NCBI RefSeq assembly: GCF_011516945.1
Contig: NZ_WOTH01000001.1
Span: forward strand, 1-64,000
Direction: 5' to 3'
Origin: Acetobacter estunensis
GTDB lineage: Bacteria; Pseudomonadota; Alphaproteobacteria; Acetobacterales; Acetobacteraceae
DNA: 64,000 bases
Shown here: piece after piece, positions 1 through 64,000 of the stretch
How the letters are laid out: each line of letters begins with the position of its first letter
How positions within the stretch are numbered: position 1 is the first letter of the stretch
The notes under the pieces: model-generated
Databases searched by the model: none
What the model was told of the DNA's origin: nothing
What the model saw: only the letters and a program-made list of their open reading frames with translations
Position numbers and translations under genes: made by a program

Positions 1-102
1 GACGCCCCCATCCGAACTCATGCGACCCCCGTCAAAACGGGCCACAACACGCCGTCCACAGGAGGCTGGAAACTCATACGCGCCTGCGCTACACTCTGTC
101 TG
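1..102. other. Non-coding or unidentified sequence beyond nuoN
   Basis: This edge piece lies downstream of the truncated nuoN. One plus-strand frame is open from base 1 to about 188, but its translation resembles nothing I recognise and it has no visible start inside the window. It does not continue NuoN in any frame. It may be the end of an inserted element or unrelated flanking DNA. Confidence 0.4.
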
Positions 103-173
103 CATCGGGTTTTCTTGATGATTATGGAAATTTCTTTTCTACAAAACAGACTTTTTCATAATCTAACCCGATG
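103..173. repeat. Imperfect inverted repeat at the 3-prime end of truncated nuoN
   Basis: Outer arms CATCGGGTT (103-111) and AACCCGATG (165-173) are perfect complements. Inner arms GATTATG (120-126) and CATAATC (157-163) also pair and continue with an A-rich to T-rich match. The stop codon of nuoN (163-165) lies inside the right arm. There is no U-tract on either strand, so a simple intrinsic terminator is not obvious. A terminal structure of a mobile element or a small inserted repeat is possible. Confidence 0.55.
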
Positions 174-1368
174 TACAACCCTTCTGTGAGATTTCCGCGT
201 CGAATTTTGCAAAAAATCCGATGCTGGGTGGAATGCCCGCAAGCGAAAGTAGCATGAACGACATGGCCGAAGCCAGGAACGGACGGGTGAAAAACAGTCC
301 CTTCCATTGCGCGATAACCGTGCCATCCGGTCCATCAGGGCTAGCAAAGGCGGTCATGGTTGCAAATACGCCTAATGTACTGGTGGTGTAGGCCAGAAGA
401 TAAATGGTTATGGCGCCTGATTGCAGACGGCCGGGGCAAAGAAAGGCAATTAAAAGATACCCCACATGCGCAATGGATGAACATGCCATAAGACGAGTGA
501 GACTGGTTTGACGTAATGCAAGCAAGTTGCCTCCCATAATGGTCAGGATTATGACGACATATAGGATGTCGTTGAAGAAGAGAGGCTGCTCTCCCGTCCC
601 GAAATACCGAACAAATGAGGAAAATATCGCGATTTTTGAAACCACAGCCAAAAACGCCGCCACAGGAATGGACGCGCCTTCCATCACGTCCGGTAACCAC
701 ATATGGAAGGGAACCATGGAAAGTTTAAAGAAAATGCCGACAAGAATCATGACCGTGGCGGCAATCGGCAATACTGGAAAAATATCCCCGGTTGTGATGG
801 GTGGCATGAATCGTAGCGATCCCGTAACACCATAGGACAGACCAACACCAAACAGAAGAATGGCGGAAGATACCCCTGATAGGATCAGGTATTTCATTGC
901 CGCTTCATAAGCCTGTATGGCGGACTCGTGCCGGAAGGTCACAAGTCCCATGAGAGAGACGCCAAGTATTTCCAGACCTAAGAAAAACGGCATGTAATTT
1001 GCGCTGAAGACCATGGTCAGCGCGCCAAGCGTACCCAGCATGCATAACAGAGGATATTCATCCAACTGCGGCGTGGTTCTGTCGTGCGCGCCATTCCGCC
1101 ACGACATGAGAAGAATACAGATGCTGGAAAACATGATGAGTATGGCAGTATAGTTTGCCCATTGATCCTGAATGAACAAACTGTCCCCATTACTCCACGC
1201 TGTGCCCGTATGGTGCTCTACAAACATAAGAGCCAGCAGCAGTGTTACCATGCCAGTCAGAAAGCTGCGGTTCACCGAACGTCGCCACGCTGTAGCAGCA
1301 AGCATGACCGTGATCCCTACGCAGAGCACCGGCAAAGGTGTTGGTAGGAAAACATCGTGTCCGATCAT
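163..1368 (-). CDS. nuoN: NADH-quinone oxidoreductase subunit N, C-terminally truncated
   Basis: NuoN is one of the three antiporter-like, proton-pumping membrane subunits of complex I. The start codon at 1368 overlaps the nuoM stop as ATGA. The product is 401 residues, against about 480 for the family. Hydrophobic helices run throughout, and the conserved antiporter segment MVPFHMWLPDVMEGA is present. Similarity to NuoN stops right after the late motif LAGIPPSIGFFAKF. The next twelve residues (DAEISQKGCTSG) are unlike the family and end at an inverted repeat, so the last helices (about 80 residues) are missing. Either the gene was cut by an insertion or rearrangement, or the enzyme works with a shortened subunit. 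Identification is firm; functionality is doubtful. Confidence 0.9.
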   Translation of the reverse strand: MIGHDVFLPTPLPVLCVGITVMLAATAWRRSVNRSFLTGMVTLLLALMFVEHHTGTAWSNGDSLFIQDQWANYTAILIMFSSICILLMSWRNGAHDRTTPQLDEYPLLCMLGTLGALTMVFSANYMPFFLGLEILGVSLMGLVTFRHESAIQAYEAAMKYLILSGVSSAILLFGVGLSYGVTGSLRFMPPITTGDIFPVLPIAATVMILVGIFFKLSMVPFHMWLPDVMEGASIPVAAFLAVVSKIAIFSSFVRYFGTGEQPLFFNDILYVVIILTIMGGNLLALRQTSLTRLMACSSIAHVGYLLIAFLCPGRLQSGAITIYLLAYTTSTLGVFATMTAFASPDGPDGTVIAQWKGLFFTRPFLASAMSFMLLSLAGIPPSIGFFAKFDAEISQKGCTSG

Positions 1369-2876
1369 GGCACATGACCTCCCAGACTGTTCGTCGTCAT
1401 GACGGACAGGGGAGATGGAGCGGAAAACGTCATGAAAGGTTGTGGATGCAGGCCCAGCACGATCAGAAAAATCATGGCACAGGCGAAAGCCGCCATCTGC
1501 GGGACGGACAGATCCTTCAGCGGGGGTTGGCCCTCCCGACGAGCTGCCAGAAAGACACGATTGACCATTCGCAGCGCATAGATGGCGGCCAGAACGAGTC
1601 CCACGGTCGTCACTGTCGCAATGATGGGACTGACTTGCCATGTCGCCAGTAGCACGAGGAATTCGCCCGCGAAATTACCCAGTCCCGGCATTCCGAGCGA
1701 TGCTACGGCAAAAAATAGTCCCGTGGCGGACAGGCGTGGCATGGCCGTCCACAATCCACCGATACGGTGCATGTCACGTGTATGCAGTCGGTCTTGAATA
1801 GCACCCGCAATGAGGAAAAGTGAGCCTGCGCTCAACCCATGGGCAAGCATCTGGATGATCGCCCCCTGCATCCCCATGCGTGAGCCGGTAAAGATGCCAA
1901 GCACCACGAAGCCCATATGGCTGATACTGCTATAGGCGATCAGACGCTTGATATCCTCCTGCGCACAGGACAGCCACGCCCCATACAGAACCCCGACAAC
2001 ACCCAGCCCCATGGCGACGGGTGCGAAATACATGGCTGCATCGGGAAATAGCATGACATTGAAACGGATCATGCCATATCCGCCGGTTTTGAGAAGGATG
2101 CCTGCCAGAAGTACGCTGGCCGCCGTGGGCGCCTGCGTGTGGGCGTTGGGCAGCCAGACATGGGCCGGCACGATCGGCAACTTGACGGCAAAGGCGATGA
2201 AAAAGCCCAGCATGAGCAGCATGGACAGGGTGGGGGAAAGATGTGTCTGTGCCAGTGTGAAGTAATCGAATGTCAGCACACCGGTTTCCCGGTCGTGCGT
2301 AATGACCAGCCCGAGGATGGACAATAGCATGAGCAGCCCGCTGCCCTGCGTAAACATGAAGAACTTCAGGGCAGCACGCTGCCTGTCCTCATGTCCCCAT
2401 ACGGCAATGAGCACGAACATTGGCACCAACATCAGTTCCCAGAAAAAGAAGAACAGGAAGAGATCGGTGGCCAGAAATGTTCCGATAATACCGGTAAGAG
2501 TTGTAAGGAAAAGGAAGTGGAAAGTCCCCGCCTTGACCGTAGCCTGACGGGTTGCAAGACAGGCGCACAAAAAGCAGAGGATCAGCGAAAGCCAGATCAG
2601 TGAGAGCGAAAGGCCGTCCATGTCCAGCCTGATCGCGATCCCCATGGTGGGGACCCAAGGCATGGAAAAATGCTCCAGCCATGGTCCCGTATGGCTGGTC
2701 GGATGACTGAATGTGATCCATGCAAGCAGCAGCGTTTCCACAATCAGGGTCGCCAGCATCGCCCACCATGACGCATTGCGAGAAGGGGACGAGGGTGCGG
2801 GCTGGATACGTTCAGCCAGCCATGCCAGTCCGCCGCCGATGAAGGGCAGCAGCACGAGAGCGGGAAGGGGATTCAT
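1365..2876 (-). CDS. nuoM: NADH-quinone oxidoreductase subunit M
   Basis: This 503-residue membrane subunit is the second antiporter-like proton pump of complex I. The start at 2876 (MNPLPALVLLPFIGG) is chosen because it forms an ATGA overlap with the nuoL stop and gives the normal family length; the open frame extends further upstream but reads into nuoL. Family marks include FFFFWELMLVPMF, KLPIVPAHVWLPNAHTQAP and the lysine-bearing helix. It sits between nuoL and nuoN in the usual order and its stop overlaps the nuoN start by 4 bp, implying translational coupling. Confidence 0.97.
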   Translation of the reverse strand: MNPLPALVLLPFIGGGLAWLAERIQPAPSSPSRNASWWAMLATLIVETLLLAWITFSHPTSHTGPWLEHFSMPWVPTMGIAIRLDMDGLSLSLIWLSLILCFLCACLATRQATVKAGTFHFLFLTTLTGIIGTFLATDLFLFFFFWELMLVPMFVLIAVWGHEDRQRAALKFFMFTQGSGLLMLLSILGLVITHDRETGVLTFDYFTLAQTHLSPTLSMLLMLGFFIAFAVKLPIVPAHVWLPNAHTQAPTAASVLLAGILLKTGGYGMIRFNVMLFPDAAMYFAPVAMGLGVVGVLYGAWLSCAQEDIKRLIAYSSISHMGFVVLGIFTGSRMGMQGAIIQMLAHGLSAGSLFLIAGAIQDRLHTRDMHRIGGLWTAMPRLSATGLFFAVASLGMPGLGNFAGEFLVLLATWQVSPIIATVTTVGLVLAAIYALRMVNRVFLAARREGQPPLKDLSVPQMAAFACAMIFLIVLGLHPQPFMTFSAPSPLSVMTTNSLGGHVP

Positions 2877-4840
2877 GACAGCATTGCCATGGCGAGACCC
2901 GCGCTCAGCCCACCGGCAATCCATGCCGCATACCAGCGCACGCGGCCATTCTGTATCTGGCCCAGCAGGCGATCCGTCTCTCTGATGCCACTGGTTCCCC
3001 ATAGGGTCAGCGTGCCCAGAAAATCCGTTCGCGCCCTGAGAACCGAGGTGCTGGCTGTCCGTGTCAGCCGCCCTGTTCCGGTTATGATGTAATCAAGAAT
3101 GTCATGCCGCGTCAGCCACGTCAGGAAACGAAAGGGCTGTACGAACAGACGGTCATACAGCATGTCGATGCCCTCGCCGGTGCGGGCAAAGCGGATGACG
3201 ACCGCCTGTCCCGGCATCTCGCGCATGACGGGTGAAGGGCGTCCCCACAGCACCCATGCGACGGCAAGTCCGGCAAGAGGAACGACCGCGCCCGCCAGCA
3301 CAAGCCAGCCGGGTTCATCCGCGTGTGAGTGGGATGCCGCAGGATCAAGAAGGGCGCTGAACAGATGAAGGGGAGGAAATGTCGTGGGCATTTCAATGAT
3401 GCCTCCGCAAAGGGACAGAACGCACAGACAGCCAAGGGGAATGGTCATCAGGCGTGACGTCTGGCCCCTCGTTGTGGTTCCAGATTTTCCGAAAAAAACG
3501 ATGAATACGCAGCGGAAAATATAAAGCGCGGTCAGGAAGGCTCCCAGCAGGGCCATCCCCCACAGGAAATGTCCGTTCAGGGTCAACTCATGCGTCAGGC
3601 GGAAATGGGCGGGCCATACGCCCGACAGGATCATTTCCTTGCTATAGAACCCGGCCGTGACCAGCGGCAGACCGGCCAGTGCAGATGCACCCGTGACAAA
3701 GGCGGCGGTCAGTCCCGGCATGGTGTGGCGGAGGCCGCCTAGACGGAAAATATCCTGTTCATGATGGGTACGGACGATAATGGCCCCTGCGGTCAGGAAA
3801 AGCAGTGCCTTGAAGAAGGCATGGGTCATCAGATGAAATAGCGCCGCCTGCCACACGCCGCATCCAAGGGCGAGAAACATGTAGCCAAGCTGGCTGATGG
3901 TGGACCAGGCAAGGATACGCTTGAGATCGGACTGCACCAGCGCCGTGCAGGCTCCCATAAGAATGGTCAGCGCTCCGAGCACGGCCGTAAGCGCCATGAC
4001 GGGGGCCGCTTGGGCAAAAAGGTCATGCAGGCGCGCAATCAGGTAGACGCCTGCCGTGACCATGGTCGCCGCGTGGATCAGGGCAGAGGTTGGTGTGGGT
4101 CCGGCCATGGCATCCGGCAGCCATGTCTGGAATGGGATCTGCGCCGATTTGGCGAGAGCCCCTATGAGGATGAAAAGGGCTGCCATGTTTAGGGCGGAGG
4201 GGGCTATCTGCCCGTTTGTCACCGCCGCCAGCACGGTATCGATATGCAGGGAACCTACCGCCGTAGCCAATAGCAGCAGCCCGCACAGAAAGGCCGTATC
4301 TCCCATGCGGGTCATGTAAAAGGCCTTGCGTGCAGCGGCAGTATTGACAGGGTTATCGTACCAGAACCCGATGAGCAGGTAGGAGCACAGTCCCACGCCT
4401 TCCCATCCGATAAACAGGCAGAGCAGATCGGACGCCAGCACCAGCACCAGCATGGAGGCCACGAACAGCGTCATGCAGCCAAAAAAGCGGGCAACCCCCG
4501 GATCGTCGCGCATATAGCTTGCGGCATAGATATGAATCAGCAGCCCCACGATCGTGACGACAAGGATCATGACCATGGAAATCCGGTCCAGCATGAACGC
4601 GATATCGGCTGAAAATCCCGCGATATGCATCCATGGCCATAGCGTTGCCTGCAATAGTCCTGTCGCTGGACCGGACAGAAGCAGGACGGACAGCACAATG
4701 CTGATGACGGCGGATAGCCCCACACCTGCGCAGGCAACCGTTCCGACAGCACGTGCACTTATGCGCCCGGCGGAGATAAACAGGATCTCGGAAGCTGCAA
4801 GCGGTGAAAGGATGAGGAGGGGAAGTAGAATTTCACCCAT
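2873..4840 (-). CDS. nuoL: NADH-quinone oxidoreductase subunit L
   Basis: NuoL (655 residues) is the largest antiporter-like subunit, at the distal tip of the membrane arm, with the long C-terminal lateral helix that braces the proton pumps. The sequence shows the family motifs FIGWEGVGLCSYLLIGFW and AKSAQIPFQTWLPDAMAGPTP, and HAATMVTAGVYL. Length matches the family (about 610-660). It starts 5 bp after the nuoK stop, and its stop overlaps the nuoM start as ATGA. Nothing in the coding sequence looks damaged. Confidence 0.97.
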   Translation of the reverse strand: MGEILLPLLILSPLAASEILFISAGRISARAVGTVACAGVGLSAVISIVLSVLLLSGPATGLLQATLWPWMHIAGFSADIAFMLDRISMVMILVVTIVGLLIHIYAASYMRDDPGVARFFGCMTLFVASMLVLVLASDLLCLFIGWEGVGLCSYLLIGFWYDNPVNTAAARKAFYMTRMGDTAFLCGLLLLATAVGSLHIDTVLAAVTNGQIAPSALNMAALFILIGALAKSAQIPFQTWLPDAMAGPTPTSALIHAATMVTAGVYLIARLHDLFAQAAPVMALTAVLGALTILMGACTALVQSDLKRILAWSTISQLGYMFLALGCGVWQAALFHLMTHAFFKALLFLTAGAIIVRTHHEQDIFRLGGLRHTMPGLTAAFVTGASALAGLPLVTAGFYSKEMILSGVWPAHFRLTHELTLNGHFLWGMALLGAFLTALYIFRCVFIVFFGKSGTTTRGQTSRLMTIPLGCLCVLSLCGGIIEMPTTFPPLHLFSALLDPAASHSHADEPGWLVLAGAVVPLAGLAVAWVLWGRPSPVMREMPGQAVVIRFARTGEGIDMLYDRLFVQPFRFLTWLTRHDILDYIITGTGRLTRTASTSVLRARTDFLGTLTLWGTSGIRETDRLLGQIQNGRVRWYAAWIAGGLSAGLAMAMLS

Positions 4841-4845
4841 GGCCC

Positions 4846-5157
4846 TTATCCTTGCAGAAGGTTGCCGGTATCGGCATCCAGCGTGGGGCGTCCCCTAGCG
4901 TGCAGGCACAGGATGATGGCCAGCCCCACCGCCGTTTCCACGGCAGCGAGGGCGAGGATTAGCAGAAACATCACCTGTCCCGCCGCATCATGCCAGCGCG
5001 CGCCAGCGCCCACGAAGACGAGGGCGGCCGCATTGAGCATGATGTCCAGTGACATCAGCATGAAGATCATGTTGCGCCGGACCAGAACGCCCGCCAGTCC
5101 GACGGAAAACAGGACGGTGGCCAGAAGCAAGGTATCGTTGAAGGAAAAGACCGGCAT
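4846..5157 (-). CDS. nuoK: NADH-quinone oxidoreductase subunit K
   Basis: NuoK is a small three-helix membrane subunit (103 residues; family about 100) related to MrpC. It carries buried glutamates used in proton transfer between the antiporter-like subunits and the quinone site. The segment ALAAVETAVGLAIIL contains the conserved glutamate of the third helix. The gene starts 1 bp after the nuoJ stop and is followed 5 bp later by nuoL, so it is firmly inside the operon. Confidence 0.96.
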   Translation of the reverse strand: MPVFSFNDTLLLATVLFSVGLAGVLVRRNMIFMLMSLDIMLNAAALVFVGAGARWHDAAGQVMFLLILALAAVETAVGLAIILCLHARGRPTLDADTGNLLQG

Positions 5158-5158
5158 G

Positions 5159-5659
5159 TCAGCGATCCTCCACGCGGTTGCGTCCGATGTGAAAGGCCGC
5201 GACCAAACCCGCCAGAAGCAGGAATGATGCCAGTTCGACCATCAGCACGTAGCGGCCAAACAGGCTCAGTCCGACATCATGTGCCGTTATTGGGACAACG
5301 GAGGGCACGGAGTCGGAAAGAGGCACGATACAATAAAGAAGTTCCGCACATATAATGGCGGCCAGAACCCCCGGTCCCAGCCACACGTGCGGGCGCAGCC
5401 ATTCCTTTTCGCGCGCGCTGTCCGGTTGCCCCAGATTGAGCATCATGATGACGAAGACGAACAGCACCATGATTGCGCCGGCATAGATGATGATCTCCAG
5501 CATCGCCGCGAAGGAGCCTCCCAGCATCACAAGTAATGCCGCCAGCCCCAGCATTGTCGCGACCAGATACAGCACCGCATGCACGGCGACTTTCCGGGTA
5601 ATGACCATGGTGGCCCCGATGACGGTCACACTGGCAGCAAGGAGGGCCAGGGCGTGCAT
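5159..5659 (-). CDS. nuoJ: NADH-quinone oxidoreductase subunit J
   Basis: NuoJ (166 residues) is a five-helix membrane subunit near the quinone chamber of complex I. The conserved helix containing EIIIYAGAIMVLFVFVIMMLNL is the signature of the family, including the pi-bulge tyrosine. It lies between nuoI (5 bp upstream) and nuoK (1 bp downstream). The C-terminus is shorter than in some homologues but within the normal range. Confidence 0.95.
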   Translation of the reverse strand: MHALALLAASVTVIGATMVITRKVAVHAVLYLVATMLGLAALLVMLGGSFAAMLEIIIYAGAIMVLFVFVIMMLNLGQPDSAREKEWLRPHVWLGPGVLAAIICAELLYCIVPLSDSVPSVVPITAHDVGLSLFGRYVLMVELASFLLLAGLVAAFHIGRNRVEDR

Positions 5660-5664
5660 GATGG

Positions 5665-6177
5665 TTACGGCAGCAGGGAGTGGAGATCGACAGGCGGGCG
5701 TTCGCGTTCGGACGCGCCTCGCGCCTTGCCGGGAATGGGGATGCCCGCGACATTATAGAAGCTGTAATCGGGATATTTCCCTGTCCCGCTTATCAGAAGA
5801 TCTTCCTTTTCATAAACCAGGTTGGGGCGCGCATATTCGCCCATTTCAAAATCGGGCGTCAGTTGTATGGCATAGGTTGGACAGGCTTCCTCACAAAAGC
5901 CGCAGAAAATGCAACGGGAAAAATTGATCCGGAAATATTCTGGATACCAGCGGCCATCGGTCTCGGTTTTCTGGAGACTGATGCAGTCCACCGGACAGGC
6001 GACAGCACATAGGTTGCACGCCACGCACCGTTCCATCCCATCGGGATCGCGCGACAGGATGATCCGCCCACGATACCGCGGCGGCAGGTAGGGCTGCTGT
6101 TCGGGATACTGCACGGTAGCGCGCCGGTGGAAAGCATGCAGCGCCGTCAGGAGCAGGGTGCGCAATGTATTGAACAT
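5665..6177 (-). CDS. nuoI: NADH-quinone oxidoreductase subunit I (2x[4Fe-4S] ferredoxin)
   Basis: NuoI carries clusters N6a and N6b that pass electrons from NuoG towards N2 in NuoB. Two classic motifs are visible: Cys51, 54, 57, 61 ([12 protein letters not shown]) and Cys89, 92, 95, 99 ([12 protein letters not shown]). I prefer the start at 6177 ([10 protein letters not shown]), giving 170 residues that align with the E. coli protein. An in-frame ATG at 6216 would overlap nuoH by 14 bp and adds thirteen residues unlike the family. The protein resembles the enterobacterial type over its whole length, including the C-terminal LHSLLP. Confidence 0.96.
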
Positions 6178-6202
6178 GGGGGATGCCTTTGCATCGGGCG
6201 TG

Positions 6203-7159
6203 TCACAAAGACGCACGCAGCATAAGAAGAGTTCCGGTCACCATGACATTTAAAAGCGAGAGCGGCAGCAGGACTTTCCAGCCCAATGCCATCAACTGGT
6301 CATAACGCGGGCGGGGCAGACTTGCGCGCAACAGAATGAAAAACGCCACCATGCTGCCGGTCTTGAGCAGGAACCATACGGCAGGGGGCAGCAGCGGGCC
6401 GCGCCAGCCGCCAAGATAGAGCGTGGTCACAAGGCTTGAGATCAGAACGATCCCGGCATATTCGGCAATGAAGAACATGCCGAATTTCATGCCTGAATAT
6501 TCGGTGTGAAAACCTGCGCCTAGTTCGTTCTCTCCTTCGGGAAGATCAAAGGGAAGACGGTGTGTTTCCGCAATGCCTGCCAGCAGGAACACGGCAAAGC
6601 CGAGACATTGCGGGATGATGAACCACAACCCCGCCTGCGCCGTCACGATGTCGTGTAGGCTGAATGATCCGGCCATCATGACCACGCCCAAGAGGGAAAG
6701 TCCCATGAAGACTTCGTAGCTGATCATCTGGGCGGCGGCCCGCATGCCACCCAGCAGTGCGAACTTGCTGTTGGACGACCACCCGGCCAGCACTACCGCA
6801 TAGACGCCCAGTCCCATCATGCCGAGGATGAACAAAAGCCCGACATTCAGGTTGCTTGCAATGCCTATGCCCATTGTGAATGGAATGACAGCAAAGGACA
6901 GCAACACCGTCATCATGCCGATAGCCGGTGCAAGGATGAAAACACCCTTATCAGCGAAGGGAGGAATCCAGTCCTGCTTGAACAGAATCTTGATTCCATC
7001 TGCCACCGCCTGAAATAGGCCACCCGGCCCTACGCGGTTGGGGCCATACCGGTCCTGCCATAATCCCAGTAGCCGCCGTTCGACCCATGTCAACACTGTC
7101 GCAAGGGCAAGGAGGAGAAATGGCATAAGAATGATGGTGAGGAGCGCTGAAGACGTCAT
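6203..7159 (-). CDS. nuoH: NADH-quinone oxidoreductase subunit H
   Basis: NuoH (318 residues, eight helices) forms the quinone chamber and the link between the peripheral arm and the proton pumps. Family signatures [19 protein letters not shown] and the acidic loop [27 protein letters not shown] are intact. The start ATG overlaps the nuoG stop by 4 bp. Its stop is followed by a 25-bp gap before the preferred nuoI start, the largest gap inside the operon. Confidence 0.97.
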
Positions 7160-9891
7160 GTCCGTTCTCCTTCACCGGGAAAATCCTCAAGCCGGGCCAT
7201 GCGGGGAAAGCGGAATGCGCGTGCGACCATGTGCGCGGGACAGAGGGCAGTGTCCGCAGGGAGACCGGGCACGGGTTTCACGGGCAGGACGTGTGGTCCG
7301 TCTTCCAGATGCAGCATCATGCGATCTGAGGTAGCCGTGTTGGCGGGCAGTCCCAGGGTTGGCGCACTTGATCGCTCCATGATGGGGGGCGAGAACATAC
7401 TCAGTTCCTCGCTGCCGAACAGACGCGTATCGGGTAATACCAAAACGACATTCGCCTGCGGAACATAGGGAGGCGGAATGTCCGTGGTGTAAGTGTAGGG
7501 ACGCGCTTGCGTGTTTTTATTTTCCGCAGGAGATAACAGACAGATGCCGGATGGACCGCCACGCAGGGGACCTCCGATTTCGAACTGGAACCGGTTGAGC
7601 GCCTGTACCGAATTCCATGCAGGCGTCTGATAGAAGGAAACCAGCGCGCCGGGCATATCCGGTTCATAAGCCCCTTCCATTGAACTGCTGAATGGTGTGT
7701 CCGGACTGGCGGGTGGTGGTTGGTCGCGCACACTGACAAAGGAACGGATGACGGTCCGCCCGCTGGCGCGATAGGTCTGGCTGCGCAATTTCTCACCATT
7801 GATACGGTAATCCCCTCCCGGTGCGGCCATGGCTGCCGGGGCAAGACCGGGAAATGCCGTTGCCAGAGCGGCGAGAACCGCATCGAGACTTCCCCAGCCG
7901 ATCAAGCCCGTTACAGGGAGCGTGGAGGGGTCAAGACCGCGGGCCAGTGTCTGTATCCACCGCCAGCCAGCCTGTATGGGGGCAGGGGGAAAGACCGCCT
8001 GAAAAAAGCGTTGTGCCCTGCCTTCCTGATTGACCAGTGTACCGTTGCATTCGCTGAAGGCCGCAATGGGCAGGACAAGACTGGCGTGCTGACACAGCGG
8101 TGTCATCGTATGGTCGATCACGACGATGTTGGGGACGGTTGCCACAAGGTCTGCCACATCCGCCGGATCGAGATGACGCGTCAGATCATTTTCTACGACG
8201 ATCAGGGTGAAAATCTCGCCCGCTCGCGCCTGTTCCATCACCGTTTCCAGCGACAGTCCGCCCATCATGGCCAGTCCCATGCTGTTGCATTCCGGCAGAA
8301 CCAGTGACAGGCCCGCGGCTGGCGTGGTGCGCGCAAGGGCCGCAGCGATACTGGAAGTGGCCTGCATCAGTGCGCGGGAGCCGTATTGCATGCCGGATAC
8401 GATCAGCGGCTTTCGGGCGGCCATAAGCGTCTGCGCCAAGCGTGCGACGCGTGCGGCATCATCCGGCGTTAGATCCGTGACGGGTGGGGCGGAGGGATCA
8501 ATTTCGTGAGCGATGGCAAAGCCAAGCCGTGCGATATCATCTGGGGCTGCGTGAAAGGTTTCCGCAGCCACACTGTCGAGATCGGTCGGCGCAGGTGTCA
8601 GGATATGCAGGGTGGAAGGGCATTCGCTTCCTAGTGTACGGACCGCTGCATCCATCCACCGAGGCACCTTGGCGTTGTCCGCCGTATGGAAGGAGGCCTG
8701 ACGCACCGACTGGTGCAACGACAGGCCCAGCCGGGGAGCTGTGGCGCAGACGTCTTCGCCCAGCACCAGCACGGCATCGGCGCTTTCCATTTCATGCAGA
8801 GTAGGAAGAGCGCCGGGATGCCGGGTGAGCAGCGCATGCGCCAGTTCCGCGCATTCTTGTTCCTGCCGTGTCTGGCCGGTGGAAAAATGCTTTGCCCCTA
8901 CCAGCGCCCACAGGCTGAAACAGGTCTCCAAGGCCGCGCGGGAAGAGGCTATGCCCACAACCCGCCCTTTCGTCGCCATATGGGCGAAGGCCGTGAGAGC
9001 ATCCGCCGTGGGTACGGGCACCTGCTGCCCGTCAATGATGCGTAGCGGCGTGCGTATCCGTGTCGGCGCATTCACAAAACCATGGCCGAACCGGCCCCGG
9101 TCGCACAACACATAGCGGTTGATGTCCGTATTATAGCGGTTGAGGACGCGACGGAGGGTTTCCTCGCGGGCATTGACGATGGTGTTGCAACCCACCGCAC
9201 AATGTACGCACACCGAGGGCGCACCCCGCATGTCCCATTTGCGAGTGTACACGGCAGAAAAGGGTTTGTCGGTAAACACGCCGGTCGGGCAGATTTCCAC
9301 CAAATTGCCACTGAACGCGTTTTGCAGCGTGCCGTCTTCGGCGCGACCGAAATAGACATTGTCATGCGACGCGAAAGCCGCCAGATCATCGCCGCCTGCG
9401 TAATCACGGTAGAACCGCACGCAGCGATAGCAGGCGATGCAGCGGTTCATTTCATGTTTTACGAACGGCCCAAGATCCTGATTGCGATGGGTCCGTTTCG
9501 TAAACCGGTAACGGCGGGTGTTGTGCCCGGTCATGACCGTCATGTCCTGCAGGTGGCATTCGCCTCCTTCCTCGCAGACGGGGCAGTCATAGGGATGATT
9601 GACCATCATCCATTCGATGACGCTAGCCCGAAAGTCGCGGGCTTCCGGATCGTCGATGGAAATGATGGCGTTCTCGCTGACAGGGGTCATGCAGGCCATC
9701 ACGATGCGGCCCTTCCTGTCCTCCGGCCCGCTGAACTGTTTGATGGCGCACTGTCGGCACGCCCCGACGGAGCCGAGTTCGGGATGCCAGCAGAAATAGG
9801 GCAGGTTCGCGCCTGCTTCCAGACAGGCCTGAAGCAGGTTGATGTCGCTGCGGGTCGGCCAATCCCGCCCATCGATGCGAATGGTGGTCAT
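7156..9891 (-). CDS. nuoG: NADH-quinone oxidoreductase subunit G
   Basis: NuoG (911 residues) is the large iron-sulfur subunit of the peripheral arm. N-terminal [2Fe-2S] ligands are Cys34, 45, 48 and 67; the N5-type site has His99, Cys103, 106, 112; the N4 site is in CIACYRC. The segment [12 protein letters not shown] followed by LCDRGRFG supplies the four ligands of the extra cluster N7, found in the E. coli and Thermus type. A molybdopterin-oxidoreductase-like domain fills the C-terminal two thirds. The start at 9891 makes an ATGA overlap with nuoF. Most alphaproteobacterial NuoG proteins are about 690 residues, so this long form points to the enterobacterial-type operon. Confidence 0.96.
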
Positions 9892-11192
9892 GGTCCTGCT
9901 CCAGCGTGGTGCGGGCAACGGCCCTGCTGGATGTGGGCGGTGAAATCGGCGGCAAAAAGCTTCAGCCCACTGGCCAGAGGCGCCATCGCTCCCGGCGCAT
10001 GGGCGCAGAAGGTCCGGCCCGGAGCGCCCAGCATGCGGGCATGGCGGTCAAGCTGCTCCATGTCTTCATCCTGCCCTGTTCCGTCCTCAATCGCGTCCAG
10101 CAGGCGCTCCACCCATGGCAGTCCATCCCGACAGGGCGTGCACCAGCCGCAGGATTCCTGTGCGAAGAAATGTTCAAGGTTGCGGATCATGCCGATGGGG
10201 CAGGTGCGATCATCCAGAATGATGGCCATGCCGGTGCCAAGCCTGCTGCCCGCCTTTTCCACCGATCCGTAATCCATGGCGACATCGAGGGCCGTCGTGT
10301 CGATAAAGGCGGTGGACGCTCCGCCGGGCAGCAGGGCGCGCAACTGGTAGCCGGAGCGCATGCCGCCTGCGTGGTCTTCAATGATCTGACGCAGCGGCGT
10401 GCCGATCGGCAGTTCCCATGCGCCCGGCTTTGCCACGCGCCCGCTGACACCATAGATCTTGGTGCCGCCATCCTCTCCAAGCCCGAGGCCAGCGAACCAT
10501 TCCGGTCCGTTGACGATGATATGGGGCAGATTGCACAGTGTCTCGACATTGTTCACCACGCTGGGCGCGCCCCACAGGCCACCGGTCTGCGGAAAGGGCG
10601 GCTTGCTGCGTGGCGTGGCGCGACGGCCTTCCAGCGCGGTCAGAAGGGCGGTTTCCTCGCCGCATATGTAGCGCCCGGCACTGGAATGTACGTGGATGTC
10701 AAAACTGAAGCCTGAGCCGAGAATATTCTCGCCCAGCCATCCCTGCTGCCGTGCCTCACCGATCGCACGGTGCAGGCGGACGCAGGCTTCCTGATATTCC
10801 CCGCGCAGGAACACGATGCCATGCGCCGCCTGCACGGCATAGGCGGCAAGGATCATACCTTCGACCAGTTGGAGAGGATTGCCTTCCAGCAGCCAGCGGT
10901 CCTTGAAAGTGCCTGGCTCCATCTCATCGGCGTTGGCGATCAGGTATTTGCGGCGTTCAGAGGCAGGTTCCTTGGGCACAAAGTTCCATTTTTGCCCTGT
11001 TCCGAAGCCTGCGCCTCCACGCCCGCGCAGCTTTGAGCGTGTCACCCTGTCAATGATCTCAGCCGGGGTAAGGCTTCCGAGTGCCAGACGTGCGGCCTGC
11101 CAGCCCCCAGCGCGTTCGTATGTCGCGCAGTCCGGCGGACCCATGGCAGGGTCGATCATGGCGGTCAGGGGGCGTTCGGAGGCGGCCGTCAT
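9888..11192 (-). CDS. nuoF: NADH-quinone oxidoreductase subunit F (NADH/FMN site)
   Basis: NuoF (434 residues) oxidises NADH and holds FMN and cluster N3. The NADH and FMN binding stretches GRGGAGFGTGQKW and ANADEMEPGTFKDR are intact. The N3 ligands are in ESCGWCTPCRDG, with a further cysteine in RTFCAHAPGA. The start at 11192 overlaps the nuoE stop as ATGA, and the gene ends in an ATGA overlap with nuoG. Length and order fit the family. Confidence 0.97.
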   Translation of the reverse strand: MTAASERPLTAMIDPAMGPPDCATYERAGGWQAARLALGSLTPAEIIDRVTRSKLRGRGGAGFGTGQKWNFVPKEPASERRKYLIANADEMEPGTFKDRWLLEGNPLQLVEGMILAAYAVQAAHGIVFLRGEYQEACVRLHRAIGEARQQGWLGENILGSGFSFDIHVHSSAGRYICGEETALLTALEGRRATPRSKPPFPQTGGLWGAPSVVNNVETLCNLPHIIVNGPEWFAGLGLGEDGGTKIYGVSGRVAKPGAWELPIGTPLRQIIEDHAGGMRSGYQLRALLPGGASTAFIDTTALDVAMDYGSVEKAGSRLGTGMAIILDDRTCPIGMIRNLEHFFAQESCGWCTPCRDGLPWVERLLDAIEDGTGQDEDMEQLDRHARMLGAPGRTFCAHAPGAMAPLASGLKLFAADFTAHIQQGRCPHHAGAGP

Positions 11193-11680
11193 GGCGTGTT
11201 CCTCAGCGTATCGATCAGGTGATCGAGACTTTCCGTGGTCACATCCCCATGCAGCGTGGCGTCAACCAGCATGGCCGGGGCGTGATCGCAGTGCCCGATA
11301 CAGACCGTGGGGAGCAGCGTAATGGTGTTGTCCGCCGTGGTTTCTCCGGGCCTGATGCCCAGTTTTCGGCACAGGTGGGCGCAGAGCGGTTCACGTCCCA
11401 TGATCCAGCATGAAACGCTGTCGCACAGCATGATGACATGTCGCCCGACCGGCCTGCGGAACAGCAGGTTGAAATAGGTCGCGACACCATCGAGATCATC
11501 CGCCGACATGCCCAGCAGATTGGCCACTTCGCGCAGATGCGCCGTGCTGATCCAGCCAAAACGGGCCTGCACCAGCCGCAGGGCCGCGACACTCGCGCCG
11601 CGCGGGTGCAGTTCCTGCGCCGCAAGGGCAAGGATTTCCGTGCGCAGGGGCGCTGGAAGCGAGAGATCAGCGATCGGCAT
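11189..11680 (-). CDS. nuoE: NADH-quinone oxidoreductase subunit E ([2Fe-2S])
   Basis: NuoE (163 residues) is a thioredoxin-fold [2Fe-2S] protein carrying cluster N1a next to NuoF. The four ligands are Cys86 and Cys91 (LCDSVSCW) and Cys127 and Cys131 ([10 protein letters not shown]). An N-terminal helical bundle precedes the fold. The gene overlaps the nuoCD end by 14 bp (start 11680, nuoCD stop 11667), the longest overlap in the operon, again implying coupled translation. Confidence 0.96.
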
Positions 11681-13427
11681 CGGCCATCACGAAATCGATG
11701 CTGCCCAGGATCGCGATCAGGTCCGCGACCATGATGCCGCGACTGAGCAGCGGAAGCATTTGCAGGTGGGCGAAGGACGGTGTGCGGATGCGCGTGCGGT
11801 AGCACGTCGTGCCGCCGTCGCTGATGAGGGTGTAGGTGTTCACGCCTTTCGTGGCTTCGATGCTGGCCCGTGCTTCCCCCGGCGGAATGACCGGCCCCCA
11901 GCTTACGCTGAGAAAGTGATGGATCAGGGTTTCGATGTTGTGCATCGTCCGCGCCTTGGGCGGTGGGGTTGTCAGTGGATGGTCGGCCTTGACCGGGCCT
12001 GCGGGCATGTTGTCCACGCACTGGCGGATGATGCGCAGGCTCTGGCGTATTTCCTCCACATGCACGGCAATCCGGTCATAACAGTCGCCGTTGGCACCAG
12101 TGGGAATGTCGAATTCGAGTTGGTCGTAACAGGCATAGGGTGCGTGTTTGCGGTAGTCCCATTCCAGCCCCGTGGCGCGCAATCCCGGCCCGGTAACGCC
12201 CCATTCAATGGCCTCTGCGGTGGTGTAGGCGCCAATGCCTTTCGTCCGGGCGCGGAAGATGGGGTTGCGCATGACCATCGCATCGTATTCATCCAGCCGC
12301 TGGGGCAGGTCATGGAGAAAGTCGCGAATCAGTCCTTCCCATCCATTGGGTAGGTCCATGGTTACTCCGCCAATGCGGAACCATGCAGGGTGCATGCGAA
12401 AGCCGCAGATCGCTTCGATAATCCCGAACACGCGCTCGCGGTCGGTAAACATGTAGAACACCGGAGAAAGTTGCCCGACGTCCTGCGCCATGGTGCCGTA
12501 GAAGACGAGGTGACTGGCAATGCGAAATAGTTCCGCCAGCATGACGCGGATCATCTGCGCTCGTGGCGGTACGGTAATTCCGGCGAGTGTTTCGACGGCC
12601 ATCACATAGGGGAAATTGTTCATGACGCCGCCGAGGTAATCCACCCGGTCGGTGTAGGGGATGTAGGTGTGCCATGACTGGCGCTCCCCCATCTTTTCCG
12701 CGCCCCGATGGTGAAAACCGATATCGGGCACGGCATCGACAATCCGCTCTCCTTCGAGTTGCAGCACGATGCGGAAAACGCCGTGTACGCTGGGGTGATT
12801 TGGGCCGAGATTGAGAAACATGAAGTCGCTGTGGTCACTGTGTCGCCGCATGCCCCATGCGGAAGGGTCGAAGCGCAGGGCGTCCTGCTCCTGCGCTTCG
12901 TGGTCTTCCGTCAGGCTGTAGGGCGGCATTTCCGTGGCGCGGGCGTGGTGGTCCTTGCGCAGGGGATGCCCGGTCCATGTGGGCGGAGTCAGGATACGGC
13001 GCAGGGAAGGATGGTTCTGGAAATGGATGCCGAACAGATCCCAGACCTCGCGCTCATACCAGTTGGCGTTGGGCCACAGATCACAGATACTGGGCAGGGT
13101 GGGGGCTGCTGCGCCAAGAGGCACCTTGATCCGCACCTCATCCGTACGGGTGGCTAGCGACATCAGGTGATAAACAACCGTGAAGGCCGATTCTGGCTGC
13201 CCGTCGCGGTGGGTGCGTTCGCGTTCATCTATGGCCGTCAGGTCCAGCAGCATGAGGGATGCAGCAGCCTTCAGTGCGGCAAAGGTGGGGCGCAGATCGG
13301 TCGCCGCGATCCAGAGGATGGAGACACCGTCGCATCCAGTCTGTGTGGCCAGAAGACCGTTGGGAAGACGCTCCGAAATTCGTTCCGCAAGACTCTGTTC
13401 GCGGACGGGAGAAAGGAGCGTCGTCAT
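11667..13427 (-). CDS. nuoCD: NADH-quinone oxidoreductase fused subunit C/D
   Basis: One 586-residue chain contains NuoC (roughly 1-180, the 30-kDa domain, with [25 protein letters not shown] type sequence) joined to NuoD (roughly 190-586, the 49-kDa quinone-site subunit, starting near [18 protein letters not shown]). The fusion is known from E. coli and relatives (about 600 residues). Alphaproteobacterial operons normally keep nuoC and nuoD apart, so the fusion is a marker of the operon's ancestry. There is a 5-bp gap to nuoB upstream. Confidence 0.96.
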
Positions 13428-13432
13428 GGGCG

Positions 13433-14068
13433 TCAGATCCCGTCAGGCGTGCGCAGGTCGCGCACGGCCCGACGCTGGTCGCGCTTTGCATCGCGCAGGC
13501 TGGGTGGTGTCACAGGTTCTGCGCCTTGCGACCCCACCATCCAGCTTAAGGGCCTGCGTTGTGTGCCAATGGATTTTTGTAATAGCAGGAGTCCCTCCAG
13601 CAGCGCTTCGGGACGTGGGGGGCAGCCGGGCACATACACATCCACGGGCAGGAAACTGTCCACGCCCTGCACGACACTGTAAATGTCATACATGCCGCCG
13701 GAATTGGCACACGACCCCATGGAGATCACCCAGCGTGGCTCGAGCATCTGATTGTAAAGATGCTGGATAACCGGAGCCATTTTGACGAACACGGTGCCGG
13801 AGATGACGATCAGGTCCGCTTCGCGTGGTGTGGCGCGCAGGACTTCCGACCCGAAGCGGGCGATGTCGAAGCGGCTGGTGAACGCTGTTGCCATTTCCAC
13901 GTAACAGCATGACAGGCCGAAATTCAGCGGCCAGATCGAATTTTTCTGTCCCCACGCTACAAAATCCTGTAACCGGCCCATGATCAGGTTACGGCGGAGG
14001 GTTTCACTGAAACTGGGCGAGGGTTGTACGTCTCTGGGCGTACCGGAAGAAGAAAGGGACCAGTTCAT
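13433..14068 (-). CDS. nuoB: NADH-quinone oxidoreductase subunit B (cluster N2)
   Basis: NuoB (211 residues) holds the terminal cluster N2 that reduces quinone. Ligands are Cys54 and Cys55 (LSCCYVEM), Cys120 ([10 protein letters not shown]) and Cys149 (VPGCPPRPE). The start at 14068 (MNWSLSSSG) is set by an ATGA overlap with the nuoA stop and by family length; the frame runs further upstream only as a shadow of nuoA. The C-terminus has a basic tail after the family domain. Confidence 0.97.
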
Positions 14069-14490
14069 GTCGCACGGTCCTTTCGTGGGGCCGTTACAGC
14101 GTGCAGGCGAACCTGCGGCCCCCAGTCCAGTGCTCCGGCTCGCCACAGATAGGCAAGAGAAATCGCGAGTAAGACAATGAAGGCGAGCACCGCGCCATAA
14201 CCAATCCATCCTGTTTCGGTCACAACGGTTGCCCATGTCAGGAGAATGGCTGTTTCGACATCAAAAATGACAAAGAACATGGCTACCAAATAATACTGTA
14301 CAGGCAGCCGCAAGTGCGCCGATCCCGTGGGTACGATGCCGGACTCAAAAGGCATGGACATGGAGCGCCCCATGGCTCTGCCGCTTCGTCGGGTGCCGGT
14401 TATGGCGGATAGTCCCATCATGCAGGTCATTACTATTCCTATGACAACAACATAGGTGAAAATTGACCATATATTGGAAACATTTTCCAT
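14065..14490 (-). CDS. nuoA: NADH-quinone oxidoreductase subunit A
   Basis: NuoA (141 residues, three helices) is the first gene of the operon and contacts the quinone site with NuoH and NuoJ. The family core [37 protein letters not shown] type sequence is clear at about residues 48-85, including the cytoplasmic loop before the second helix. Only a weak GGAA Shine-Dalgarno precedes the start. Two strong inverted repeats lie 90-150 bp upstream and could belong to the leader or to a regulator. Confidence 0.95.
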
Positions 14491-14810
14491 AACTGGTAAT
14501 TCCGTTTCTATTTGTTCTGAACGGAGATGTTTTGTGTAGGGTTGTTAGCCCTGATGGGCGATAATCGGCCGCTGCTTCATGAAGAAGGTATGTAGGCACC
14601 TTCTTCATATTCCGGCTGGATGTATGGAATGCCGGAATATGCCGCCAGTCGCTTATACGCAGCTCTAAAAAGAAAGTTGCGGTATGGGTATGCGAATTTT
14701 TTTGTGACGATGTGGTTTGTTACGGGGGCCTGATCCAGGCTCAGGACCTGTTAATTCATTGAACTGGGTATTGCGTTGTGATTCACAGACTTACCGATGG
14801 AGGCGAGGCT
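14491..14810. other. nuo upstream region and left end of a decayed IS
   Basis: This stretch has no convincing gene. Next to nuoA it should contain the operon promoter on the minus strand, but I see no clear pair of -35 and -10 boxes. It contains the tandem inverted repeats described separately (14579-14641). From roughly 14740 on, the sequence appears to belong to the left end of the decayed IS element. Confidence 0.5.
14579..14641. repeat. Two adjoining 11-bp inverted repeats upstream of nuoA
   Basis: The first pair is ATGAAGAAGGT (14579-14589) and ACCTTCTTCAT (14598-14608). The second is CATATTCCGGC (14606-14616) and GCCGGAATATG (14631-14641). Both are perfect and overlap by three bases. 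They lie about 90-150 bp before the nuoA start. They could form tandem hairpins in the nuo leader RNA, be operator sites, or mark element ends. Confidence 0.6.
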
Positions 14811-15245
14811 GTGAGTGACGTGTTTTTGCGGTCTGAGCGCCAGATGGAACGGATCAGACCGTTTTCCCTCTGGCTCACGGAGTACCGCGCGTGGATGATC
14901 GGCGGGTTCTGAGCGGGATCATCTATGTGATCTGCAATGGGCTTCAGTGGAAAGATGCCCCGAAATCGTGTGGTCCGCCCAAGAGCTTATACAATCGCTT
15001 TATCCGGTGGAGCCGCCTGGGTGTGTTCGATCAGATCTTTGTCGCCTTGGCAGAACAGGCCGGTCGTTCGAAGCCTCTGATGATTGATGCGACACATCTG
15101 AAGGCGCACCGGACATCGGCGTCCGTACTCAAAAAAGGGCTTTTTCCAGCCGTATCGGACGCACAAAAGACGGCCTGAACTCAAAGCTTCATGCTGTGTG
15201 TGATGACCAGGGACGGCCTGTCCGCCTGTATCTGACTGCAGGACA
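14811..15245 (+). pseudogene. IS5-family (IS427-like) transposase remnant
   Basis: A GTG start at 14811 opens a frame (VSDVFLRSERQMERIRPF) that stops at once after a one-base loss around 14861-14870 (TTTTCCC). The family sequence resumes in another frame as GVPRVDDRRVLSG and continues through WKDAP, YNRFIRWSRLGVF and MIDATHLKAHRT to about 15135. A second frame change follows the A-run at 15131-15136 (LKKGLFP into RIGRTKDGLNSKLHAV). In this IS group that shift is often the programmed OrfA/OrfB frameshift, so only the first shift and the missing 3-prime half are certain damage. No active transposase can be made. Confidence 0.8.
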
Positions 15246-15273
15246 GGCCTCTATCGATCAAATGATAGAGGCC
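15246..15273. repeat. Perfect 10-bp stem, 8-nt loop palindrome
   Basis: GGCCTCTATC (15246-15255) is followed by an 8-base spacer and its exact complement GATAGAGGCC (15264-15273). It lies exactly where similarity to the transposase ends, about 80 bp beyond the stop of the minus-strand LysR gene. There is no U-tract on the plus strand. On the minus strand it could act as a weak terminator for the LysR transcript. Confidence 0.6.
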
Positions 15274-15353
15274 GATGAAGGAGGCTTATTCTTTCATATT
15301 TTCAAGTTGTGATCGCAAGTAAAGTTATCATAATTGAAACCATATGGACCAAA

Positions 15354-16271
15354 TTAGATCGTGCCCGGTAGGTTTCGATTGGAGAGATTTCCGATGCACA
15401 TTTCGAGAAACGCCGAGACCCGTAGTGGAAGGCGCTGTCCGGTTACGGTGAAAAGCCCATAGACTAGCGGCGCGCATTCATCTTCCAGACCCAGATATGC
15501 CAGCGGTTTACCATCAAGGGCGTTCTGATTGCGCGGTCTGGCATTGCCCAGTCCGAACCCCACTCCTCGCGCGGCCAGACTGCGGATGACATCCATACTT
15601 GGATAATGTCCTGCGATGCGCGGAGCAATGCCGGCGGACGAAAAGAGCTGAAGAAAGTAATCGCGTGAGAAGGGGAGATCGAGCAGAAGAAAAGGCTCGT
15701 CCACAAGGTCTTCCAACCGGACACGTCCCGTTGTTGCGAGGGGATGATCGACAGAAGTGAACACGTAAGGCGGTAAAGCGGAGAGCGGCTGAAAGCTGAT
15801 CGCCTGTGGCATTGGCATGTTGTAGCCGATCATGACCGAGACTTCTCCGTCACGAAGTTTCTCTGTCAGTTCCTCGTGATGTCCGGCAATGACACGCAAA
15901 CGGGCGTCGGGGTGAGTGGCCGAAAAACTTTGAATCAGATCGGGCGCCAACAAGGGAAAGAGCGTGGTCATGCAGCCGACGGCGACTTCTCCCTGAACAC
16001 GTCCCAACATACCGTTGAGTGATCCGCCAAGTTCCTGTGCATGGAGGAGAAGCGTGCGGGCTTCCTGTAACACCATGCGGCCTTCCGGGGTGAGGGAGAG
16101 CCCCTGCGCGTGATGGCGGATGAAAAGCGAGACGCCAAACACGTTTTCCAGATGGGCAATCGCGGCCGAGATCGCGGGTTGGGAGATGGGAATCTGGCGT
16201 GACGCCTGCACGATGGACCCGCTCTCGGCTGTGGCGACGAAATATTCGATCTGTCGCAGGGAGAACTTCAC
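15354..16271 (-). CDS. LysR-family transcriptional regulator
   Basis: The product (305 residues) has an N-terminal winged helix-turn-helix (FSLRQIEYFVATAESGSIVQASRQIPISQPAISAAI type, about residues 3-60) and a periplasmic-binding-like effector domain. I prefer the GTG at 16271 because it has a GAGGAG Shine-Dalgarno and gives the usual VKFSLRQIEYF N-terminus. An ATG at 16340 would add 23 residues with no ribosome site. It is the last gene of the minus-strand island, 210 bp after the ArgE-like gene, and may control the NCS1-GMC-ArgE genes. The effector is unknown. Confidence 0.85.
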   Translation of the reverse strand: MKFSLRQIEYFVATAESGSIVQASRQIPISQPAISAAIAHLENVFGVSLFIRHHAQGLSLTPEGRMVLQEARTLLLHAQELGGSLNGMLGRVQGEVAVGCMTTLFPLLAPDLIQSFSATHPDARLRVIAGHHEELTEKLRDGEVSVMIGYNMPMPQAISFQPLSALPPYVFTSVDHPLATTGRVRLEDLVDEPFLLLDLPFSRDYFLQLFSSAGIAPRIAGHYPSMDVIRSLAARGVGFGLGNARPRNQNALDGKPLAYLGLEDECAPLVYGLFTVTGQRLPLRVSAFLEMCIGNLSNRNLPGTI

Positions 16272-16481
16272 TCTGGGCAACTCCTCGTGGATGGCGGAGA
16301 GGGTCCGCTGTCTGGGAGATAGTGCCGTATCAGGCGTCATGGTGAAATGGATATTTCACAATCGGAATGTTGGCTTATGCCTCGACCACCGGATTTTGAT
16401 CTGTATCTGGGTTCACCAAAAAATATTGAAAGAATAGTCAACGGCTTTACCGAGCTTTCTTCGCACTCCCTCGTAGCCACG

Positions 16482-17642
16482 TCAGCTATGAGCCAACATA
16501 TCTATAATTCGCTCCACGAAACGCACGCCTGTATTCAATTCTTCCGGCAAAATGAATTCATCCGCCTTATGGGCACGATCGATGGAGCCGGGGCCACAGA
16601 CCACGACGGGCATATCCAGATAATCGTGGAACAGGCCGCCTTCCGTGCCAAAACCGATACGTGAGGGGGCATTGTCGCCTGTAATCCGCATGATTTCATG
16701 CAGGAAGGGAGATCGGTCGGGCGTATGCAGACCGGGGTAGGTGTTGAGGGTTTCGATTTCGATGCGGGCATGAGAGTGCTGCGCGCAAAGACGATCCGCT
16801 TCCTGTCGCAGTCGATCCAATACGGGTTGGGGGCTGACGCCCGGCAGAAGACGCATCTCGAACTGGACTTCGCACAGATCCGGCACAATGTTCAGCGCCA
16901 CGCCGCCCCGGATCAGCCCGACCTGCAAGGTGCTGAACGGCACTTCATAACTTTCGTCGTGAGCACCAGCATCTTTCAGTTCTTCCTGTAAAGCCTCAAT
17001 AACTTTCACCATATCCGTGGCCAGTCCGATGGTATTGCAGCCACGCGAAGGATTGGCCGAATGGGCGGCCAGACCATGACAGGTGATACGCGCGGCCAGC
17101 TTGCCCTTGTGCCCAGAGACGGCGTGCAGGCCAGTCGGTTCTCCAATGACACAGCCTTGGGCCTGAAAACCGTTGGCGGCCAGATCGCGCAGCAGCGAGT
17201 GTACACCCACACATCCGATTTCCTCGTCATGGGAAATGGCCAGATGCAAGGGAGCGCGAAGAGATGATCGGGCGGCATGGCAGGCCGCCATCAACATGCA
17301 GGCAAGAAACCCCTTCATGTCGCTACTGCCGCGTCCGTACAGTTTCCCATCGCGTTCGGTCAGGACAAAGGGATCGGTCGTCCAGGGTTGTCCTTCTACC
17401 GGCACCACGTCGCTGTGGGCCGACAACACAACGCCATCCGGTGTGTCCGGGCCGATGCTGGCAAAGAGATTGAACTGCCCGGCTTCTTTGCCCGGGACGC
17501 GGTGACATCGTGCGCCGAGGGAGCGAAGGAATGTTTCCACCCAGTCGATCAGTTCCGCATTTTCCGTGCGGCAGAGCGTGCGGAACGCAATCAACCGGTC
17601 CAGAATCTCACGAACGGAGAGATCGTGAAAGTCTGCGGTCAT
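16482..17642 (-). CDS. ArgE-like M20 family deacylase (acetylornithine deacetylase-like)
   Basis: This 386-residue M20 zinc peptidase-family enzyme hydrolyses N-acyl amide bonds. Metal and catalytic motifs are visible: SAHSDVVP (His and catalytic Asp), GRGSSDMKGF (bridging Asp), SHDEEIGCVG (catalytic Glu-Glu) and VIGEPT. The dimerisation domain with SGHKGKLAARI lies in the middle, and a late His is in DRAHKADEF. Length and motifs match ArgE (about 383). It overlaps the GMC gene as ATGA and lies in a catabolic cluster, not with arg genes, so the substrate is probably an N-acyl or N-carbamoyl intermediate rather than acetylornithine. Confidence 0.88.
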   Translation of the reverse strand: MTADFHDLSVREILDRLIAFRTLCRTENAELIDWVETFLRSLGARCHRVPGKEAGQFNLFASIGPDTPDGVVLSAHSDVVPVEGQPWTTDPFVLTERDGKLYGRGSSDMKGFLACMLMAACHAARSSLRAPLHLAISHDEEIGCVGVHSLLRDLAANGFQAQGCVIGEPTGLHAVSGHKGKLAARITCHGLAAHSANPSRGCNTIGLATDMVKVIEALQEELKDAGAHDESYEVPFSTLQVGLIRGGVALNIVPDLCEVQFEMRLLPGVSPQPVLDRLRQEADRLCAQHSHARIEIETLNTYPGLHTPDRSPFLHEIMRITGDNAPSRIGFGTEGGLFHDYLDMPVVVCGPGSIDRAHKADEFILPEELNTGVRFVERIIDMLAHS

Positions 17643-19255
17643 GTTGCCTCCGCGAGGATCATGTCGGAGGCCTTGTCCCCGATCATCATTGTCGGCGCAT
17701 TGGTGTTGCCGCTGATGAGGGTAGGCATGATGGACGTATCGGCCACACGCAGTCCTTTCAGTCCGCGCACTTTCAGTTCCGGTGTGACCACGCTGGCGGC
17801 GTCCGATCCCATGCGGCAGGTGCCGGAAGGATGGAACACGGTGCTGGCGGAGGCTCGGAGATAGTCCATGAGCTGGGCATCCGTCTGGAGGTCCGCTGTG
17901 GGAGCCATCTCCTTTCCACGGATGGCATCGAACGGAGAGGCGCGCAGGATGCGGCGTGCAAGTTTCACGCCTTCCAGAAGCACGAGTGCATCCCGCTCGT
18001 CAGAAAGGAAATTGAAATCGATCTCGGGGTTGCGACTGCCGTCGCGCGCCAGACGAATACTGCCCCGGCTTTGAGGACGCAGCACGCAGGTATGAAGCGC
18101 GAACCCGTGGCCCCACTCGAACAGGCGGCCCCGATGGCTACGATAGCCCGGTACGAAGTGGAACTGCACATCCGGCACGCCTTCGGCGTAGCGGGTTGAG
18201 GCGAAACCGCCGGCCTCCACGTAATTGGTGGTCAGCCAGCCTTTGCCTCGGAGCAAAAATTGCAAGGGTGCAGGCAGGACAGAGCCGAGTGAGGAGCGCG
18301 AGAACCCGAGCGTCGTGGGTGAGTCCGAGCGGACGGTCACCAATCCGTCGATATGGTCCTGCAGATTGCGGCCCACTTCCGGCAGATCCGCAACAACAGG
18401 CACGCCGGATTGCAGGAGTTCTTTCGCATTGCCGATGCCCGATGACATCAGGAGATGCGGAGAACCGATGGCGCCAGCGGAAAGGATCGTCTCGCAATGC
18501 GCACGCAGAACGTGGAATTGTCCGTTCTGCTCCACGGTGACGCCCTGCACCTCCCGGCCGTCGGTCACGAGCGAGACCACGCGGCATCCCGTCAGCACAT
18601 GCAGGTTGGGGCGTGATCGCACGGGGGCGACAAAAGCGCGATAGGCGCTGAGGCGTTTGCCGTCCTTCTGCGTCACGTCATAGACGCCCACGCCGTCCAG
18701 CCGCGCTCCGTTGAAGTCGGTGTTTTCCTTCAGTCCCACTTCTTCGGCGGCCTTGATGAACAGCCGCGACACGTCCAGCGGGTCACGCGGTTGATCGACC
18801 ACCAGTTCGCCACCCGTGCCATGAAAATGTGGGTCTTGATGCAGGCGGTTGTCTTCCTCGCGCATGAAGTATTTCAGCACGGAGTCATAACCCCAGCCGG
18901 TGCAGCCCATCGCCTCCCAGCCGTCATAATCCGAACGCGCGCCACGGATGTAGATCATGCTGTTCATGGACGAAGAACCGCCAAGCATCCGGCCGCGGGG
19001 CACATGGACGCGGCGGTTATCGAGATGCGTCTGCGGCGTGGAGTAATACTGATAGGTGTATTTTCGGCTTTTATAGAGCGAGATGGTGCCGGCCGGCACA
19101 TGGATGCGGGGCGTATTGTCGGGACCGCCAGCTTCCAGCAGCGCTACACGCAAATTGCTGCGCGCGCTCAGGCGATTGGCGAGCACACAGCCCGCCGCAC
19201 CGCCCCCCACAATGATGAAGTCGAACTCGGTGGGAAAATCGTTCTGGGCACTCAT
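17639..19255 (-). CDS. GMC family FAD-dependent oxidoreductase (choline/alcohol dehydrogenase-like)
   Basis: A 538-residue GMC flavoprotein that oxidises an alcohol group. It has the N-terminal FAD motif (IVGGGAAGCVLANRLS), the second GMC signature (GRMLGGSSSMNSMIYIRG), and the active-site histidine in FHPSGTCRMG with the later Asn/His-site region NTNAPTMMIGDKA. The start at 19255 shares one base with the permease stop (TGATG), and its stop overlaps the ArgE-like start (ATGA), so the three are co-translated. No signal peptide is visible, so it acts in the cytoplasm. Substrate unknown; choline is only one possibility. Confidence 0.9.
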   Translation of the reverse strand: MSAQNDFPTEFDFIIVGGGAAGCVLANRLSARSNLRVALLEAGGPDNTPRIHVPAGTISLYKSRKYTYQYYSTPQTHLDNRRVHVPRGRMLGGSSSMNSMIYIRGARSDYDGWEAMGCTGWGYDSVLKYFMREEDNRLHQDPHFHGTGGELVVDQPRDPLDVSRLFIKAAEEVGLKENTDFNGARLDGVGVYDVTQKDGKRLSAYRAFVAPVRSRPNLHVLTGCRVVSLVTDGREVQGVTVEQNGQFHVLRAHCETILSAGAIGSPHLLMSSGIGNAKELLQSGVPVVADLPEVGRNLQDHIDGLVTVRSDSPTTLGFSRSSLGSVLPAPLQFLLRGKGWLTTNYVEAGGFASTRYAEGVPDVQFHFVPGYRSHRGRLFEWGHGFALHTCVLRPQSRGSIRLARDGSRNPEIDFNFLSDERDALVLLEGVKLARRILRASPFDAIRGKEMAPTADLQTDAQLMDYLRASASTVFHPSGTCRMGSDAASVVTPELKVRGLKGLRVADTSIMPTLISGNTNAPTMMIGDKASDMILAEAT

Positions 19256-20649
19256 CAGTCGGCGCTCCCCATGACAGGTTGGGCATGACGTTCGTTGCGC
19301 ATCATCCAGACGTAGAACACCGTCACGAAGATCAGCCCTACGATCCATGAGATGTCGGCGCCGCCCAGCATGGTGGCGACAGGGCCGGTGTAGAGACCAT
19401 TCGAGACGAAGGGGATCTGGATGAGAATACCGAAGACGTAGGCGATCAGCGCGGGCCAGCAGTAGCGGCCATAGATGCCGCCATCGGCGCGGAAGAAGGA
19501 GGCAACGTCATATTCGCCGTGCCGGATCAGATAGAAATCGGCAAGGTTGATCGCGGTCCACGGCACCATCACGTAGAGCAGAAGAAGGATGAAGTTCGTG
19601 TATTCTTCCATAAAGTTCGCTTCCGCACCGAGAGCGATCAGGAGCGAAAGCCCGGCCAGCACGATGGCTGTGCCCGCCCGCCCGACATGCGTGGCCTTCC
19701 ACGAAGGAATGATGGTCTGCACAACCGTGATGGCCGAAAGTGCGCCGCAATAGAGGTTCATCGCGTTGGTGGAGGCGATGCCCAGAGACAGCACGGGGAT
19801 GATGAACAGTGCTAGGGGGCCGACCTGTGTCGTCAGTGTCGCCACCACGTCGCCGCCTCCCGCAATCACACCCAGAAGGGCACCGAGGATCATGGGAAAG
19901 AGCGAGCCGAGCACACAGCCCCAATAGCTGGCCATGAAGGCCTGACGGTTGCCTGTGCCCGGAGGCAGATAGCGCGAATAATCCGAGACATAGGGGGCAT
20001 AGGCGATCTGCCAGAGCGCTGCGGTTGAGAGGCCGCCGAGGAAACCCGAGAGGGTGAACGTGCCGTGTGACAGCGTTTCGGAAGACACACCGTTCACGCA
20101 CAGGATCCACACGAAGCACAGCGCCAGTGCGATACCTGAAACGACAGTCATCAGCTTTGTATAGGCATGGATCAGGTCGTGGCCATAGATCGTGGCGATC
20201 AGGCTGACGAGGCCCAGCAGGATGACGCAGGCTTTTTCGGGCAGGAAGGTCGCGACCGTGTGCAGCGACTGGCCGCCCAGCACGAGGTTGGAGGCGAAGA
20301 AGCCCACATACATCACCACCACAAGGCAGATGACGGCCATCGCCCCCATGGAGCCGAACTGTCCACGGGTCTGCACCATCTGCGGCACGCCCAGTTGCGG
20401 CCCCTGTGCTGCGTGCAGCGCCATGAACAGACCGCCGATCATGTTGCCCAGCACGGCCGAGAGCATGGCGGGCCAGAACGGCAGGCCGAACACGGTGGTG
20501 GCCAGTGCCCCGGTGATGATGGTCAGCATCATGATGTTGGAGCCGAACCACACGGTGAACAGGTCACGCGCCCGCCCGTGCCGCTGGTCGAGCGGGATCT
20601 GGTAGATGGTGTGGGCCTCTGGGCCTTTGGCCGTCGCGGCGTCGGTCAT
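19255..20649 (-). CDS. NCS1-family cytosine/purine/hydantoin-type permease
   Basis: This 464-residue, twelve-helix transporter belongs to the nucleobase-cation-symport-1 family, which imports cytosine, purines, allantoin, hydantoins or thiamine precursors with protons or sodium. Visible marks are the N-terminal VWFGSNIMMLTIITGAL helix, the Gln-rich loop GPQLGVPQMVQTRGQFG and APYVSDYSRYLP. The start at 20649 has an AGGAAGGA Shine-Dalgarno; the longer open frame upstream is not needed. It is 127 bp after the Rid gene and co-translated with the GMC gene. Confidence 0.9.
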   Translation of the reverse strand: MTDAATAKGPEAHTIYQIPLDQRHGRARDLFTVWFGSNIMMLTIITGALATTVFGLPFWPAMLSAVLGNMIGGLFMALHAAQGPQLGVPQMVQTRGQFGSMGAMAVICLVVVMYVGFFASNLVLGGQSLHTVATFLPEKACVILLGLVSLIATIYGHDLIHAYTKLMTVVSGIALALCFVWILCVNGVSSETLSHGTFTLSGFLGGLSTAALWQIAYAPYVSDYSRYLPPGTGNRQAFMASYWGCVLGSLFPMILGALLGVIAGGGDVVATLTTQVGPLALFIIPVLSLGIASTNAMNLYCGALSAITVVQTIIPSWKATHVGRAGTAIVLAGLSLLIALGAEANFMEEYTNFILLLLYVMVPWTAINLADFYLIRHGEYDVASFFRADGGIYGRYCWPALIAYVFGILIQIPFVSNGLYTGPVATMLGGADISWIVGLIFVTVFYVWMMRNERHAQPVMGSAD

Positions 20650-20736
20650 GGGGCGGTTCCTTCCTCTGGCGTCAGACGGCGGGAGCGTGCCGTAGAGGTT
20701 TTTTTGTATCGGAATCGTAATGGTATCGGCCGCATA

Positions 20737-20767
20737 AGCCCCGCCTGTGCCTGCGGCGGGCGGGGCT
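20737..20767 (-). terminator. Strong GC hairpin after the Rid gene (attenuator-like)
   Basis: AGCCCCGCC (20737-20745) pairs with GGCGGGGCT (20759-20767), 10 bp past the Rid stop. There is no U-tract in the minus-strand transcript, so partial termination or mRNA 3-prime protection is more likely than a full stop. Confidence 0.5.
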
Positions 20768-20776
20768 GCGGTCAGA

Positions 20777-21184
20777 TCACTCGCGTTCGGCGATGACATC
20801 GACCTCGATCAGCCATTCCGGGCGGGCGAGAGCCACGATCACAAGACCGGTAAACACCGGGAAGACACCCTTGAGGCGGCGTCCCAGCACGCGATAGGCG
20901 GCCTCACGGTGACGGATATCCGTGAGATAGACCGTGACCTTACAGATATCGGTGAGCTTGCCGCCTGCTTCTGTCAGGAGAAGCTCGATATTGTCCATCA
21001 CCTTTTCGGCCTGCGCGATCGGATCGCCCACGCCCACATTCTCACGTGTGTCGAGATCCTGTGGCACCTGTCCGCGCAGATAGATCGTGTTGCGCGTGAT
21101 GACGGCCTGACAGAGATCGTTGTCGAGCGACTGCTCGGGGTAGGTGTCCTTCGTGTTGAAGGGACGGAGGCGGGTGTGGGCCAT
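20777..21184 (-). CDS. Rid family protein
   Basis: The 135-residue product is a YjgF/YER057c/UK114 (Rid) family trimer-forming protein, related to enzymes that hydrolyse reactive enamine or imine intermediates. The fold is seen from YLRGQVPQDLDTREN and ITRNTIYLRGQ to the C-terminal LIEVDVIAERE. In my alignment the position of the RidA catalytic arginine seems to be leucine (VALARPEWLIEVD), so this is likely a Rid4-7 type rather than true RidA. The start ATG follows GGGAGACACAGATC. It lies between a flavin monooxygenase and the NCS1 permease. Confidence 0.87.
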   Translation of the reverse strand: MAHTRLRPFNTKDTYPEQSLDNDLCQAVITRNTIYLRGQVPQDLDTRENVGVGDPIAQAEKVMDNIELLLTEAGGKLTDICKVTVYLTDIRHREAAYRVLGRRLKGVFPVFTGLVIVALARPEWLIEVDVIAERE

Positions 21185-21347
21185 GATCTGTGTCTCCCTG
21201 TGTGGGCTGGTGCGGTCCGGTGGTTTTGTGCACCGGAGCGGATTGGTCCTGCGCGAACGGGGACGGGGTGGAGCTTATGGAAACGTGGAGCGGCTTCCGG
21301 TCTCCATCCCGCATGATCCTGTTGCGAGTGTGGAACGAATTGGGCTT

Positions 21348-21370
21348 TCAGAAAAAGAAATTATTTCTGA
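21348..21370. repeat. Small inverted repeat between Rid and monooxygenase genes
   Basis: TCAGAAA (21348-21354) and TTTCTGA (21364-21370) form a short AT-rich inverted repeat in the 270-bp gap. It lies 87 bp beyond the monooxygenase stop and about 165 bp before the Rid start. It may be an operator or weak terminator; nothing else stands out in this gap. Confidence 0.35.
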
Positions 21371-21456
21371 CGTTCTGCTTCGGTAATCCTGATGCCCCTG
21401 TGAAACCGGATGGTCTTCAGCGATAGCCAAAAGTCAGGCTGGTCACGCGGCCTTCC

Positions 21457-22716
21457 TCACTTTTCTCCATGCGATGGGCGGTAGGCCATATAGCTGCGCT
21501 GCTTGGCGATGTGGTCCGCGACATATTTCGCGTCATGCCACACACCCCAGATGAAGGAGGAGCCCCGGCGCGTCTGCCAAGGCAGACCAAGGAAATACAC
21601 GCCCGGTTCGGAGGAAACGCCACGCTGATGGCGTGGGCGGCCGTTTTCGTCCAATGCCTCCACTTTCAGCCAACTGTAATCCACACCGAAACCTGTGGCC
21701 CAGATGATGGTGCTAATGCCCGCTTTTTTCAGATCGAGTTCAAGCAGGGGATGTTTCGCACACTCGGGGTCAGGAAGGAAATCGCGGGCAGATGGCTCTT
21801 CGGGAAGATCCAGACCGTTACGGGTGACATAGGCATCCGCTTCCCCGAGAAGAGAGAGATAATTGGCGTCGCCCTTGGCGATGTTTTCGGCGAGATCCGG
21901 TGCGAAGGTCAGCTTGCCGTCCTCGAAGGTTTCGGTGCGTCCAAGAAGGGTCATGCTGTCCGCGGCAAGGCGACGGAAATCGACAGTGTGTCCACCATTG
22001 GCGCCACTGACGGCAATGGTCGTGTGTTCCACGCCCGGCGTGGCTTCCGCGTCCCATTTGTTGAGAACGCCAAGCCACCATACGAAGTCACGCCCGCGAT
22101 AGCTGCGGGGTGGGCGGTCATGGGGGCCGATCGAGAGATAGACTTTTCGGCCATTGCGCATCAGTTCTTCTGCAATCTGTGCGCCAGAGGAACCAGCACC
22201 GATGACAAGGACCGCACCCTCTGGAAGCTGCTCTGGATTGCGGTAACTGGCTGAGTGGATCTGGGTGAAACCCGCTTTGTCCGGCACAACCGAGGGAATG
22301 ACCGGGATCTGGAAAGGTCCGGTGGCAGCCACGACACATTCGGCCTCGATCGGTCCTTCGGAAGTTTCGATCTGAAAGCCGGTCTGTCCCTGTTTGCGGC
22401 GCACATCCCTGACCTCAACACCACACCGGATGGGGGCTTCGATCTTTTGTGCGTAGGCAGCGAGATAATCGGCGACCCTCTCCTTGGGTACGAAATCGTC
22501 CGGACCGTCTTTGGAAAAAGTCAGGCCGGGAAAGCGGTCATGCCATGCCGGTCCATTGGCGACGAGGGAATCCCAGCGGCAACTGCGCCAGCGTTCCGCC
22601 ACCCTGTTGCGTTCCAGCACGATATGCGGAATGCCGTAACTGTGCAGGTGTTCGCTCATGGCGATCCCAGCCTGTCCGGCTCCCACCACGAGGACTTCGG
22701 TTTTCTCGACAGACAT
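21457..22716 (-). CDS. Flavin-containing monooxygenase (CzcO/FMO-like)
   Basis: A 419-residue NAD(P)H-dependent flavoprotein monooxygenase. It has the FAD motif VVGAGQAGIA, the FMO-type fingerprint region GFTQIHSASYRNP, and the NADPH motif VIGAGSSGAQIA. The ATG at 22716 (MSVEKTEV) is chosen for its AAGGAG Shine-Dalgarno eight bases upstream; an earlier in-frame ATG at 22734 lacks one. Such enzymes N- or S-oxygenate soft nucleophiles or perform Baeyer-Villiger reactions. Here it probably oxidises a substrate taken up by the island's transporters. Confidence 0.88.
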   Translation of the reverse strand: MSVEKTEVLVVGAGQAGIAMSEHLHSYGIPHIVLERNRVAERWRSCRWDSLVANGPAWHDRFPGLTFSKDGPDDFVPKERVADYLAAYAQKIEAPIRCGVEVRDVRRKQGQTGFQIETSEGPIEAECVVAATGPFQIPVIPSVVPDKAGFTQIHSASYRNPEQLPEGAVLVIGAGSSGAQIAEELMRNGRKVYLSIGPHDRPPRSYRGRDFVWWLGVLNKWDAEATPGVEHTTIAVSGANGGHTVDFRRLAADSMTLLGRTETFEDGKLTFAPDLAENIAKGDANYLSLLGEADAYVTRNGLDLPEEPSARDFLPDPECAKHPLLELDLKKAGISTIIWATGFGVDYSWLKVEALDENGRPRHQRGVSSEPGVYFLGLPWQTRRGSSFIWGVWHDAKYVADHIAKQRSYMAYRPSHGEK

Positions 22717-22789
22717 GGCTGTCTCCTTTTTCATGACCGCAGCCGAACGCGGTTAAAATGATTCTGTATCGAAACGATTGGACGTGAGA

Positions 22790-22808
22790 GCCACTCATTC
22801 CGAGTGGC
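22790..22808 (-). terminator. Hairpin after the DUF1028 gene
   Basis: GCCACTC (22790-22796) pairs with GAGTGGC (22802-22808) around a 5-nt loop, 22 bp after the DUF1028 stop on the minus strand. No U-tract follows, so it is a weak or factor-assisted terminator at most. Confidence 0.4.
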
Positions 22809-22830
22809 GTGTTTTCAGGCAGATCCGAGT

Positions 22831-23508
22831 CTATTCGTCGCCGGGAACGCCGTAAGACGGAGCGGCTTCGGGATTGAGGCAGCGGGTGACGTAGTCGTGC
22901 ATCTGCGGCTTCCAGACGGACCACAATGTCGCCAGTCGCGTGATGGGATCGTCTTCCCAATCCACCCGCAGATCGGCCAGCGGCCACGCTTCGCGATCGA
23001 CCACCAACATTCCGGCAGAGCGCACGGGACCGGCTTCTCCTCCCGCCGCGACACCGGCCTGCATGGCCATCATTACCCGTTGACCGAGTTCCATGTCCGG
23101 GTCCGACTGTTCGAAACTGCGCACAATGGCTGCGGGCACATCCGCAGAGGCGAGCAGGTTGCCAGCGGACACGACGTTGACACCTTGGAAGTCCGCGTTG
23201 GTGCCAAGAGATTGCTCACCCGACCACAGGGCTGTCCGGCCTTCACGGTCGATCAGGGTCATCTGGCGATAAGATGGAAACGTGCAGGTGCGGACGATGA
23301 TGTCTCGCGCCTCTAGAGCGGATGCGCCGGCTTCCATAAGATCGAGCGCCCAGGGGCCAAGACGCGGATCGGTCACATTCTGCGTGGTGACGGCTCCCAC
23401 GCCTGCCCGTGCGAACGCGCAACGGGCCGCTACGGCTGGTGAGGAGGAGGAAACGGCGACCGCAAACTGGCCACTGCGAGAACAACGCGCAACGAGGGAA
23501 AAGGTCAT
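22831..23508 (-). CDS. DUF1028 domain-containing protein (Ntn-hydrolase-like)
   Basis: The 225-residue protein matches the DUF1028 family from its first residues (MTFSLVARCSRSGQFAVAVSS) and the characteristic VGAVTTQNVTDPRLGP and SAGNLLAS. Family members have an Ntn-hydrolase-like fold and are often found beside Rid proteins and M20 deacylases, as here, suggesting amide hydrolysis on small molecules. There is no signal peptide. The reaction is not known. Confidence 0.85.
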   Translation of the reverse strand: MTFSLVARCSRSGQFAVAVSSSSPAVAARCAFARAGVGAVTTQNVTDPRLGPWALDLMEAGASALEARDIIVRTCTFPSYRQMTLIDREGRTALWSGEQSLGTNADFQGVNVVSAGNLLASADVPAAIVRSFEQSDPDMELGQRVMMAMQAGVAAGGEAGPVRSAGMLVVDREAWPLADLRVDWEDDPITRLATLWSVWKPQMHDYVTRCLNPEAAPSYGVPGDE

Positions 23509-23790
23509 GGCTTCGATGTCTCTCCGCAGGAAAACCCTTTCAGTCAGGAAAGGAATTCTGACTGTCTGAAGAGGCTAACATCGTTGTTCTGATACCGTAA
23601 CATGGACTTTCTGGGGTTTTGGTTCTGTTTTCCTGATGATGAATGTGGCTATGGATCAGAGAAACCGGCACCGCAGAGTAAGATCGGATTCTTGCGACAG
23701 CAGGAGAGCACCGATCCTTTTGTCTCACGATCGGTTTGCAAAGTTCGCGCCCTTTGGGGGCATGAAGGCAGCGTTCCTGTCTTGCTGCTG

Positions 23791-24738
23791 TTAACTCGTT
23801 GACCGATGGTTCTTTGTGATTTCATCGATAAATACATTTATCAGGCAGTTATTTTTATCTATATTTCTAAAGGCGACATAGTGCTGGGATGAAAATGTGT
23901 AGATGTTGTGCTTTATCGCGCGCATCTGCTTGGTTTTCACGTAAGGGCGGGCGGATTGTTCCGGCAGGAACCCGATGAAACGTCCCGAGAGGATCATCAT
24001 CAGTTGCGCTTCCATGTGCACGATGCTGCCGCTGGCGCGTGGATGGCGTATGCGCTGAAGATCTTCGAGTTTCCGGTAGGATCTGACCGAAAACCGGGCC
24101 TGATCGATCATGTCTTTTGAAATATCCGCATCCTTCATGGTGAAGAAAGGATGCTGGTTGCCGCAGTAAAGTCCGTGTGGTTCCTCGCAAAGTTCCACAT
24201 AGTGCACGCCGGGCGCGTGTCGGGCGAAGGGGCCTATCACGACATCGCGTGTTCCTTCCGCCACCTGAAGCTCCAGATCCTGAGGCACGCCCAGCCGGAG
24301 GTCGATATAGACATTGGGGATCTGATCGACGATGCGGGCCAGCACGTGTTGGAGCGCCATCTGCGGACTGTTGATGATCCCGCCGATCGTGCCGATACGA
24401 AGCCGTCCGCCAAGTTCGGTTGGAGCCTGACTGATCCGTGACTGAAAAGCGTCGATGCTTTCAAAAAGATCCTGAATGGCCTCGACTGTTTCTTCCCCAA
24501 GAGGCGTCAGACGAAAGCCCTTGCGGCCCCGAAGGCACAGCGCTCCACCCAGCCGTTGTTCCAGTGCGGCCAGGTGGGTGCTCAATGTGGACTGGCTGAG
24601 GTTCAGGACGATCTGGGCTGCGGCAAAGCTGCCTGTTTCCGCGAGCGTCGCAAACACGCGCAGAAGCCGCAGATCGATGTTGTCGAACCGGCGCATCCGC
24701 GTCGCGCCCGGCACAGCCTGTTTTTTCTGGCTCATCAT
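23791..24738 (-). CDS. LysR-family transcriptional regulator
   Basis: A 315-residue LysR regulator. The HTH (FDNIDLRLLRVFATLAETGSFAAAQ into LSQSTLSTHLAALEQRLG) covers about residues 18-75, followed by the effector-binding domain. It starts 26 bp after the second ureohydrolase gene on the same strand, so it may be co-transcribed with the ureohydrolase operon and respond to its substrate. Its C-terminal part is more AT-rich than its neighbours. The first ATG pair (MMSQKK) leaves the exact start open; MRRFDNIDLR is the other candidate. Confidence 0.87.
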   Translation of the reverse strand: MMSQKKQAVPGATRMRRFDNIDLRLLRVFATLAETGSFAAAQIVLNLSQSTLSTHLAALEQRLGGALCLRGRKGFRLTPLGEETVEAIQDLFESIDAFQSRISQAPTELGGRLRIGTIGGIINSPQMALQHVLARIVDQIPNVYIDLRLGVPQDLELQVAEGTRDVVIGPFARHAPGVHYVELCEEPHGLYCGNQHPFFTMKDADISKDMIDQARFSVRSYRKLEDLQRIRHPRASGSIVHMEAQLMMILSGRFIGFLPEQSARPYVKTKQMRAIKHNIYTFSSQHYVAFRNIDKNNCLINVFIDEITKNHRSTS

Positions 24739-24763
24739 GGGCGCGACTGTAGATTAAGCGCGT

Positions 24764-25726
24764 CTAGGAGTCATGGCTCCTGAAATACAGGATGCGGCCG
24801 ATAAAATTAAGCAGCAGTTGTGAGGCAAGGATCGGGGTTATTTTGGCGGGATCGTAATCGGGTGCGACTTCCACCAGATCGATCCCGGCCACACGTCCTC
24901 GCGCGGCAAGGGCGGCGAGCAGTTCCAGTATTTCGTAATATAGAAAGCCACCGTGGCTCGGTGTGCCGGTTCCGGGGGCGATGGAAGGATCGAAGGCGTC
25001 GATGTCGATGGAAAGATAGTAGTTCACACCGGCAGGGATACGCTCAAGCAGGGCGTCCAGCCCCAGTTTGCGGACCTGTCGCACGCTGAGGATGTCGGAA
25101 CCGAATTCCCGCGCGTCCGCATAACCCTCGCGGGCCGTTGAAGAGACGTTGCGGATGCCGATCTGCGTCATGCCGGTGATGTAGGGTTGCTCGGCGGCGC
25201 GGCGCATCGGATTGCCATGACCGTGGCGGACCCCTTGCCGCTCATCTACGAAATCGAGGTGGGCGTCGATCTGGATAAGATGCATGGGCGGCTGGTCATC
25301 GAACGCCCGGATGCAGGGAATGTTGATCGAATGATCGCCTCCCAGCACGACGGGGAGCGCACCGGCCGCAAGAATGGCACGCACGCCGGCTTCGATGTTG
25401 GCGTGGCTCCGTTCCGTATCGGTGTGCACGATGTCGGCGTCCCCGATATCGACAATGCGCCCTCCGGTTCCATCGAGATAGACCCGGTCATCTTCGTGAT
25501 CGTAAGCTCCCGCATGACCGAAGGCGAAGAGCGTGGATGCTTCGCGGATGCTGCGGGGACCAAAGCGCGTGCCGCTCCGCCACTGTGTGCCGCAGTCGAA
25601 GGGCGCCCCCATGATGGCGACGTCCGCATCGATGGCCGACCAGTCTGTCTGGATCGGATATTTCCCAAAGCTGCAGATGCCGACGAAAGGCAGGTCGAGG
25701 CGTCCGCTGTCGTAGCTGTTTTTCAT
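24764..25726 (-). CDS. Ureohydrolase (agmatinase-like), copy 1
   Basis: This 320-residue arginase-superfamily enzyme cleaves a guanidino group to urea plus amine using a binuclear metal centre. All ligands are seen: His132 (GGDHS), Asp154, His156, Asp158 (DAHLD), Asp241 and Asp243 (SIDIDAFDPS followed by PGTGTP). The start at 25726 has a GGAG Shine-Dalgarno and overlaps the stop of copy 2 as ATGA. The specificity loop (DERQGVRHGHGN) differs from copy 2, so the two are not redundant duplicates. Substrate unknown: agmatine, guanidino acids or guanidine derivatives are all possible. Confidence 0.9.
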   Translation of the reverse strand: MKNSYDSGRLDLPFVGICSFGKYPIQTDWSAIDADVAIMGAPFDCGTQWRSGTRFGPRSIREASTLFAFGHAGAYDHEDDRVYLDGTGGRIVDIGDADIVHTDTERSHANIEAGVRAILAAGALPVVLGGDHSINIPCIRAFDDQPPMHLIQIDAHLDFVDERQGVRHGHGNPMRRAAEQPYITGMTQIGIRNVSSTAREGYADAREFGSDILSVRQVRKLGLDALLERIPAGVNYYLSIDIDAFDPSIAPGTGTPSHGGFLYYEILELLAALAARGRVAGIDLVEVAPDYDPAKITPILASQLLLNFIGRILYFRSHDS

Positions 25727-26673
25727 GCTTTTTCTCCTGCCGCGATGGCGCAAAGCAGTTCGAACATCATGGTGGCGCCCGCAAGCGACGTGATCCCGCC
25801 CACATCGAACGGTGGTGACACCTCCACGACATCCGCACCGATAATGTCGAGTCCGTTGAGACCCCGGATCATTTTCTGGGTCTCGCGTGTCAGGAAGCCC
25901 CCAGCTTCAGGCGTGCCCGTGCCGGGTGCTACGGACGGATCGAGGCAATCGATATCGAACGACACATAGACTGGCCCATCACCTACACGTTCACGAATGG
26001 CGCGCACGATGCCGTCCGGTCCCAGATCCATGGCTTCGTCCATGAGGATGAGCCGGAACCCGGCTTCGCGGGCGAAATCGTAATCCGTGGGGGAATACAG
26101 CGAACCGCGCAGGCCAATCTGGAGAGTCCGGTCCCCGTCGATCAGACCTTCTTCCACAGCGCGACGAAACGGCGTGCCGTGTGTGTAGCGGTTCTTGCCG
26201 AAATAGGCGTCACCCGTGTCGGTGTGGCTGTCGAAATGGATCAGACCGACGGGGCGATCTGCTGCAAGGCCCCGCAGGATCGGCAGGCTGACCAGATGAT
26301 CGCCGCCCGCCGTGATGGGGATCGCCCCCGCGGCGGCAATCGCCGCGTAATGTGCGGTGATCATATCGAGGCATTCCGTCACATTGAACGGATTGACCGG
26401 ACAGTCCCCGATATCGGCGACATTCAAGACCTCATAGGGCGCGATGCCGTTGGCGTTCACCTGCCGCATCAGTGAGGAGGCATTGCGCAGTTCGCGTGGG
26501 CCGTGGCGCGCACCGGAGCGGTTGGTCGTGCCGCCGTCATACGGAATGCCGGTGAAGACGACATCATACCCCTCCGGCCCGGTGGCCAGAGGCAGCCGCA
26601 TGAAGGTCGGCACACCGGCGAAGCGGGGCACCTGACTGGCGTCGATGACATGAGTTTCACCGTGATGGGTCAT
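25723..26673 (-). CDS. Ureohydrolase (agmatinase/guanidinobutyrase-like), copy 2
   Basis: A second ureohydrolase of 316 residues with complete metal ligands: His126 (GGDHL), Asp148, His150, Asp152 (DSHTD), Asp240 and Asp242 (SFDIDCLDPS). The stretch YTHGTPFRRAVEEGLID and the ending VEVSPPFDVGG resemble guanidinobutyrase and guanidinopropionase. The ATG at 26673 has an AAGGAG ribosome site and overlaps the creatininase stop (ATGA); its own stop overlaps copy 1 (ATGA). Two adjoining, divergent ureohydrolases could form a hetero-oligomer, as reported for metformin hydrolase, or act on successive guanidino compounds. Confidence 0.9.
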   Translation of the reverse strand: MTHHGETHVIDASQVPRFAGVPTFMRLPLATGPEGYDVVFTGIPYDGGTTNRSGARHGPRELRNASSLMRQVNANGIAPYEVLNVADIGDCPVNPFNVTECLDMITAHYAAIAAAGAIPITAGGDHLVSLPILRGLAADRPVGLIHFDSHTDTGDAYFGKNRYTHGTPFRRAVEEGLIDGDRTLQIGLRGSLYSPTDYDFAREAGFRLILMDEAMDLGPDGIVRAIRERVGDGPVYVSFDIDCLDPSVAPGTGTPEAGGFLTRETQKMIRGLNGLDIIGADVVEVSPPFDVGGITSLAGATMMFELLCAIAAGEKA

Positions 26674-27443
26674 AGCCCGAACTCCTTGCGAATGGCGTCC
26701 GCCAGCAGGCGTGTGTGATCGTCCATCAGCCACTGGCCTTTTTCGGCGGTCGATCCCTGCGCCTTGGCCAGCACACCTGATGGGGGCACGAAATCCGCAC
26801 GCAGCGGCCAGCGGTCATAGGGGGGGAACGTGGCGGGGCCGTCATCGGGGGTCTTGCTCATATCGACCAGATCGGCCCGCACGAGCAGCATCAATGAGGT
26901 TTCCAGCAGGCTTGCGTGTTCGAGTTCCGTGCCGGGGAAACCTTCGGGGAACAGGCGATCGAGCGTCGCGCGTTCAACGAAATCCCAGTATTCGAGACGC
27001 ATGGCGGTCAGGCCTTCGATCCCGTCGCGCCGGATGTCGCGCATGGCCAGATCGAGACCTTCGACGGCAGGCCATGCATTTTCGAAATGACCATTGACCA
27101 GAACGATCCGTCGGACACCGTGATGCGCCAGCCGACACACGATGTCGCGGATGACCAGCGTAAGCGTGTGGGCATCCAGCCCGATGGTGCCGGGAAAATG
27201 CTCTCCACCGCCCGAGCGGGGTTGTGATTTGTAGCCATAGGGCAGTGTCGGTGCGACCAGGCCGCCCACCTTTTCGGCCACGCGCTCGGCGACGGCGGTG
27301 GGAAGGATCTGATCGACATTCAGCGGCAGATGTGGGCCGTGCTGCTCCGTGGCACCGATCGGCAGAAACACCACGGGATTTTCAGCCACGCGGGCTGCGA
27401 ATTCAGGCCAGCTGAGTTCGGCAAGTTTGACGGTTCTGGACAT
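26670..27443 (-). CDS. Creatininase family amidohydrolase
   Basis: This 257-residue product fits the creatininase/creatinine amidohydrolase family (about 240-260), metal enzymes that open cyclic amides or hydrolyse peptide-like bonds. Motifs are GATEQHGPHLPLNVD (Glu and His ligands with Asp), GEHFPGTIGL and VLVNGHFEN. The start at 27443 is preceded by GGAGG and gives normal length. It overlaps the first ureohydrolase by 4 bp and is 31 bp from the SDR stop. With two ureohydrolases downstream, opening a cyclic guanidino compound such as creatinine is an attractive but unproven role. Confidence 0.88.
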   Translation of the reverse strand: MSRTVKLAELSWPEFAARVAENPVVFLPIGATEQHGPHLPLNVDQILPTAVAERVAEKVGGLVAPTLPYGYKSQPRSGGGEHFPGTIGLDAHTLTLVIRDIVCRLAHHGVRRIVLVNGHFENAWPAVEGLDLAMRDIRRDGIEGLTAMRLEYWDFVERATLDRLFPEGFPGTELEHASLLETSLMLLVRADLVDMSKTPDDGPATFPPYDRWPLRADFVPPSGVLAKAQGSTAEKGQWLMDDHTRLLADAIRKEFGL

Positions 27444-27474
27444 GATGGACTGAAGCCTCCGAACGGAAAGCGGG

Positions 27475-28185
27475 TCAGTGCATGGCGGCGCCGCCATCCA
27501 CGTTGAGGCACTGGCCGGTGATGAAGGATGCGTCCGCAGACGCGAGGAAGAGGACGGCCCGCGCAATTTCGTCAGGTCGCCCGATGCGCCGCAGCGGATT
27601 GGCAAGATCCTGTGCCTGCGTGGCGGCATCCTGCTGTGCGAAGTTCAGAAGCGGTGTATCGACCGGCCCCGGTGCGATGGCGTTGACCCGGATGCGAGGC
27701 GCCAGTTCGCGCGCCCATGAGCGCGTCATGGACAGCAGCGCGCCCTTGGTGGCGCAGTAGGCAGAGGCACCCGCGCGCCCCAGATAGGCCAGTTCGGACG
27801 CGATGTTGAGAATGCAGCCGCCCTCGCTCATGAAGGGCAGGGCGTTTTGCGTCACGAGAAACGGCGCACGCAGATTGACCGCCAGTGTAAGATCGAGCGC
27901 TTCGCAGGTCAGATCGTGGAGTGTTTCCTCGATCATCACACCCGCGCAGTTGATCACCACGTCAATGCGCTGTTCCAGACGACGGGCGGCTTCCTTGACG
28001 CCGTTTCGTATCGCCTGCGCATCGGCCAGATCGACCTCAAGACCCTCCAGACCTGTGGCGGGAGCATTGCGGTCCAACCCGATCACGGTGGCGCCGGATT
28101 CCTGCCAAGCCCGTGCGATGGCAAGGCCGATGCCGGAAGAGGCGCCTGTCACAAGAACATGCTGGCATGAGGGGTGTGCGTTCAT
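27475..28185 (-). CDS. Short-chain dehydrogenase/reductase
   Basis: A 236-residue classical SDR. The NAD(P) motif TGASSGIG is at about residues 13-20, NCAG near 89, and the catalytic Ser-Tyr-Lys set is in NIASELAYLGRAGASAYCATK. It is adjacent to a second SDR (6 bp apart) and upstream of the creatininase. It probably oxidises or reduces an alcohol/ketone intermediate of the island's pathway. Confidence 0.88.
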   Translation of the reverse strand: MNAHPSCQHVLVTGASSGIGLAIARAWQESGATVIGLDRNAPATGLEGLEVDLADAQAIRNGVKEAARRLEQRIDVVINCAGVMIEETLHDLTCEALDLTLAVNLRAPFLVTQNALPFMSEGGCILNIASELAYLGRAGASAYCATKGALLSMTRSWARELAPRIRVNAIAPGPVDTPLLNFAQQDAATQAQDLANPLRRIGRPDEIARAVLFLASADASFITGQCLNVDGGAAMH

Positions 28186-28191
28186 CGAGAC

Positions 28192-28944
28192 CTACAGAGG
28201 ATGCTCGCCACGATCGATCTGGATCGTCTGGCCGGTGATGCTGGTAGCGAGAGGAGAGGCAAGGAACAGATAGGTGTCGGCCACATCGGCGGCTTCCATG
28301 AGACCGGGCAACGCCTGCGCGTCCATGATGGTGCTCAGGCAGTTGGCTTCGCTCTCACCCGTGCGCGCGGCCATTGTCGCCAGAGACCGCATGGCGGCTT
28401 CCGTGCGGACCCAGCCGGGGGCTACGGCATTGACGCGGATGCCCTGCGTCCCGAGTTCCAGCGCCCAGGTTTTCGTCAGGCCGATAATGGCATGTTTGGA
28501 AGCGACATAAGCTCCGAACAGCGGTTCCGCCACACGTCCCCAGATCGACGCCGTGTTGATGATGGCGCCCCCTGTCGGCATGAGCGGACGCACCAGCCGT
28601 GTGACATGGTAGGTGCCGACGACATTGGTGTGGATGATCCGCTCGAACAGGGTGATGGTTTCGCTGTCCTGATTGTCCAGCGGTGTCAGCCGCTCCAGTC
28701 CGGCGTTGTTGATCAGGACATCAACCGGCCCATGCTCGTGCAGACACGTCGCCACAGCCGATGGATTGCCGATATCGGCCACTACGCCGCGGGCGTTGAG
28801 AGAAGCGGCGACATCAAGGATCGCGTCATCATCGGCAAGGAGAGTCAGGGAAGCGCCTGCACGGGCGAATGCCTGCGCCACACCAAGACCGATCCCTCGG
28901 CTTGCGCCGGTGATGAAGACGGATTTGTTTGAGAAATCCATCAT
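28192..28944 (-). CDS. Short-chain dehydrogenase/reductase
   Basis: A 250-residue classical SDR with TGASRGIG at the N-terminus, NNAG, and the catalytic set in NTASIWGRVAEPLFGAYVASK. The start at 28944 makes an ATGA overlap with the ABC ATPase stop, tying it to the importer. It differs clearly from the neighbouring SDR, so the two are likely to act on different intermediates. Confidence 0.88.
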   Translation of the reverse strand: MMDFSNKSVFITGASRGIGLGVAQAFARAGASLTLLADDDAILDVAASLNARGVVADIGNPSAVATCLHEHGPVDVLINNAGLERLTPLDNQDSETITLFERIIHTNVVGTYHVTRLVRPLMPTGGAIINTASIWGRVAEPLFGAYVASKHAIIGLTKTWALELGTQGIRVNAVAPGWVRTEAAMRSLATMAARTGESEANCLSTIMDAQALPGLMEAADVADTYLFLASPLATSITGQTIQIDRGEHPL

Positions 28945-29732
28945 GATGCTAGAGACTTTTTTATCTCGCGTCCTCGGAGGAGGTGCAGGATTTCGGTGCG
29001 GAGGTGGAAAAACCGTTCGCTGTCGCGCACATCTTCGTTTCTTTCGGGACCGATCAGGGAGGTGACGTCCACATCCGCTATGACACGCGCCGGACGCGGC
29101 CCGAACACGATGATCCGATCGGCAAGGAATACGGCTTCCTCGACATCGTGCGTGACGAAGATCGTGGTCTTTCCAGAGTTCTTCTGAATTTTCCGCAGCT
29201 CGAATTGCAGGTCTTCACGCAGGTTGGCATCCAGCGCGCCGAAGGGTTCGTCCATCAGCAGCACGTCCGGGTTGGCGGCGAGGGTGCGGGCGATGGCCAC
29301 GCGTTGCCGCATGCCGCCAGAGATGCGTGAAGGATAGCTCGAAGCAAAATCGCCCAGCCCAACCAGCTTGAGAAAATGCTCCGCGCGTTCCTTTTTCTGA
29401 GTAACCGAAAGGTCTCTGCGGAAACGCATGCCGAATTCGATGTTCTTGCGAACCGTCAGCCATGGAAAGGAGGAATAGGACTGAAACACCATGCCGCGCC
29501 GGATGTCCGGCTCACCCACAGGGGCCCCTTGCAAAAGGATCTCACCCGAACTTGGGGTGTCGAGGCCACCGATCATGCGCATGAGCGTGGTCTTGCCGCA
29601 CCCCGATGGGCCGAGGAACACCGTGAACTGACCGGCAGGAATGGCAAGATTGAACGGCTGCTGCACGACCGGCACGTCCCCGAAGCATTTCGTGACGTTC
29701 TGGAACTGCAGATAGGGGGAAGGCTGTTCCAT
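28941..29732 (-). CDS. ABC transporter ATP-binding protein (nitrate/sulfonate/taurine type)
   Basis: This 263-residue ATPase powers import. Motifs are Walker A GPSGCGKTT, Q-loop MVFQSYSSFPWLT, signature ISGGMRQRVAIARTL, Walker B VLLMDEPFGALD and the H-loop histidine in FVTHDVEEA, as in SsuB/TauB/NrtD. Either the ATG at 29732 or a GTG at 29738 (GTGA overlap with the permease stop) can be the start; I give the ATG. A longer open frame upstream is just a shadow of the permease gene. Confidence 0.93.
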   Translation of the reverse strand: MEQPSPYLQFQNVTKCFGDVPVVQQPFNLAIPAGQFTVFLGPSGCGKTTLMRMIGGLDTPSSGEILLQGAPVGEPDIRRGMVFQSYSSFPWLTVRKNIEFGMRFRRDLSVTQKKERAEHFLKLVGLGDFASSYPSRISGGMRQRVAIARTLAANPDVLLMDEPFGALDANLREDLQFELRKIQKNSGKTTIFVTHDVEEAVFLADRIIVFGPRPARVIADVDVTSLIGPERNEDVRDSERFFHLRTEILHLLRGREIKKSLAS

Positions 29733-29734
29733 GT

Positions 29735-30550
29735 TCACTGATACCTGAAGAGCTTGCGGTGCAGCAGGCGCAGGCACTGGTCGGTCACAAGACCGATCAG
29801 ACCGATCATGATGACGCCCGCCATGACCTGATCCGTTTTCATGAAGCGTCGCGCGGTCCAGATGACGAAACCAAGCCCGCTGTCGGAAGCCACGATTTCC
29901 GCGATAATGACATAGGTCCAGCACCAGCCGAGGCTGATGCGCATGCTGTCCATGAGCTGCGGCAGCATGGCCGGAAGAGCTACGGGCAGGAGCGTCTCGC
30001 GCGGGCGGGCGCCCAATGTATAGGCTGTTTCGAAATATTCGTTGGGGATACGCTTCATGTCGGCCGCGATCATGAGAACGAGCTGAAAGAACGTACCCAG
30101 CCACAACAGGAAGATCTTGGTCGTTTCCCCCACGCCGAACCAGATGATGGCCAATGGCACCAGCGCTGGCACGGGCAGATAGCGGATGAAGTCGATCATC
30201 GGTTCCAGCGTGGCCCCGATGATGCGGTATCCGCTCATCAGGATACCCAACGGCACGGCCAGAAGTGCCGAGAGCAGAAAGGCCAGCCAGACGCGCCGGA
30301 CGGAAACCACCGTGTTGGGCAGCATTGCGCCGTCCGTGCACATGTGGACAAAGGTCTGTGCGACCTTGAGAGGCGTGGGCAGGAAGACGGGCGCCACCAC
30401 ACGCAGCGACACCAGCAACTGCCATCCTCCGAGAAAAGCCGCCGCTCCCAGCAATGCGGCCAGCAGGACGGCGCTGTGTGGAATGGGCTCCCGGAAGCGG
30501 AACAGGCTGCGGGGGTTTTTCCGGGAGGTGGGAGAGGCGGTTGCGGTCAT
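29735..30550 (-). CDS. ABC transporter permease (SsuC/TauC-like)
   Basis: A 271-residue inner-membrane permease with about six helices. The EAA-type loop (EYFETAYTLGARPRETLLPVALPAMLPQL) sits in the C-terminal half and contacts the ATPase. It matches the sulfonate/nitrate/taurine permease family. It overlaps the binding-protein stop as ATGA, and its stop overlaps the ATPase start. The transporter class carries diverse small anionic or zwitterionic solutes, so the ligand cannot be named. Confidence 0.92.
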   Translation of the reverse strand: MTATASPTSRKNPRSLFRFREPIPHSAVLLAALLGAAAFLGGWQLLVSLRVVAPVFLPTPLKVAQTFVHMCTDGAMLPNTVVSVRRVWLAFLLSALLAVPLGILMSGYRIIGATLEPMIDFIRYLPVPALVPLAIIWFGVGETTKIFLLWLGTFFQLVLMIAADMKRIPNEYFETAYTLGARPRETLLPVALPAMLPQLMDSMRISLGWCWTYVIIAEIVASDSGLGFVIWTARRFMKTDQVMAGVIMIGLIGLVTDQCLRLLHRKLFRYQ

Positions 30551-31536
30551 GGGGTGGGGAGCGCAGCAATCAGGCTGCTGTCGATGGAATGGGCCGGGTC
30601 GAGACGAACGGATGCGGCTCCGTTCTCAAGGTTGAGGTTCATGAGAGTGGCGAAGATCTCCGTAATCTTCCCCGGTTTCTCGGGTGTGCCCATATAAGCC
30701 TTGGACTGTGCCAGATCCGTGTATTCAAGGCTTCCCACGACACTTTTCTTGAAATCGTCGGTCGAAAGATCGAAGTGGGGAGCGGCAACTTTCGCGAAGT
30801 TTTCCGGGTTGGACTTGTAATAGGCCACGGCTTTGTAAAGGCAGGTCAGAAAGCGCTTGTATTTGTCGGGATTGGCCTTCAGATCGTCATTGCGGGCCAC
30901 GAGGACATCCACGATGTAGTCGGGATAATCCGCCGATGAGACCAGTTCTTTCGGATTGCGGTCGGACGAGACGGTCAGGATCTGCTGAAGAAATGGCTGA
31001 TAGGTCACGACCGCCGCAATGCTTGGGTCTGCGAACACTGCCACGCTGTCGGAGGTCAGGATTTCCTTCATCTTGAGATCGGCCAGCGTCATGCCGTGCT
31101 TGTGCAGTTCCATCTGCAGCAGCAGGCGGCCCGGAATGTTGCTCTCTGATGCAACAGTCTTGCCTTTGAGTTCGCTCACGTCGTGGATGGAGCCGTCAAC
31201 GATTACACCGTCGCCGCCAAGGCTGCGGTCGATGGAGCCGATGATGATGCCCGGAGTGGTCTCGTCACGCGGCCGGCCCTGATATTCGTTGAGAGCGCGC
31301 ATCTCCATCTCGATGGAACCGTGCGCCATGGCGGCCATGACATCGGACCGTTCATCGGAGAATTTCAGATCGACGGACAGATGGGCGTCCTTGAAATAAC
31401 CGAGATCCTGAGCGACCACGACGGGCGCGAACCCCGTCCAGACCGGTGCCATGATACGGATCGTGTCGTCGGCATGTGCGGCCGTCGTCGCGCAGCCAAA
31501 ACTGAGTGCAACTGCGAGCACCTTGAGTGACTTCAT
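30547..31536 (-). CDS. ABC transporter substrate-binding protein (NMT1/TauA-like)
   Basis: A 329-residue periplasmic binding protein. The ATG at 31536 gives a clean signal peptide (MKSLKVLAVALSFGCATTAAHA, cleavage before DDTIRIM), with a G-rich ribosome site. The mature part starts like NMT1/SsuA-type proteins (IMAPVWTGFAPVVVAQDLGYFKDAHLSV). It is the first gene of the overlapping run to 24764 and follows a probable promoter with a palindromic operator. Confidence 0.92.
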   Translation of the reverse strand: MKSLKVLAVALSFGCATTAAHADDTIRIMAPVWTGFAPVVVAQDLGYFKDAHLSVDLKFSDERSDVMAAMAHGSIEMEMRALNEYQGRPRDETTPGIIIGSIDRSLGGDGVIVDGSIHDVSELKGKTVASESNIPGRLLLQMELHKHGMTLADLKMKEILTSDSVAVFADPSIAAVVTYQPFLQQILTVSSDRNPKELVSSADYPDYIVDVLVARNDDLKANPDKYKRFLTCLYKAVAYYKSNPENFAKVAAPHFDLSTDDFKKSVVGSLEYTDLAQSKAYMGTPEKPGKITEIFATLMNLNLENGAASVRLDPAHSIDSSLIAALPTP

Positions 31537-31601
31537 TACGCACCCCCACCTCATAACGTTACCGAAACATATTAGAGGCGCGATTGCTTTGTGTGTATCA
31601 A

Positions 31602-31619
31602 AATGTTCCGAACATTATA
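31602..31619 (-). promoter_or_regulatory. Probable -10 box with overlapping palindromic operator
   Basis: On the minus strand a perfect TATAAT (31619-31614) lies about 78 bp before the binding-protein start. A near-perfect palindrome AATGTTC-C-GAACATT (31602-31616) overlaps the -10 box and the likely transcription start. A weak -35 (CTGACG) is 19 bp upstream of the -10. This arrangement is typical of a repressor-blocked promoter. Confidence 0.6.
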
Positions 31620-31869
31620 TCGATAAATCCGGGTGTATCGTCAGGTGGTGTATTTCATGACGGTTACCGGCTCCAAATTTCAGGATTGCGGCGTCGAGGA
31701 TGGCATATTTTCTGTCTGCATCGCTGGACAGAAAGTAAAAATCTTTCCGTAATGTCAGTGTTCTATCACTCTCTGATGGAGGAGGATTGCAGCGCTCAAG
31801 TTGCCGAATGCGGCAGGTAATTCGTGTTACGGACTTCCTGTTCGGACAATCTATAGCGTCGTCTCCGTC

Positions 31870-31893
31870 AAAAAAGCCGTTGTGCCGACGGCT
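31870..31893 (-). terminator. Intrinsic terminator after the mannosyltransferase gene
   Basis: On the minus strand AGCCGT and ACGGCT form a stem (31888-31893 and 31875-31880) followed by six T residues (31875-31870). It is about 110 bp past the stop of the gene at 32005 and points the right way. Confidence 0.75.
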
Positions 31894-32004
31894 TCGTTCC
31901 AGAAAGGCAATGGGGGCTAATCGTTACCCCTTGAGAGGCGGAATGGCTACTCATTCCATATCAGGCAAAGGATGAAAAATTCAGATATCGTTGAGATTAT
32001 TTTG

Positions 32005-33465
32005 TTACTTACCTATCGTCATCAATTTATTCGAGATCTCATCGAATTCTGGAAATCCAAGACATTTTCCAGGACGATGATAAATGCACATAGAATTATC
32101 TACGCATTTAATAAGTGTCCATTTATTTTTTCTTTCAAAAATGACCTGCATGTCATCTGTAATTAGGTAATTAAATTTTTCTTCATTGTAATGAAGTTCA
32201 TTCATATTATCAAATAGGTAAATAGGAACAATATTTTTTAAAATCGAGTAACCACCACCAAGATTGGAGAAAACACTACTGCTATCATAACCCCACGAGG
32301 CAATTCCGCACACGTCATTTTGTTTAGAAGCCCATCTTTCAAAATTAATACCATTTCCTTTCTTGGAAAGGATAGGGGCGTAAGAACCTAAAAAAACACA
32401 TGTCATGGACACGGAAAATATAAGTATATATCTATACTTTTTTTGGTTATTATTATTCAATACATTATAAAACCCCAAAGCTGCACATAGAATTAAAATA
32501 GGAACTGCAGGATACACAAAACTGACTTCCTTATGAGAAATCAAAGAGTGATAAAATACAATAAATGATGATATTGAAATCAAAAAAACCTTTTCTTTTC
32601 CTGATTGCAATGCAAATAATATAACTAATGGCAGAAATCCTCCCCATAATTCTGTGTATTTTTTAATATAATAAGTGATGGATTTTTTACCGAAGCTATC
32701 TGCAACTCCTAATGTTTGATTGTAGTGATAATTTTTTGTTATAGACTGAAAAATTGATCCTAATGTAATATAATCAAATATACCTAAAAATAAAATCGGA
32801 ATAACACTAAATATTGATGCAAGAAATATCTGCTTTTTGTGGCCTTTTTTGAAAATAAATAAGAACGCGAGCACACTGGCTGGAGCTATTTGAAACCTTA
32901 CAGCAGCTGTTGCCCCTAATAGAAATCCAGCACAAGATGCCAAAATGGACGATACTCTAGGATTATATTCGTCTCGATAAGCAATTATGAACACCACAGC
33001 TAGGCACAAAAGGTTTCCGGCAACAAATTCTCCAAGAGTTCTCATCCCTCCGCTTGCAATATCAGGCCATAGAGCCGCAGCTAACCCAAGAATCAAAGCT
33101 AAAAATAGTCCTCCTTTACGCCAACCATACCAAAAAAATACGGCAACTAAAGACAACGAAATAGTAGAGAAGCACAAACGAATAAAAAGTATAAGATTAT
33201 CGAAGCCTAAAGCGATTCCTATTTTCATTAAAATTGCAATGAAAGTAGGCAGCAGCCAAGATCGAATGCCAGTTCTCCACTCCCAGGTAACTACACCATG
33301 ACCGTCTAGTAACTCGTGTGCAGGTTCCATATATTGAAATATTTCATCTGAACGCCAAGCTCCAGGTAAGAAAACAGCAATGCAGATACGCACCAACAAT
33401 GCAAAAAACAAGCAAAAAATTAAAGGAAATAAGTATTTATTTTCGATAATTTTATTAATATTCAT
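32005..33465 (-). CDS. GT22-like membrane mannosyltransferase (PIG-B/ALG9-like)
   Basis: This 486-residue membrane protein has ten or more helices. Its N-terminal loop RSDEIFQYMEPAHELLDGHGVVTWEW followed by GIRSWLLP closely recalls the GT22 mannosyltransferase family (GPI and ALG9-type enzymes) with its acidic DE catalytic pair. It would transfer a sugar from a lipid-linked donor in the periplasm. The start at 33465 (MNINKI) has only a weak ribosome site. Base composition is strikingly AT-rich, about one third GC by eye, against GC-rich neighbours, so recent transfer is likely. The product and glycan target are unknown. Confidence 0.75.
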   Translation of the reverse strand: MNINKIIENKYLFPLIFCLFFALLVRICIAVFLPGAWRSDEIFQYMEPAHELLDGHGVVTWEWRTGIRSWLLPTFIAILMKIGIALGFDNLILFIRLCFSTISLSLVAVFFWYGWRKGGLFLALILGLAAALWPDIASGGMRTLGEFVAGNLLCLAVVFIIAYRDEYNPRVSSILASCAGFLLGATAAVRFQIAPASVLAFLFIFKKGHKKQIFLASIFSVIPILFLGIFDYITLGSIFQSITKNYHYNQTLGVADSFGKKSITYYIKKYTELWGGFLPLVILFALQSGKEKVFLISISSFIVFYHSLISHKEVSFVYPAVPILILCAALGFYNVLNNNNQKKYRYILIFSVSMTCVFLGSYAPILSKKGNGINFERWASKQNDVCGIASWGYDSSSVFSNLGGGYSILKNIVPIYLFDNMNELHYNEEKFNYLITDDMQVIFERKNKWTLIKCVDNSMCIYHRPGKCLGFPEFDEISNKLMTIGK

Positions 33466-33564
33466 GATGTATTCTTTGCTGGCCGTGCAAATTCTCATAC
33501 TGACAGATGCTCTGGGTAATATTGTGCATTTCCATCGTCAAATCATGATGAATACCTATACGTC

Positions 33565-34503
33565 TTAATCCGGTTTCTCGCTCATCAGTTCGTCCCGATA
33601 CCGATCCAGACTCGTGGCAAAGGCCGGATCCATCACGGGTGGCTTTTGTTTGAGGGCCTCCAGCGCGTCGATAATGGTCTCCATCACGACCAGCCGGGCG
33701 TACCATTTGTGGTTGGAAGGCACGACAAACCACGGAGCATAAGGACGTGAGGTATGGCCGACCGCCTCTTCATACGCGCACTGATACTTGTCCCAGAACT
33801 GACGTTCCTTCACGTCGGATGTGGAAAACTTCCAGCGCTTTTCCTTGTCGTCGAGCCGTGCCAGCAGCCGCTCGCGCTGTTCCTCACGTGAGATGTTGAG
33901 GAAGAACTTGAGGACCACCGTGCCCTGACGGGCGAGATAATGCTCGAAATGACGGATGTCCTCGAATCGTCCCTGCCAGAAGGCATCCGTGTTGATCGCA
34001 CCGGGAAGGTGCTCGCGTTCCAGCATTTCCGGATGCACGCGCGTGACGAGGACATCTTCATACTGGCTGCGGTTGAAGATGCCGATCCGCCCAGCGGAGG
34101 GGGCTACGATGTGAACGCGCCACAGAAACCCGTGCAGCAGTTCCTGCGGACCGGGCTGTTTGAAAGAGGAAACGCTCACGCCCGCAGGATTCACACCTGA
34201 CATGACGTGCTTGATCGTGCCGTCCTTGCCGGCTGTGTCCATCCCCTGAAGTACGATGAGCATGGAGGTCGTGCCGTTGGCGTAGAGCAGTTCCTGAAGC
34301 TCGGACAGCCGTTTGCGTGACAGTTTGAGCAACGCCTTGCCCTGCGCCTTGTCCAGCCCCAGCCCGCCATCGTCTTCCGGGTCATGATCCGCGATGTGAA
34401 ACGGCTTGGTGCCGTCCACACGGTAGCGGGCGGGAAGAGCTGCGAGGATATTGCGCGAGAGTTTGTGCGTGTCGTGTCCAGTCATGGGGGGAGCATCCCC
34501 CAT
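33565..34503 (-). CDS. Polyphosphate kinase 2 family protein
   Basis: The 312-residue protein is a PPK2-family kinase using polyphosphate to phosphorylate nucleotides. The P-loop VLQGMDTAGKDGT is at about 84-96, and the Walker B-like GIFNRSQYEDVLVTRVH at 141-157. KFFLNISREEQRERLLAR and the KFSTSDVKERQFWDKY lid region are typical. Two starts are possible: 34503 and 34485. A GC hairpin (34486-34501) lies between them and would hinder the second, and neither has a good ribosome site. Class (ADP or AMP preferring) cannot be told here. Confidence 0.9.
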   Translation of the reverse strand: MGDAPPMTGHDTHKLSRNILAALPARYRVDGTKPFHIADHDPEDDGGLGLDKAQGKALLKLSRKRLSELQELLYANGTTSMLIVLQGMDTAGKDGTIKHVMSGVNPAGVSVSSFKQPGPQELLHGFLWRVHIVAPSAGRIGIFNRSQYEDVLVTRVHPEMLEREHLPGAINTDAFWQGRFEDIRHFEHYLARQGTVVLKFFLNISREEQRERLLARLDDKEKRWKFSTSDVKERQFWDKYQCAYEEAVGHTSRPYAPWFVVPSNHKWYARLVVMETIIDALEALKQKPPVMDPAFATSLDRYRDELMSEKPD

Positions 34504-34512
34504 ATGGTGCGA

Positions 34513-35268
34513 TCAGTCCATGTCGCGCCGGACAGCAAGGCCACCTGCGGCCTGACACACCGGCATCATTTCGATGCGGTTGATGTTCACATGCGCGGGC
34601 AGACCGATGATCCACGCCACCGTCTCGGCAATGTCCTCGGGCAGGAGAGGGTGCGTGCCGCGATAGACGTCCTCGGCCTTTTCATCGCTGCGCAGGCGCA
34701 CATTGCTGAATTCGCTGCCGCCGCACAGTCCGGGCTCGATATTGGTGGCGCGCACATGGGTGCCGAGCAGGTCGGTGCGCAGGTTGCGCATGAACTGCGA
34801 CACGAACGCCTTGGTGCCGCCATAGACGTTGCCGCCCGCGTAAGGATAGGTGCCGGCCGTGCTGCCGATGGAGAGGATGTGACCGTGGTCGCGCTCCACC
34901 ATGCCGGGCAGAAGGGCGCGGGTAATCTCCACGACGCCGGAGATGTTGGTGGCGATCATGCTCTCCCAGTCGTCGATTTCGGCGTCCTGTGCGGGACCGA
35001 TTCCAAGAGCGAGTCCGGCGTTGTTCACCAGCACGTCCACACGCCGCCACTCCTCGGGCAGACTGTGGGGAAGGGCGCGCAGCGCCTTGCGGTCGGTCAT
35101 GTCGAGCGTGAGGGGGTGAAATTGCGCCCCCAACTCCGCATGAAGTTCCTCCAGCCGCGCCGCGCGTCGGCCTGTGCCGATCACGCGGTGGCCGTCCTTC
35201 ACCAGCCGTCGGGCAATCGCCGCGCCAAATCCTGCCGTGGCGCCCGTCACCAGAACCGTCTCGACCAT
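34513..35268 (-). CDS. SDR oxidoreductase (YdfG-like 3-hydroxy acid dehydrogenase)
   Basis: A 251-residue classical SDR: TGATAGFGAAIAR near the start, NNAG, and catalytic SIGSTAGTYPYAGGNVYGGTKAFV. The pattern of ALGIGPAQDAEIDDWESMIATNISG and the ending MMPVCQAAGG are those of YdfG, which oxidises L-allo-threonine, serine and 3-hydroxy acids with NADP and reduces malonic semialdehyde. Start 35268 has GGAAAGGA upstream. It is divergent from yqgE and 9 bp before the PPK2 gene. Confidence 0.9.
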   Translation of the reverse strand: MVETVLVTGATAGFGAAIARRLVKDGHRVIGTGRRAARLEELHAELGAQFHPLTLDMTDRKALRALPHSLPEEWRRVDVLVNNAGLALGIGPAQDAEIDDWESMIATNISGVVEITRALLPGMVERDHGHILSIGSTAGTYPYAGGNVYGGTKAFVSQFMRNLRTDLLGTHVRATNIEPGLCGGSEFSNVRLRSDEKAEDVYRGTHPLLPEDIAETVAWIIGLPAHVNINRIEMMPVCQAAGGLAVRRDMD

Positions 35269-35354
35269 GATGCGTCCTTTCCAGATTGATGCCGTCATTA
35301 GCGGCAGCGCGTGCCTGTGTTGTCAAACGGGAAGGGGCACACCATATCTGGAGC

Positions 35355-35957
35355 ATGTCTCATGCATCCATTGACACGATTGCGCCGAGCGACGGGACTG
35401 AAAGTCTGACGGGACACCTTCTCATCGCCATGCCATCTCTTGCGGAATCCGGGTTCGACCGGAGCGTTATTTATGTGTGTGCCCATTCGGCCGATGACGG
35501 CGCCATGGGCATTGTCGTCAACCGCCGACTTTCGCAGCCACCGCTGGAAGACCTGTTCTCGCAGCTCGATATCGCGCCCACACCACCACGTCGCCGGATC
35601 GGCATGTGCGCGGGTGGGCCGGTGGAAATGGGGCGTGGGCTGGTGCTGCATTCCTCGGACTGGAATGGGGACGGCACATTGGCCATCGATGGGGACGTCT
35701 CGCTGAGCGCCAGTCTGGACGTGCTGCGCGACATTGCTTCGGGCGAGGGACCGCGTGACGCCCTGCTGGCATTGGGGCACGCCGGATGGGCGGCGGGACA
35801 GCTTGAGGAAGAACTGACCCGTCATTCCGCGTGGTTGGTGGCGCCTGCTACGCGCGAGATCGTTTTCGGCACGGATCATGCGACCAAGTGGCGCAAGGCT
35901 CTGGCCGCCATCAATATCGATCCATTGCGGCTGGCGTCCTTTACAGGCAACGCCTGA
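35355..35957 (+). CDS. YqgE/AlgH family protein
   Basis: The 200-residue protein matches the YqgE/AlgH family: LTGHLLIAMPSLAESGFDRSVIYVCAHSADDGAMGIVVNR, then GGPVEMGRGLVLHS and LGHAGWAAGQLEEEL. The function of the family is not settled. I take ATG 35355 (MSHASIDT); a GGAG lies just ahead but too close, so the start is a little uncertain. The gene is divergent from the YdfG-like gene, with an 86-bp shared upstream region. Confidence 0.88.
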   Translation: MSHASIDTIAPSDGTESLTGHLLIAMPSLAESGFDRSVIYVCAHSADDGAMGIVVNRRLSQPPLEDLFSQLDIAPTPPRRRIGMCAGGPVEMGRGLVLHSSDWNGDGTLAIDGDVSLSASLDVLRDIASGEGPRDALLALGHAGWAAGQLEEELTRHSAWLVAPATREIVFGTDHATKWRKALAAINIDPLRLASFTGNA

Positions 35958-35974
35958 TCCACTTTTGCGGCCTC

Positions 35975-36004
35975 TGCAACCCTGCTGATCGGCGCGGGGT
36001 TGCA
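35975..36004. repeat. Inverted repeat before the SMP-30 gene
   Basis: TGCAACCC (35975-35982) and GGGTTGCA (35997-36004) are perfect complements in the gap between yqgE and the SMP-30 gene; TTGCAACCTGTTGCAA follows at once. There is no U-tract. It may terminate yqgE weakly or serve as an operator for the downstream gene. Confidence 0.5.
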
Positions 36005-36071
36005 ACCTGTTGCAAAGTCGAGATGTTCTCTCTTGGGGCGTTGCGCGCCGATCCAAGATAGAGAGTCGATC

Positions 36072-37010
36072 ATGACGAATATACCTTTTCCTGAAACGAG
36101 CCGTTCTTCGCACGATGACGCGGTGGTGTGCGTCTGGTCGCTTGAGGCGCAGCTTGGCGAGGGACCGGTATGGAGTGCCGCAGACGACGCCTTCTACTTC
36201 GTGGATATCCTCGGACACGCCCTGCACCGCTATCGCCCGTCCGATGGGGAGCGGCGGTCATGGACCGCGCCCCGACGCCCGTGTTTTCTCGTGCCGGCGC
36301 AGGATGGTGGCCTGATCTGCGGCATGGAAGATGGGCTTTATCTTTTCGATCCCAAAGAGGGCCGGAAGCATCTTATCATGCCGATTGAAGCGGATCGTCC
36401 GGGCACGCGACTGAACGACGCGCATCTCGACGGGATGGGGCGTCTGTGGTTCGGGACCATGGACGACGCGGAGAAAAATCCCATCGGTTCGCTCTACAGC
36501 CTCGATCGCACGCTTTCGCTGCGGCGGCATCACAACGGTTACACGATCAGCAACGGACCGGTGGTCTCGCCGGATGGTCAGACGCTCTATCATTGCGATT
36601 CCGCGGAGGGCGCGATCTATGCCTTTGATCTCGATGGGGATGGAGCGCTGCACAATCGGCGGGTCTTCGCCCGGATTGAGGCGGAAGGTCAGGCACCGGA
36701 CGGGCTGGCGATGGATGAGGCCGGGACCGTATGGGCGGGTGTATGGGGCGGCGGGCGGCTGGAGCGCTTCCGCGCGGACGGCACGCGGCTTGACCCCATA
36801 ATGCTTCCCGCCCGCAATGTGACCAAAGCGGCCTTTGGGGGCTCGGATCGTCGCACCCTGTTCATCACGACGGCCCGCAAGGGGCTGTCGGAGGCCGAGA
36901 TTGCCCGCCAGCCTCTCAATGGGGGCGTGTTCTGCCTGCGGGTGGATACTCCGGGTCTTGAGCAGGGTGTGATGATCCTGCCGGAGTTGACCCCCGACGT
37001 CGAAAACTGA
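36072..37010 (+). CDS. SMP-30/gluconolactonase/LRE family protein
   Basis: A 312-residue six-bladed beta-propeller lactonase. The metal-binding and family motifs are seen: LGEGPVWSAADDAFYFVDI (Glu ligand), RLNDAHLDGMGRLWFGTMD (Asn), YTISNGPVVSPDGQTLYHCDS (Asn) and APDGLAMDEAGTVWAGVWGGG (Asp). Such enzymes open sugar acid lactones in oxidative sugar pathways, which suits an acetic acid bacterium. The start at 36072 follows AGAGAG; the open frame runs further up without support. Confidence 0.9.
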   Translation: MTNIPFPETSRSSHDDAVVCVWSLEAQLGEGPVWSAADDAFYFVDILGHALHRYRPSDGERRSWTAPRRPCFLVPAQDGGLICGMEDGLYLFDPKEGRKHLIMPIEADRPGTRLNDAHLDGMGRLWFGTMDDAEKNPIGSLYSLDRTLSLRRHHNGYTISNGPVVSPDGQTLYHCDSAEGAIYAFDLDGDGALHNRRVFARIEAEGQAPDGLAMDEAGTVWAGVWGGGRLERFRADGTRLDPIMLPARNVTKAAFGGSDRRTLFITTARKGLSEAEIARQPLNGGVFCLRVDTPGLEQGVMILPELTPDVEN

Positions 37011-37165
37011 CCGGTTGACGTGGCTGCAGGGGGCGCTCACGCAAGTTTCGCGTGCAATCCCGGTCGCTGCGCTCTATTGACTGCGGGCAACAGGGGTCCG
37101 CTGCAGGCTTGATAGGCTGTCAGTGGCGGATCTGCATGCAGGAAAAGAGTCAGGCCCGCCACACG

Positions 37166-38989
37166 ATGGATATTCGTAACATCGCCATTATCGCGCACGT
37201 CGATCATGGCAAGACCACACTCGTCGATGAACTGCTCAAGCAGTCCGGCTCGTTCCATGAGCACCAGCAGGTGGCGGAGCGCGCGATGGACAGCAACGAT
37301 CTCGAGCGTGAGCGCGGCATCACCATTCTGGCCAAGTGCACCTCGGTCGTGTGGAAAAACACCCGCATCAACATCATCGACACACCGGGTCACGCCGATT
37401 TCGGTGGTGAGGTCGAGCGTATCCTGAGCATGGTGGACGGCGCGATCGTGCTGGTGGACGCCGCCGAGGGCGCGCTGCCGCAGACGAAATTCGTCGTGGG
37501 CAAGGCGCTGGCCCGCGGCCTCAAGCCGATTGTGGTGGTGAACAAGATCGATCGTGGCGATGCCCGCCCGGATGAGGTTCACAACGAGATTTTCGACCTG
37601 TTCGCCTCGCTTGGCGCGAATGACGAGCAGCTCGACTTTCCGATGCTCTACGCTTCGGGTCGTCAGGGCTGGGCGGACACGGAGCTGGACGGACCGCGCA
37701 AGGATCTTTCCCCGCTGTTCGATCTGGTGCTGCGCCATGTTCCAGCACCGAACCTCGACAAGGACAAGCCGTTCGCGATGGTCGCGACCATCCTCGAGTC
37801 CGACAACTTCCTTGGCCGTGTGCTGACGGGGCGTGTCGAGCAGGGGCGCGCGAAGGTCAACATGCCGGTCCGCGTCCTGCGTGAGGACGGCAGCGTGGTC
37901 GAGACGGGCCGTCTGACCAAGCTGCTGTGCTTCCGTGGTCTCGACCGCGTGCCGGTGGACGAGGTTGAGGCTGGTGACATCGTGGCTGTGGCCGGTCTGT
38001 CGGAGGCCACCATTCCTGACACCATCGCGTCTCCGGAAGTGACGGCACCGCTGCCGGCCATTCCGGTCGATCCGCCGACGCTGTCCATGACCTTCCGTAT
38101 TAATGACGGCCCGCTGGGCGGCCGCGAGGGCAAGAAGGTCACGTCGCGTCAGATTCGTGACCGTCTGTTCAAGGAAACGGAAAGCAACATCGCCATTCGC
38201 GTGAGCGAAAGCCCCGAGAGCGAGGCGTTCGAAGTCGCGGGCCGTGGCGAGCTTCAGCTTGGCGTGCTGATCGAGACCATGCGTCGTGAAGGGTTCGAGT
38301 TGACCATCGGTCGTCCCCGCGTGCTGTTCCGCACGAACGAGGAGACGGGCGAGCGCGAAGAGCCGTACGAAGAGGTGCTGATCGACGTGGACGAGCCGTA
38401 TTCAGGCGTCGTGGTCGAGAAGATGTCGCTCCGTAAGGGGCAGATGCAGGACATGCGGCCTTCGGGCGGTGACAAGGTGCGTCTGACCTTCATCATCCCG
38501 TCGCGCGGCCTGATCGGTTATCATGGTGAGTTCCTGACCGACACGCGCGGCACGGGCATCATGAACCGTCTGTTCGCAGGCTATCAGCCCTATGCCGGTG
38601 TGATCGAAGGCCGTCGCAACGGCTCGCTGATCTCCTCGGAAGACGGTGTGACCACGCAGTATTCGCTGTTCTCGTTGCAGGATCGCGGCACGCTGTTCGT
38701 GAATGCAGGTGAGAAAGTCTATATCGGCATGATCATCGGCGAGCATTCGCGTGAGAATGATCTCGAAGTGAATGCGGTCCGTGAAAAGAAGCTCACCAAC
38801 ATCCGTGCCGCTGGCAAGGATGAGGCTCTGCTTCTGATCCCGCCGCGCAAGATGAGCCTTGAGCAGGCGATTGCCTACATTGAGGACGATGAACTGGTGG
38901 AAGTGACGCCGTCTGCCGTGCGTCTGCGCAAGCGCTACCTCGACCCGCACGAGCGCAAGAAGCACGCGCGTTCGCGCAAGGACGACTGA
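37166..38989 (+). CDS. typA: Translational GTPase TypA/BipA
   Basis: This 607-residue ribosome-associated GTPase works in ribosome assembly and stress translation. GTPase motifs: AHVDHGKTT (residues 10-18), [16 protein letters not shown] and NKIDR. EF-G-like domains II, III and V follow, with the TypA C-terminal domain ending in a basic tail ([10 protein letters not shown]). I prefer 37166 ([15 protein letters not shown]), matching family starts; ATG 37136 would add ten residues. Confidence 0.96.
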
Positions 38990-39011
38990 GCAGCGACATT
39001 TTCGCTTGCTG

Positions 39012-39061
39012 GACGACCGGGGCTCGATCCCGGTCGTCTCGGGCAGGATTTTCTCCTGCCC
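39012..39061 (+). terminator. Tandem hairpins after typA
   Basis: GACGACCGGG/CCCGGTCGTC (39012-39021, 39029-39038) is followed by GGGCAGGA/TCCTGCCC (39041-39048, 39054-39061). Both stems are perfect and start 22 bp past the typA stop. A U-tract is lacking, so termination may be factor-assisted. Confidence 0.55.
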
Positions 39062-39260
39062 TGGGGAGGCCAGATGCCTCCCTCCTTCGGGCCATGACCT
39101 GTGTGTCCGTGCAACGTCGCTGCTTCTGTCGCGTTGTTCACCTCCGTGCCCGAATATTCTGACTGGCGCTCGCGTATAAACTGGCTCCCGCATCCGGAGA
39201 CGGATCGGGCCTGTTCGCGCGTTACAGATTCGGCTCACGGAAAGGAAAAGGGACGCTCTG

Positions 39261-40412
39261 TTGAAGGAGACGTTTTTCTCAGCTCTCGCGAATCTTCTTC
39301 AGTGGTTCGTCTGGTTGCCACCCACTTTTGCCTCACTTCTCATTCTCGCGATGGTGGGTGTGCTGGCCGCAGGTGTGACGGGGCTTGTCATCACGCGCGG
39401 GCTGGCGCGCGTTCCCGGTAAAAGACGCGGGTCGTTCATTCGCAGCAGCGCCACCACGCTGCGTCATCCCGCGCAGGTGATGGCGGCGGCGGTGATGACG
39501 ATCATCGCCATTCCAGCACTTGAACTGCCTATGTGGCTGGCGGGCGGTCTCGCGCATGCGTTTGCCGTGATGCTGGTGCTGGCCATGGGGGTTGGGCTGG
39601 TCAAGGCCGCACGACTGGCGTCGAGCATTTATATCGAGCACATCGACGCCTCCGCCGATGATCGCGAGGAGGACATCCTCGGGCGCAAGCATTTCACGCA
39701 GGTGCGGCTGCTTCAGCGCATGGCGGAAATCATCATCGGCGTGCTGACGATCGGTACGGCGCTGATGACGTTCGACCCCGTGCGGCAGTATGGGCTGAGC
39801 CTGCTGGCCTCGGCCGGTGCGGCCTCCATCATCGTCGGTTTTGCGGCGCGCTCGGTCATCACCAACCTGATTGCGGGCGCGCAGATCGCCATCACGCAGC
39901 CCATCCGCATGGGGGACATGATTGCCTTCAACGGAGACTGGACGTGGGTGGAGGAAATCAACGCCACCTTCGTGGTGCTGAAAGCGTGGGACAAGCGCCG
40001 CCGGATCGTGCCGTTGTCCTACTTTCTCGACAATCCGTTCGAGAACTGGACCTATAATTCCGCCGAACTGACCGGCGCGGTCTATCTGCCGCTCGATTTT
40101 CTCGCGCCCATGCCGGCAATCCGCGCGAAGCTGGGAGAGATTGTGGAGAGTTGCCCGGAATGGAACGGCAAGGATTTCAGTGTGCAGGTGGCGGATGCCA
40201 ACGACCGCACGATGATGATCCGTGTGACAGCGGGCGCGCGCACGGCAATCCGGAGTTGGGATCTGCGCTGCGCGATCCGCGAGCAGATCATCGACTGGAT
40301 TCGGGACAACTGTCCTGAAGCGTTTCCGCAGACACGTTTCTCGGCACATGCATCGGCACCGGATAATCCACATCATCTGATGGCGCTGGGTGGTCCTGAA
40401 ACAGCCGCCTGA
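39261..40412 (+). CDS. MscS-family mechanosensitive ion channel protein
   Basis: A 383-residue inner-membrane protein with about four helices in the first 200 residues and an MscS core: GLSLLASAGAASIIVGFAARSVITNLIAGAQIAITQPIRMGD (pore helix and start of the beta domain). It has the beta domain WTWVEEINATFVVLKAWDKRRRIVPLSYFLDNPFENWT. The start is a TTG at 39261 with AAGGGA about ten bases upstream. It ends 7 bp from the convergent tag gene. Confidence 0.88.
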   Translation: MKETFFSALANLLQWFVWLPPTFASLLILAMVGVLAAGVTGLVITRGLARVPGKRRGSFIRSSATTLRHPAQVMAAAVMTIIAIPALELPMWLAGGLAHAFAVMLVLAMGVGLVKAARLASSIYIEHIDASADDREEDILGRKHFTQVRLLQRMAEIIIGVLTIGTALMTFDPVRQYGLSLLASAGAASIIVGFAARSVITNLIAGAQIAITQPIRMGDMIAFNGDWTWVEEINATFVVLKAWDKRRRIVPLSYFLDNPFENWTYNSAELTGAVYLPLDFLAPMPAIRAKLGEIVESCPEWNGKDFSVQVADANDRTMMIRVTAGARTAIRSWDLRCAIREQIIDWIRDNCPEAFPQTRFSAHASAPDNPHHLMALGGPETAA

Positions 40413-40419
40413 CTCGCAT

Positions 40420-41019
40420 TCAGCGCGGCACCACGAAGCGGGCACGCGCGGCTTCGGCTTTTGCACGCAGGGCACAGCCCTCGGCATGATCGTTCACCAG
40501 TCCCATCGCCTGCATGAAGGCGTGGAGGGTTGTCGGCCCTACGAATTTCCAGCCACGTTTGCGAAGTTCTTTCGACAGGGTGCGTGACACCTCTGTCTCA
40601 GTGAGCATCTGGGGAGAGGGTGTGCGTGGTGGCTCGAAGCGCCACAGCCACGCCGCCAGCGAGTCTTCGCGTTCCAGAAGCTCGCTCATCCGCCGGGCGT
40701 TGTTGATGACGGCCTCAATCTTGCCCCGGTGACGCACAATGCCCGAATTGGCGAGCAGGCGCTGCACGTCGCGCTCATCGTAGTGCGCGATCTTCTCGTG
40801 ATCGAAGTTGTCGAACGCAGCCCTGAAGTTCTCGCGCTTTTCAAGAATGGTCCGCCAGCTCAGGCCGCACTGGAAACTTTCCAGACACAGCTTCTCAAAC
40901 AGTCTGCGATCATCCGCGACGGGAAAGCCCCATTCATGGTCATGATAGGCCATATAGGAGGGAGTGGCGGCGCACCATGCGCAGCGGGGGACGCCATCGG
41001 CATGTGTGTGAAGAGTCAT
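40420..41019 (-). CDS. tag: DNA-3-methyladenine glycosylase I
   Basis: Tag (199 residues) removes 3-methyladenine from alkylated DNA. The N-terminal CAWCAATPSYMAYHDHEWGFP contains the zinc ligand and substrate pocket residues, followed by LFEKLCLESFQCGLSWRTIL and VGPTTLHAFMQAMGLVNDH (HhH region and late His). Length is normal. It is convergent with the channel gene and divergent from acs. Confidence 0.93.
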   Translation of the reverse strand: MTLHTHADGVPRCAWCAATPSYMAYHDHEWGFPVADDRRLFEKLCLESFQCGLSWRTILEKRENFRAAFDNFDHEKIAHYDERDVQRLLANSGIVRHRGKIEAVINNARRMSELLEREDSLAAWLWRFEPPRTPSPQMLTETEVSRTLSKELRKRGWKFVGPTTLHAFMQAMGLVNDHAEGCALRAKAEAARARFVVPR

Positions 41020-41184
41020 GGTATTGGTCCGAAGAGCGTGGGACAGTTTGTGAATCTACGCAGGATGTAAAATTTTTACACGCACGTTTTTACAATATTG
41101 CACGGTCTTTTGCGGGTGCGAGATGGATGGCGTGACGCTTCAGTGCTGATAATGTCGCAAGATTCGCCATCCGGAAGAAGTGCC

Positions 41185-43086
41185 ATGTCCTCGTCATTCT
41201 GCCTTACCCCCCAGACCTATCACGTGTTGACGGATGGCGTGCGCCGTGACCCCGAAGAGTTCTGGCTCAAGGAAGGGCATCGTCGTCTGGTCTGGAGCCG
41301 CGAGCCGACCCGGGCCATGGATCAGGAAAAGGGCTGGTTTGCCGATGGCACGCTGAACGCCAGCGCGAACTGTCTGGACCGTCACCTGCCGGAACACGGC
41401 GAAAAGACCGCCATCATCTGGCAGGGTGAAGAGGCGGATCATGTCATCCGCCTGACCTATCGCGAACTGCATGCCCGTGTCTGCGCGTTTGCCAATGTTC
41501 TGCGTGACTGCGGCGTGAAGCGCGGGGACCGTGTGGCCATCCATCTGCCCTGCGTGATTGAGGGCATTATCGCCATGCAGGCCTGCGCGCGTATCGGGGC
41601 CATGCATGTGGTGCTGTTCGGTGGGTTCTCTGCGGAAGCCATTGCGGACCGTGTGGCTGACAGCGGTGCCGTGGTGGTTGTCACGGCCAATGTGGGGCGT
41701 CGCGGCGCGAAGCGGATTCCCTACAAGACGACGATGGACGCGGCCCTGCGTCTGCTGGGCGATAAATCCACGGTCCGGCATGTGCTGGTCGTCGGCGTCA
41801 CGGAGGATGAGGTGCCGCTGGAGGCGGGCCGGGACGCGCTGTTGGAACCGCTGTTGCGGGCGGCATCCATGGACTGTGCCCCGGAGGCGATGAATGCCAC
41901 CGATCCCCTGTTTCTGCTCTACACTTCCGGCAGCACCGGCAAGCCCAAGGGCATCGTGCATGGAACGGGTGGTTATCTGACGTGGGCGTCGTTCACGCAT
42001 CAGTTGGTGTTCGATCACCAGCCGTCCGACATTTTCTGGTGCACCGCCGATATCGGCTGGATCACCGGCCACAGCTATGTGGCGTATGGGCCGCTGGCCA
42101 ATGGTGCCACGATCCTGCTGTTCGAGGGCATGCCGTCTCACCCGACCCCGGGACGGTGGTGGGAGGTTATTGCCAAGCATGGGGTGACCACCTTCTACAC
42201 GTCTCCCACGGCCATCCGGGCGCTGATGAGCGAGGGAGATGAAATCCCCGGTCGCTATGATCTGTCGAGTCTGCGTGTGCTGGGCTCGGTGGGGGAGCCG
42301 ATCAATCACGAGGCGTGGACATGGTTCCACGAGGTGATTGGCGGCGGTCGCTGTCCGGTGGTGGACACATGGTGGCAGACGGAGACAGGTGGTGCGATGA
42401 TTTCACTCGTGCCCGGGGCTGTTGAGGCGCGTCCGGCCTCGGCCACATTGCCGCTGCCCGGTGTGAATCCGGTGTTGCTGGACGAGAAAGGACAGCCGCT
42501 TGAGGGGGCGGCCGAAGGCATCCTGTGCATCGATGGCTCATGGCCCGGTTGCGCGCTGACGATCTGGAATGACGACGCGCTGTTTCAGACGACTTACTTC
42601 AAACCGTATCCGGGGCATTATTTCACGGGTGACGGGGCACGCCGGGATGAGGATGGTTATTTCTGGATCACGGGGCGCGTGGACGACGTCATCAACGTCT
42701 CGGGTCATCGCATCGGTTCGGCAGAGATCGAGGACGCGATTTCGGAAATTCATGACATTTCCGAAAGTGCCGCTGTGGGTATTCCGCACGACCTCAAGGG
42801 GCAGGGGCTGATTGTCTATATCGTGCCGCATGAGGGGTTGGATAAGGCGGTGACAGCCGGTCTGAAGGATCAGGTCGTGCGCATCATCGGGACCAAGGTG
42901 GGGCGTTACGCGGTGCCGGAGAAGGTGTTTGTCGTGCCGGACCTGCCCAAGACGCGCTCGGGCAAGAACGTGCGGCGTCTGATGCGCAAGATTGCCTGCG
43001 GAGAGACGGAAGGTTTTGGCGATCTGTCCACGTTGGCCAATCCCGCGATCGTGCCGGAACTGATTCGTATCGTGGGTGAAGGATAG
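41185..43086 (+). CDS. acs: Acetyl-CoA synthetase (AMP-forming)
   Basis: The enzyme (633 residues) activates acetate to acetyl-CoA with ATP. Family motifs: DGTLNASANCLDRHL, the P-loop-like YTSGSTGKPKG, DTWWQTETGG and the C-terminal TRSGKNVRR with the catalytic, usually acetylated, lysine. The start at 41185 follows GGAAGAAG; ATG 41152 is an alternative. In acetic acid bacteria it supports acetate over-oxidation. A propionyl-CoA preference cannot be excluded, but overall sequence is Acs-like. Confidence 0.92.
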   Translation: MSSSFCLTPQTYHVLTDGVRRDPEEFWLKEGHRRLVWSREPTRAMDQEKGWFADGTLNASANCLDRHLPEHGEKTAIIWQGEEADHVIRLTYRELHARVCAFANVLRDCGVKRGDRVAIHLPCVIEGIIAMQACARIGAMHVVLFGGFSAEAIADRVADSGAVVVVTANVGRRGAKRIPYKTTMDAALRLLGDKSTVRHVLVVGVTEDEVPLEAGRDALLEPLLRAASMDCAPEAMNATDPLFLLYTSGSTGKPKGIVHGTGGYLTWASFTHQLVFDHQPSDIFWCTADIGWITGHSYVAYGPLANGATILLFEGMPSHPTPGRWWEVIAKHGVTTFYTSPTAIRALMSEGDEIPGRYDLSSLRVLGSVGEPINHEAWTWFHEVIGGGRCPVVDTWWQTETGGAMISLVPGAVEARPASATLPLPGVNPVLLDEKGQPLEGAAEGILCIDGSWPGCALTIWNDDALFQTTYFKPYPGHYFTGDGARRDEDGYFWITGRVDDVINVSGHRIGSAEIEDAISEIHDISESAAVGIPHDLKGQGLIVYIVPHEGLDKAVTAGLKDQVVRIIGTKVGRYAVPEKVFVVPDLPKTRSGKNVRRLMRKIACGETEGFGDLSTLANPAIVPELIRIVGEG

Positions 43087-43250
43087 GTTTCGACAGTCTT
43101 TCGCATCGTTTTGAGAAGGGTGCGCTGACGCTTCGGAGGGAGCGCATGGTCTCCGTCGTAGGGCGGACGAAGGACGGCACTCCCCAGAATGGTGCGGAAG
43201 GGAGAGTGTCTTTCTAACCCAATAAAATCTGTAATGACATGGAGTTGCAG

Positions 43251-43298
43251 CCTCTCTCCCGCCGAGTGATCAGTGTCTGGCGGGAGAGAGGTTGTTTT
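43251..43298 (+). terminator. Intrinsic terminator
   Basis: A perfect 13-bp stem CCTCTCTCCCGCC (43251-43263) with GGCGGGAGAGAGG (43279-43291) is followed by TTGTTTT. It lies 165 bp past acs and just before the PiT promoter, separating the two units. Confidence 0.85.
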
Positions 43299-43322
43299 CA
43301 GATTCTGCTGTTTGAGACAGCA

Positions 43323-43340
43323 CTGTCATAAAACCATCAA
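43323..43340 (+). promoter_or_regulatory. Probable Pho box upstream of the PiT gene
   Basis: CTGTCAT (43323-43329), an AAAA spacer and CCATCAA (43334-43340) match the PhoB consensus of two CTGTCAY-type repeats separated by four A/T-rich bases. The first half is perfect; the second matches at C, T, C and A. It lies about 70-87 bp before the start of the phosphate transporter gene, as expected. Confidence 0.65.
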
Positions 43341-43409
43341 ATTTCCTGCGTCGTGTTTCGACACTTCGTGCCGTAAACCCCGGCATTAAGGTTAACGGAA
43401 CATGGACTG

Positions 43410-45038
43410 ATGATGTCCCAAGCCATCATGAATGCCGACGTAGAGGTTGCTCCCGTTTCCCGTCCTGACATGGACGGTGGCAACAAGCCCCTGCACGTCG
43501 TTATGTTTTTCACCGTGCTGATCGGTGCGCTCGGTTTTGCGGCGTTCAGCATCCTGCACGACATGCACGCCGTGGGCGAAGGGCCACTTGCCACGGGTAC
43601 GTTCGTCCTTCTTGGCGTGGCCCTGATCATTGCGCTGGCCTTCGAATTCGTGAACGGTTTCCATGACACGGCCAATGCCGTTGCCACGGTGATCTACACG
43701 CACAGTCTGCCACCGCTTTTTGCGGTCATCTGGTCTGGCTTTTGGAACTTCCTCGGCGTTGCGACGTCGGCGGGGACGGTGGCCTACAGCATTGTCACCC
43801 TGCTGCCGGTGGAACTCATCCTCGATGCTGGCAACACGGCCGGTTATGCGATGATCTTCGCGCTGCTGCTTGCCGCGATCATCTGGAACCTCGCCACCTG
43901 GGCGTTCGGCATTCCCAACAGTTCGTCGCACGCGCTGGTCGGTTCGATCATGGGTGTGGGTCTGGCCAACCAGTTCATGGCGCCCGCTGGCGCCACGACT
44001 CAGGGCGTCAACTGGGAGCAGGTTCGTAAGGTCTTCGCGTCTCTGCTGTTCAGCCCGGTCTGTGGGTTCGTGATGGCGGCTCTGCTGCTTCTGACGCTCA
44101 AGCTGCTGGTGAAGAACCGGGCGCTTTATGATGCGCCGAAGGGTCATGAGCCACCACCGTGGTGGATTCGTGGTCTGCTCATCACCACCTGCACGGGCGT
44201 GTCTTTCTCGCATGGTGGTAATGACGGTCAGAAGGGCATGGGTCTGATCATGCTCATCCTGATCGGTGCGGCGCCGACGGCGTACGCGCTAAACCGCGCG
44301 ATGCCGGAAAGCGCGATGCCGGCCTTCATCCAGACGGCCGATCAGGCGAATCATATCTTCCTCGACCATGCGGGTGCTGTGCCGGTGGCGATGGATGTGG
44401 CGACGGCCAAGACCACGGTGGGTGCGGCCCTGCGCGCGCAGTCGGTGGCCTCTCCCGAGACGTTCTCCGCTCTCGCGGTGCTGAGCCACGACATTTCCGA
44501 CTCAGTGCGGACCTATGGCTCCATGAAATCCGTTCCGGCGGCGGCCGTTCCGAACGTGCGCACCGAGATGTATCTCTCCGCCGATGCCATCCGGGTCATG
44601 GGAGCGGCCAATGGTTTCAGCGCGGATGAGAAGAAGACGCTCAAATCTTTCCAGTCCGATCTGTATGCCGGCACACGTTTCATTCCGCTGTGGGTGAAGG
44701 TCTCGGTCGCCATTGCGCTGGGTCTGGGCACCATGGTCGGCTGGAAGCGCATCGTCATTACGGTAGGTGAGAAGATCGGCAAGACCCACCTGACCTATGC
44801 CGAAGGTGCGTCGGCTGAAGTCGTGGCCATGAGCACGATCGGTCTGGCGGAAGGTTATGGCCTGCCGGTGTCCACGACGCACATTCTCTCCAGCGGCGTG
44901 GCCGGTGCGATGGAAGCCAATGGCTCGGGCCTGCAGTGGTCCACATTGCGGTCCATGGCGATGGCCTGGGTGACGACACTCCCGGCCGCCATGGCGATTG
45001 CGGGATGCCTCTACGTCATTTTCCGTCAGGTTTTCTGA
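43410..45038 (+). CDS. PiT-family inorganic phosphate transporter
   Basis: A 542-residue phosphate permease with two PiT repeats: EFVNGFHDTANAVATVIYTHSLPP in the first, FSHGGNDGQKGMGL in the second, both being family signatures. About ten helices flank a long hydrophilic insert (about residues 310-420) of the kind found in PitA. The probable Pho box suggests control by phosphate starvation. The native terminator now lies beyond an IS inserted four bases after the stop codon. Confidence 0.92.
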   Translation: MMSQAIMNADVEVAPVSRPDMDGGNKPLHVVMFFTVLIGALGFAAFSILHDMHAVGEGPLATGTFVLLGVALIIALAFEFVNGFHDTANAVATVIYTHSLPPLFAVIWSGFWNFLGVATSAGTVAYSIVTLLPVELILDAGNTAGYAMIFALLLAAIIWNLATWAFGIPNSSSHALVGSIMGVGLANQFMAPAGATTQGVNWEQVRKVFASLLFSPVCGFVMAALLLLTLKLLVKNRALYDAPKGHEPPPWWIRGLLITTCTGVSFSHGGNDGQKGMGLIMLILIGAAPTAYALNRAMPESAMPAFIQTADQANHIFLDHAGAVPVAMDVATAKTTVGAALRAQSVASPETFSALAVLSHDISDSVRTYGSMKSVPAAAVPNVRTEMYLSADAIRVMGAANGFSADEKKTLKSFQSDLYAGTRFIPLWVKVSVAIALGLGTMVGWKRIVITVGEKIGKTHLTYAEGASAEVVAMSTIGLAEGYGLPVSTTHILSSGVAGAMEANGSGLQWSTLRSMAMAWVTTLPAAMAIAGCLYVIFRQVF

Positions 45039-45042
45039 GGGC

Positions 45043-45046
45043 CTAG
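45043..45046. repeat. Target site duplication CTAG (left)
   Basis: CTAG at 45043-45046 is repeated at 45910-45913, immediately outside the IS ends. It matches the YTAR target of IS5-group elements. Confidence 0.85.
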
Positions 45047-45909
45047 AGGGTGTTATGTACTTTCTGGCGTGAGTGTTGCAGAACAGATGGATGAATACTG
45101 CCCGCAAACCGTATCCGTCTGATATCAGTGACGAAGAGTGGTCTCTGATTGTTCCCTATCTCCTTCTGATGAAAGAAGATGCAGAGCAGCGACGTCATGA
45201 TCTGAGAGAGTTGTTCAACGGTCTTCGGTATGTGATCCGTTACGGCATTGCATGGCGTGCGATGCCGAACGATCTGCCGCCATGGACTGCGGTTTACCAG
45301 CAATCGCGGCGCTGGATGGAAGCAGGATGTTTCGAGGCTGTTGTCCACGATCTTCGGGCTGTACTGCGTATTGCGGCAGGCAGGAAGGCGGAGCCGACGA
45401 CGGTAGTCATCGACAGCAGGACACTGCGTTCGACCCCGGAAAGCGGGCCACGGTCCGGGTATGATGGTGCGAAAAGAAAGAAGGGATCGAAGCTGCACAT
45501 GGCGGTCGATACTCTGGGGCATCTTCTGGCTCTGCATGTCACCCCGGCAAACAGGGACGACCGGGCGGAAGTCGGTCCACTGGCGCAAGCCATTCAGGAG
45601 GCAACAGACGGTAGTGTGGAACTGGCATGGGCTGATCAGGGCTATACCGGATCAAAACCGGAAAAAGCTGCCAAAGAGCAGGATGTCACTCTCGAAATCG
45701 TTAGACTACCTCAGGCTAAACGGGGTTTCGTTCTGCTGCCACGTCGCTGGATCGTGGAGAGATCGTTCGCATGGGCAACACGGTGCAGAAGGCTCGTAAA
45801 AGACTACGAGCGCTGTGCTTCAACCCTCGCCGCAATGCACACCATCGCCTTCGCAGGTTTCATGCTGAAAAACGCAGCTAACCTGCTCATCCAAAGTGCA
45901 GAACACCCT
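45047..45909 (+). mobile_element. Intact IS5-family insertion sequence, 863 bp
   Basis: The ends are AGGGTGTTATGTACTTT (left) and AGGGTGTTCTGCACTTT (right, complement), 15 of 17 identical, flanked by CTAG duplications. One transposase gene fills the element. It is inserted between the PiT stop codon (45036-45038) and the terminator at 45954-46003. The clean repeats and intact gene suggest a recent, probably active copy. Confidence 0.9.
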
Positions 45910-46104
45910 CTAGGGGAAATACCGTCGGGTATTTCCTCCTTCTCCTTGTTTCCAGCCCCGTCTGTTGCTGTCATGACGACATGCGGCAGACGGGGCTTTT
46001 TTTATGGAGATGTGCTCGTCAGATCGCCATGTCTGTCGATCGAATTTGTTTTGGTGGGTAAGCGGCGATACTGCTGGTCGTCTATCATAAAGGCGTCAGC
46101 CTAA
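45091..46104 (+). CDS. IS5-family DDE transposase, reading through the IS end
   Basis: The transposase begins at 45091 (MNTARKPYPSDISDEEW) with an N-terminal DUF4096-like domain (about residues 7-80) and a DDE catalytic core: Asp108 (VVIDSRTL), Asp182 (AWADQGYTG), Glu223 (IVERSFAW). The frame has no stop inside the element. It passes through the right repeat (EHPLGE) and ends at 46104, adding about 64 host-encoded residues. Stops supplied by the target or flank are known for some IS5 elements. The extra tail and the PiT terminator hairpin lie in this readthrough part. Confidence 0.88.
   Translation: MNTARKPYPSDISDEEWSLIVPYLLLMKEDAEQRRHDLRELFNGLRYVIRYGIAWRAMPNDLPPWTAVYQQSRRWMEAGCFEAVVHDLRAVLRIAAGRKAEPTTVVIDSRTLRSTPESGPRSGYDGAKRKKGSKLHMAVDTLGHLLALHVTPANRDDRAEVGPLAQAIQEATDGSVELAWADQGYTGSKPEKAAKEQDVTLEIVRLPQAKRGFVLLPRRWIVERSFAWATRCRRLVKDYERCASTLAAMHTIAFAGFMLKNAANLLIQSAEHPLGEIPSGISSFSLFPAPSVAVMTTCGRRGFFYGDVLVRSPCLSIEFVLVGKRRYCWSSIIKASA
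45915..45936 (+). repeat. 9-bp hairpin just outside the IS right end
   Basis: GGAAATACC (45915-45923), tetraloop GTCG and GGTATTTCC (45928-45936) make a perfect stem. Before the IS inserted, it followed the PiT stop codon directly, so it is probably part of that gene's 3-prime untranslated region. Confidence 0.5.
45954..46003 (+). terminator. Intrinsic terminator of the PiT gene, now behind the IS
   Basis: AGCCCCGTCTG (45954-45964) pairs perfectly with CAGACGGGGCT (45987-45997), followed by seven T residues (45997-46003). It is the strongest terminator in the window and was evidently separated from the PiT gene by the IS. Confidence 0.9.
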
Positions 46105-46165
46105 GCCGTTCTCCTCATGGGGAGTGTTCAGTCGCATGAAGAACATGGGGTTCTTTTGTGTGTAA

Positions 46166-46190
46166 GATCGCGGGTCGTATGTTCGCGATC
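46166..46190. promoter_or_regulatory. Short inverted repeat before the DUF72 gene
   Basis: GATCGCG (46166-46172) and CGCGATC (46184-46190) lie 17-41 bp ahead of the DUF72 start, just before its AGGAGGA ribosome site. An operator or leader hairpin is possible. Confidence 0.4.
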
Positions 46191-46206
46191 ATAGGAGGAA
46201 CGGCTC

Positions 46207-46953
46207 ATGTCCATTCGTGTCGGCGTTGCTGGCTGGTCGATTCCCCCTGCGTTTGCCACACAGTTTCCTTCAAGCGGCACGCATCTTGAACGCTATGGCA
46301 CACGTTTTTCAGTAGTCGAGATCAATAGCAGTTTCTATCGGCCGCATCGACGCACGACATATGAACGCTGGGCAGCAAGTGTGCCGCCTGCATTTCGTTT
46401 CTCCGTCAAGCTGCCCAAGGCCATTACGCATGAGCATCGTCTGGTCGATTGTCAGGCGCTCATGGAGAGATTTGCAGAGGAGACGAGCGGTCTGGGTGAC
46501 AAGCGTGGCCCCATTCTGATTCAGCTTCCGCCGAGTTTTGCCTATCCCGGCGATATTGCCGAACAGTTTCTCAGCGATCTGAAATCCCTGACGACAGGAG
46601 GGCCTCTTGTTCTGGAGCCGAGGCATGTCAGTTGGTTCCAGCCGGAGGTTGACCGCATGTTGAAGAGGCAACAGGTGTCACGGGTTGCGGCGGATCCGGC
46701 CAAACCGTTACAGGCCGCGCAGCCCGGAGGCTGGGAGGATCTCGTCTATTTTCGATTGCACGGCTCTCCCCGTATTTATGAGTCACCCTATGGGGAGCAG
46801 GACATTGAGGTTCGCGCAAAAGCTGTTGCCTCACTTAACGCTCATGGCGTCGATGTCTGGACGATCTACGACAACACCACATATGGTGCTGCCACGAAAA
46901 ATGCTCTGGAACTTGAAGACGCTGTGCGCCGTCAAAGACAAAGCGGGCAGTGA
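46207..46953 (+). CDS. DUF72 domain-containing protein (YecE-like)
   Basis: A 248-residue DUF72 protein, a TIM-barrel family of unknown activity. Typical features: VGVAGWSIP at the N-terminus, VEINSSFYRPHRRTTYERWAASVP, FRFSVKLPKAITHEHRL, ILIQLPPSFAY and YFRLHGSPRIYESPYG with an ending IYDNTTYGAATKNAL. AGGAGGA seven bases upstream supports the start. It is convergent with the giant helicase gene, 90 bp apart, but I see no functional link. Confidence 0.9.
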   Translation: MSIRVGVAGWSIPPAFATQFPSSGTHLERYGTRFSVVEINSSFYRPHRRTTYERWAASVPPAFRFSVKLPKAITHEHRLVDCQALMERFAEETSGLGDKRGPILIQLPPSFAYPGDIAEQFLSDLKSLTTGGPLVLEPRHVSWFQPEVDRMLKRQQVSRVAADPAKPLQAAQPGGWEDLVYFRLHGSPRIYESPYGEQDIEVRAKAVASLNAHGVDVWTIYDNTTYGAATKNALELEDAVRRQRQSGQ

Positions 46954-47043
46954 AATGGCCCGTGGCCGCTCGGTCTTTTGATATCGAAAGATTGATCGAC
47001 TGCGTTCAGAAGAGCCGCAAGAGCGCCACCTCGTCAGAATAAG

Positions 47044-50000
47044 CTACGTCGCTTCCTTATTCGTCTGACATGCCGGTGTCGAACGGGCCTGAGTCAGCGC
47101 CTTTTCCAGTCGGGCACGCGTGGCAGTTCCCATGCGTCCCATGCCACAGGCTTTACGCATCGCGCTCAGAAGATCGCTCTCGCTGTATCCGTTCCCATCG
47201 AGAGAGCGGGCGAGCGTGACGAGGGCCGCCAGCGGAACCGTTGAGGGGTCGAGGCTTTCCCCGGCTGCAGGCGCGGGAAAGGGGATATCTGTCTCGGGTG
47301 AAAAATGCGGTGGCCAGATGAAGGTGCCGCAGTCTTCCATGCTGCGTGTCAGTGTCGGCGGAATGGCTGTGAGAATCCGCTGACGGATGTCGCGTCCTAC
47401 GCGAGCAAAGCCGTGGTTGCGCGAGAGGGATTGGACGAGAATATCTTCGCGGATCGGCCCTTTCTCTGTCACGAGATATTCGATCATGGCCTGTAAATGC
47501 GGCGTATAATCTTCTTCGAAGAAGCGCTCATGGTCGGCAGGAATACGTGGTGTGGGTTCTATTGTGTTCACGGGACCGCGCGCGAGAAGAGTAGGACGGG
47601 GCATTTCCGCTGTCGTAGAGAAGGTCTTTTCTGGCGCGTGCGGAGCGGAGTCCTTGGTATCTTCCTCCGGTTTGGATGCATTTTCTCGCAGGGCTTCCTC
47701 CGCCGCCGCCTGTGCGGCGACGGCGCTCTTGCGATCACGTTCTTCCTGTTCGGCGCGGCGCTTGCGTGTCTGCTCCAGAACGCTGCGTAACTGCTGGTCG
47801 ATGCGGTCGCATTCGCGGGCGGCGTTGGTCCACCAGTCGGTGGACCATATACGCAGAATGGACCATCCAAGCCCTTCCAGCACTGTCTGACGCAGTCGGT
47901 CCCGGTCCCGAGCCGTGGCGCTGCGGTGATAGGTCGCGCCGTCGCACTCCACGCCTGCGAGGAATGCGGCAGCACGGTCGGGATCGACAATGCCAAGGTC
48001 GATGCGAAAACCCGAGACGCCCACTTGTGGAATTACCTGCCACCCCTTGCCGCGCAGAAGCGCGGCAACTTCTTCCTCGAACAGGCTGTCGAACCCGCCT
48101 ACGGAACCTTCGTCCACGCCTGCGAGCGCTTTTGAACCGTGTTCGGCAAAGACGAGGAACTTCCGGAGATCGCGCACGCCCTGTGCGCTGGTGCGGTTGA
48201 TGTCGATGCGGTCCGGACGGAAGGAACCGAACACGACCAGCTTTTCACGGGCACGGGTGATGGCCACGTTGAGTCGCCGCTCTCCACCATCGCGATTGAG
48301 GGGGCCGAAATTAAGCGTCATGTGGTTTGCCTGATCGGGACCATAGGTGAGGGAAAAGAGCATGATGTCGCGCTCTTCTCCCTGCACGTTTTCAAGATTG
48401 CGGATCAGCACGGGTTCATTGGCATCGTCATTGAAGAAACGCTCGATGTCCGGATGGCTCTCGCGGGCCTTATCGAACAGGTCGGTGATGAGGGTCTGCT
48501 GCTCGCTGTTGAAGGTGACGATGCCCAGAGAGCGGTTCGTGCCGTCGCGCAAAAGCGTGAGTGCTTCCGCCACGATGGCCTGTGCTTCCATCGGGTTGGT
48601 GCGCGCGCCACCGCGCAGATAGACGCTATCGGGCACGAAGCGGAAGGAAACCGCCCGATCCTGTGTGACGGGTGAGGGAAAGGTGATGAGCTGACCGCCG
48701 TAATAGGCGTGATTGGAGAAGGCGATCAGGCTTTCGTGACGACTGCGATAGTGCCAGTTGAGTTGTACGGAGGGGATGCCCGCACCACGACACTCATCAA
48801 GGATGGATTCCAGATCGCAGGTTTCGGCGTCACGGACGCTTTCGTCTTCACTGGCGCTGCGATTGAAAAAATCCGTCGGGGGAAGCTGTTTCGGATCGCC
48901 CACGACGATCACCTGCCGTCCACGGCCGATCACGCCGATGGCGTCCCATGTCGGGATTTGCGAGGCCTCATCGAAGATGACGAGATCGAAAGGCTGCGCG
49001 TCATGGGGAAGATATTGCGCGACGGAAAGCGGGCTCATCATCAGGCAGGGCGTGAGCTGACGCAGCGCGTGAGGCATTTTTTCGGCAAGCTGGCGGATGG
49101 GCAGGTGACGCGCCTTCTTTGCCGCTTCGCGTGTGAGAACCTTGTATTCCGTGTCGGTTGCCCGGGTTTGCGCGTCAGGGATCTGGCCGGCGAGACGGGC
49201 ACGGGTCAGTTGCGTGGCCATCTTCATGATCTGGCGGTCGAGTTCACGAAACCGCTCGATGCTGCGCTCATGCGTGGCAGCGACAAAACCGCGCAGGAGC
49301 GGGGACCGTTCGACGGCTCCTGTGAGCCACCAGCGGGCATAGTTGGCCTCGAACACCGTTACGGTTTCGGGGGCCGGGATGAGTCCGCTTTCCACCGCGT
49401 CCACCAGTGGGCCGAGGCCGAGCCGCTCCGCGCGTTGGCAGGTGAGTTTCCAGTTGCACCAGTCACGCAGGTTTCGTGACGCTGCAATCCAGCCTCTCAA
49501 GCGTTTTGTCAGGGCAGGAAGCCAGTCGGGGGCCGTGGTGTCGGCCATGCGATCGGGTGCTGTTTCGCTGATCGTTGCGAATGTTTCAAGATTTTTGATA
49601 ACGGTTTCAAGATTTTGGCTGAACGTGTCGAACGACGCGCGTGCCGATCCGCTGGGAGTGAGCAGATCGCGTCCTTCTGACAGCAGTGCCCGCAGGTGGG
49701 TGCGTGCGGCCAGCAGGACCGTGACATCGGGGGCACAGGTGGCCAGCGCTGCGCGGGTAGAGCGGCCCCAGGCGTGATGCGCGTCCACACGGTCGAAATC
49801 CGTATCCAGTCCCTGCCACAGAGTCGTTCCGACTGTAAGACCATGTGGCGCATCGGCCAGATGCTTTTCAATGTCACGCAATGCAATCAGACGTTGCAGA
49901 TCCGGTGCGCAATCCTCGGGCAGTGCGCCATCTGCGTGCGGTTCGAGTTGCTTGCGGACGGATTTGATGGCCTTGGATTTGGCGAGAAACTGAAAAACGG

Positions 50001-53000
50001 ATTTTTCCTGCGCTTCGTTCCATGTTTTCAGAAGATCATCCAGAGGCAAGGTTTTTGCCTCGGGTTTCCATGCGACGGAAAGCTGAGCGGTCAGTTCGCC
50101 ATGACGGGCGATGTGTGGCTTTTCGGCATGCATGGCATTGCGGGTGGCGTCCGAATCTTCTGCGAAAGCCCACGCGGATGCTTCATCTTTTTCAAGACAG
50201 GCGCAAAGGATTCGCAGATGCTGCAGTGCGGGAAGGGACATGTCCTCGATCCCGAGATTCAGCGTCTTGCGTACGGCTTTCGTACTGACGGCGAGTTGCT
50301 CGACCCCTGTTAGAAGAGTGCGGGCGGCATCCACGAAATCCTTTTCCCACTGGGGCCCCCACTCCGTCCGGTCCAGACCGGAGAGCGCGGGTGAACTGAT
50401 GACATCGCCGATCCGTTCATGAACACTGGCAATATCGTCGGCGGCTTTGCATAGTGCTTCGTATCCGTCCTCGTCGTGCATGTCCGGTGAAGGCCATGTG
50501 AAGGTAAGTGGCAGGAGCTGGGCGTCATCGGCCCGCAGAACGACGCCGATGGCGCGGAAGGGTGTCCACCCGTTGCGCCAGCGCTGGTGAAGTTCATGGA
50601 CATAGGCATTCAGTTCGCCGCGTAGGAGATTGATCTGCTCGCGGGAGCGGCGCCAGTCGCCTTCATCGAAACGATCAAGCACGTTCTGGGCCGTCTGGAA
50701 TTGTTCCAGCACGGCCATCTTGCTCGCTTTGGGCGAGAACAGGTCGAGGCAGAACTCCGCAAGTCCGATCTGACGCAGGCGGTTGCGCACCACTTCCAGA
50801 GCGGCGCGTTTTTCCGCCACGAACAGGACCGAGCGGCCCTGTGCCAGCGTGTTGGCAATGATGTTCGTAATAGTCTGACTTTTTCCGGTTCCCGGTGGGC
50901 CGATCAGCACGAAGTTGTCTCCCGCCGCTGCGCGGGCGACAGCGCGGAGCTGGGAGGAATCGGCCTCCATCGGACAGGCGAGATCGGCCTGCGAAAACAG
51001 TTCATCCAGCGCGCCATCCGTTTCTGTCATGGGCGCGGCACCGGTGGAGGAGGGGCTGTCCTCGCTCACGCCGTCGAGCAGGCGACGGGCGACCTCGTTG
51101 GAGCGCAGGCTTTCGCGACGCTCCAGCAGATCTTTCCACATGAGGAACTTGGCAAAGGACAGGGTGGTCAGAGCGACGTCATCGTGCACTTCCCATCCTG
51201 GAACATTTCTCAGGCCCGCGCGAAAGATAGTGATGATGCGGGTGACATCCAATCCGTTGCCATCTTCGGGGAGTTGGTCCCCTTCCAGTTCGGGGAAGCG
51301 GAGGTTGTAGTCGTTGCGCAGCATTTCCAGCAGTGTGATGTTCACGCGGCTGTCATCGCCGTGCGGGCGCAGCACGAAGCCGGAGCGCACACTGGGGCGT
51401 TCGAGCGTCACGGGCACGAGGATCAGCGGGGCCAGCCAGGGGGTATCGCCGTCCTTGCGGGTCCATGCGAGTGCGCCGATGGTGAGATAAAGGATATTGG
51501 AGCCACCCTCCTGCTCGGCGGACTGGCCACGACGGTAGATTTCGGTCAGAGCGGCCTGAAGCGCGGTTTCGGTGCGCGCGACGAGCAGTTCGCGCCGGTC
51601 GAGAGCTTCGATGGCGTAGGCGCGGGCGGCATCTTCGTGCAGGCGGTCATGATGCAGCGCAGCGTCCCGCGGATCGCCGTCTTTCATCATGTCGGGCCAT
51701 GGGCAGAATCGCAGAGGGCGACCTTTCCCGCCAGCGCGGAGGCTGGCGAGTGTGTCCTCGAGCCTGCCCGGATCGGGGCAGTCGATACGGATGATCTGCT
51801 TTTCGCTTTTGGGTAGGTTCAAAAGCCGGTTGCGCCCCGACATGTCGAGCAGGCGGTTGCACCAGCGACTGATGCGGTCAGCAGGAGAAGACGCAGCGTC
51901 CTCTTCCGTCTCCAGCCTGTCTTCACGCAGGCTCGGCGTGTCCTCGAAGGCGGGTTGGTCCTCGGAGCCTGCGTTTTTTGTTTCTTTCTCTGCTGTGGCG
52001 GTGGTGTTGGCGCCGGGCATGGAGAGCGGACGGATGCGACGCAGGCGTGCACGATGAATGTCGATGAGTTCGCAAAATGTGTTGTCTTCGTCCTCTCCCG
52101 CGTGGCGAAGATTGGCTTCTCCTTTCTCGCACGCCACGGTGAAGGACGGTTTGCGGTCGAGAGTGACGAGGGTGGTCTCGAACACCTTGATCTCGTCCAG
52201 CTTCAGACGGTTGCGCAGGCTGGGAAGATCACGGGTGACGGAGGTGAGGGTGTCGGATTTCGTCAGCCAGACGCCCGTGAAGGCATGACCTTCGGTGATG
52301 ACGATGAGCGGGTGCAGCCCCACGGCTTCCAGACAGGCGGCGAACAGCAGCGCCGTATCGAGACAGGTGCCGAGGCGTTCTTCCATGATCTGGGAAGGCA
52401 GACGCACACGCTGGCCGTTTTCCACGAAAGAAGCAGGCGGGCTGATATAGGTGATGTCCAGCGCACAGATGGCGCACCAGATGGCTTGCGCCTGTTCCCA
52501 CACACGCGCCTTGTCGCGCTGGTAGCCTTCAAGCGTGTGTGGTTTTCCGGCGGCGCGGAGAATCTCGGAAGCGCTGCGCAGGATGCGGCCGATGGCGGGG
52601 TCGTTTGGTAGCACGAAGGCGGCGAGGATATCGGGAACGCCGGACAGGCCGCCCCATTCGCTGCGGGCCAGTACGCGGATGTCATGAGTCTTGCGCAGCA
52701 GTTCTTCTACGCCGCTGCGGACGATGAAGGTGATCTCCGCACGAGAGGCTTCTGTCTGCTGCTGGAGCCATGTGCCGTTTAGCCGCACATCCTGCGGGCG
52801 CAAACTGCGGTATTCGCCGGCGCCAACCTGCTGGAGCCGCCATGTGTGCGGCTGGATGGCGGGAGGCTCACAGGTCAGGCTGATTTCGAGTTCGGACCAG
52901 CTTTTGGAAGTGGCGTTTTCCAGCGCTAGTTCCGACAGAAACGGCACGCTGTTTTCCCATAAAGCGGCGTTGACGGAGTCCTGAAGGCTGACATGCAGTT

Positions 53001-53070
53001 GAAGATGGGCTGGAGACTCGTCAGAGAGCGCGGTTGCGGAAGTGTCCACATCCATTGATTCGCCGGTCAT
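47044..53070 (-). CDS. Giant DUF4011-SF1 helicase-Vsr-like nuclease-DUF3320 protein, candidate defence gene
   Basis: One chain of 2008 residues. Order: an N-terminal beta-rich part; a transglutaminase-like segment with Cys236 (LGTCLDTALLFA) and His262 (TEGHAFTGVWL); a Glu/Ser-rich linker (about 355-395); DUF4011 from about 400 (RWCNRLLDMSGRNRLLNLPKS). Then an SF1, Upf1-like helicase: Walker A GPPGTGKS at 724-731, a long helical insert, Walker B DEAS with Asp1367-Glu1368, GDPKQLPP, and late RLNVAITRAREKLVVFGS. Then a Vsr/DUF559-like nuclease with RIDLGIVDP and VECDG (Glu1708), a charged coiled linker, and a DUF3320 winged-helix region (about 1840-1930). This architecture, without the N-terminal part, is reported as a single-gene anti-phage system (I recall the name Hhe). 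All motifs look intact. Confidence 0.88.
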   Translation of the reverse strand: MTGESMDVDTSATALSDESPAHLQLHVSLQDSVNAALWENSVPFLSELALENATSKSWSELEISLTCEPPAIQPHTWRLQQVGAGEYRSLRPQDVRLNGTWLQQQTEASRAEITFIVRSGVEELLRKTHDIRVLARSEWGGLSGVPDILAAFVLPNDPAIGRILRSASEILRAAGKPHTLEGYQRDKARVWEQAQAIWCAICALDITYISPPASFVENGQRVRLPSQIMEERLGTCLDTALLFAACLEAVGLHPLIVITEGHAFTGVWLTKSDTLTSVTRDLPSLRNRLKLDEIKVFETTLVTLDRKPSFTVACEKGEANLRHAGEDEDNTFCELIDIHRARLRRIRPLSMPGANTTATAEKETKNAGSEDQPAFEDTPSLREDRLETEEDAASSPADRISRWCNRLLDMSGRNRLLNLPKSEKQIIRIDCPDPGRLEDTLASLRAGGKGRPLRFCPWPDMMKDGDPRDAALHHDRLHEDAARAYAIEALDRRELLVARTETALQAALTEIYRRGQSAEQEGGSNILYLTIGALAWTRKDGDTPWLAPLILVPVTLERPSVRSGFVLRPHGDDSRVNITLLEMLRNDYNLRFPELEGDQLPEDGNGLDVTRIITIFRAGLRNVPGWEVHDDVALTTLSFAKFLMWKDLLERRESLRSNEVARRLLDGVSEDSPSSTGAAPMTETDGALDELFSQADLACPMEADSSQLRAVARAAAGDNFVLIGPPGTGKSQTITNIIANTLAQGRSVLFVAEKRAALEVVRNRLRQIGLAEFCLDLFSPKASKMAVLEQFQTAQNVLDRFDEGDWRRSREQINLLRGELNAYVHELHQRWRNGWTPFRAIGVVLRADDAQLLPLTFTWPSPDMHDEDGYEALCKAADDIASVHERIGDVISSPALSGLDRTEWGPQWEKDFVDAARTLLTGVEQLAVSTKAVRKTLNLGIEDMSLPALQHLRILCACLEKDEASAWAFAEDSDATRNAMHAEKPHIARHGELTAQLSVAWKPEAKTLPLDDLLKTWNEAQEKSVFQFLAKSKAIKSVRKQLEPHADGALPEDCAPDLQRLIALRDIEKHLADAPHGLTVGTTLWQGLDTDFDRVDAHHAWGRSTRAALATCAPDVTVLLAARTHLRALLSEGRDLLTPSGSARASFDTFSQNLETVIKNLETFATISETAPDRMADTTAPDWLPALTKRLRGWIAASRNLRDWCNWKLTCQRAERLGLGPLVDAVESGLIPAPETVTVFEANYARWWLTGAVERSPLLRGFVAATHERSIERFRELDRQIMKMATQLTRARLAGQIPDAQTRATDTEYKVLTREAAKKARHLPIRQLAEKMPHALRQLTPCLMMSPLSVAQYLPHDAQPFDLVIFDEASQIPTWDAIGVIGRGRQVIVVGDPKQLPPTDFFNRSASEDESVRDAETCDLESILDECRGAGIPSVQLNWHYRSRHESLIAFSNHAYYGGQLITFPSPVTQDRAVSFRFVPDSVYLRGGARTNPMEAQAIVAEALTLLRDGTNRSLGIVTFNSEQQTLITDLFDKARESHPDIERFFNDDANEPVLIRNLENVQGEERDIMLFSLTYGPDQANHMTLNFGPLNRDGGERRLNVAITRAREKLVVFGSFRPDRIDINRTSAQGVRDLRKFLVFAEHGSKALAGVDEGSVGGFDSLFEEEVAALLRGKGWQVIPQVGVSGFRIDLGIVDPDRAAAFLAGVECDGATYHRSATARDRDRLRQTVLEGLGWSILRIWSTDWWTNAARECDRIDQQLRSVLEQTRKRRAEQEERDRKSAVAAQAAAEEALRENASKPEEDTKDSAPHAPEKTFSTTAEMPRPTLLARGPVNTIEPTPRIPADHERFFEEDYTPHLQAMIEYLVTEKGPIREDILVQSLSRNHGFARVGRDIRQRILTAIPPTLTRSMEDCGTFIWPPHFSPETDIPFPAPAAGESLDPSTVPLAALVTLARSLDGNGYSESDLLSAMRKACGMGRMGTATRARLEKALTQARSTPACQTNKEAT

Positions 53071-53505
53071 GGTCAGTCCGTCTTTCCTGTGAGCAGATCA
53101 GAACATGAACAAGCAGTTAATGGCGCATGTGTCGAGGGGATATGGCGCATTGTGAAGATGCTGCAAGCGCTGAGAAAGATGACAAGAATATGAGATATGG
53201 AGTGATCTCAAAATTGAGAGATGCTTCTGTGCCTTGTTGCGCAGACTAAATTTCGTGACAGCGGGTGGGGCTGTGTCGTGTTCATCCAATGCTGTCGCAA
53301 CTCAATGCCAGGATCGTCTTGGTTGGCTCACTATTCGACTGTGGTGAACAGCACTCTCCTCCGTAAACGCTGGAGATGAATGTGACGTCAGCGGTATCGT
53401 CCAAGTTATGGGCCTATTTTCATCTGCCGTTGCAGATGTGCCCCGAGGCCCGCATGCTCAGCATCTGTTGCGTGCACGCTCACCGGCCGTTGGCAGAAGG
53501 GCATC
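53071..53505. other. Divergent intergenic region between helicase and LysR genes
   Basis: These 435 bp carry the upstream regions of two divergent genes. No convincing gene or strong repeat is seen. It is more AT-rich than its surroundings at 53100-53240. The LysR ribosome site AGAAGGG is at its right edge. Confidence 0.5.
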
Positions 53506-54402
53506 ATGAAGAATCTTGATCTGTTCCGGTCTTTCGCTGCTCTTGGAGAACTCTGCAACTTCTCTGACGCCGCCGCACGACTGGGAATCACTCAGCCCAC
53601 TCTGACCAAGCAGATTGCACGGCTTGAAGACATGATGGGCACGCAGTTGTTCGAGCGCTCTCGGCAGGGAACGGAGCTTACCGCTTTCGGCTGCCAGTTT
53701 CTGGCTGAGGTGCAGCCGCTGGTGCGCGAAGCGAACCGTATATGGGAACGCGGATTGCGAATGGCCCATGGAGAAACTGGCCAGCTTGCCATTGGCTTTA
53801 CGTTTTCCGCTTTGGAAATCATGACGCGCGCGTTGATCGCCTACCGTGACGCCTATCCGGAAGTTGAACTGACTTTCAACGACATTTCCTCACAGTCCCA
53901 GTTGCCGATGGTGCGTGAACGGCAACTCGACGTCGCGTTTGCCCGCTGGCCAGCGGCCCCTGATCTTGCCTCCTGTCTGATCTCGCGTGACAGGCTGGCT
54001 TTCGTCTTTCCTGTTGCGCTTGAGGACCGGATCGCAACGATCGATAGCCCTGCCGTAAGCGGGCTGCCATTTATCCGACTGAAGAAATCTGTGGCGCCGG
54101 GTTTCGAAGAGGCTGTGGAGCGACTGTTTGCGTGGAAGGGTATTGATCCCGCCGTGACGCATTGGGTCAATGAAAGCCTTGTACAGCTGCGCATGGTCTC
54201 CGCAGGGTTGGGTGTAGCGGTGATGCATGAGTCGGCCCTTTCGGGCGTGATCGACACTCATGCGATCGTTGCCCAAGGAATCGAGGGACCGGCCCTCTCG
54301 TGGCAGGTGGGCATGTTCTGGCGCAAGGACGAGAAAAATCCTGTCGTCGGAAATTTCCTGCGTATCGCGCATGAGATGATGCGAACCTCATCTGCCTCAT
54401 GA
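53506..54402 (+). CDS. LysR-family transcriptional regulator
   Basis: A 298-residue LysR protein with an N-terminal HTH (LDLFRSFAALGELCNFSDAAARLGITQPTLTKQIARLE, about residues 4-42) and a ligand-binding domain. It starts after AGAAGGGCATC. It is on the same strand and 170 bp before the monooxygenase cluster, whose promoter it probably controls. The ligand may be the pathway substrate. Confidence 0.9.
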   Translation: MKNLDLFRSFAALGELCNFSDAAARLGITQPTLTKQIARLEDMMGTQLFERSRQGTELTAFGCQFLAEVQPLVREANRIWERGLRMAHGETGQLAIGFTFSALEIMTRALIAYRDAYPEVELTFNDISSQSQLPMVRERQLDVAFARWPAAPDLASCLISRDRLAFVFPVALEDRIATIDSPAVSGLPFIRLKKSVAPGFEEAVERLFAWKGIDPAVTHWVNESLVQLRMVSAGLGVAVMHESALSGVIDTHAIVAQGIEGPALSWQVGMFWRKDEKNPVVGNFLRIAHEMMRTSSAS

Positions 54403-54571
54403 ACGAATGGAACAAGAGCCGCCGTCTATTTCGGAGGTCAACGTCATTCCATAAGTTATCACGGAAGGAAACTCTTTACGGTTCAAAGCCGGAGATTACG
54501 CTGCCTATGCTGCGTGAAAGAGAGGGTAGCGCTGCTCCCACAGCGTGATGCCAGCAGAAGAGAGGCGGCTC

Positions 54572-55933
54572 ATGACCAGACAGATGCATCTCGCAGCTTT
54601 CATGAACGCAGGGCCGATGGGCACCACAGGCTGGCGCCATCCCGATGCCGATCCCGGCTTCATGACGCCCGGCTATTATCGCAAAATCGCGCGCATTCTT
54701 GAGAGCGCGCGTTTCGATCTGGCCTTCATTCCCGATGCCCTGTCCATGCCCCGTTCACTGGGGAACTCATTCCGCCCGGCGGTGGAGTGGGGATCCGGCA
54801 CGCCACGTCTGGACCCCATGACCGTGCTGGGCGTTATGGCCGGGGTGACCGAGCATCTGGGGCTCGCCGCCACGATTTCGACCGGTTATCACGAACCTTA
54901 CAATCTTGCCCGGACCCTTGGCACATTCGATTACATGACCGATGGGCGTGCGGGCTGGAACATTGTGACGTCCTTTCAGGATGCGGAGGCCCAGAATTTC
55001 GGACAGCCCCGTCTTCCGCCGCGTGACGAGCGTTATGCGCGCGCTGAAGAAGTGCTGGAAGCCACGACCCGGCTATGGGACAGCTGGGATGACAATGTGA
55101 TCTTTCAGGATAAGGAAGGCGGACATTTCGGTGATCCTGATCGGGTGCGGTCGGTGGATTATTCCGGACAGTATGTCAGCACGCAGGGACCGTTGTCAGT
55201 GCCTCGCCCTCCACAGGGGTATCCGCTTCTGATTCAGGCTGGTGCGTCGCCTCGTGGGCGTGATTTTGCGGCCCGCTGGGCCGATGTCATCTTCTCCAGT
55301 GCGGAATCTCTCGAAAGCGCGGCAGCTTTCTATGCGGACATCAAGAACCGGGCCCGGGCGCATGGGCGCGATCCTGAGCAGATCCGTATCCTGACCGCAG
55401 CCACGGTTGTTGTGGGTAGGACGGATGAGGATGCCATGGCGCGGCATGTGGCCTTTGTCGATCTGGTGCACCCCCTCGCCGGGCTGTCGCGACTTGCGTA
55501 TCATGTCAATGTAGATCTCACGAAATACGACCTTGATGGCCCGCTTCCCACGCTCGATGAGGTGGGTGTGCAGGGGCATTACGAAGAAGTCGTGGAATTT
55601 GCCCGACGTGAAAATCTCTCGGTCAGAGAGATCGGCCGCTGGTACGGGGCACGCACGGAAGGCAACATGATCGGCTCTCCCGCAAGCATTGCCGACAATA
55701 TGGAATTGTGGATGAAGGAGGGGGCCTCGGACGGCTTCATGGTGCAGGCCACACATCTGCCTGCGGCTTTCGAGGATTTTGCCCGTTTTGTCGTGCCGGA
55801 ATTGCAGAGGCGAGGTCTTCACCGCACGGAGTATACCGGTCGCACGGCACGTGAGACGCTGGGGCTTGCACGTCCCGCCCGCGATGAGTGGAAAAATCGT
55901 ATTGCTCCCGGACGTAAGGGGAGCGTGGGATGA
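54572..55933 (+). CDS. NtaA/SnaA/DszA-family FMNH2-dependent monooxygenase
   Basis: This 453-residue luciferase-like monooxygenase uses reduced FMN supplied by a separate reductase. N-terminal sequence GPMGTTGWRHPDADPGF, STGYHEPYNLARTLGTFDYMTDGRAGWNIVTS and QAGASPRGRDFAARWADVIF are hallmarks of the nitrilotriacetate/dibenzothiophene-sulfone/pristinamycin IIA group. ATG 54572 has a GAGAGG site; an upstream GTG at 54545 is weaker. Its stop overlaps the rhodanese start (ATGA). Family members cleave C-N or C-S bonds, so the substrate is probably a small N/S compound. Two flavin reductases are encoded downstream. Confidence 0.9.
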   Translation: MTRQMHLAAFMNAGPMGTTGWRHPDADPGFMTPGYYRKIARILESARFDLAFIPDALSMPRSLGNSFRPAVEWGSGTPRLDPMTVLGVMAGVTEHLGLAATISTGYHEPYNLARTLGTFDYMTDGRAGWNIVTSFQDAEAQNFGQPRLPPRDERYARAEEVLEATTRLWDSWDDNVIFQDKEGGHFGDPDRVRSVDYSGQYVSTQGPLSVPRPPQGYPLLIQAGASPRGRDFAARWADVIFSSAESLESAAAFYADIKNRARAHGRDPEQIRILTAATVVVGRTDEDAMARHVAFVDLVHPLAGLSRLAYHVNVDLTKYDLDGPLPTLDEVGVQGHYEEVVEFARRENLSVREIGRWYGARTEGNMIGSPASIADNMELWMKEGASDGFMVQATHLPAAFEDFARFVVPELQRRGLHRTEYTGRTARETLGLARPARDEWKNRIAPGRKGSVG

Positions 55934-56814
55934 CGCTTCCCGATGGTCCACTGATCGCGGCACCTTGGCTTGTCGCGCATCGTGCTGAGGTGATCGTGCT
56001 TGATGCCTCTGTCGGTAGGGTAGATCGTCCGGGAGGCGCCACGGCTTTTGTTTCCGGTCGGGATGTGTTCACGGCAGAGCATATTCCCGGTGCCCATCTG
56101 GCCGATTTGTTCGGAGCGTTTTCCGACCCGGATGCCCCTTTTGCGTTTACACGTCCGCATATTGCGGCGCTTGAACGGGAAGCGCGTCGGCTCGGCATCC
56201 GTAACGACAGCGACGTGGTGGTCTATGATCGCCTTGGGGGCGCGTACGCGGCGCGTATCTGGGTTCTTTTTCGTGTCTGTGGATTTGACAGGGTGCGCGT
56301 GCTCAATGGCGGTCTGGCGGCATGGGTCCATGCAGGCGGTATTGTGGAAACCGGGCCTGAGGTCTCAGCTTCTCCCGGTGATTTCACCGCTCGTCCCGCA
56401 CCTTCGATTTTTGTCTCGACCGAGGAGGTGGTGGAACTGATCGCCTCCGGTGACACGTCCCGTTCGCCTCTGGTCTGCGGTTTGCGAAAGGTTCAGTTCA
56501 CGGCGGAAGGCAGCAATGATCCACGTCTTGGTCACATCCCGGGCAGCCTGAACCTGCCGTATGCGGACCTGCTCGACGGCATGGGGCGGCTGGATTTTGC
56601 GCGGCTCAACAGCGCGTTGGAGGATCTGCAACTCGGACCGGAATTGGGCCGTCAGATAACGCCGGTGCTGTATTGCGGCGGTGGCATCAATGCTGCGGGT
56701 TTGGCTTTGGCCCTTGCCGCGACAGGGCGACCTTCTTTCCGGATCTATGATGATTCGATGAATGGCTGGACGGCCGATCCGTCGCGTCCCGTGCACCGTG
56801 GGCAGGAGAGGTAA
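55930..56814 (+). CDS. Rhodanese-type sulfurtransferase (two-domain)
   Basis: A 294-residue protein with tandem rhodanese domains, like thiosulfate or 3-mercaptopyruvate sulfurtransferase. The N-terminal domain has YDRLGGAYAARIWVLFRVCGFDRVRVLNGGLAAW; the C-terminal domain has LGHIPGSLNLPY and the active-site loop YCGGGINA with Cys249. CGGGI is close to the SseA loop CGSGV. It overlaps the monooxygenase by ATGA and is followed by the amidase, so it likely accepts sulfur released in the same pathway. Confidence 0.88.
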   Translation: MTLPDGPLIAAPWLVAHRAEVIVLDASVGRVDRPGGATAFVSGRDVFTAEHIPGAHLADLFGAFSDPDAPFAFTRPHIAALEREARRLGIRNDSDVVVYDRLGGAYAARIWVLFRVCGFDRVRVLNGGLAAWVHAGGIVETGPEVSASPGDFTARPAPSIFVSTEEVVELIASGDTSRSPLVCGLRKVQFTAEGSNDPRLGHIPGSLNLPYADLLDGMGRLDFARLNSALEDLQLGPELGRQITPVLYCGGGINAAGLALALAATGRPSFRIYDDSMNGWTADPSRPVHRGQER

Positions 56815-56815
56815 T

Positions 56816-58207
56816 GTGACCGATCTGCCCCCGATGAGTGCCGCCGAACTGACGCAGGCTTATGGGGCTGGCACGCTTTCCCCGGTCGAAGTGGCTGAAG
56901 CAGCACTGGCTGTGGTGGCGGGGCCTGCGGCGAGTCTCAATGCTGTGGCAAGTTCCGATGCCGATATGGTCCACGAGAGCGCGCGGGCAAGTGCCTGCCG
57001 TTGGAAAGCGGGGCGGCCATTGGGACCGCTGGACGGCGTGCCCATAAGCTTCAAGGACAGTTTCCATATCAAGGGGCTGCCGCGCTGGCATGGCACGGCC
57101 TGTCATGAAGGTGTCGTCTCTGGGGCCGATGCGCTGCCGGTCATTCGCGCCCGGGAAGCGGGAATGATCGTAACTTGCAAGACCACGATGCCGGATTTCG
57201 CGATGATCATGTCCGGGATCAGCTCCGAACACGGTGTGATCCGCAATGCATGGGATCCGCGTACAAGTCCGGGTGGGTCTTCGTCCGGGGCCGGACCCAG
57301 CGTGGTGCTGGGAGCCGCGACCATTGCCCTTGGCACCGACATGGTCGGCTCTGTTCGCATTCCCGCCGCTCTGTCGGGGCTGGCGTCCATCAAGCCCACG
57401 CAGGGGCGTATTGCTTACGACCCTCCCGGGGCTTACCGCAGCGCGGGCCCGATGGCGCGGACGGTGGGAGATGTCACGTTGGCGCTGGGCGCCCTTGGCC
57501 GGTTCGCGCATGAGGATTTCTATTCGCTGGATGGCCGTTTCGTGCCGGCTCCTCCTCCGACAGACCTCAAGGGGCAACGGATTGCGGTCTGGAAACGGGC
57601 GGGTTGGGGGGATGCGACCGATGCGGAAACCCTGACGGCTGTTGACTGGGCTGCGGAGCAGTTGAGCGCTCGTGGTGCCGAACTGATCGAGATCAAGGAT
57701 CTGGATGTCGGTGCTGACGATTACATGGCGATTCACTGGAACATGCTGCATGTCGGTGCTCCCGATTACTTCGGGCTGCCCGCTGCGGCGCGGGGTCGGA
57801 TCGCTCCTCCCATAGGGGCGCTGTATGATGGCCTGCTCTCTCAGTCTGCCATTCACGCCGCCAGCGTGACGCGCCGTGTCAACATGGCGGCGATCCGGGT
57901 GGCCCGGCAGTTGGCCTCTTTCGATCACGTGCTGTCACCAGCCGTGCCGGTGCGTGCTTTTCCCGCTGAACTCTGTTGTCCCGACCCACGATGGGGTGCG
58001 GCCAGTCATCAGGCCTTTGCCTGCTGGTTCAACCAGATCGGCTGGCCCGCCGCCACCGTGCCGGTCCATCAGCCTGAAGATGGTGACGTGCCGGTTTCCG
58101 TCCAGATCGCGGGCCGACGTTTCGACGATGCGCGGGTTCTTGGAATCGCAACCTTACTTGAGACTGCACGCGGGTTTGCCATCCGCTGGCCGCAGGTCCG
58201 GACATGA
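56816..58207 (+). CDS. Amidase signature family hydrolase
   Basis: A 463-residue serine amidase. The Ser-cisSer-Lys triad is visible as Lys80 (GVPISFKD), Ser155 (PGGSSSG) and Ser179 (GTDMVGSVRIPA). The GTG at 56816 has an AGGAG site and starts one base after the rhodanese stop codon. AS enzymes hydrolyse amides, carbamoyl groups or nitrile-derived amides. In this cluster it could cut the amide or ester-like product formed after monooxygenation. Confidence 0.9.
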   Translation: MTDLPPMSAAELTQAYGAGTLSPVEVAEAALAVVAGPAASLNAVASSDADMVHESARASACRWKAGRPLGPLDGVPISFKDSFHIKGLPRWHGTACHEGVVSGADALPVIRAREAGMIVTCKTTMPDFAMIMSGISSEHGVIRNAWDPRTSPGGSSSGAGPSVVLGAATIALGTDMVGSVRIPAALSGLASIKPTQGRIAYDPPGAYRSAGPMARTVGDVTLALGALGRFAHEDFYSLDGRFVPAPPPTDLKGQRIAVWKRAGWGDATDAETLTAVDWAAEQLSARGAELIEIKDLDVGADDYMAIHWNMLHVGAPDYFGLPAAARGRIAPPIGALYDGLLSQSAIHAASVTRRVNMAAIRVARQLASFDHVLSPAVPVRAFPAELCCPDPRWGAASHQAFACWFNQIGWPAATVPVHQPEDGDVPVSVQIAGRRFDDARVLGIATLLETARGFAIRWPQVRT

Positions 58208-58273
58208 ATGCGTCGGGTTGCAGCAGTTGGCGCAATTATCATCACGCCTTTGATGGAGCAGCAGGAGGGTGAA

Positions 58274-58657
58274 ATGAGCCGTCAGACTGTCTCGACTGGC
58301 AGTTCCTATGAGGAACTCATGGGATACGCCCGCGCGGTTAGCCAGAGCGGGCATGTGTTCGTGTCAGGCTGTTCGGGACTGGCACAGGAAGGGGCCGCGC
58401 ATGGTGACGCCACGGTCCAGTTCGCTCGTGCCGTGGAGAAAGTCGCAAGAGTTCTGGGGCAAGCGGGAGCGAGCCTTGCCGATGTGGTCCGTAGCCGCGT
58501 TTATCTGACGGACCCGCAGGACTGGCAGGCGCTCATCCGCGCGCATGGCGTGGCCTTTTCCGCAATCCGTCCGGCCTGCACGATGGTGCTGGTTGCGGGT
58601 CTTATCGATCCGGCCATGAAAGTCGAGCTGGAAGTTACAGCCATGAAAGATGCCTGA
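58274..58657 (+). CDS. Rid family protein lacking the RidA catalytic arginine
   Basis: A 127-residue Rid (YjgF/UK114) protein. The start at 58274 (MSRQTVSTGSSYEE) has AGGAGGGTGAA upstream; open sequence further up is not needed. The conserved VFVSGCSGLA and the late MVLVAGLIDPAMKVELEVTAM are present. At the position of RidA Arg105 (VAR) it has VAG, so canonical imine deaminase activity is doubtful, as in Rid4-7 subfamilies. Its place after an oxygenase and an amidase recalls RutC. Confidence 0.87.
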   Translation: MSRQTVSTGSSYEELMGYARAVSQSGHVFVSGCSGLAQEGAAHGDATVQFARAVEKVARVLGQAGASLADVVRSRVYLTDPQDWQALIRAHGVAFSAIRPACTMVLVAGLIDPAMKVELEVTAMKDA

Positions 58658-58676
58658 ACCGGATGGGCATTTTTTT
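58650..58676 (+). terminator. Intrinsic terminator overlapping the Rid stop
   Basis: ATGCC (58650-58654) pairs with GGCAT (58666-58670), followed by seven T residues (58670-58676). It partly separates the first four catabolic genes from thiM and the reductases. Confidence 0.65.
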
Positions 58677-58728
58677 ATGGTTGCTTGATCTCACAGATAC
58701 CTGAGCATCGCCACCGCTGGAGATACGC

Positions 58729-59514
58729 ATGAAGGAACTGACCTGGAAAGATCCTGAGATCCGCCACGAACTGGCGCGTCTCAAGGCGCTTAAACCCTTC
58801 TGCTACGGGCTTACCAATTACGTTGCGGCCAATCTTTCGGCGAATGTTCTGCTGGCCGTAGGGGCAGGACCGGCCATCGGCACGGCGATGGACTGGCCAG
58901 CCGTGTTCGGTCGTCACGCCCATGCGGTGTGGATCAATGCCGCCAGCCTGATGAGTTGTGGCCCGGAAGATATCCGTCTGGCCGCCCGTTCGGCACACGA
59001 GGCCGGAGTGCCGTGGGTTCTGGACCCTGTTGCGGTGGGAGCCGGGGCGCCAGCCTATGACGCGGTGGTGAAAGGTCTTCTGGAATTCAGGCCGACTGCT
59101 ATTCGTGGCAATGCGTCCGAACTGATCGCTCTGGCTGGCGGTCAGGGGGGAGGACAGGGGGTCGAAACGACGATGACGTCCGATCAGGCCGTGCCTTTTC
59201 TGGAGAATGTCGCGGCCAGCATCGGCACAGTCGCGGCTGTCAGCGGTCCTGTGGACTACATCACGGATGGCCGCGTGACGTATGCGGTGGGTGGGGGCGA
59301 TGTGCGGCTGACACAGGTGACGGGAGCGGGCTGTTCATTGGGTGCCCTCATGGCGGCGATGCTGGCTGGCGCACAGGACCGGATGATGGCCGTCGCGGCG
59401 GCCCATGCCGTCTATGCCGAAGCCGCCGAACGCGCGCAGCCAGCGGTGGGCACGGGCAGTTTCGCGGTGGCCTTTCTCGATCAGCTTTCGCTGCTGAATC
59501 CCTTGGAAGAGTGA
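58729..59514 (+). CDS. thiM: Hydroxyethylthiazole kinase
   Basis: ThiM (261 residues) phosphorylates 4-methyl-5-(2-hydroxyethyl)thiazole in thiamine salvage. The ribokinase-like motifs are clear: YGLTNYVAANLSANVLLAVGAGP, the VLDPVAVGAG segment, IRGNASELIALAGG, VSGPVDYITDG and VTGAGCSLGALMAA with the anion-hole and Cys. No other thi genes are here. Its position between a Rid protein and an FMN reductase is odd for a salvage enzyme, and suggests the pathway handles a thiazole or thiamine fragment. A weak GGAG precedes the start. Confidence 0.92.
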   Translation: MKELTWKDPEIRHELARLKALKPFCYGLTNYVAANLSANVLLAVGAGPAIGTAMDWPAVFGRHAHAVWINAASLMSCGPEDIRLAARSAHEAGVPWVLDPVAVGAGAPAYDAVVKGLLEFRPTAIRGNASELIALAGGQGGGQGVETTMTSDQAVPFLENVAASIGTVAAVSGPVDYITDGRVTYAVGGGDVRLTQVTGAGCSLGALMAAMLAGAQDRMMAVAAAHAVYAEAAERAQPAVGTGSFAVAFLDQLSLLNPLEE

Positions 59515-59557
59515 TGTGACCATCCGGTTGTTACCGGGTGCATAGGAGAATTGAAGC

Positions 59558-60094
59558 ATGAAGATCACCATGCTCTGCGGCAATCCCTCCGCTGGAGGCC
59601 GTACGACGGCTCTTGGCATGGAAGTGGCACGCGCACTGGCGTCTTTACTCGGAGCGCAGGAGCCAAGTGCTCCGATCGAGCTTGCCGAGCACACACAGGG
59701 TCTTTTCAGTTGGGGGCACGAAGAACTGGCCGCCGTCGTCAGGGAGGTGGCGGAGAGCGATTTTATCGTCATCGCCACACCGACTTACAAGGCGAGTTTC
59801 ACAGGGCTACTGAAAAGTTTTCTCGATCAATATGGCGCGGGTTCCCTGCGTAACAGGGTGGTGCTTCCTGTCTTTACGGGAGGTTCGGCTGCTCACAGTC
59901 TGGCGCCGGATTACACATTGCGGCCGCTGCTTGCGGAACTCGGTGCCAGCGTGCCGGGATCAAGCCTCTATGTGATGACGTCAGAACTGGAACGTCAGTC
60001 CGAGATTGTTGCCGATTACATCGAAGTCAACCGCTATGTCCTGCTCGGTGCCGCTCATGGCGTCTCTTTGGCGCGGCAAGGGGTGGAGGGATGA
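59558..60094 (+). CDS. NAD(P)H-dependent FMN reductase (SsuE/MsuE-like)
   Basis: A 178-residue flavodoxin-like reductase. The FMN phosphate loop GNPSAGGRTTALG is at residues 8-20, and ATPTYKASFTGLLKSFLDQ is the family's second motif. Such proteins supply FMNH2 to monooxygenases. Its stop overlaps the flavin reductase start by 4 bp. Confidence 0.88.
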   Translation: MKITMLCGNPSAGGRTTALGMEVARALASLLGAQEPSAPIELAEHTQGLFSWGHEELAAVVREVAESDFIVIATPTYKASFTGLLKSFLDQYGAGSLRNRVVLPVFTGGSAAHSLAPDYTLRPLLAELGASVPGSSLYVMTSELERQSEIVADYIEVNRYVLLGAAHGVSLARQGVEG

Positions 60095-60597
60095 GCGGTC
60101 TTGTTGCGACGGCCATAGATCCCACCCATCTGCGCGAGGTGGTCGGAGCTTATGTCTCGGGCCTCACCATTGTTACGTCTCGGCTCCCGGGCGGTGAACT
60201 TGTGGGCATGACCTGTCAGAGCTTCCATTCGCTTTCGCTCAATCCACCGCTTGTGGCTTTCTTCGCGGGGAGGCATTCGAAAAGCTATGCCGCTCTACGC
60301 TCGGCAGGTGGGTATGTGATCAATGTTCTCGCAGCCGACCAGAAGGCGCTGGCCTTGCAGTTCGCCCGTTCGAGTGGAGACAAATGGGCTGGCGTGAAGT
60401 TTCACGACGATGCTGCCGGCCTGCCGCGTCTTGACGGGGCCATTGCGCATATTTCCTGTTCTCAGGCGGCGGAATATCCCGGTGGGGATCACATGATCGC
60501 AGTTGGGCAGGTGAGGGAGCTGGCGCACGATCCAGCAAAACGGCCCCTGCTTTTCTTTCGTTCCGATTTTCACAGGCTGTATGTGGCGGAGGAATGA
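60091..60597 (+). CDS. Flavin reductase domain protein
   Basis: A 168-residue split-barrel flavin reductase of the HpaC/NtaB/RutF type: VSGLTIVTSRLPGGELVGMTCQSFHSLSLNPPLVAFF and GGDHMIAVGQVRELAHDPAKRPLLFF. The ATG overlaps the preceding FMN reductase stop (ATGA). Two different flavin reductases for one visible monooxygenase is unusual; one may serve another substrate step or the FMO elsewhere. Confidence 0.9.
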   Translation: MSGLVATAIDPTHLREVVGAYVSGLTIVTSRLPGGELVGMTCQSFHSLSLNPPLVAFFAGRHSKSYAALRSAGGYVINVLAADQKALALQFARSSGDKWAGVKFHDDAAGLPRLDGAIAHISCSQAAEYPGGDHMIAVGQVRELAHDPAKRPLLFFRSDFHRLYVAEE

Positions 60598-60673
60598 GGT
60601 CGGCACTCAGATTGAATCCCCCTCTTGTGGCTGGTAAGCACGGCGGACCAACCAGAGAAGGCCGGAGATTGTC

Positions 60674-61783
60674 ATGAGCGCCAGAAAACTGCTGATTCTT
60701 CCGGGTGACGGCATCGGACCCGAGGTCATGCGCGAAGTGGCGCGCGTCACCGCGTGGCTGGGGCGCAAGCGTGGCATTACGTTTGAGGTCTCGGAGGATC
60801 TGGTAGGCGGTGCGTCGCTTGCGGAATATGGCGTACCGCTGTGCGATGAGGTGATCGAGAAGGCGCGGGAGGCGGACGCTGTCCTGTTCGGCTCGGTGGG
60901 CGATCCGAAATGGAACCATGTCGGCTTCGACAAGCGGCCGGAACTGGCCATCCTCAAGCTGCGGCAGGAACTGGGTTTGTTCGCCAATTTGCGTCCGGCC
61001 AAAGTGTTCGATGCGCTGGTGGATGCCTCCACGCTCAAGCCCGAGGTTGTGAAGGGCCTCGACATCATGATCGTGCGCGAGAGCACGGGCGGCATCTACT
61101 TCGGTGATCCGCGTGGCATCGAAACGCTGCCGAATGGTGAAAAGCGTGGCATCAACACCGAAGTCTACACCACGCATGAAATCGAGCGTGTGGGACGTGT
61201 GGCGTTCGAACTGGCGCGCAAGCGGAAGAACAGTGTGTACTCCGTTGAGAAGTGCAATGTCATGGAGAGCGGACTTCTGTGGAAGGAAGTCATCACCGAT
61301 CTGCATGCACGTGAATATTCCGATGTGACGCTCTCACACATGCTGGCCGATAATTGCGCCATGCAGTTGGTGCGCAACCCGCGCCAGTTCGATGTGATCG
61401 TGACGGGCAATCTGTTTGGCGACATCCTTTCGGATCTGGCCTCCATGCTGACAGGCAGCCTCGGCATGCTGCCGTCCGCCACGCTGGGTGCGCGCGGTGC
61501 AAATGGAAAGATGCCGGCTCTTTATGAGCCGATTCATGGCAGTGCGCCGGATATTGCAGGCAAGGGCATTGCCAATCCGATCGCACAGATTCTCTCGTTT
61601 GCGATGCTGCTGCGCTATTCTTTCGACCTGCAGGCTGAGGCCGACATGATCGAGACAGCGGTTTCCAACGTGCTGGCCAGCGGGCTGCGGACGGCCGACA
61701 TCATGAGCGAGGGTAAGGCGCGCGTGGGCACGGATGTGATGGGTGAGGCCATCGTGCGTGAATTGGACAAGATGGCAGGATAA
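60674..61783 (+). CDS. leuB: 3-isopropylmalate dehydrogenase
   Basis: LeuB (369 residues) oxidises and decarboxylates 3-isopropylmalate in leucine synthesis. Motifs: [10 protein letters not shown], the substrate loop [27 protein letters not shown], and the NAD region [16 protein letters not shown]. Length is normal. It starts 76 bp after the flavin reductase and is probably a separate unit ending in a hairpin at 61810-61836. Confidence 0.95.
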
Positions 61784-61809
61784 GCTCGTTTTTCACGGGC
61801 ACTCGAATG

Positions 61810-61836
61810 GCAGCCATGCCCGGGCTGCTTTCTTTC
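61810..61836 (+). terminator. Probable terminator after leuB
   Basis: GCAGCC (61810-61815) and GGCTGC (61823-61828) form a stem followed by the T-rich TTTCTTTC, 26 bp after the leuB stop. Confidence 0.6.
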
Positions 61837-61893
61837 TGTCCTCCCACTGACGGTAGAACCACGCTCATCCGCAGTAGCGCATGAGGCAAGGCA

Positions 61894-62406
61894 ATGACGA
61901 GCACGTGGGGGGACTTTCAGGCGATCATCCAGCTTTCGGCTGGCTTGAACGTCGCGATTCTCAGCTTCGTGGATATCAGCATTCCGGCCATTAAGGAGCG
62001 TCGGCGCGTTTTCACCAAAGCGCGGCAGGAACTCGATATCTATCGCAAGAATCCCCACAAGGTGACGGAAGAGGAAAAGATCGCTCATGCGGGCGAGGTC
62101 GGGGTGATTGACCGGCAGCTTTTCGATTTGTGGCGCGAGACCTCCGAGTTCGAGACGGTGGAGGATTCCATGATGAAAACCACCGGTGTCTTCGGGCTGG
62201 CAGGCGCGGTTCTGAGCATCAGCCTGCTATGGTATTCCGGACTGCATTACGATGAGAGCATGTCCATTCTGGGAGAGGCGCTGACAGGAGGTTCTTTTCT
62301 GTCGTTGCTGGCCGCGTTCGGCATGAACTTCTTCACGGCTTTTCGGGCCACTCACTATACCCAGCGTTGCAATGAACTTCGGGCGCAGATGCGCAAGCGC
62401 CTGTAA
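61894..62406 (+). CDS. Hypothetical membrane protein
   Basis: A 170-residue protein I do not recognise. An amphipathic or membrane N-terminus (FQAIIQLSAGLNVAILSF) is followed by a charged cytoplasmic stretch (about 30-90, with many Lys/Arg/Glu, possible coiled coil). Two clear helices follow (TGVFGLAGAVLSISLLWYS and GSFLSLLAAFGMNFFTAF), and a basic tail ends the protein. It is convergent with the MFS gene. No function can be given. Confidence 0.7.
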   Translation: MTSTWGDFQAIIQLSAGLNVAILSFVDISIPAIKERRRVFTKARQELDIYRKNPHKVTEEEKIAHAGEVGVIDRQLFDLWRETSEFETVEDSMMKTTGVFGLAGAVLSISLLWYSGLHYDESMSILGEALTGGSFLSLLAAFGMNFFTAFRATHYTQRCNELRAQMRKRL

Positions 62407-62411
62407 AGAGA

Positions 62412-62437
62412 CTGCCCCCGCCTTGTGGCGGAGGCAG
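62412..62437. terminator. Bidirectional hairpin between convergent genes
   Basis: CTGCCCCCGCC (62412-62422) pairs with GGCGGAGGCAG (62427-62437) around a TTGT loop with one mismatch. It separates the convergent genes ending at 62406 and 62446. Confidence 0.6.
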
Positions 62438-62445
62438 AGATGTCT

Positions 62446-63693
62446 TCAGACGATGGGCTGACGGATTTCCTTCTGGCCGCTGCGTTTGAGAAGCAGGAGG
62501 GCGAGCAGATAGGTGGCCAGCCCTCCGCAGGACAACACGGCGCCACCAATGCCCAATGCACTGTAACCGAACTGATGCGCGAGCAGCATGCTGCCGAGCG
62601 AAGCGCCCAGCGCATTGGCGATGTTGAAGGCAGAGTGGTTGAGGGAGGCTGCGAGAGTCTGGGCCTCTCCTGCAAAGTCCATCAAGCGCGTCTGCAAGGC
62701 TGGTCCCAGTCCATTGACGAAAGTGGGCACCAGAAAGACGGTCACCGCCAGCGCGATGGGCTGCTCCAGAACGCAGGCGAAGGTCAGCATGATGATGGCG
62801 CTTCCCCCAAGGGCGAGGATTGCCGCGAGATCGAGCTTGCGATCCACGATCCATGCGCCGGCATTGGCTCCGGCCAGCATTCCGCATCCCCATATGACCA
62901 TGTAGAGCATCACGGCCCATTCGGGCACATGTGTGACGTTCTGCAAAATGCTTGTGAGATAAGTGTAGATTGCGAACATTCCGCCAAAGCCGATGGCAGC
63001 GGTGAGAAGGGTGAGCAGCACCTGCGTGTTGCCCATGGCGGTCACTTCGTGCAGGGGCGAGTTTCTGCGGTTGGGCTGGTCTGCCGGAATATAGCGCCAC
63101 ACTCCGAAGAAGGTGAGCAGTCCGAAGAGGCCGATAATCAGATAGGCGATGCGCCAGCCGAAATGGTTGGCCGCGAACGTGGAAAACGGCGCACCGATGA
63201 GCGTGGAGATGGCGATGCCTGACAGCACGCGACCAACGGCCCAGCCGCGGCGCGACCGCTCCACCATGGTCGCGGCGACAAGGGCCGAGATGCCGAAGAG
63301 CGCTCCATGTGGCAGGCCGGTAATGAAGCGCGCGACTTCGATCAGGCCCGGCGTGGGCATGCAGATGCTCAGGATATTGCCGAAGACGAACAACAGCAGC
63401 ATCGAGAGCAGCAACTCCTTGCGCGACAGGCGCGCGCCAAGAATGGTGATGAGCGGCGCACCGATCACCACGCCCAGCGCGTAGGCCGTGATGGCGTAGC
63501 CTGCATCGGCATCGCTCAGACCGAGCGATGCCGCAAACTCCGGGAGCATTCCCATGATGGCGAATTCACCGGTACCCACGACGAAGGCGCCGAATGTCAG
63601 CACCCCGATGGCAGCCGTGCGGCCATGAGGGGGCGGGATGAGAGGCGCCGCCGCAGGGGGGGCAGCGTCTGGCGGCAAAGTTTCTGAGGACAT
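62446..63693 (-). CDS. MFS transporter (DHA1/AraJ-like efflux)
   Basis: A 415-residue, twelve-helix major facilitator. FVVGTGEFAIMGMLPEFAASLGLSDADAGYAITAYALGVVIGAPL and the motif-A-like loop GARLSRKELLL are typical of the AraJ/PbuE/chloramphenicol-efflux DHA1 group. A Pro/Ala-rich N-terminus precedes helix 1. I use ATG 63693; an earlier in-frame ATG at 63747 would overlap the upstream gene by 32 bp. The substrate is unknown. Confidence 0.88.
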   Translation of the reverse strand: MSSETLPPDAAPPAAAPLIPPPHGRTAAIGVLTFGAFVVGTGEFAIMGMLPEFAASLGLSDADAGYAITAYALGVVIGAPLITILGARLSRKELLLSMLLLFVFGNILSICMPTPGLIEVARFITGLPHGALFGISALVAATMVERSRRGWAVGRVLSGIAISTLIGAPFSTFAANHFGWRIAYLIIGLFGLLTFFGVWRYIPADQPNRRNSPLHEVTAMGNTQVLLTLLTAAIGFGGMFAIYTYLTSILQNVTHVPEWAVMLYMVIWGCGMLAGANAGAWIVDRKLDLAAILALGGSAIIMLTFACVLEQPIALAVTVFLVPTFVNGLGPALQTRLMDFAGEAQTLAASLNHSAFNIANALGASLGSMLLAHQFGYSALGIGGAVLSCGGLATYLLALLLLKRSGQKEIRQPIV

Positions 63694-63715
63694 GGAGGAG
63701 ATCTCGGAAAAGGGA

Positions 63716-64000
63716 TCAAATATCGGCAAGGGTGCGTGCAGCAACACGCGCTATGGCGATGTCATCCGGGGTGGCGGCGCCGGATACGCCGATGCTGCCC
63801 AACACCGTGCCATCAGTGTTTCTGAGCAGGATGCCGCCGCCGAAGCTGGTCAGGCCATCGTTGGTGTTTTCAAGGGTGTAGGCCTCGCCATCGGGTCGGC
63901 CGAGAACTGCGAAATCGGCGCTGTCCATGTGGAACAGGATCGCTGTGCGCGCCTTTTTGCGGCTGACATCGATCACACCGAGAGGCACGCCCTCCATGCG
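63716..64000 (-). CDS. GlcG/HbpS (DUF336) heme-degrading-type protein, partial
   Basis: The 3-prime part of a DUF336 gene; the 5-prime part lies beyond the window edge. RMEGVPLGVIDVSRKKARTA and the glycine-rich FGGGILLRNTDGTVLGSIGVSGA are family marks; the first visible Met is internal, as homologues continue upstream. HbpS binds heme; GlcG is found with glycolate genes. It ends 22 bp before the MFS start and is likely co-transcribed with it. Confidence 0.82.
   Translation of the reverse strand, partial: RMEGVPLGVIDVSRKKARTAILFHMDSADFAVLGRPDGEAYTLENTNDGLTSFGGGILLRNTDGTVLGSIGVSGAATPDDIAIARVAARTLADI

What the first reader, a model, noticed from the sequence alone, without database searches (positions are those of the whole stretch)
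53506..60597. Possible undescribed oxidative N/S-heterocycle pathway: LLM monooxygenase, rhodanese, amidase, Rid, ThiM, two flavin reductases
Seven enzyme genes and a LysR gene are packed on one strand, with 4-bp or near-zero spacing at three junctions. The parts parallel the Rut pathway (luciferase-like monooxygenase RutA, hydrolase RutB, Rid protein RutC, flavin reductase RutF), but include a sulfurtransferase and a thiazole kinase. A consistent model is oxygenation and opening of a sulfur- and nitrogen-containing ring (thiazole or thiamine-derived), amide hydrolysis, then sulfur capture. I do not know a described pathway with this set. ThiM may instead be a passenger, as a terminator separates it from the first four genes.
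Basis: partly seen in the sequence, partly recalled or inferred. Interest (0 to 1): 0.75.

Follow-up and report, generated by a model that had tools for sequence, protein, structure and literature searches.

The report
Probable vitamin B1 thiazole breakdown cluster
This bacterium carries a small, probably horizontally spread gene set in which an oxygen-using enzyme, a sulfur-transfer enzyme and a thiazole kinase recur together in distant bacteria, and which probably takes apart the sulfur-containing ring of vitamin B1, a route I did not find described.

Summary
The genes are as described, with three corrected starts. A core of three (luciferase-like monooxygenase, a distinct rhodanese subfamily, a distinct ThiM subfamily) lies within 7 kb in 14 of 15 loci examined that carry this monooxygenase subfamily, in two phyla; the 15th (Nakamurella) lacks ThiM. 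Amidase (8/15), LysR (7/15) and Rid (4/15) come and go; relatives of the two flavin reductases were seen only in the window. Neighbours of three clusters point to vitamin B1: TenA twice, a thiaminase-I-like gene once. Cluster ThiMs show no TPP riboswitch, whereas the canonical thiM of two of the same genomes lies directly behind one. The monooxygenase keeps DszA's oxygen pocket but not its sulfone-binding residues. Best model: hydroxyethylthiazole is phosphorylated, its ring opened between C2 and S, amidase and Rid release formate and ammonia, and the 3-mercaptopyruvate-type rhodanese takes the sulfur of the remaining alpha-mercaptoketone. The gene association is shown; substrate and every reaction step are inferred. 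Salvage, or a different heterocycle, remain possible.

The parts
53506..54402 (+). LysR-type regulator
   Evidence: Pfam HTH_1 + LysR_substrate; a similar LysR is beside 7 of 15 clusters, window included
54572..55933 (+). Luciferase-like (NtaA/DmoA/DszA-type) flavin monooxygenase, core gene; ORF opens at GTG 54545
   Evidence: TIGR03860 489 bits; best solved relative DszA 5tlc; 63-89% identity to the unbroken copies at the other loci
55930..56814 (+). Two-domain rhodanese, 3-mercaptopyruvate sulfurtransferase type with active loop CGGGINAAG, core gene
   Evidence: Pfam Rhodanese; best solved relative SseA 1urh; shared features of 28 chosen relatives
56816..58207 (+). Amidase-signature hydrolase, optional gene; ORF opens at 56762 but GTG 56816 is the likely start
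   Evidence: Pfam Amidase; Lys and two Ser of the catalytic triad (recalled) kept in 7 of 7 aligned copies
58274..58657 (+). Rid-family protein, optional gene; ORF opens at 58208
   Evidence: Pfam Ribonuc_L-PSP; Cys at the RidA Arg105 position
58641..58680 (+). Terminator-like hairpin with U run between Rid and thiM
   Evidence: -14.8 kcal/mol, z -2.95
58729..59514 (+). ThiM-like hydroxyethylthiazole kinase of a distinct subfamily, core gene
   Evidence: HK 202 bits; below the thiM TIGR00694 cut-off (199 against 256) but above PRK09355; subfamily motifs; only HK match in the genome
59558..60094 (+). SsuE-type NAD(P)H:FMN reductase, seen at this locus only; possible FMNH2 supply
   Evidence: FMN_red; no similar gene within 7 kb at 14 other loci
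60091..60597 (+). HsaB/RutF-type flavin reductase, seen at this locus only
   Evidence: Flavin_Reduct; no similar gene within 7 kb at 14 other loci

Best explanation
An accessory catabolic cluster that breaks down the thiazole half of vitamin B1 (hydroxyethylthiazole, HET) and recovers its sulfur and nitrogen. Proposed order: ThiM phosphorylates HET and traps it; the FMNH2-dependent monooxygenase, by DszA/RutA-like flavin-N5-peroxide chemistry, attacks C2 and breaks the C2-S bond, giving an N-formyl (or thiocarbamate) enethiol; the amidase removes the formyl group; Rid (or water) hydrolyses the enamine and frees ammonia; what remains, a 3-mercapto-5-(phospho)hydroxypentan-2-one, is an alpha-mercaptoketone like 3-mercaptopyruvate, and the MST-type rhodanese takes its sulfur as a cysteine persulfide. 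A HAD-family phosphatase removes the phosphate where present. Shown: genes, families, conserved association, kept catalytic residues. Inferred: the substrate and every step.
For: Trio together in 14 of 15 loci; LLM-rhodanese fusion P0181; pairwise distances of the three proteins correlate, r 0.77-0.87 over 13 loci (inflated by shared ancestry). The window ThiM keeps 8 of 10 HET contacts and the Mg2+ residues (K115 as R) of S. aureus ThiM, mapped by motif (PMC4785402). TenA beside 2 clusters; a thiaminase-I-like gene whose Cys and Glu face C113 and E241, with a TonB receptor, beside 1. HAD-family gene between amidase and Rid in 3 of 14 loci. No TPP riboswitch above the Rfam cut-off at any of 14 loci scanned, while the canonical thiM of Pantoea rodasii and Sinirhodobacter populi lie about 80 and 70 b behind one. 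LLM keeps the six O2-pocket residues named for DszA (F12, F56, T106, N135, A228, F246) and H316, but not H20 or Q80 that contact the sulfone.
Against: No substrate is shown. Nakamurella has LLM, rhodanese and amidase without this ThiM; its only ThiM is canonical and elsewhere. The Gordonia alkanivorans ThiM lacks about 46 residues including the Mg2+-binding stretch. The ThiM subfamily also occurs without the trio (second copy in Komagataeibacter diospyri). Two pocket residues differ (Met39 to Ile, Gly61 to Ala), so the substrate may not be plain HET. Amidase, which the full scheme uses, is missing from 7 of 15 loci and Rid from 11 of 15; the Rid lacks the RidA arginine. The rhodanese loop lacks the MST serine (CGGG, not CGSG). 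A thiaminase-like gene was found at one locus only, and its match is weak (44 bits, cut-off 175); not every flanking gene was annotated.
Confidence: 0.45

Rival explanations
1. Salvage, not breakdown: the monooxygenase (NtaA-like oxidative N- or S-dealkylation) and rhodanese release HET from damaged or modified thiamine, and ThiM feeds it back into thiamine synthesis through ThiE.
For: ThiM is the only HK match of this genome, which also has TMP-TENI (ThiE-type) genes; TenA, a salvage enzyme, lies beside 2 clusters.
Against: No ThiE or ThiD among the recurring neighbours that I annotated; no TPP riboswitch at the clusters although 9 of 12 of these genomes have one above the cut-off (the window's own genome has only a weak match, 33.5 bits); Pantoea and Sinirhodobacter already own a canonical thiM; sulfurtransferase, amidase, Rid and a phosphatase are not needed for salvage; LysR/GntR genes rather than TPP control.
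Confidence: 0.2
2. A different hydroxyethyl heterocycle or organosulfur compound is the substrate, and the divergent ThiM phosphorylates that compound.
For: ThiM subfamily has its own motifs and two changed pocket residues; S. aureus ThiM accepts pyrazole and imidazole ethanols (PMC4785402, passages); LLM sulfone-binding residues are lost, so its substrate is unknown.
Against: Thiamine-linked genes beside 3 of 15 clusters; 8 of 10 HET contacts kept; the rhodanese implies sulfur.
Confidence: 0.27
3. A stress or sulfur-starvation sulfonate/thioether utilisation cluster of the Ssu/Sfn/Dsz/Ytn kind in which ThiM is a hitchhiker.
For: LLM family members serve sulfur scavenging (DszA, YtnJ, DmoA-type enzymes are near solved relatives); SsuE-type reductase present in the window; the NMT1-like ABC system beside the Pseudonocardia cluster belongs to a family that also serves sulfonates (recalled).
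Against: ThiM kept with the LLM in 14 of 15 loci with two main gene orders.
Confidence: 0.08

Closest known systems
Rut pyrimidine pathway (RutA-RutF)
   Same: Two-component LLM flavin monooxygenase opens an N-heterocycle; hydrolase, Rid protein and flavin reductase follow
   Different: LLM scores only 60 bits to RutA against 489 to NtaA/DmoA; amidase-signature enzyme instead of RutB; adds rhodanese and ThiM; no RutB, RutD, RutE or RutG model among the hits
Dsz 4S desulfurisation, DszA/BdsA
   Same: Nearest solved LLM (5tlc, 380 bits); oxygen pocket residues kept; C-S bond cleavage proposed
   Different: Sulfone-contacting H20 and Q80 not kept; no DszB- or DszC-like gene among the eight genes; rhodanese instead of a sulfinase
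Canonical ThiM thiazole salvage
   Same: HK family, catalytic Cys and most HET contacts kept
   Different: Distinct subfamily motifs (PFxYGLTNY, PAI, INxA), no TPP riboswitch found, linked to an LLM and rhodanese
Thiaminase I / Bcm thiamine catabolism of Burkholderia (Bcm recalled)
   Same: Starts from vitamin B1; HET is the product of thiaminase I; PMC4475313 (abstract and passages read) treats ThiM as the next degrading step
   Different: I recall no ring-opening step there; no LLM or rhodanese is named in the passages I saw
B. subtilis Ytn/Cmo S-alkylcysteine salvage (recalled; PMC10863075 seen in search listing)
   Same: LLM monooxygenase of the same family (YtnJ/CmoJ) in a sulfur-recovery operon
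   Different: No ThiM or rhodanese that I know of; acts on S-alkyl cysteine
RcaE riboflavin lyase (5w48)
   Same: LLM-family enzyme that degrades a vitamin
   Different: More distant (214 bits against 380 for DszA)

Membership tests
NtaA/DmoA/DszA-type LLM monooxygenases | TIGR03860 above its cut-off | tested here: met
   489 bits against 280
DszA (DBT sulfone monooxygenase) | H20 and Q80 that contact the sulfone | tested here: not met
   H20 falls in a gap, Q80 is not kept (alignment; residues from PMC11134501 passages)
Flavin-N5-peroxide LLM enzymes (DszA, RutA) | O2 pocket F12, F56, T106, N135, A228, F246 | tested here: met
   Kept in 13 of 13 aligned LLMs, F12 in 12 of 12 that cover it (the broken Pantoea copy and Nakamurella were not in that alignment); chemistry itself not tested
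Rut pathway | RutA, RutB, RutC, RutF equivalogs | tested here: not met
   RutA, RutC, RutF models far below cut-off (60/498, 40/169, 46/255 bits) and no RutB among the hits shown
RidA (imine deaminase) | Arg105, essential for imine hydrolysis | tested here: not met
   Cys at this position in 4 of 4 cluster Rids (PMC4433059 passages); the conserved Glu is kept
3-mercaptopyruvate sulfurtransferase | Catalytic loop CG(S/T)G, uncharged unlike thiosulfate rhodanese (recalled) | tested here: inconclusive
   CGGG, best match SseA but below the SseA model cut-off (109/250)
ThiM hydroxyethylthiazole kinase | TIGR00694 above its cut-off | tested here: not met
   199 against 256, though PRK09355 is met (212 against 180)
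ThiM hydroxyethylthiazole kinase | Catalytic Cys190, Mg2+ residues, HET contacts of SaThiM | tested here: met
   All but Met39 and Gly61 kept in the window copy, K115 as R (PMC4785402 passages); the G. alkanivorans copy lacks part
TPP-controlled thiamine genes | TPP riboswitch upstream | tested here: not met
   No Rfam TPP hit at gathering score in the window or 13 related loci; Nakamurella was not scanned
Thiazole-degrading pathway | Turnover of a thiazole | not testable with these tools
   Needs biochemistry

The most novel reading that the evidence does not exclude
A previously undescribed route that opens the thiazole ring of vitamin B1: a DszA-like flavin monooxygenase breaks the C-S bond of (phospho)hydroxyethylthiazole and a 3-mercaptopyruvate-type sulfurtransferase, working on the alpha-mercaptoketone that results, hands the vitamin's sulfur to the cell. 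ThiM is recruited from salvage to catabolism, and the set travels between phyla, at times on plasmids.
Probability: 0.38. Interest if true: 0.8.

Novelty: new variant of a known kind. Interest (0 to 1): 0.6.

Why it matters
Known bacterial thiamine breakdown, as far as I recall, stops at an intact thiazole. A pathway that opens it would close the B1 cycle, explain how some bacteria could use the vitamin as a sulfur and nitrogen source, give a chemical role to a rhodanese subfamily and a ThiM subfamily that databases-mercaptopyruvate sulfurtransferase and hydroxyethylthiazole kinase (names), and add an S-heterocycle to the substrates of flavin-N5-peroxide enzymes. It is directly testable with three purified proteins.

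Tried and rejected
Rut membership: rejected, models far below cut-off. Passenger ThiM: rejected as unlikely. Flavin reductases as core parts: rejected, similar genes seen only here. A TPP riboswitch: sought, none. ThiM-selected test of the association in Pseudomonadota: uninformative, only the window's own genome passed among 398. The gene beside the K. diospyri cluster that I first suspected to be a thiaminase matches aldehyde dehydrogenases. My first gene calls on the GC-rich loci picked wrong-strand frames and were replaced by codon-model calls, which in turn missed the K. diospyri ThiM (found by tblastn). A contig-length overlap of the three homologue lists (of contigs of 3 kb or more, 105 LLM, 83 ThiM and 91 rhodanese; shared 19 LLM/ThiM, 25 LLM/rhodanese, 9 ThiM/rhodanese, 4 all three) is rough, since equal lengths can coincide, and is not relied on. 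Structure prediction was not run; it would not show the substrate.
Full report
OBSERVATION. The eight genes are present, on one strand and tightly spaced. Corrected starts: monooxygenase ATG 54572, amidase GTG 56816, Rid ATG 58274. The hairpin with U run between Rid and thiM is credible.

RECURRENCE. I looked for relatives by several baits. Of the other 74, three have a distant monooxygenase (37-39%) and one a canonical-looking ThiM, none the trio; one of these three, L046, has a rhodanese at 41%. (b) By monooxygenase in the window's family: 13 of 397 genomes pass E 1e-120; the 7 at 63-100% identity (window included) all carry rhodanese and ThiM nearby, the 6 at 46-50% show neither within the up to 1.5 kb fetched on each side. 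(c) By monooxygenase in plasmids: 3 of 1237 matching records exceed 60% identity; two were opened (Paracoccaceae pLA6_001, Pseudonocardia pBCI1-2) and carry the trio; the third was not opened, but its ThiM hit ends about 15 b before its monooxygenase hit. The latter has monooxygenase, rhodanese, amidase and a GntR/FCD regulator but no ThiM in the 18 kb fetched, and its only ThiM is canonical. (e) In a sample of the class only 1 of 385 genomes, the window's own. The set is rare and scattered.

TALLY OVER 15 LOCI (genes similar to the window's within 7 kb): monooxygenase and rhodanese 15, ThiM 14, amidase 8, LysR 7, Rid 4, flavin reductases 1 (the window). By protein clustering over 14 loci: a HAD-family gene 3 (Pfam run on one). 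A GntR/FCD-type regulator is beside all 5 actinomycete loci (L038 and L040 by clustering). Two main orders occur: monooxygenase-rhodanese-(amidase-HAD-Rid)-ThiM and ThiM-monooxygenase-rhodanese-(amidase). In K. diospyri ThiM and a TonB receptor separate monooxygenase from rhodanese. A 743-residue protein of Nocardioides bruguierae (P0181) fuses monooxygenase and rhodanese. In a tree the 13 unbroken trio monooxygenases built in fall, with 10 further homologues, on one side of a supported branch (96/87) against 12 outgroup rows, several with long branches.

LINKS TO THIAMINE. Beside L119 lies TenA (Pfam) and beside L138 (Acidisoma cladoniae) a member of the same protein cluster; L138 also has an NCS1 permease and a dimethylformamidase-like protein. 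Beside L120 a 495-residue protein matches the thiaminase I model weakly (44 bits, cut-off 175, E 1.3e-11) and thiaminase I structures at E 6.5e-5; in the alignment the enzyme's Cys113 and Glu241 (catalytic roles recalled) face Cys and Glu. It sits with a gene of the same cluster as the TonB receptor of K. diospyri. The Pseudonocardia cluster follows an ABC transporter with an NMT1-like binding protein. In Acidisoma silvae an ammonium-transporter-type gene follows ThiM, and a similar gene does in A. cellulosilytica. The remaining loci show no thiamine link in the genes I checked, and many flanking genes were not annotated.

REGULATION. No TPP riboswitch above the Rfam cut-off at the window, L035-L040, L115, L116, L118-L120, L137 or L138 (L163 was not scanned), and none of the 26 places found in 12 whole genomes lies at a cluster. 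The genomes do use it: 11 of 12 have a match, 9 above the cut-off, and the canonical thiM genes of Pantoea rodasii and Sinirhodobacter populi lie directly behind one. For the window's own genome the match is weak (33.5 bits, cut-off 54.3), and G178 has none.

RESIDUES. ThiM: all 14 trio copies read PF-x-YG-[LQ]-TNY-[VI] and AIG where the four canonical-type copies compared (L065, L140, L141, L164) read PL-x-[HQ]-xx-TN and AM. Of the ten HET contacts given for S. aureus ThiM (PMC4785402, passages read), eight are kept in the window, Met39 is Ile and Gly61 is Ala; mapping is by motif. Monooxygenase: the O2-pocket residues named in PMC11134501 (passages read; a computational study) are kept, the sulfone-contacting His20 and Gln80 are not. 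Amidase: Lys-Ser-Ser kept in 7 of 7 aligned (triad recalled). Rid: Cys for Arg105 in 4 of 4, Glu kept. PMC4433059 (passages read) reports that this Arg bonds the carboxylate of ligands and that its loss nearly abolishes imine hydrolysis in RidA; a substrate without carboxylate would fit, but Rid function here is uncertain. Rhodanese: SseA-type; the loop reads CGG-[GA]-[IV]-NA-[AS]-G in 28 sequences, the window's and 27 chosen from the 120 listed.

MECHANISM. See best explanation. The chemical argument is inference: HET lacks a carboxylate, its C2 is the electrophilic carbon between S and N, and ring opening there followed by loss of the formyl group and ammonia leaves an alpha-mercaptoketone, the structural class of 3-mercaptopyruvate. 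Each optional enzyme has a step, and steps without an enzyme in the smaller clusters could be spontaneous or served from elsewhere in the genome.

NOVELTY. Searches of 5.39 million open papers for ThiM with luciferase-like monooxygenase or rhodanese, and for thiamine or thiazole-ring degradation, listed 0 to 3 papers each, none of which by title and start of abstract describes such a pathway; I did not open them, and most subscription journals are not covered. PMC4475313 (abstract and passages read) reports HET accumulating from thiaminase I in Burkholderia and names ThiM as its next degrading enzyme, with no further pathway in the passages I saw. All enzyme families are known; the combination and the proposed substrate appear new, hence a new variant of a known kind.

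Noticed in passing
window 47044-53070 (-): A 2008-residue helicase-like protein next to the cluster matches candidate anti-phage models PDC-S37 (1216 bits) and Hhe (588 bits) in PADLOC.
   Followed up: partly
window 45073-46104 (+): IS4/5-type transposase upstream of the defence-like gene and the cluster; with the absence of the monooxygenase subfamily from the 13 other same-genus genomes listed this suggests an acquired island.
   Followed up: partly
window 15354-31554 (-): A second nitrogen-compound cluster: LysR, M20 hydrolase, GMC oxidoreductase, NCS1 permease, FMO-like enzyme, two arginase-family proteins, creatininase and an NMT1/THI5-type binding protein. A role with the pyrimidine half of thiamine is possible but untested.
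   Followed up: no
L159 8921-9748: Komagataeibacter diospyri has a second ThiM of the same subfamily without monooxygenase or rhodanese in the 11 kb fetched.
   Followed up: partly
Some Burkholderia are reported to own thiaminase I (PMC4475313). Their neighbourhoods were not seen.
   Followed up: no
L035 8663-9990: The Pantoea rodasii monooxygenase gene of the cluster is in two overlapping frames (broken, or a sequencing error).
   Followed up: no
L038 7907-8563: The Gordonia alkanivorans ThiM lacks about 46 residues including the Mg2+-binding stretch.
   Followed up: no
L138 2366-6579: In Acidisoma cladoniae a dimethylformamidase-like gene, a TenA-like gene and a second, distant monooxygenase (39%) lie in a row on the strand opposite to the cluster and meet its amidase end.
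   Followed up: no
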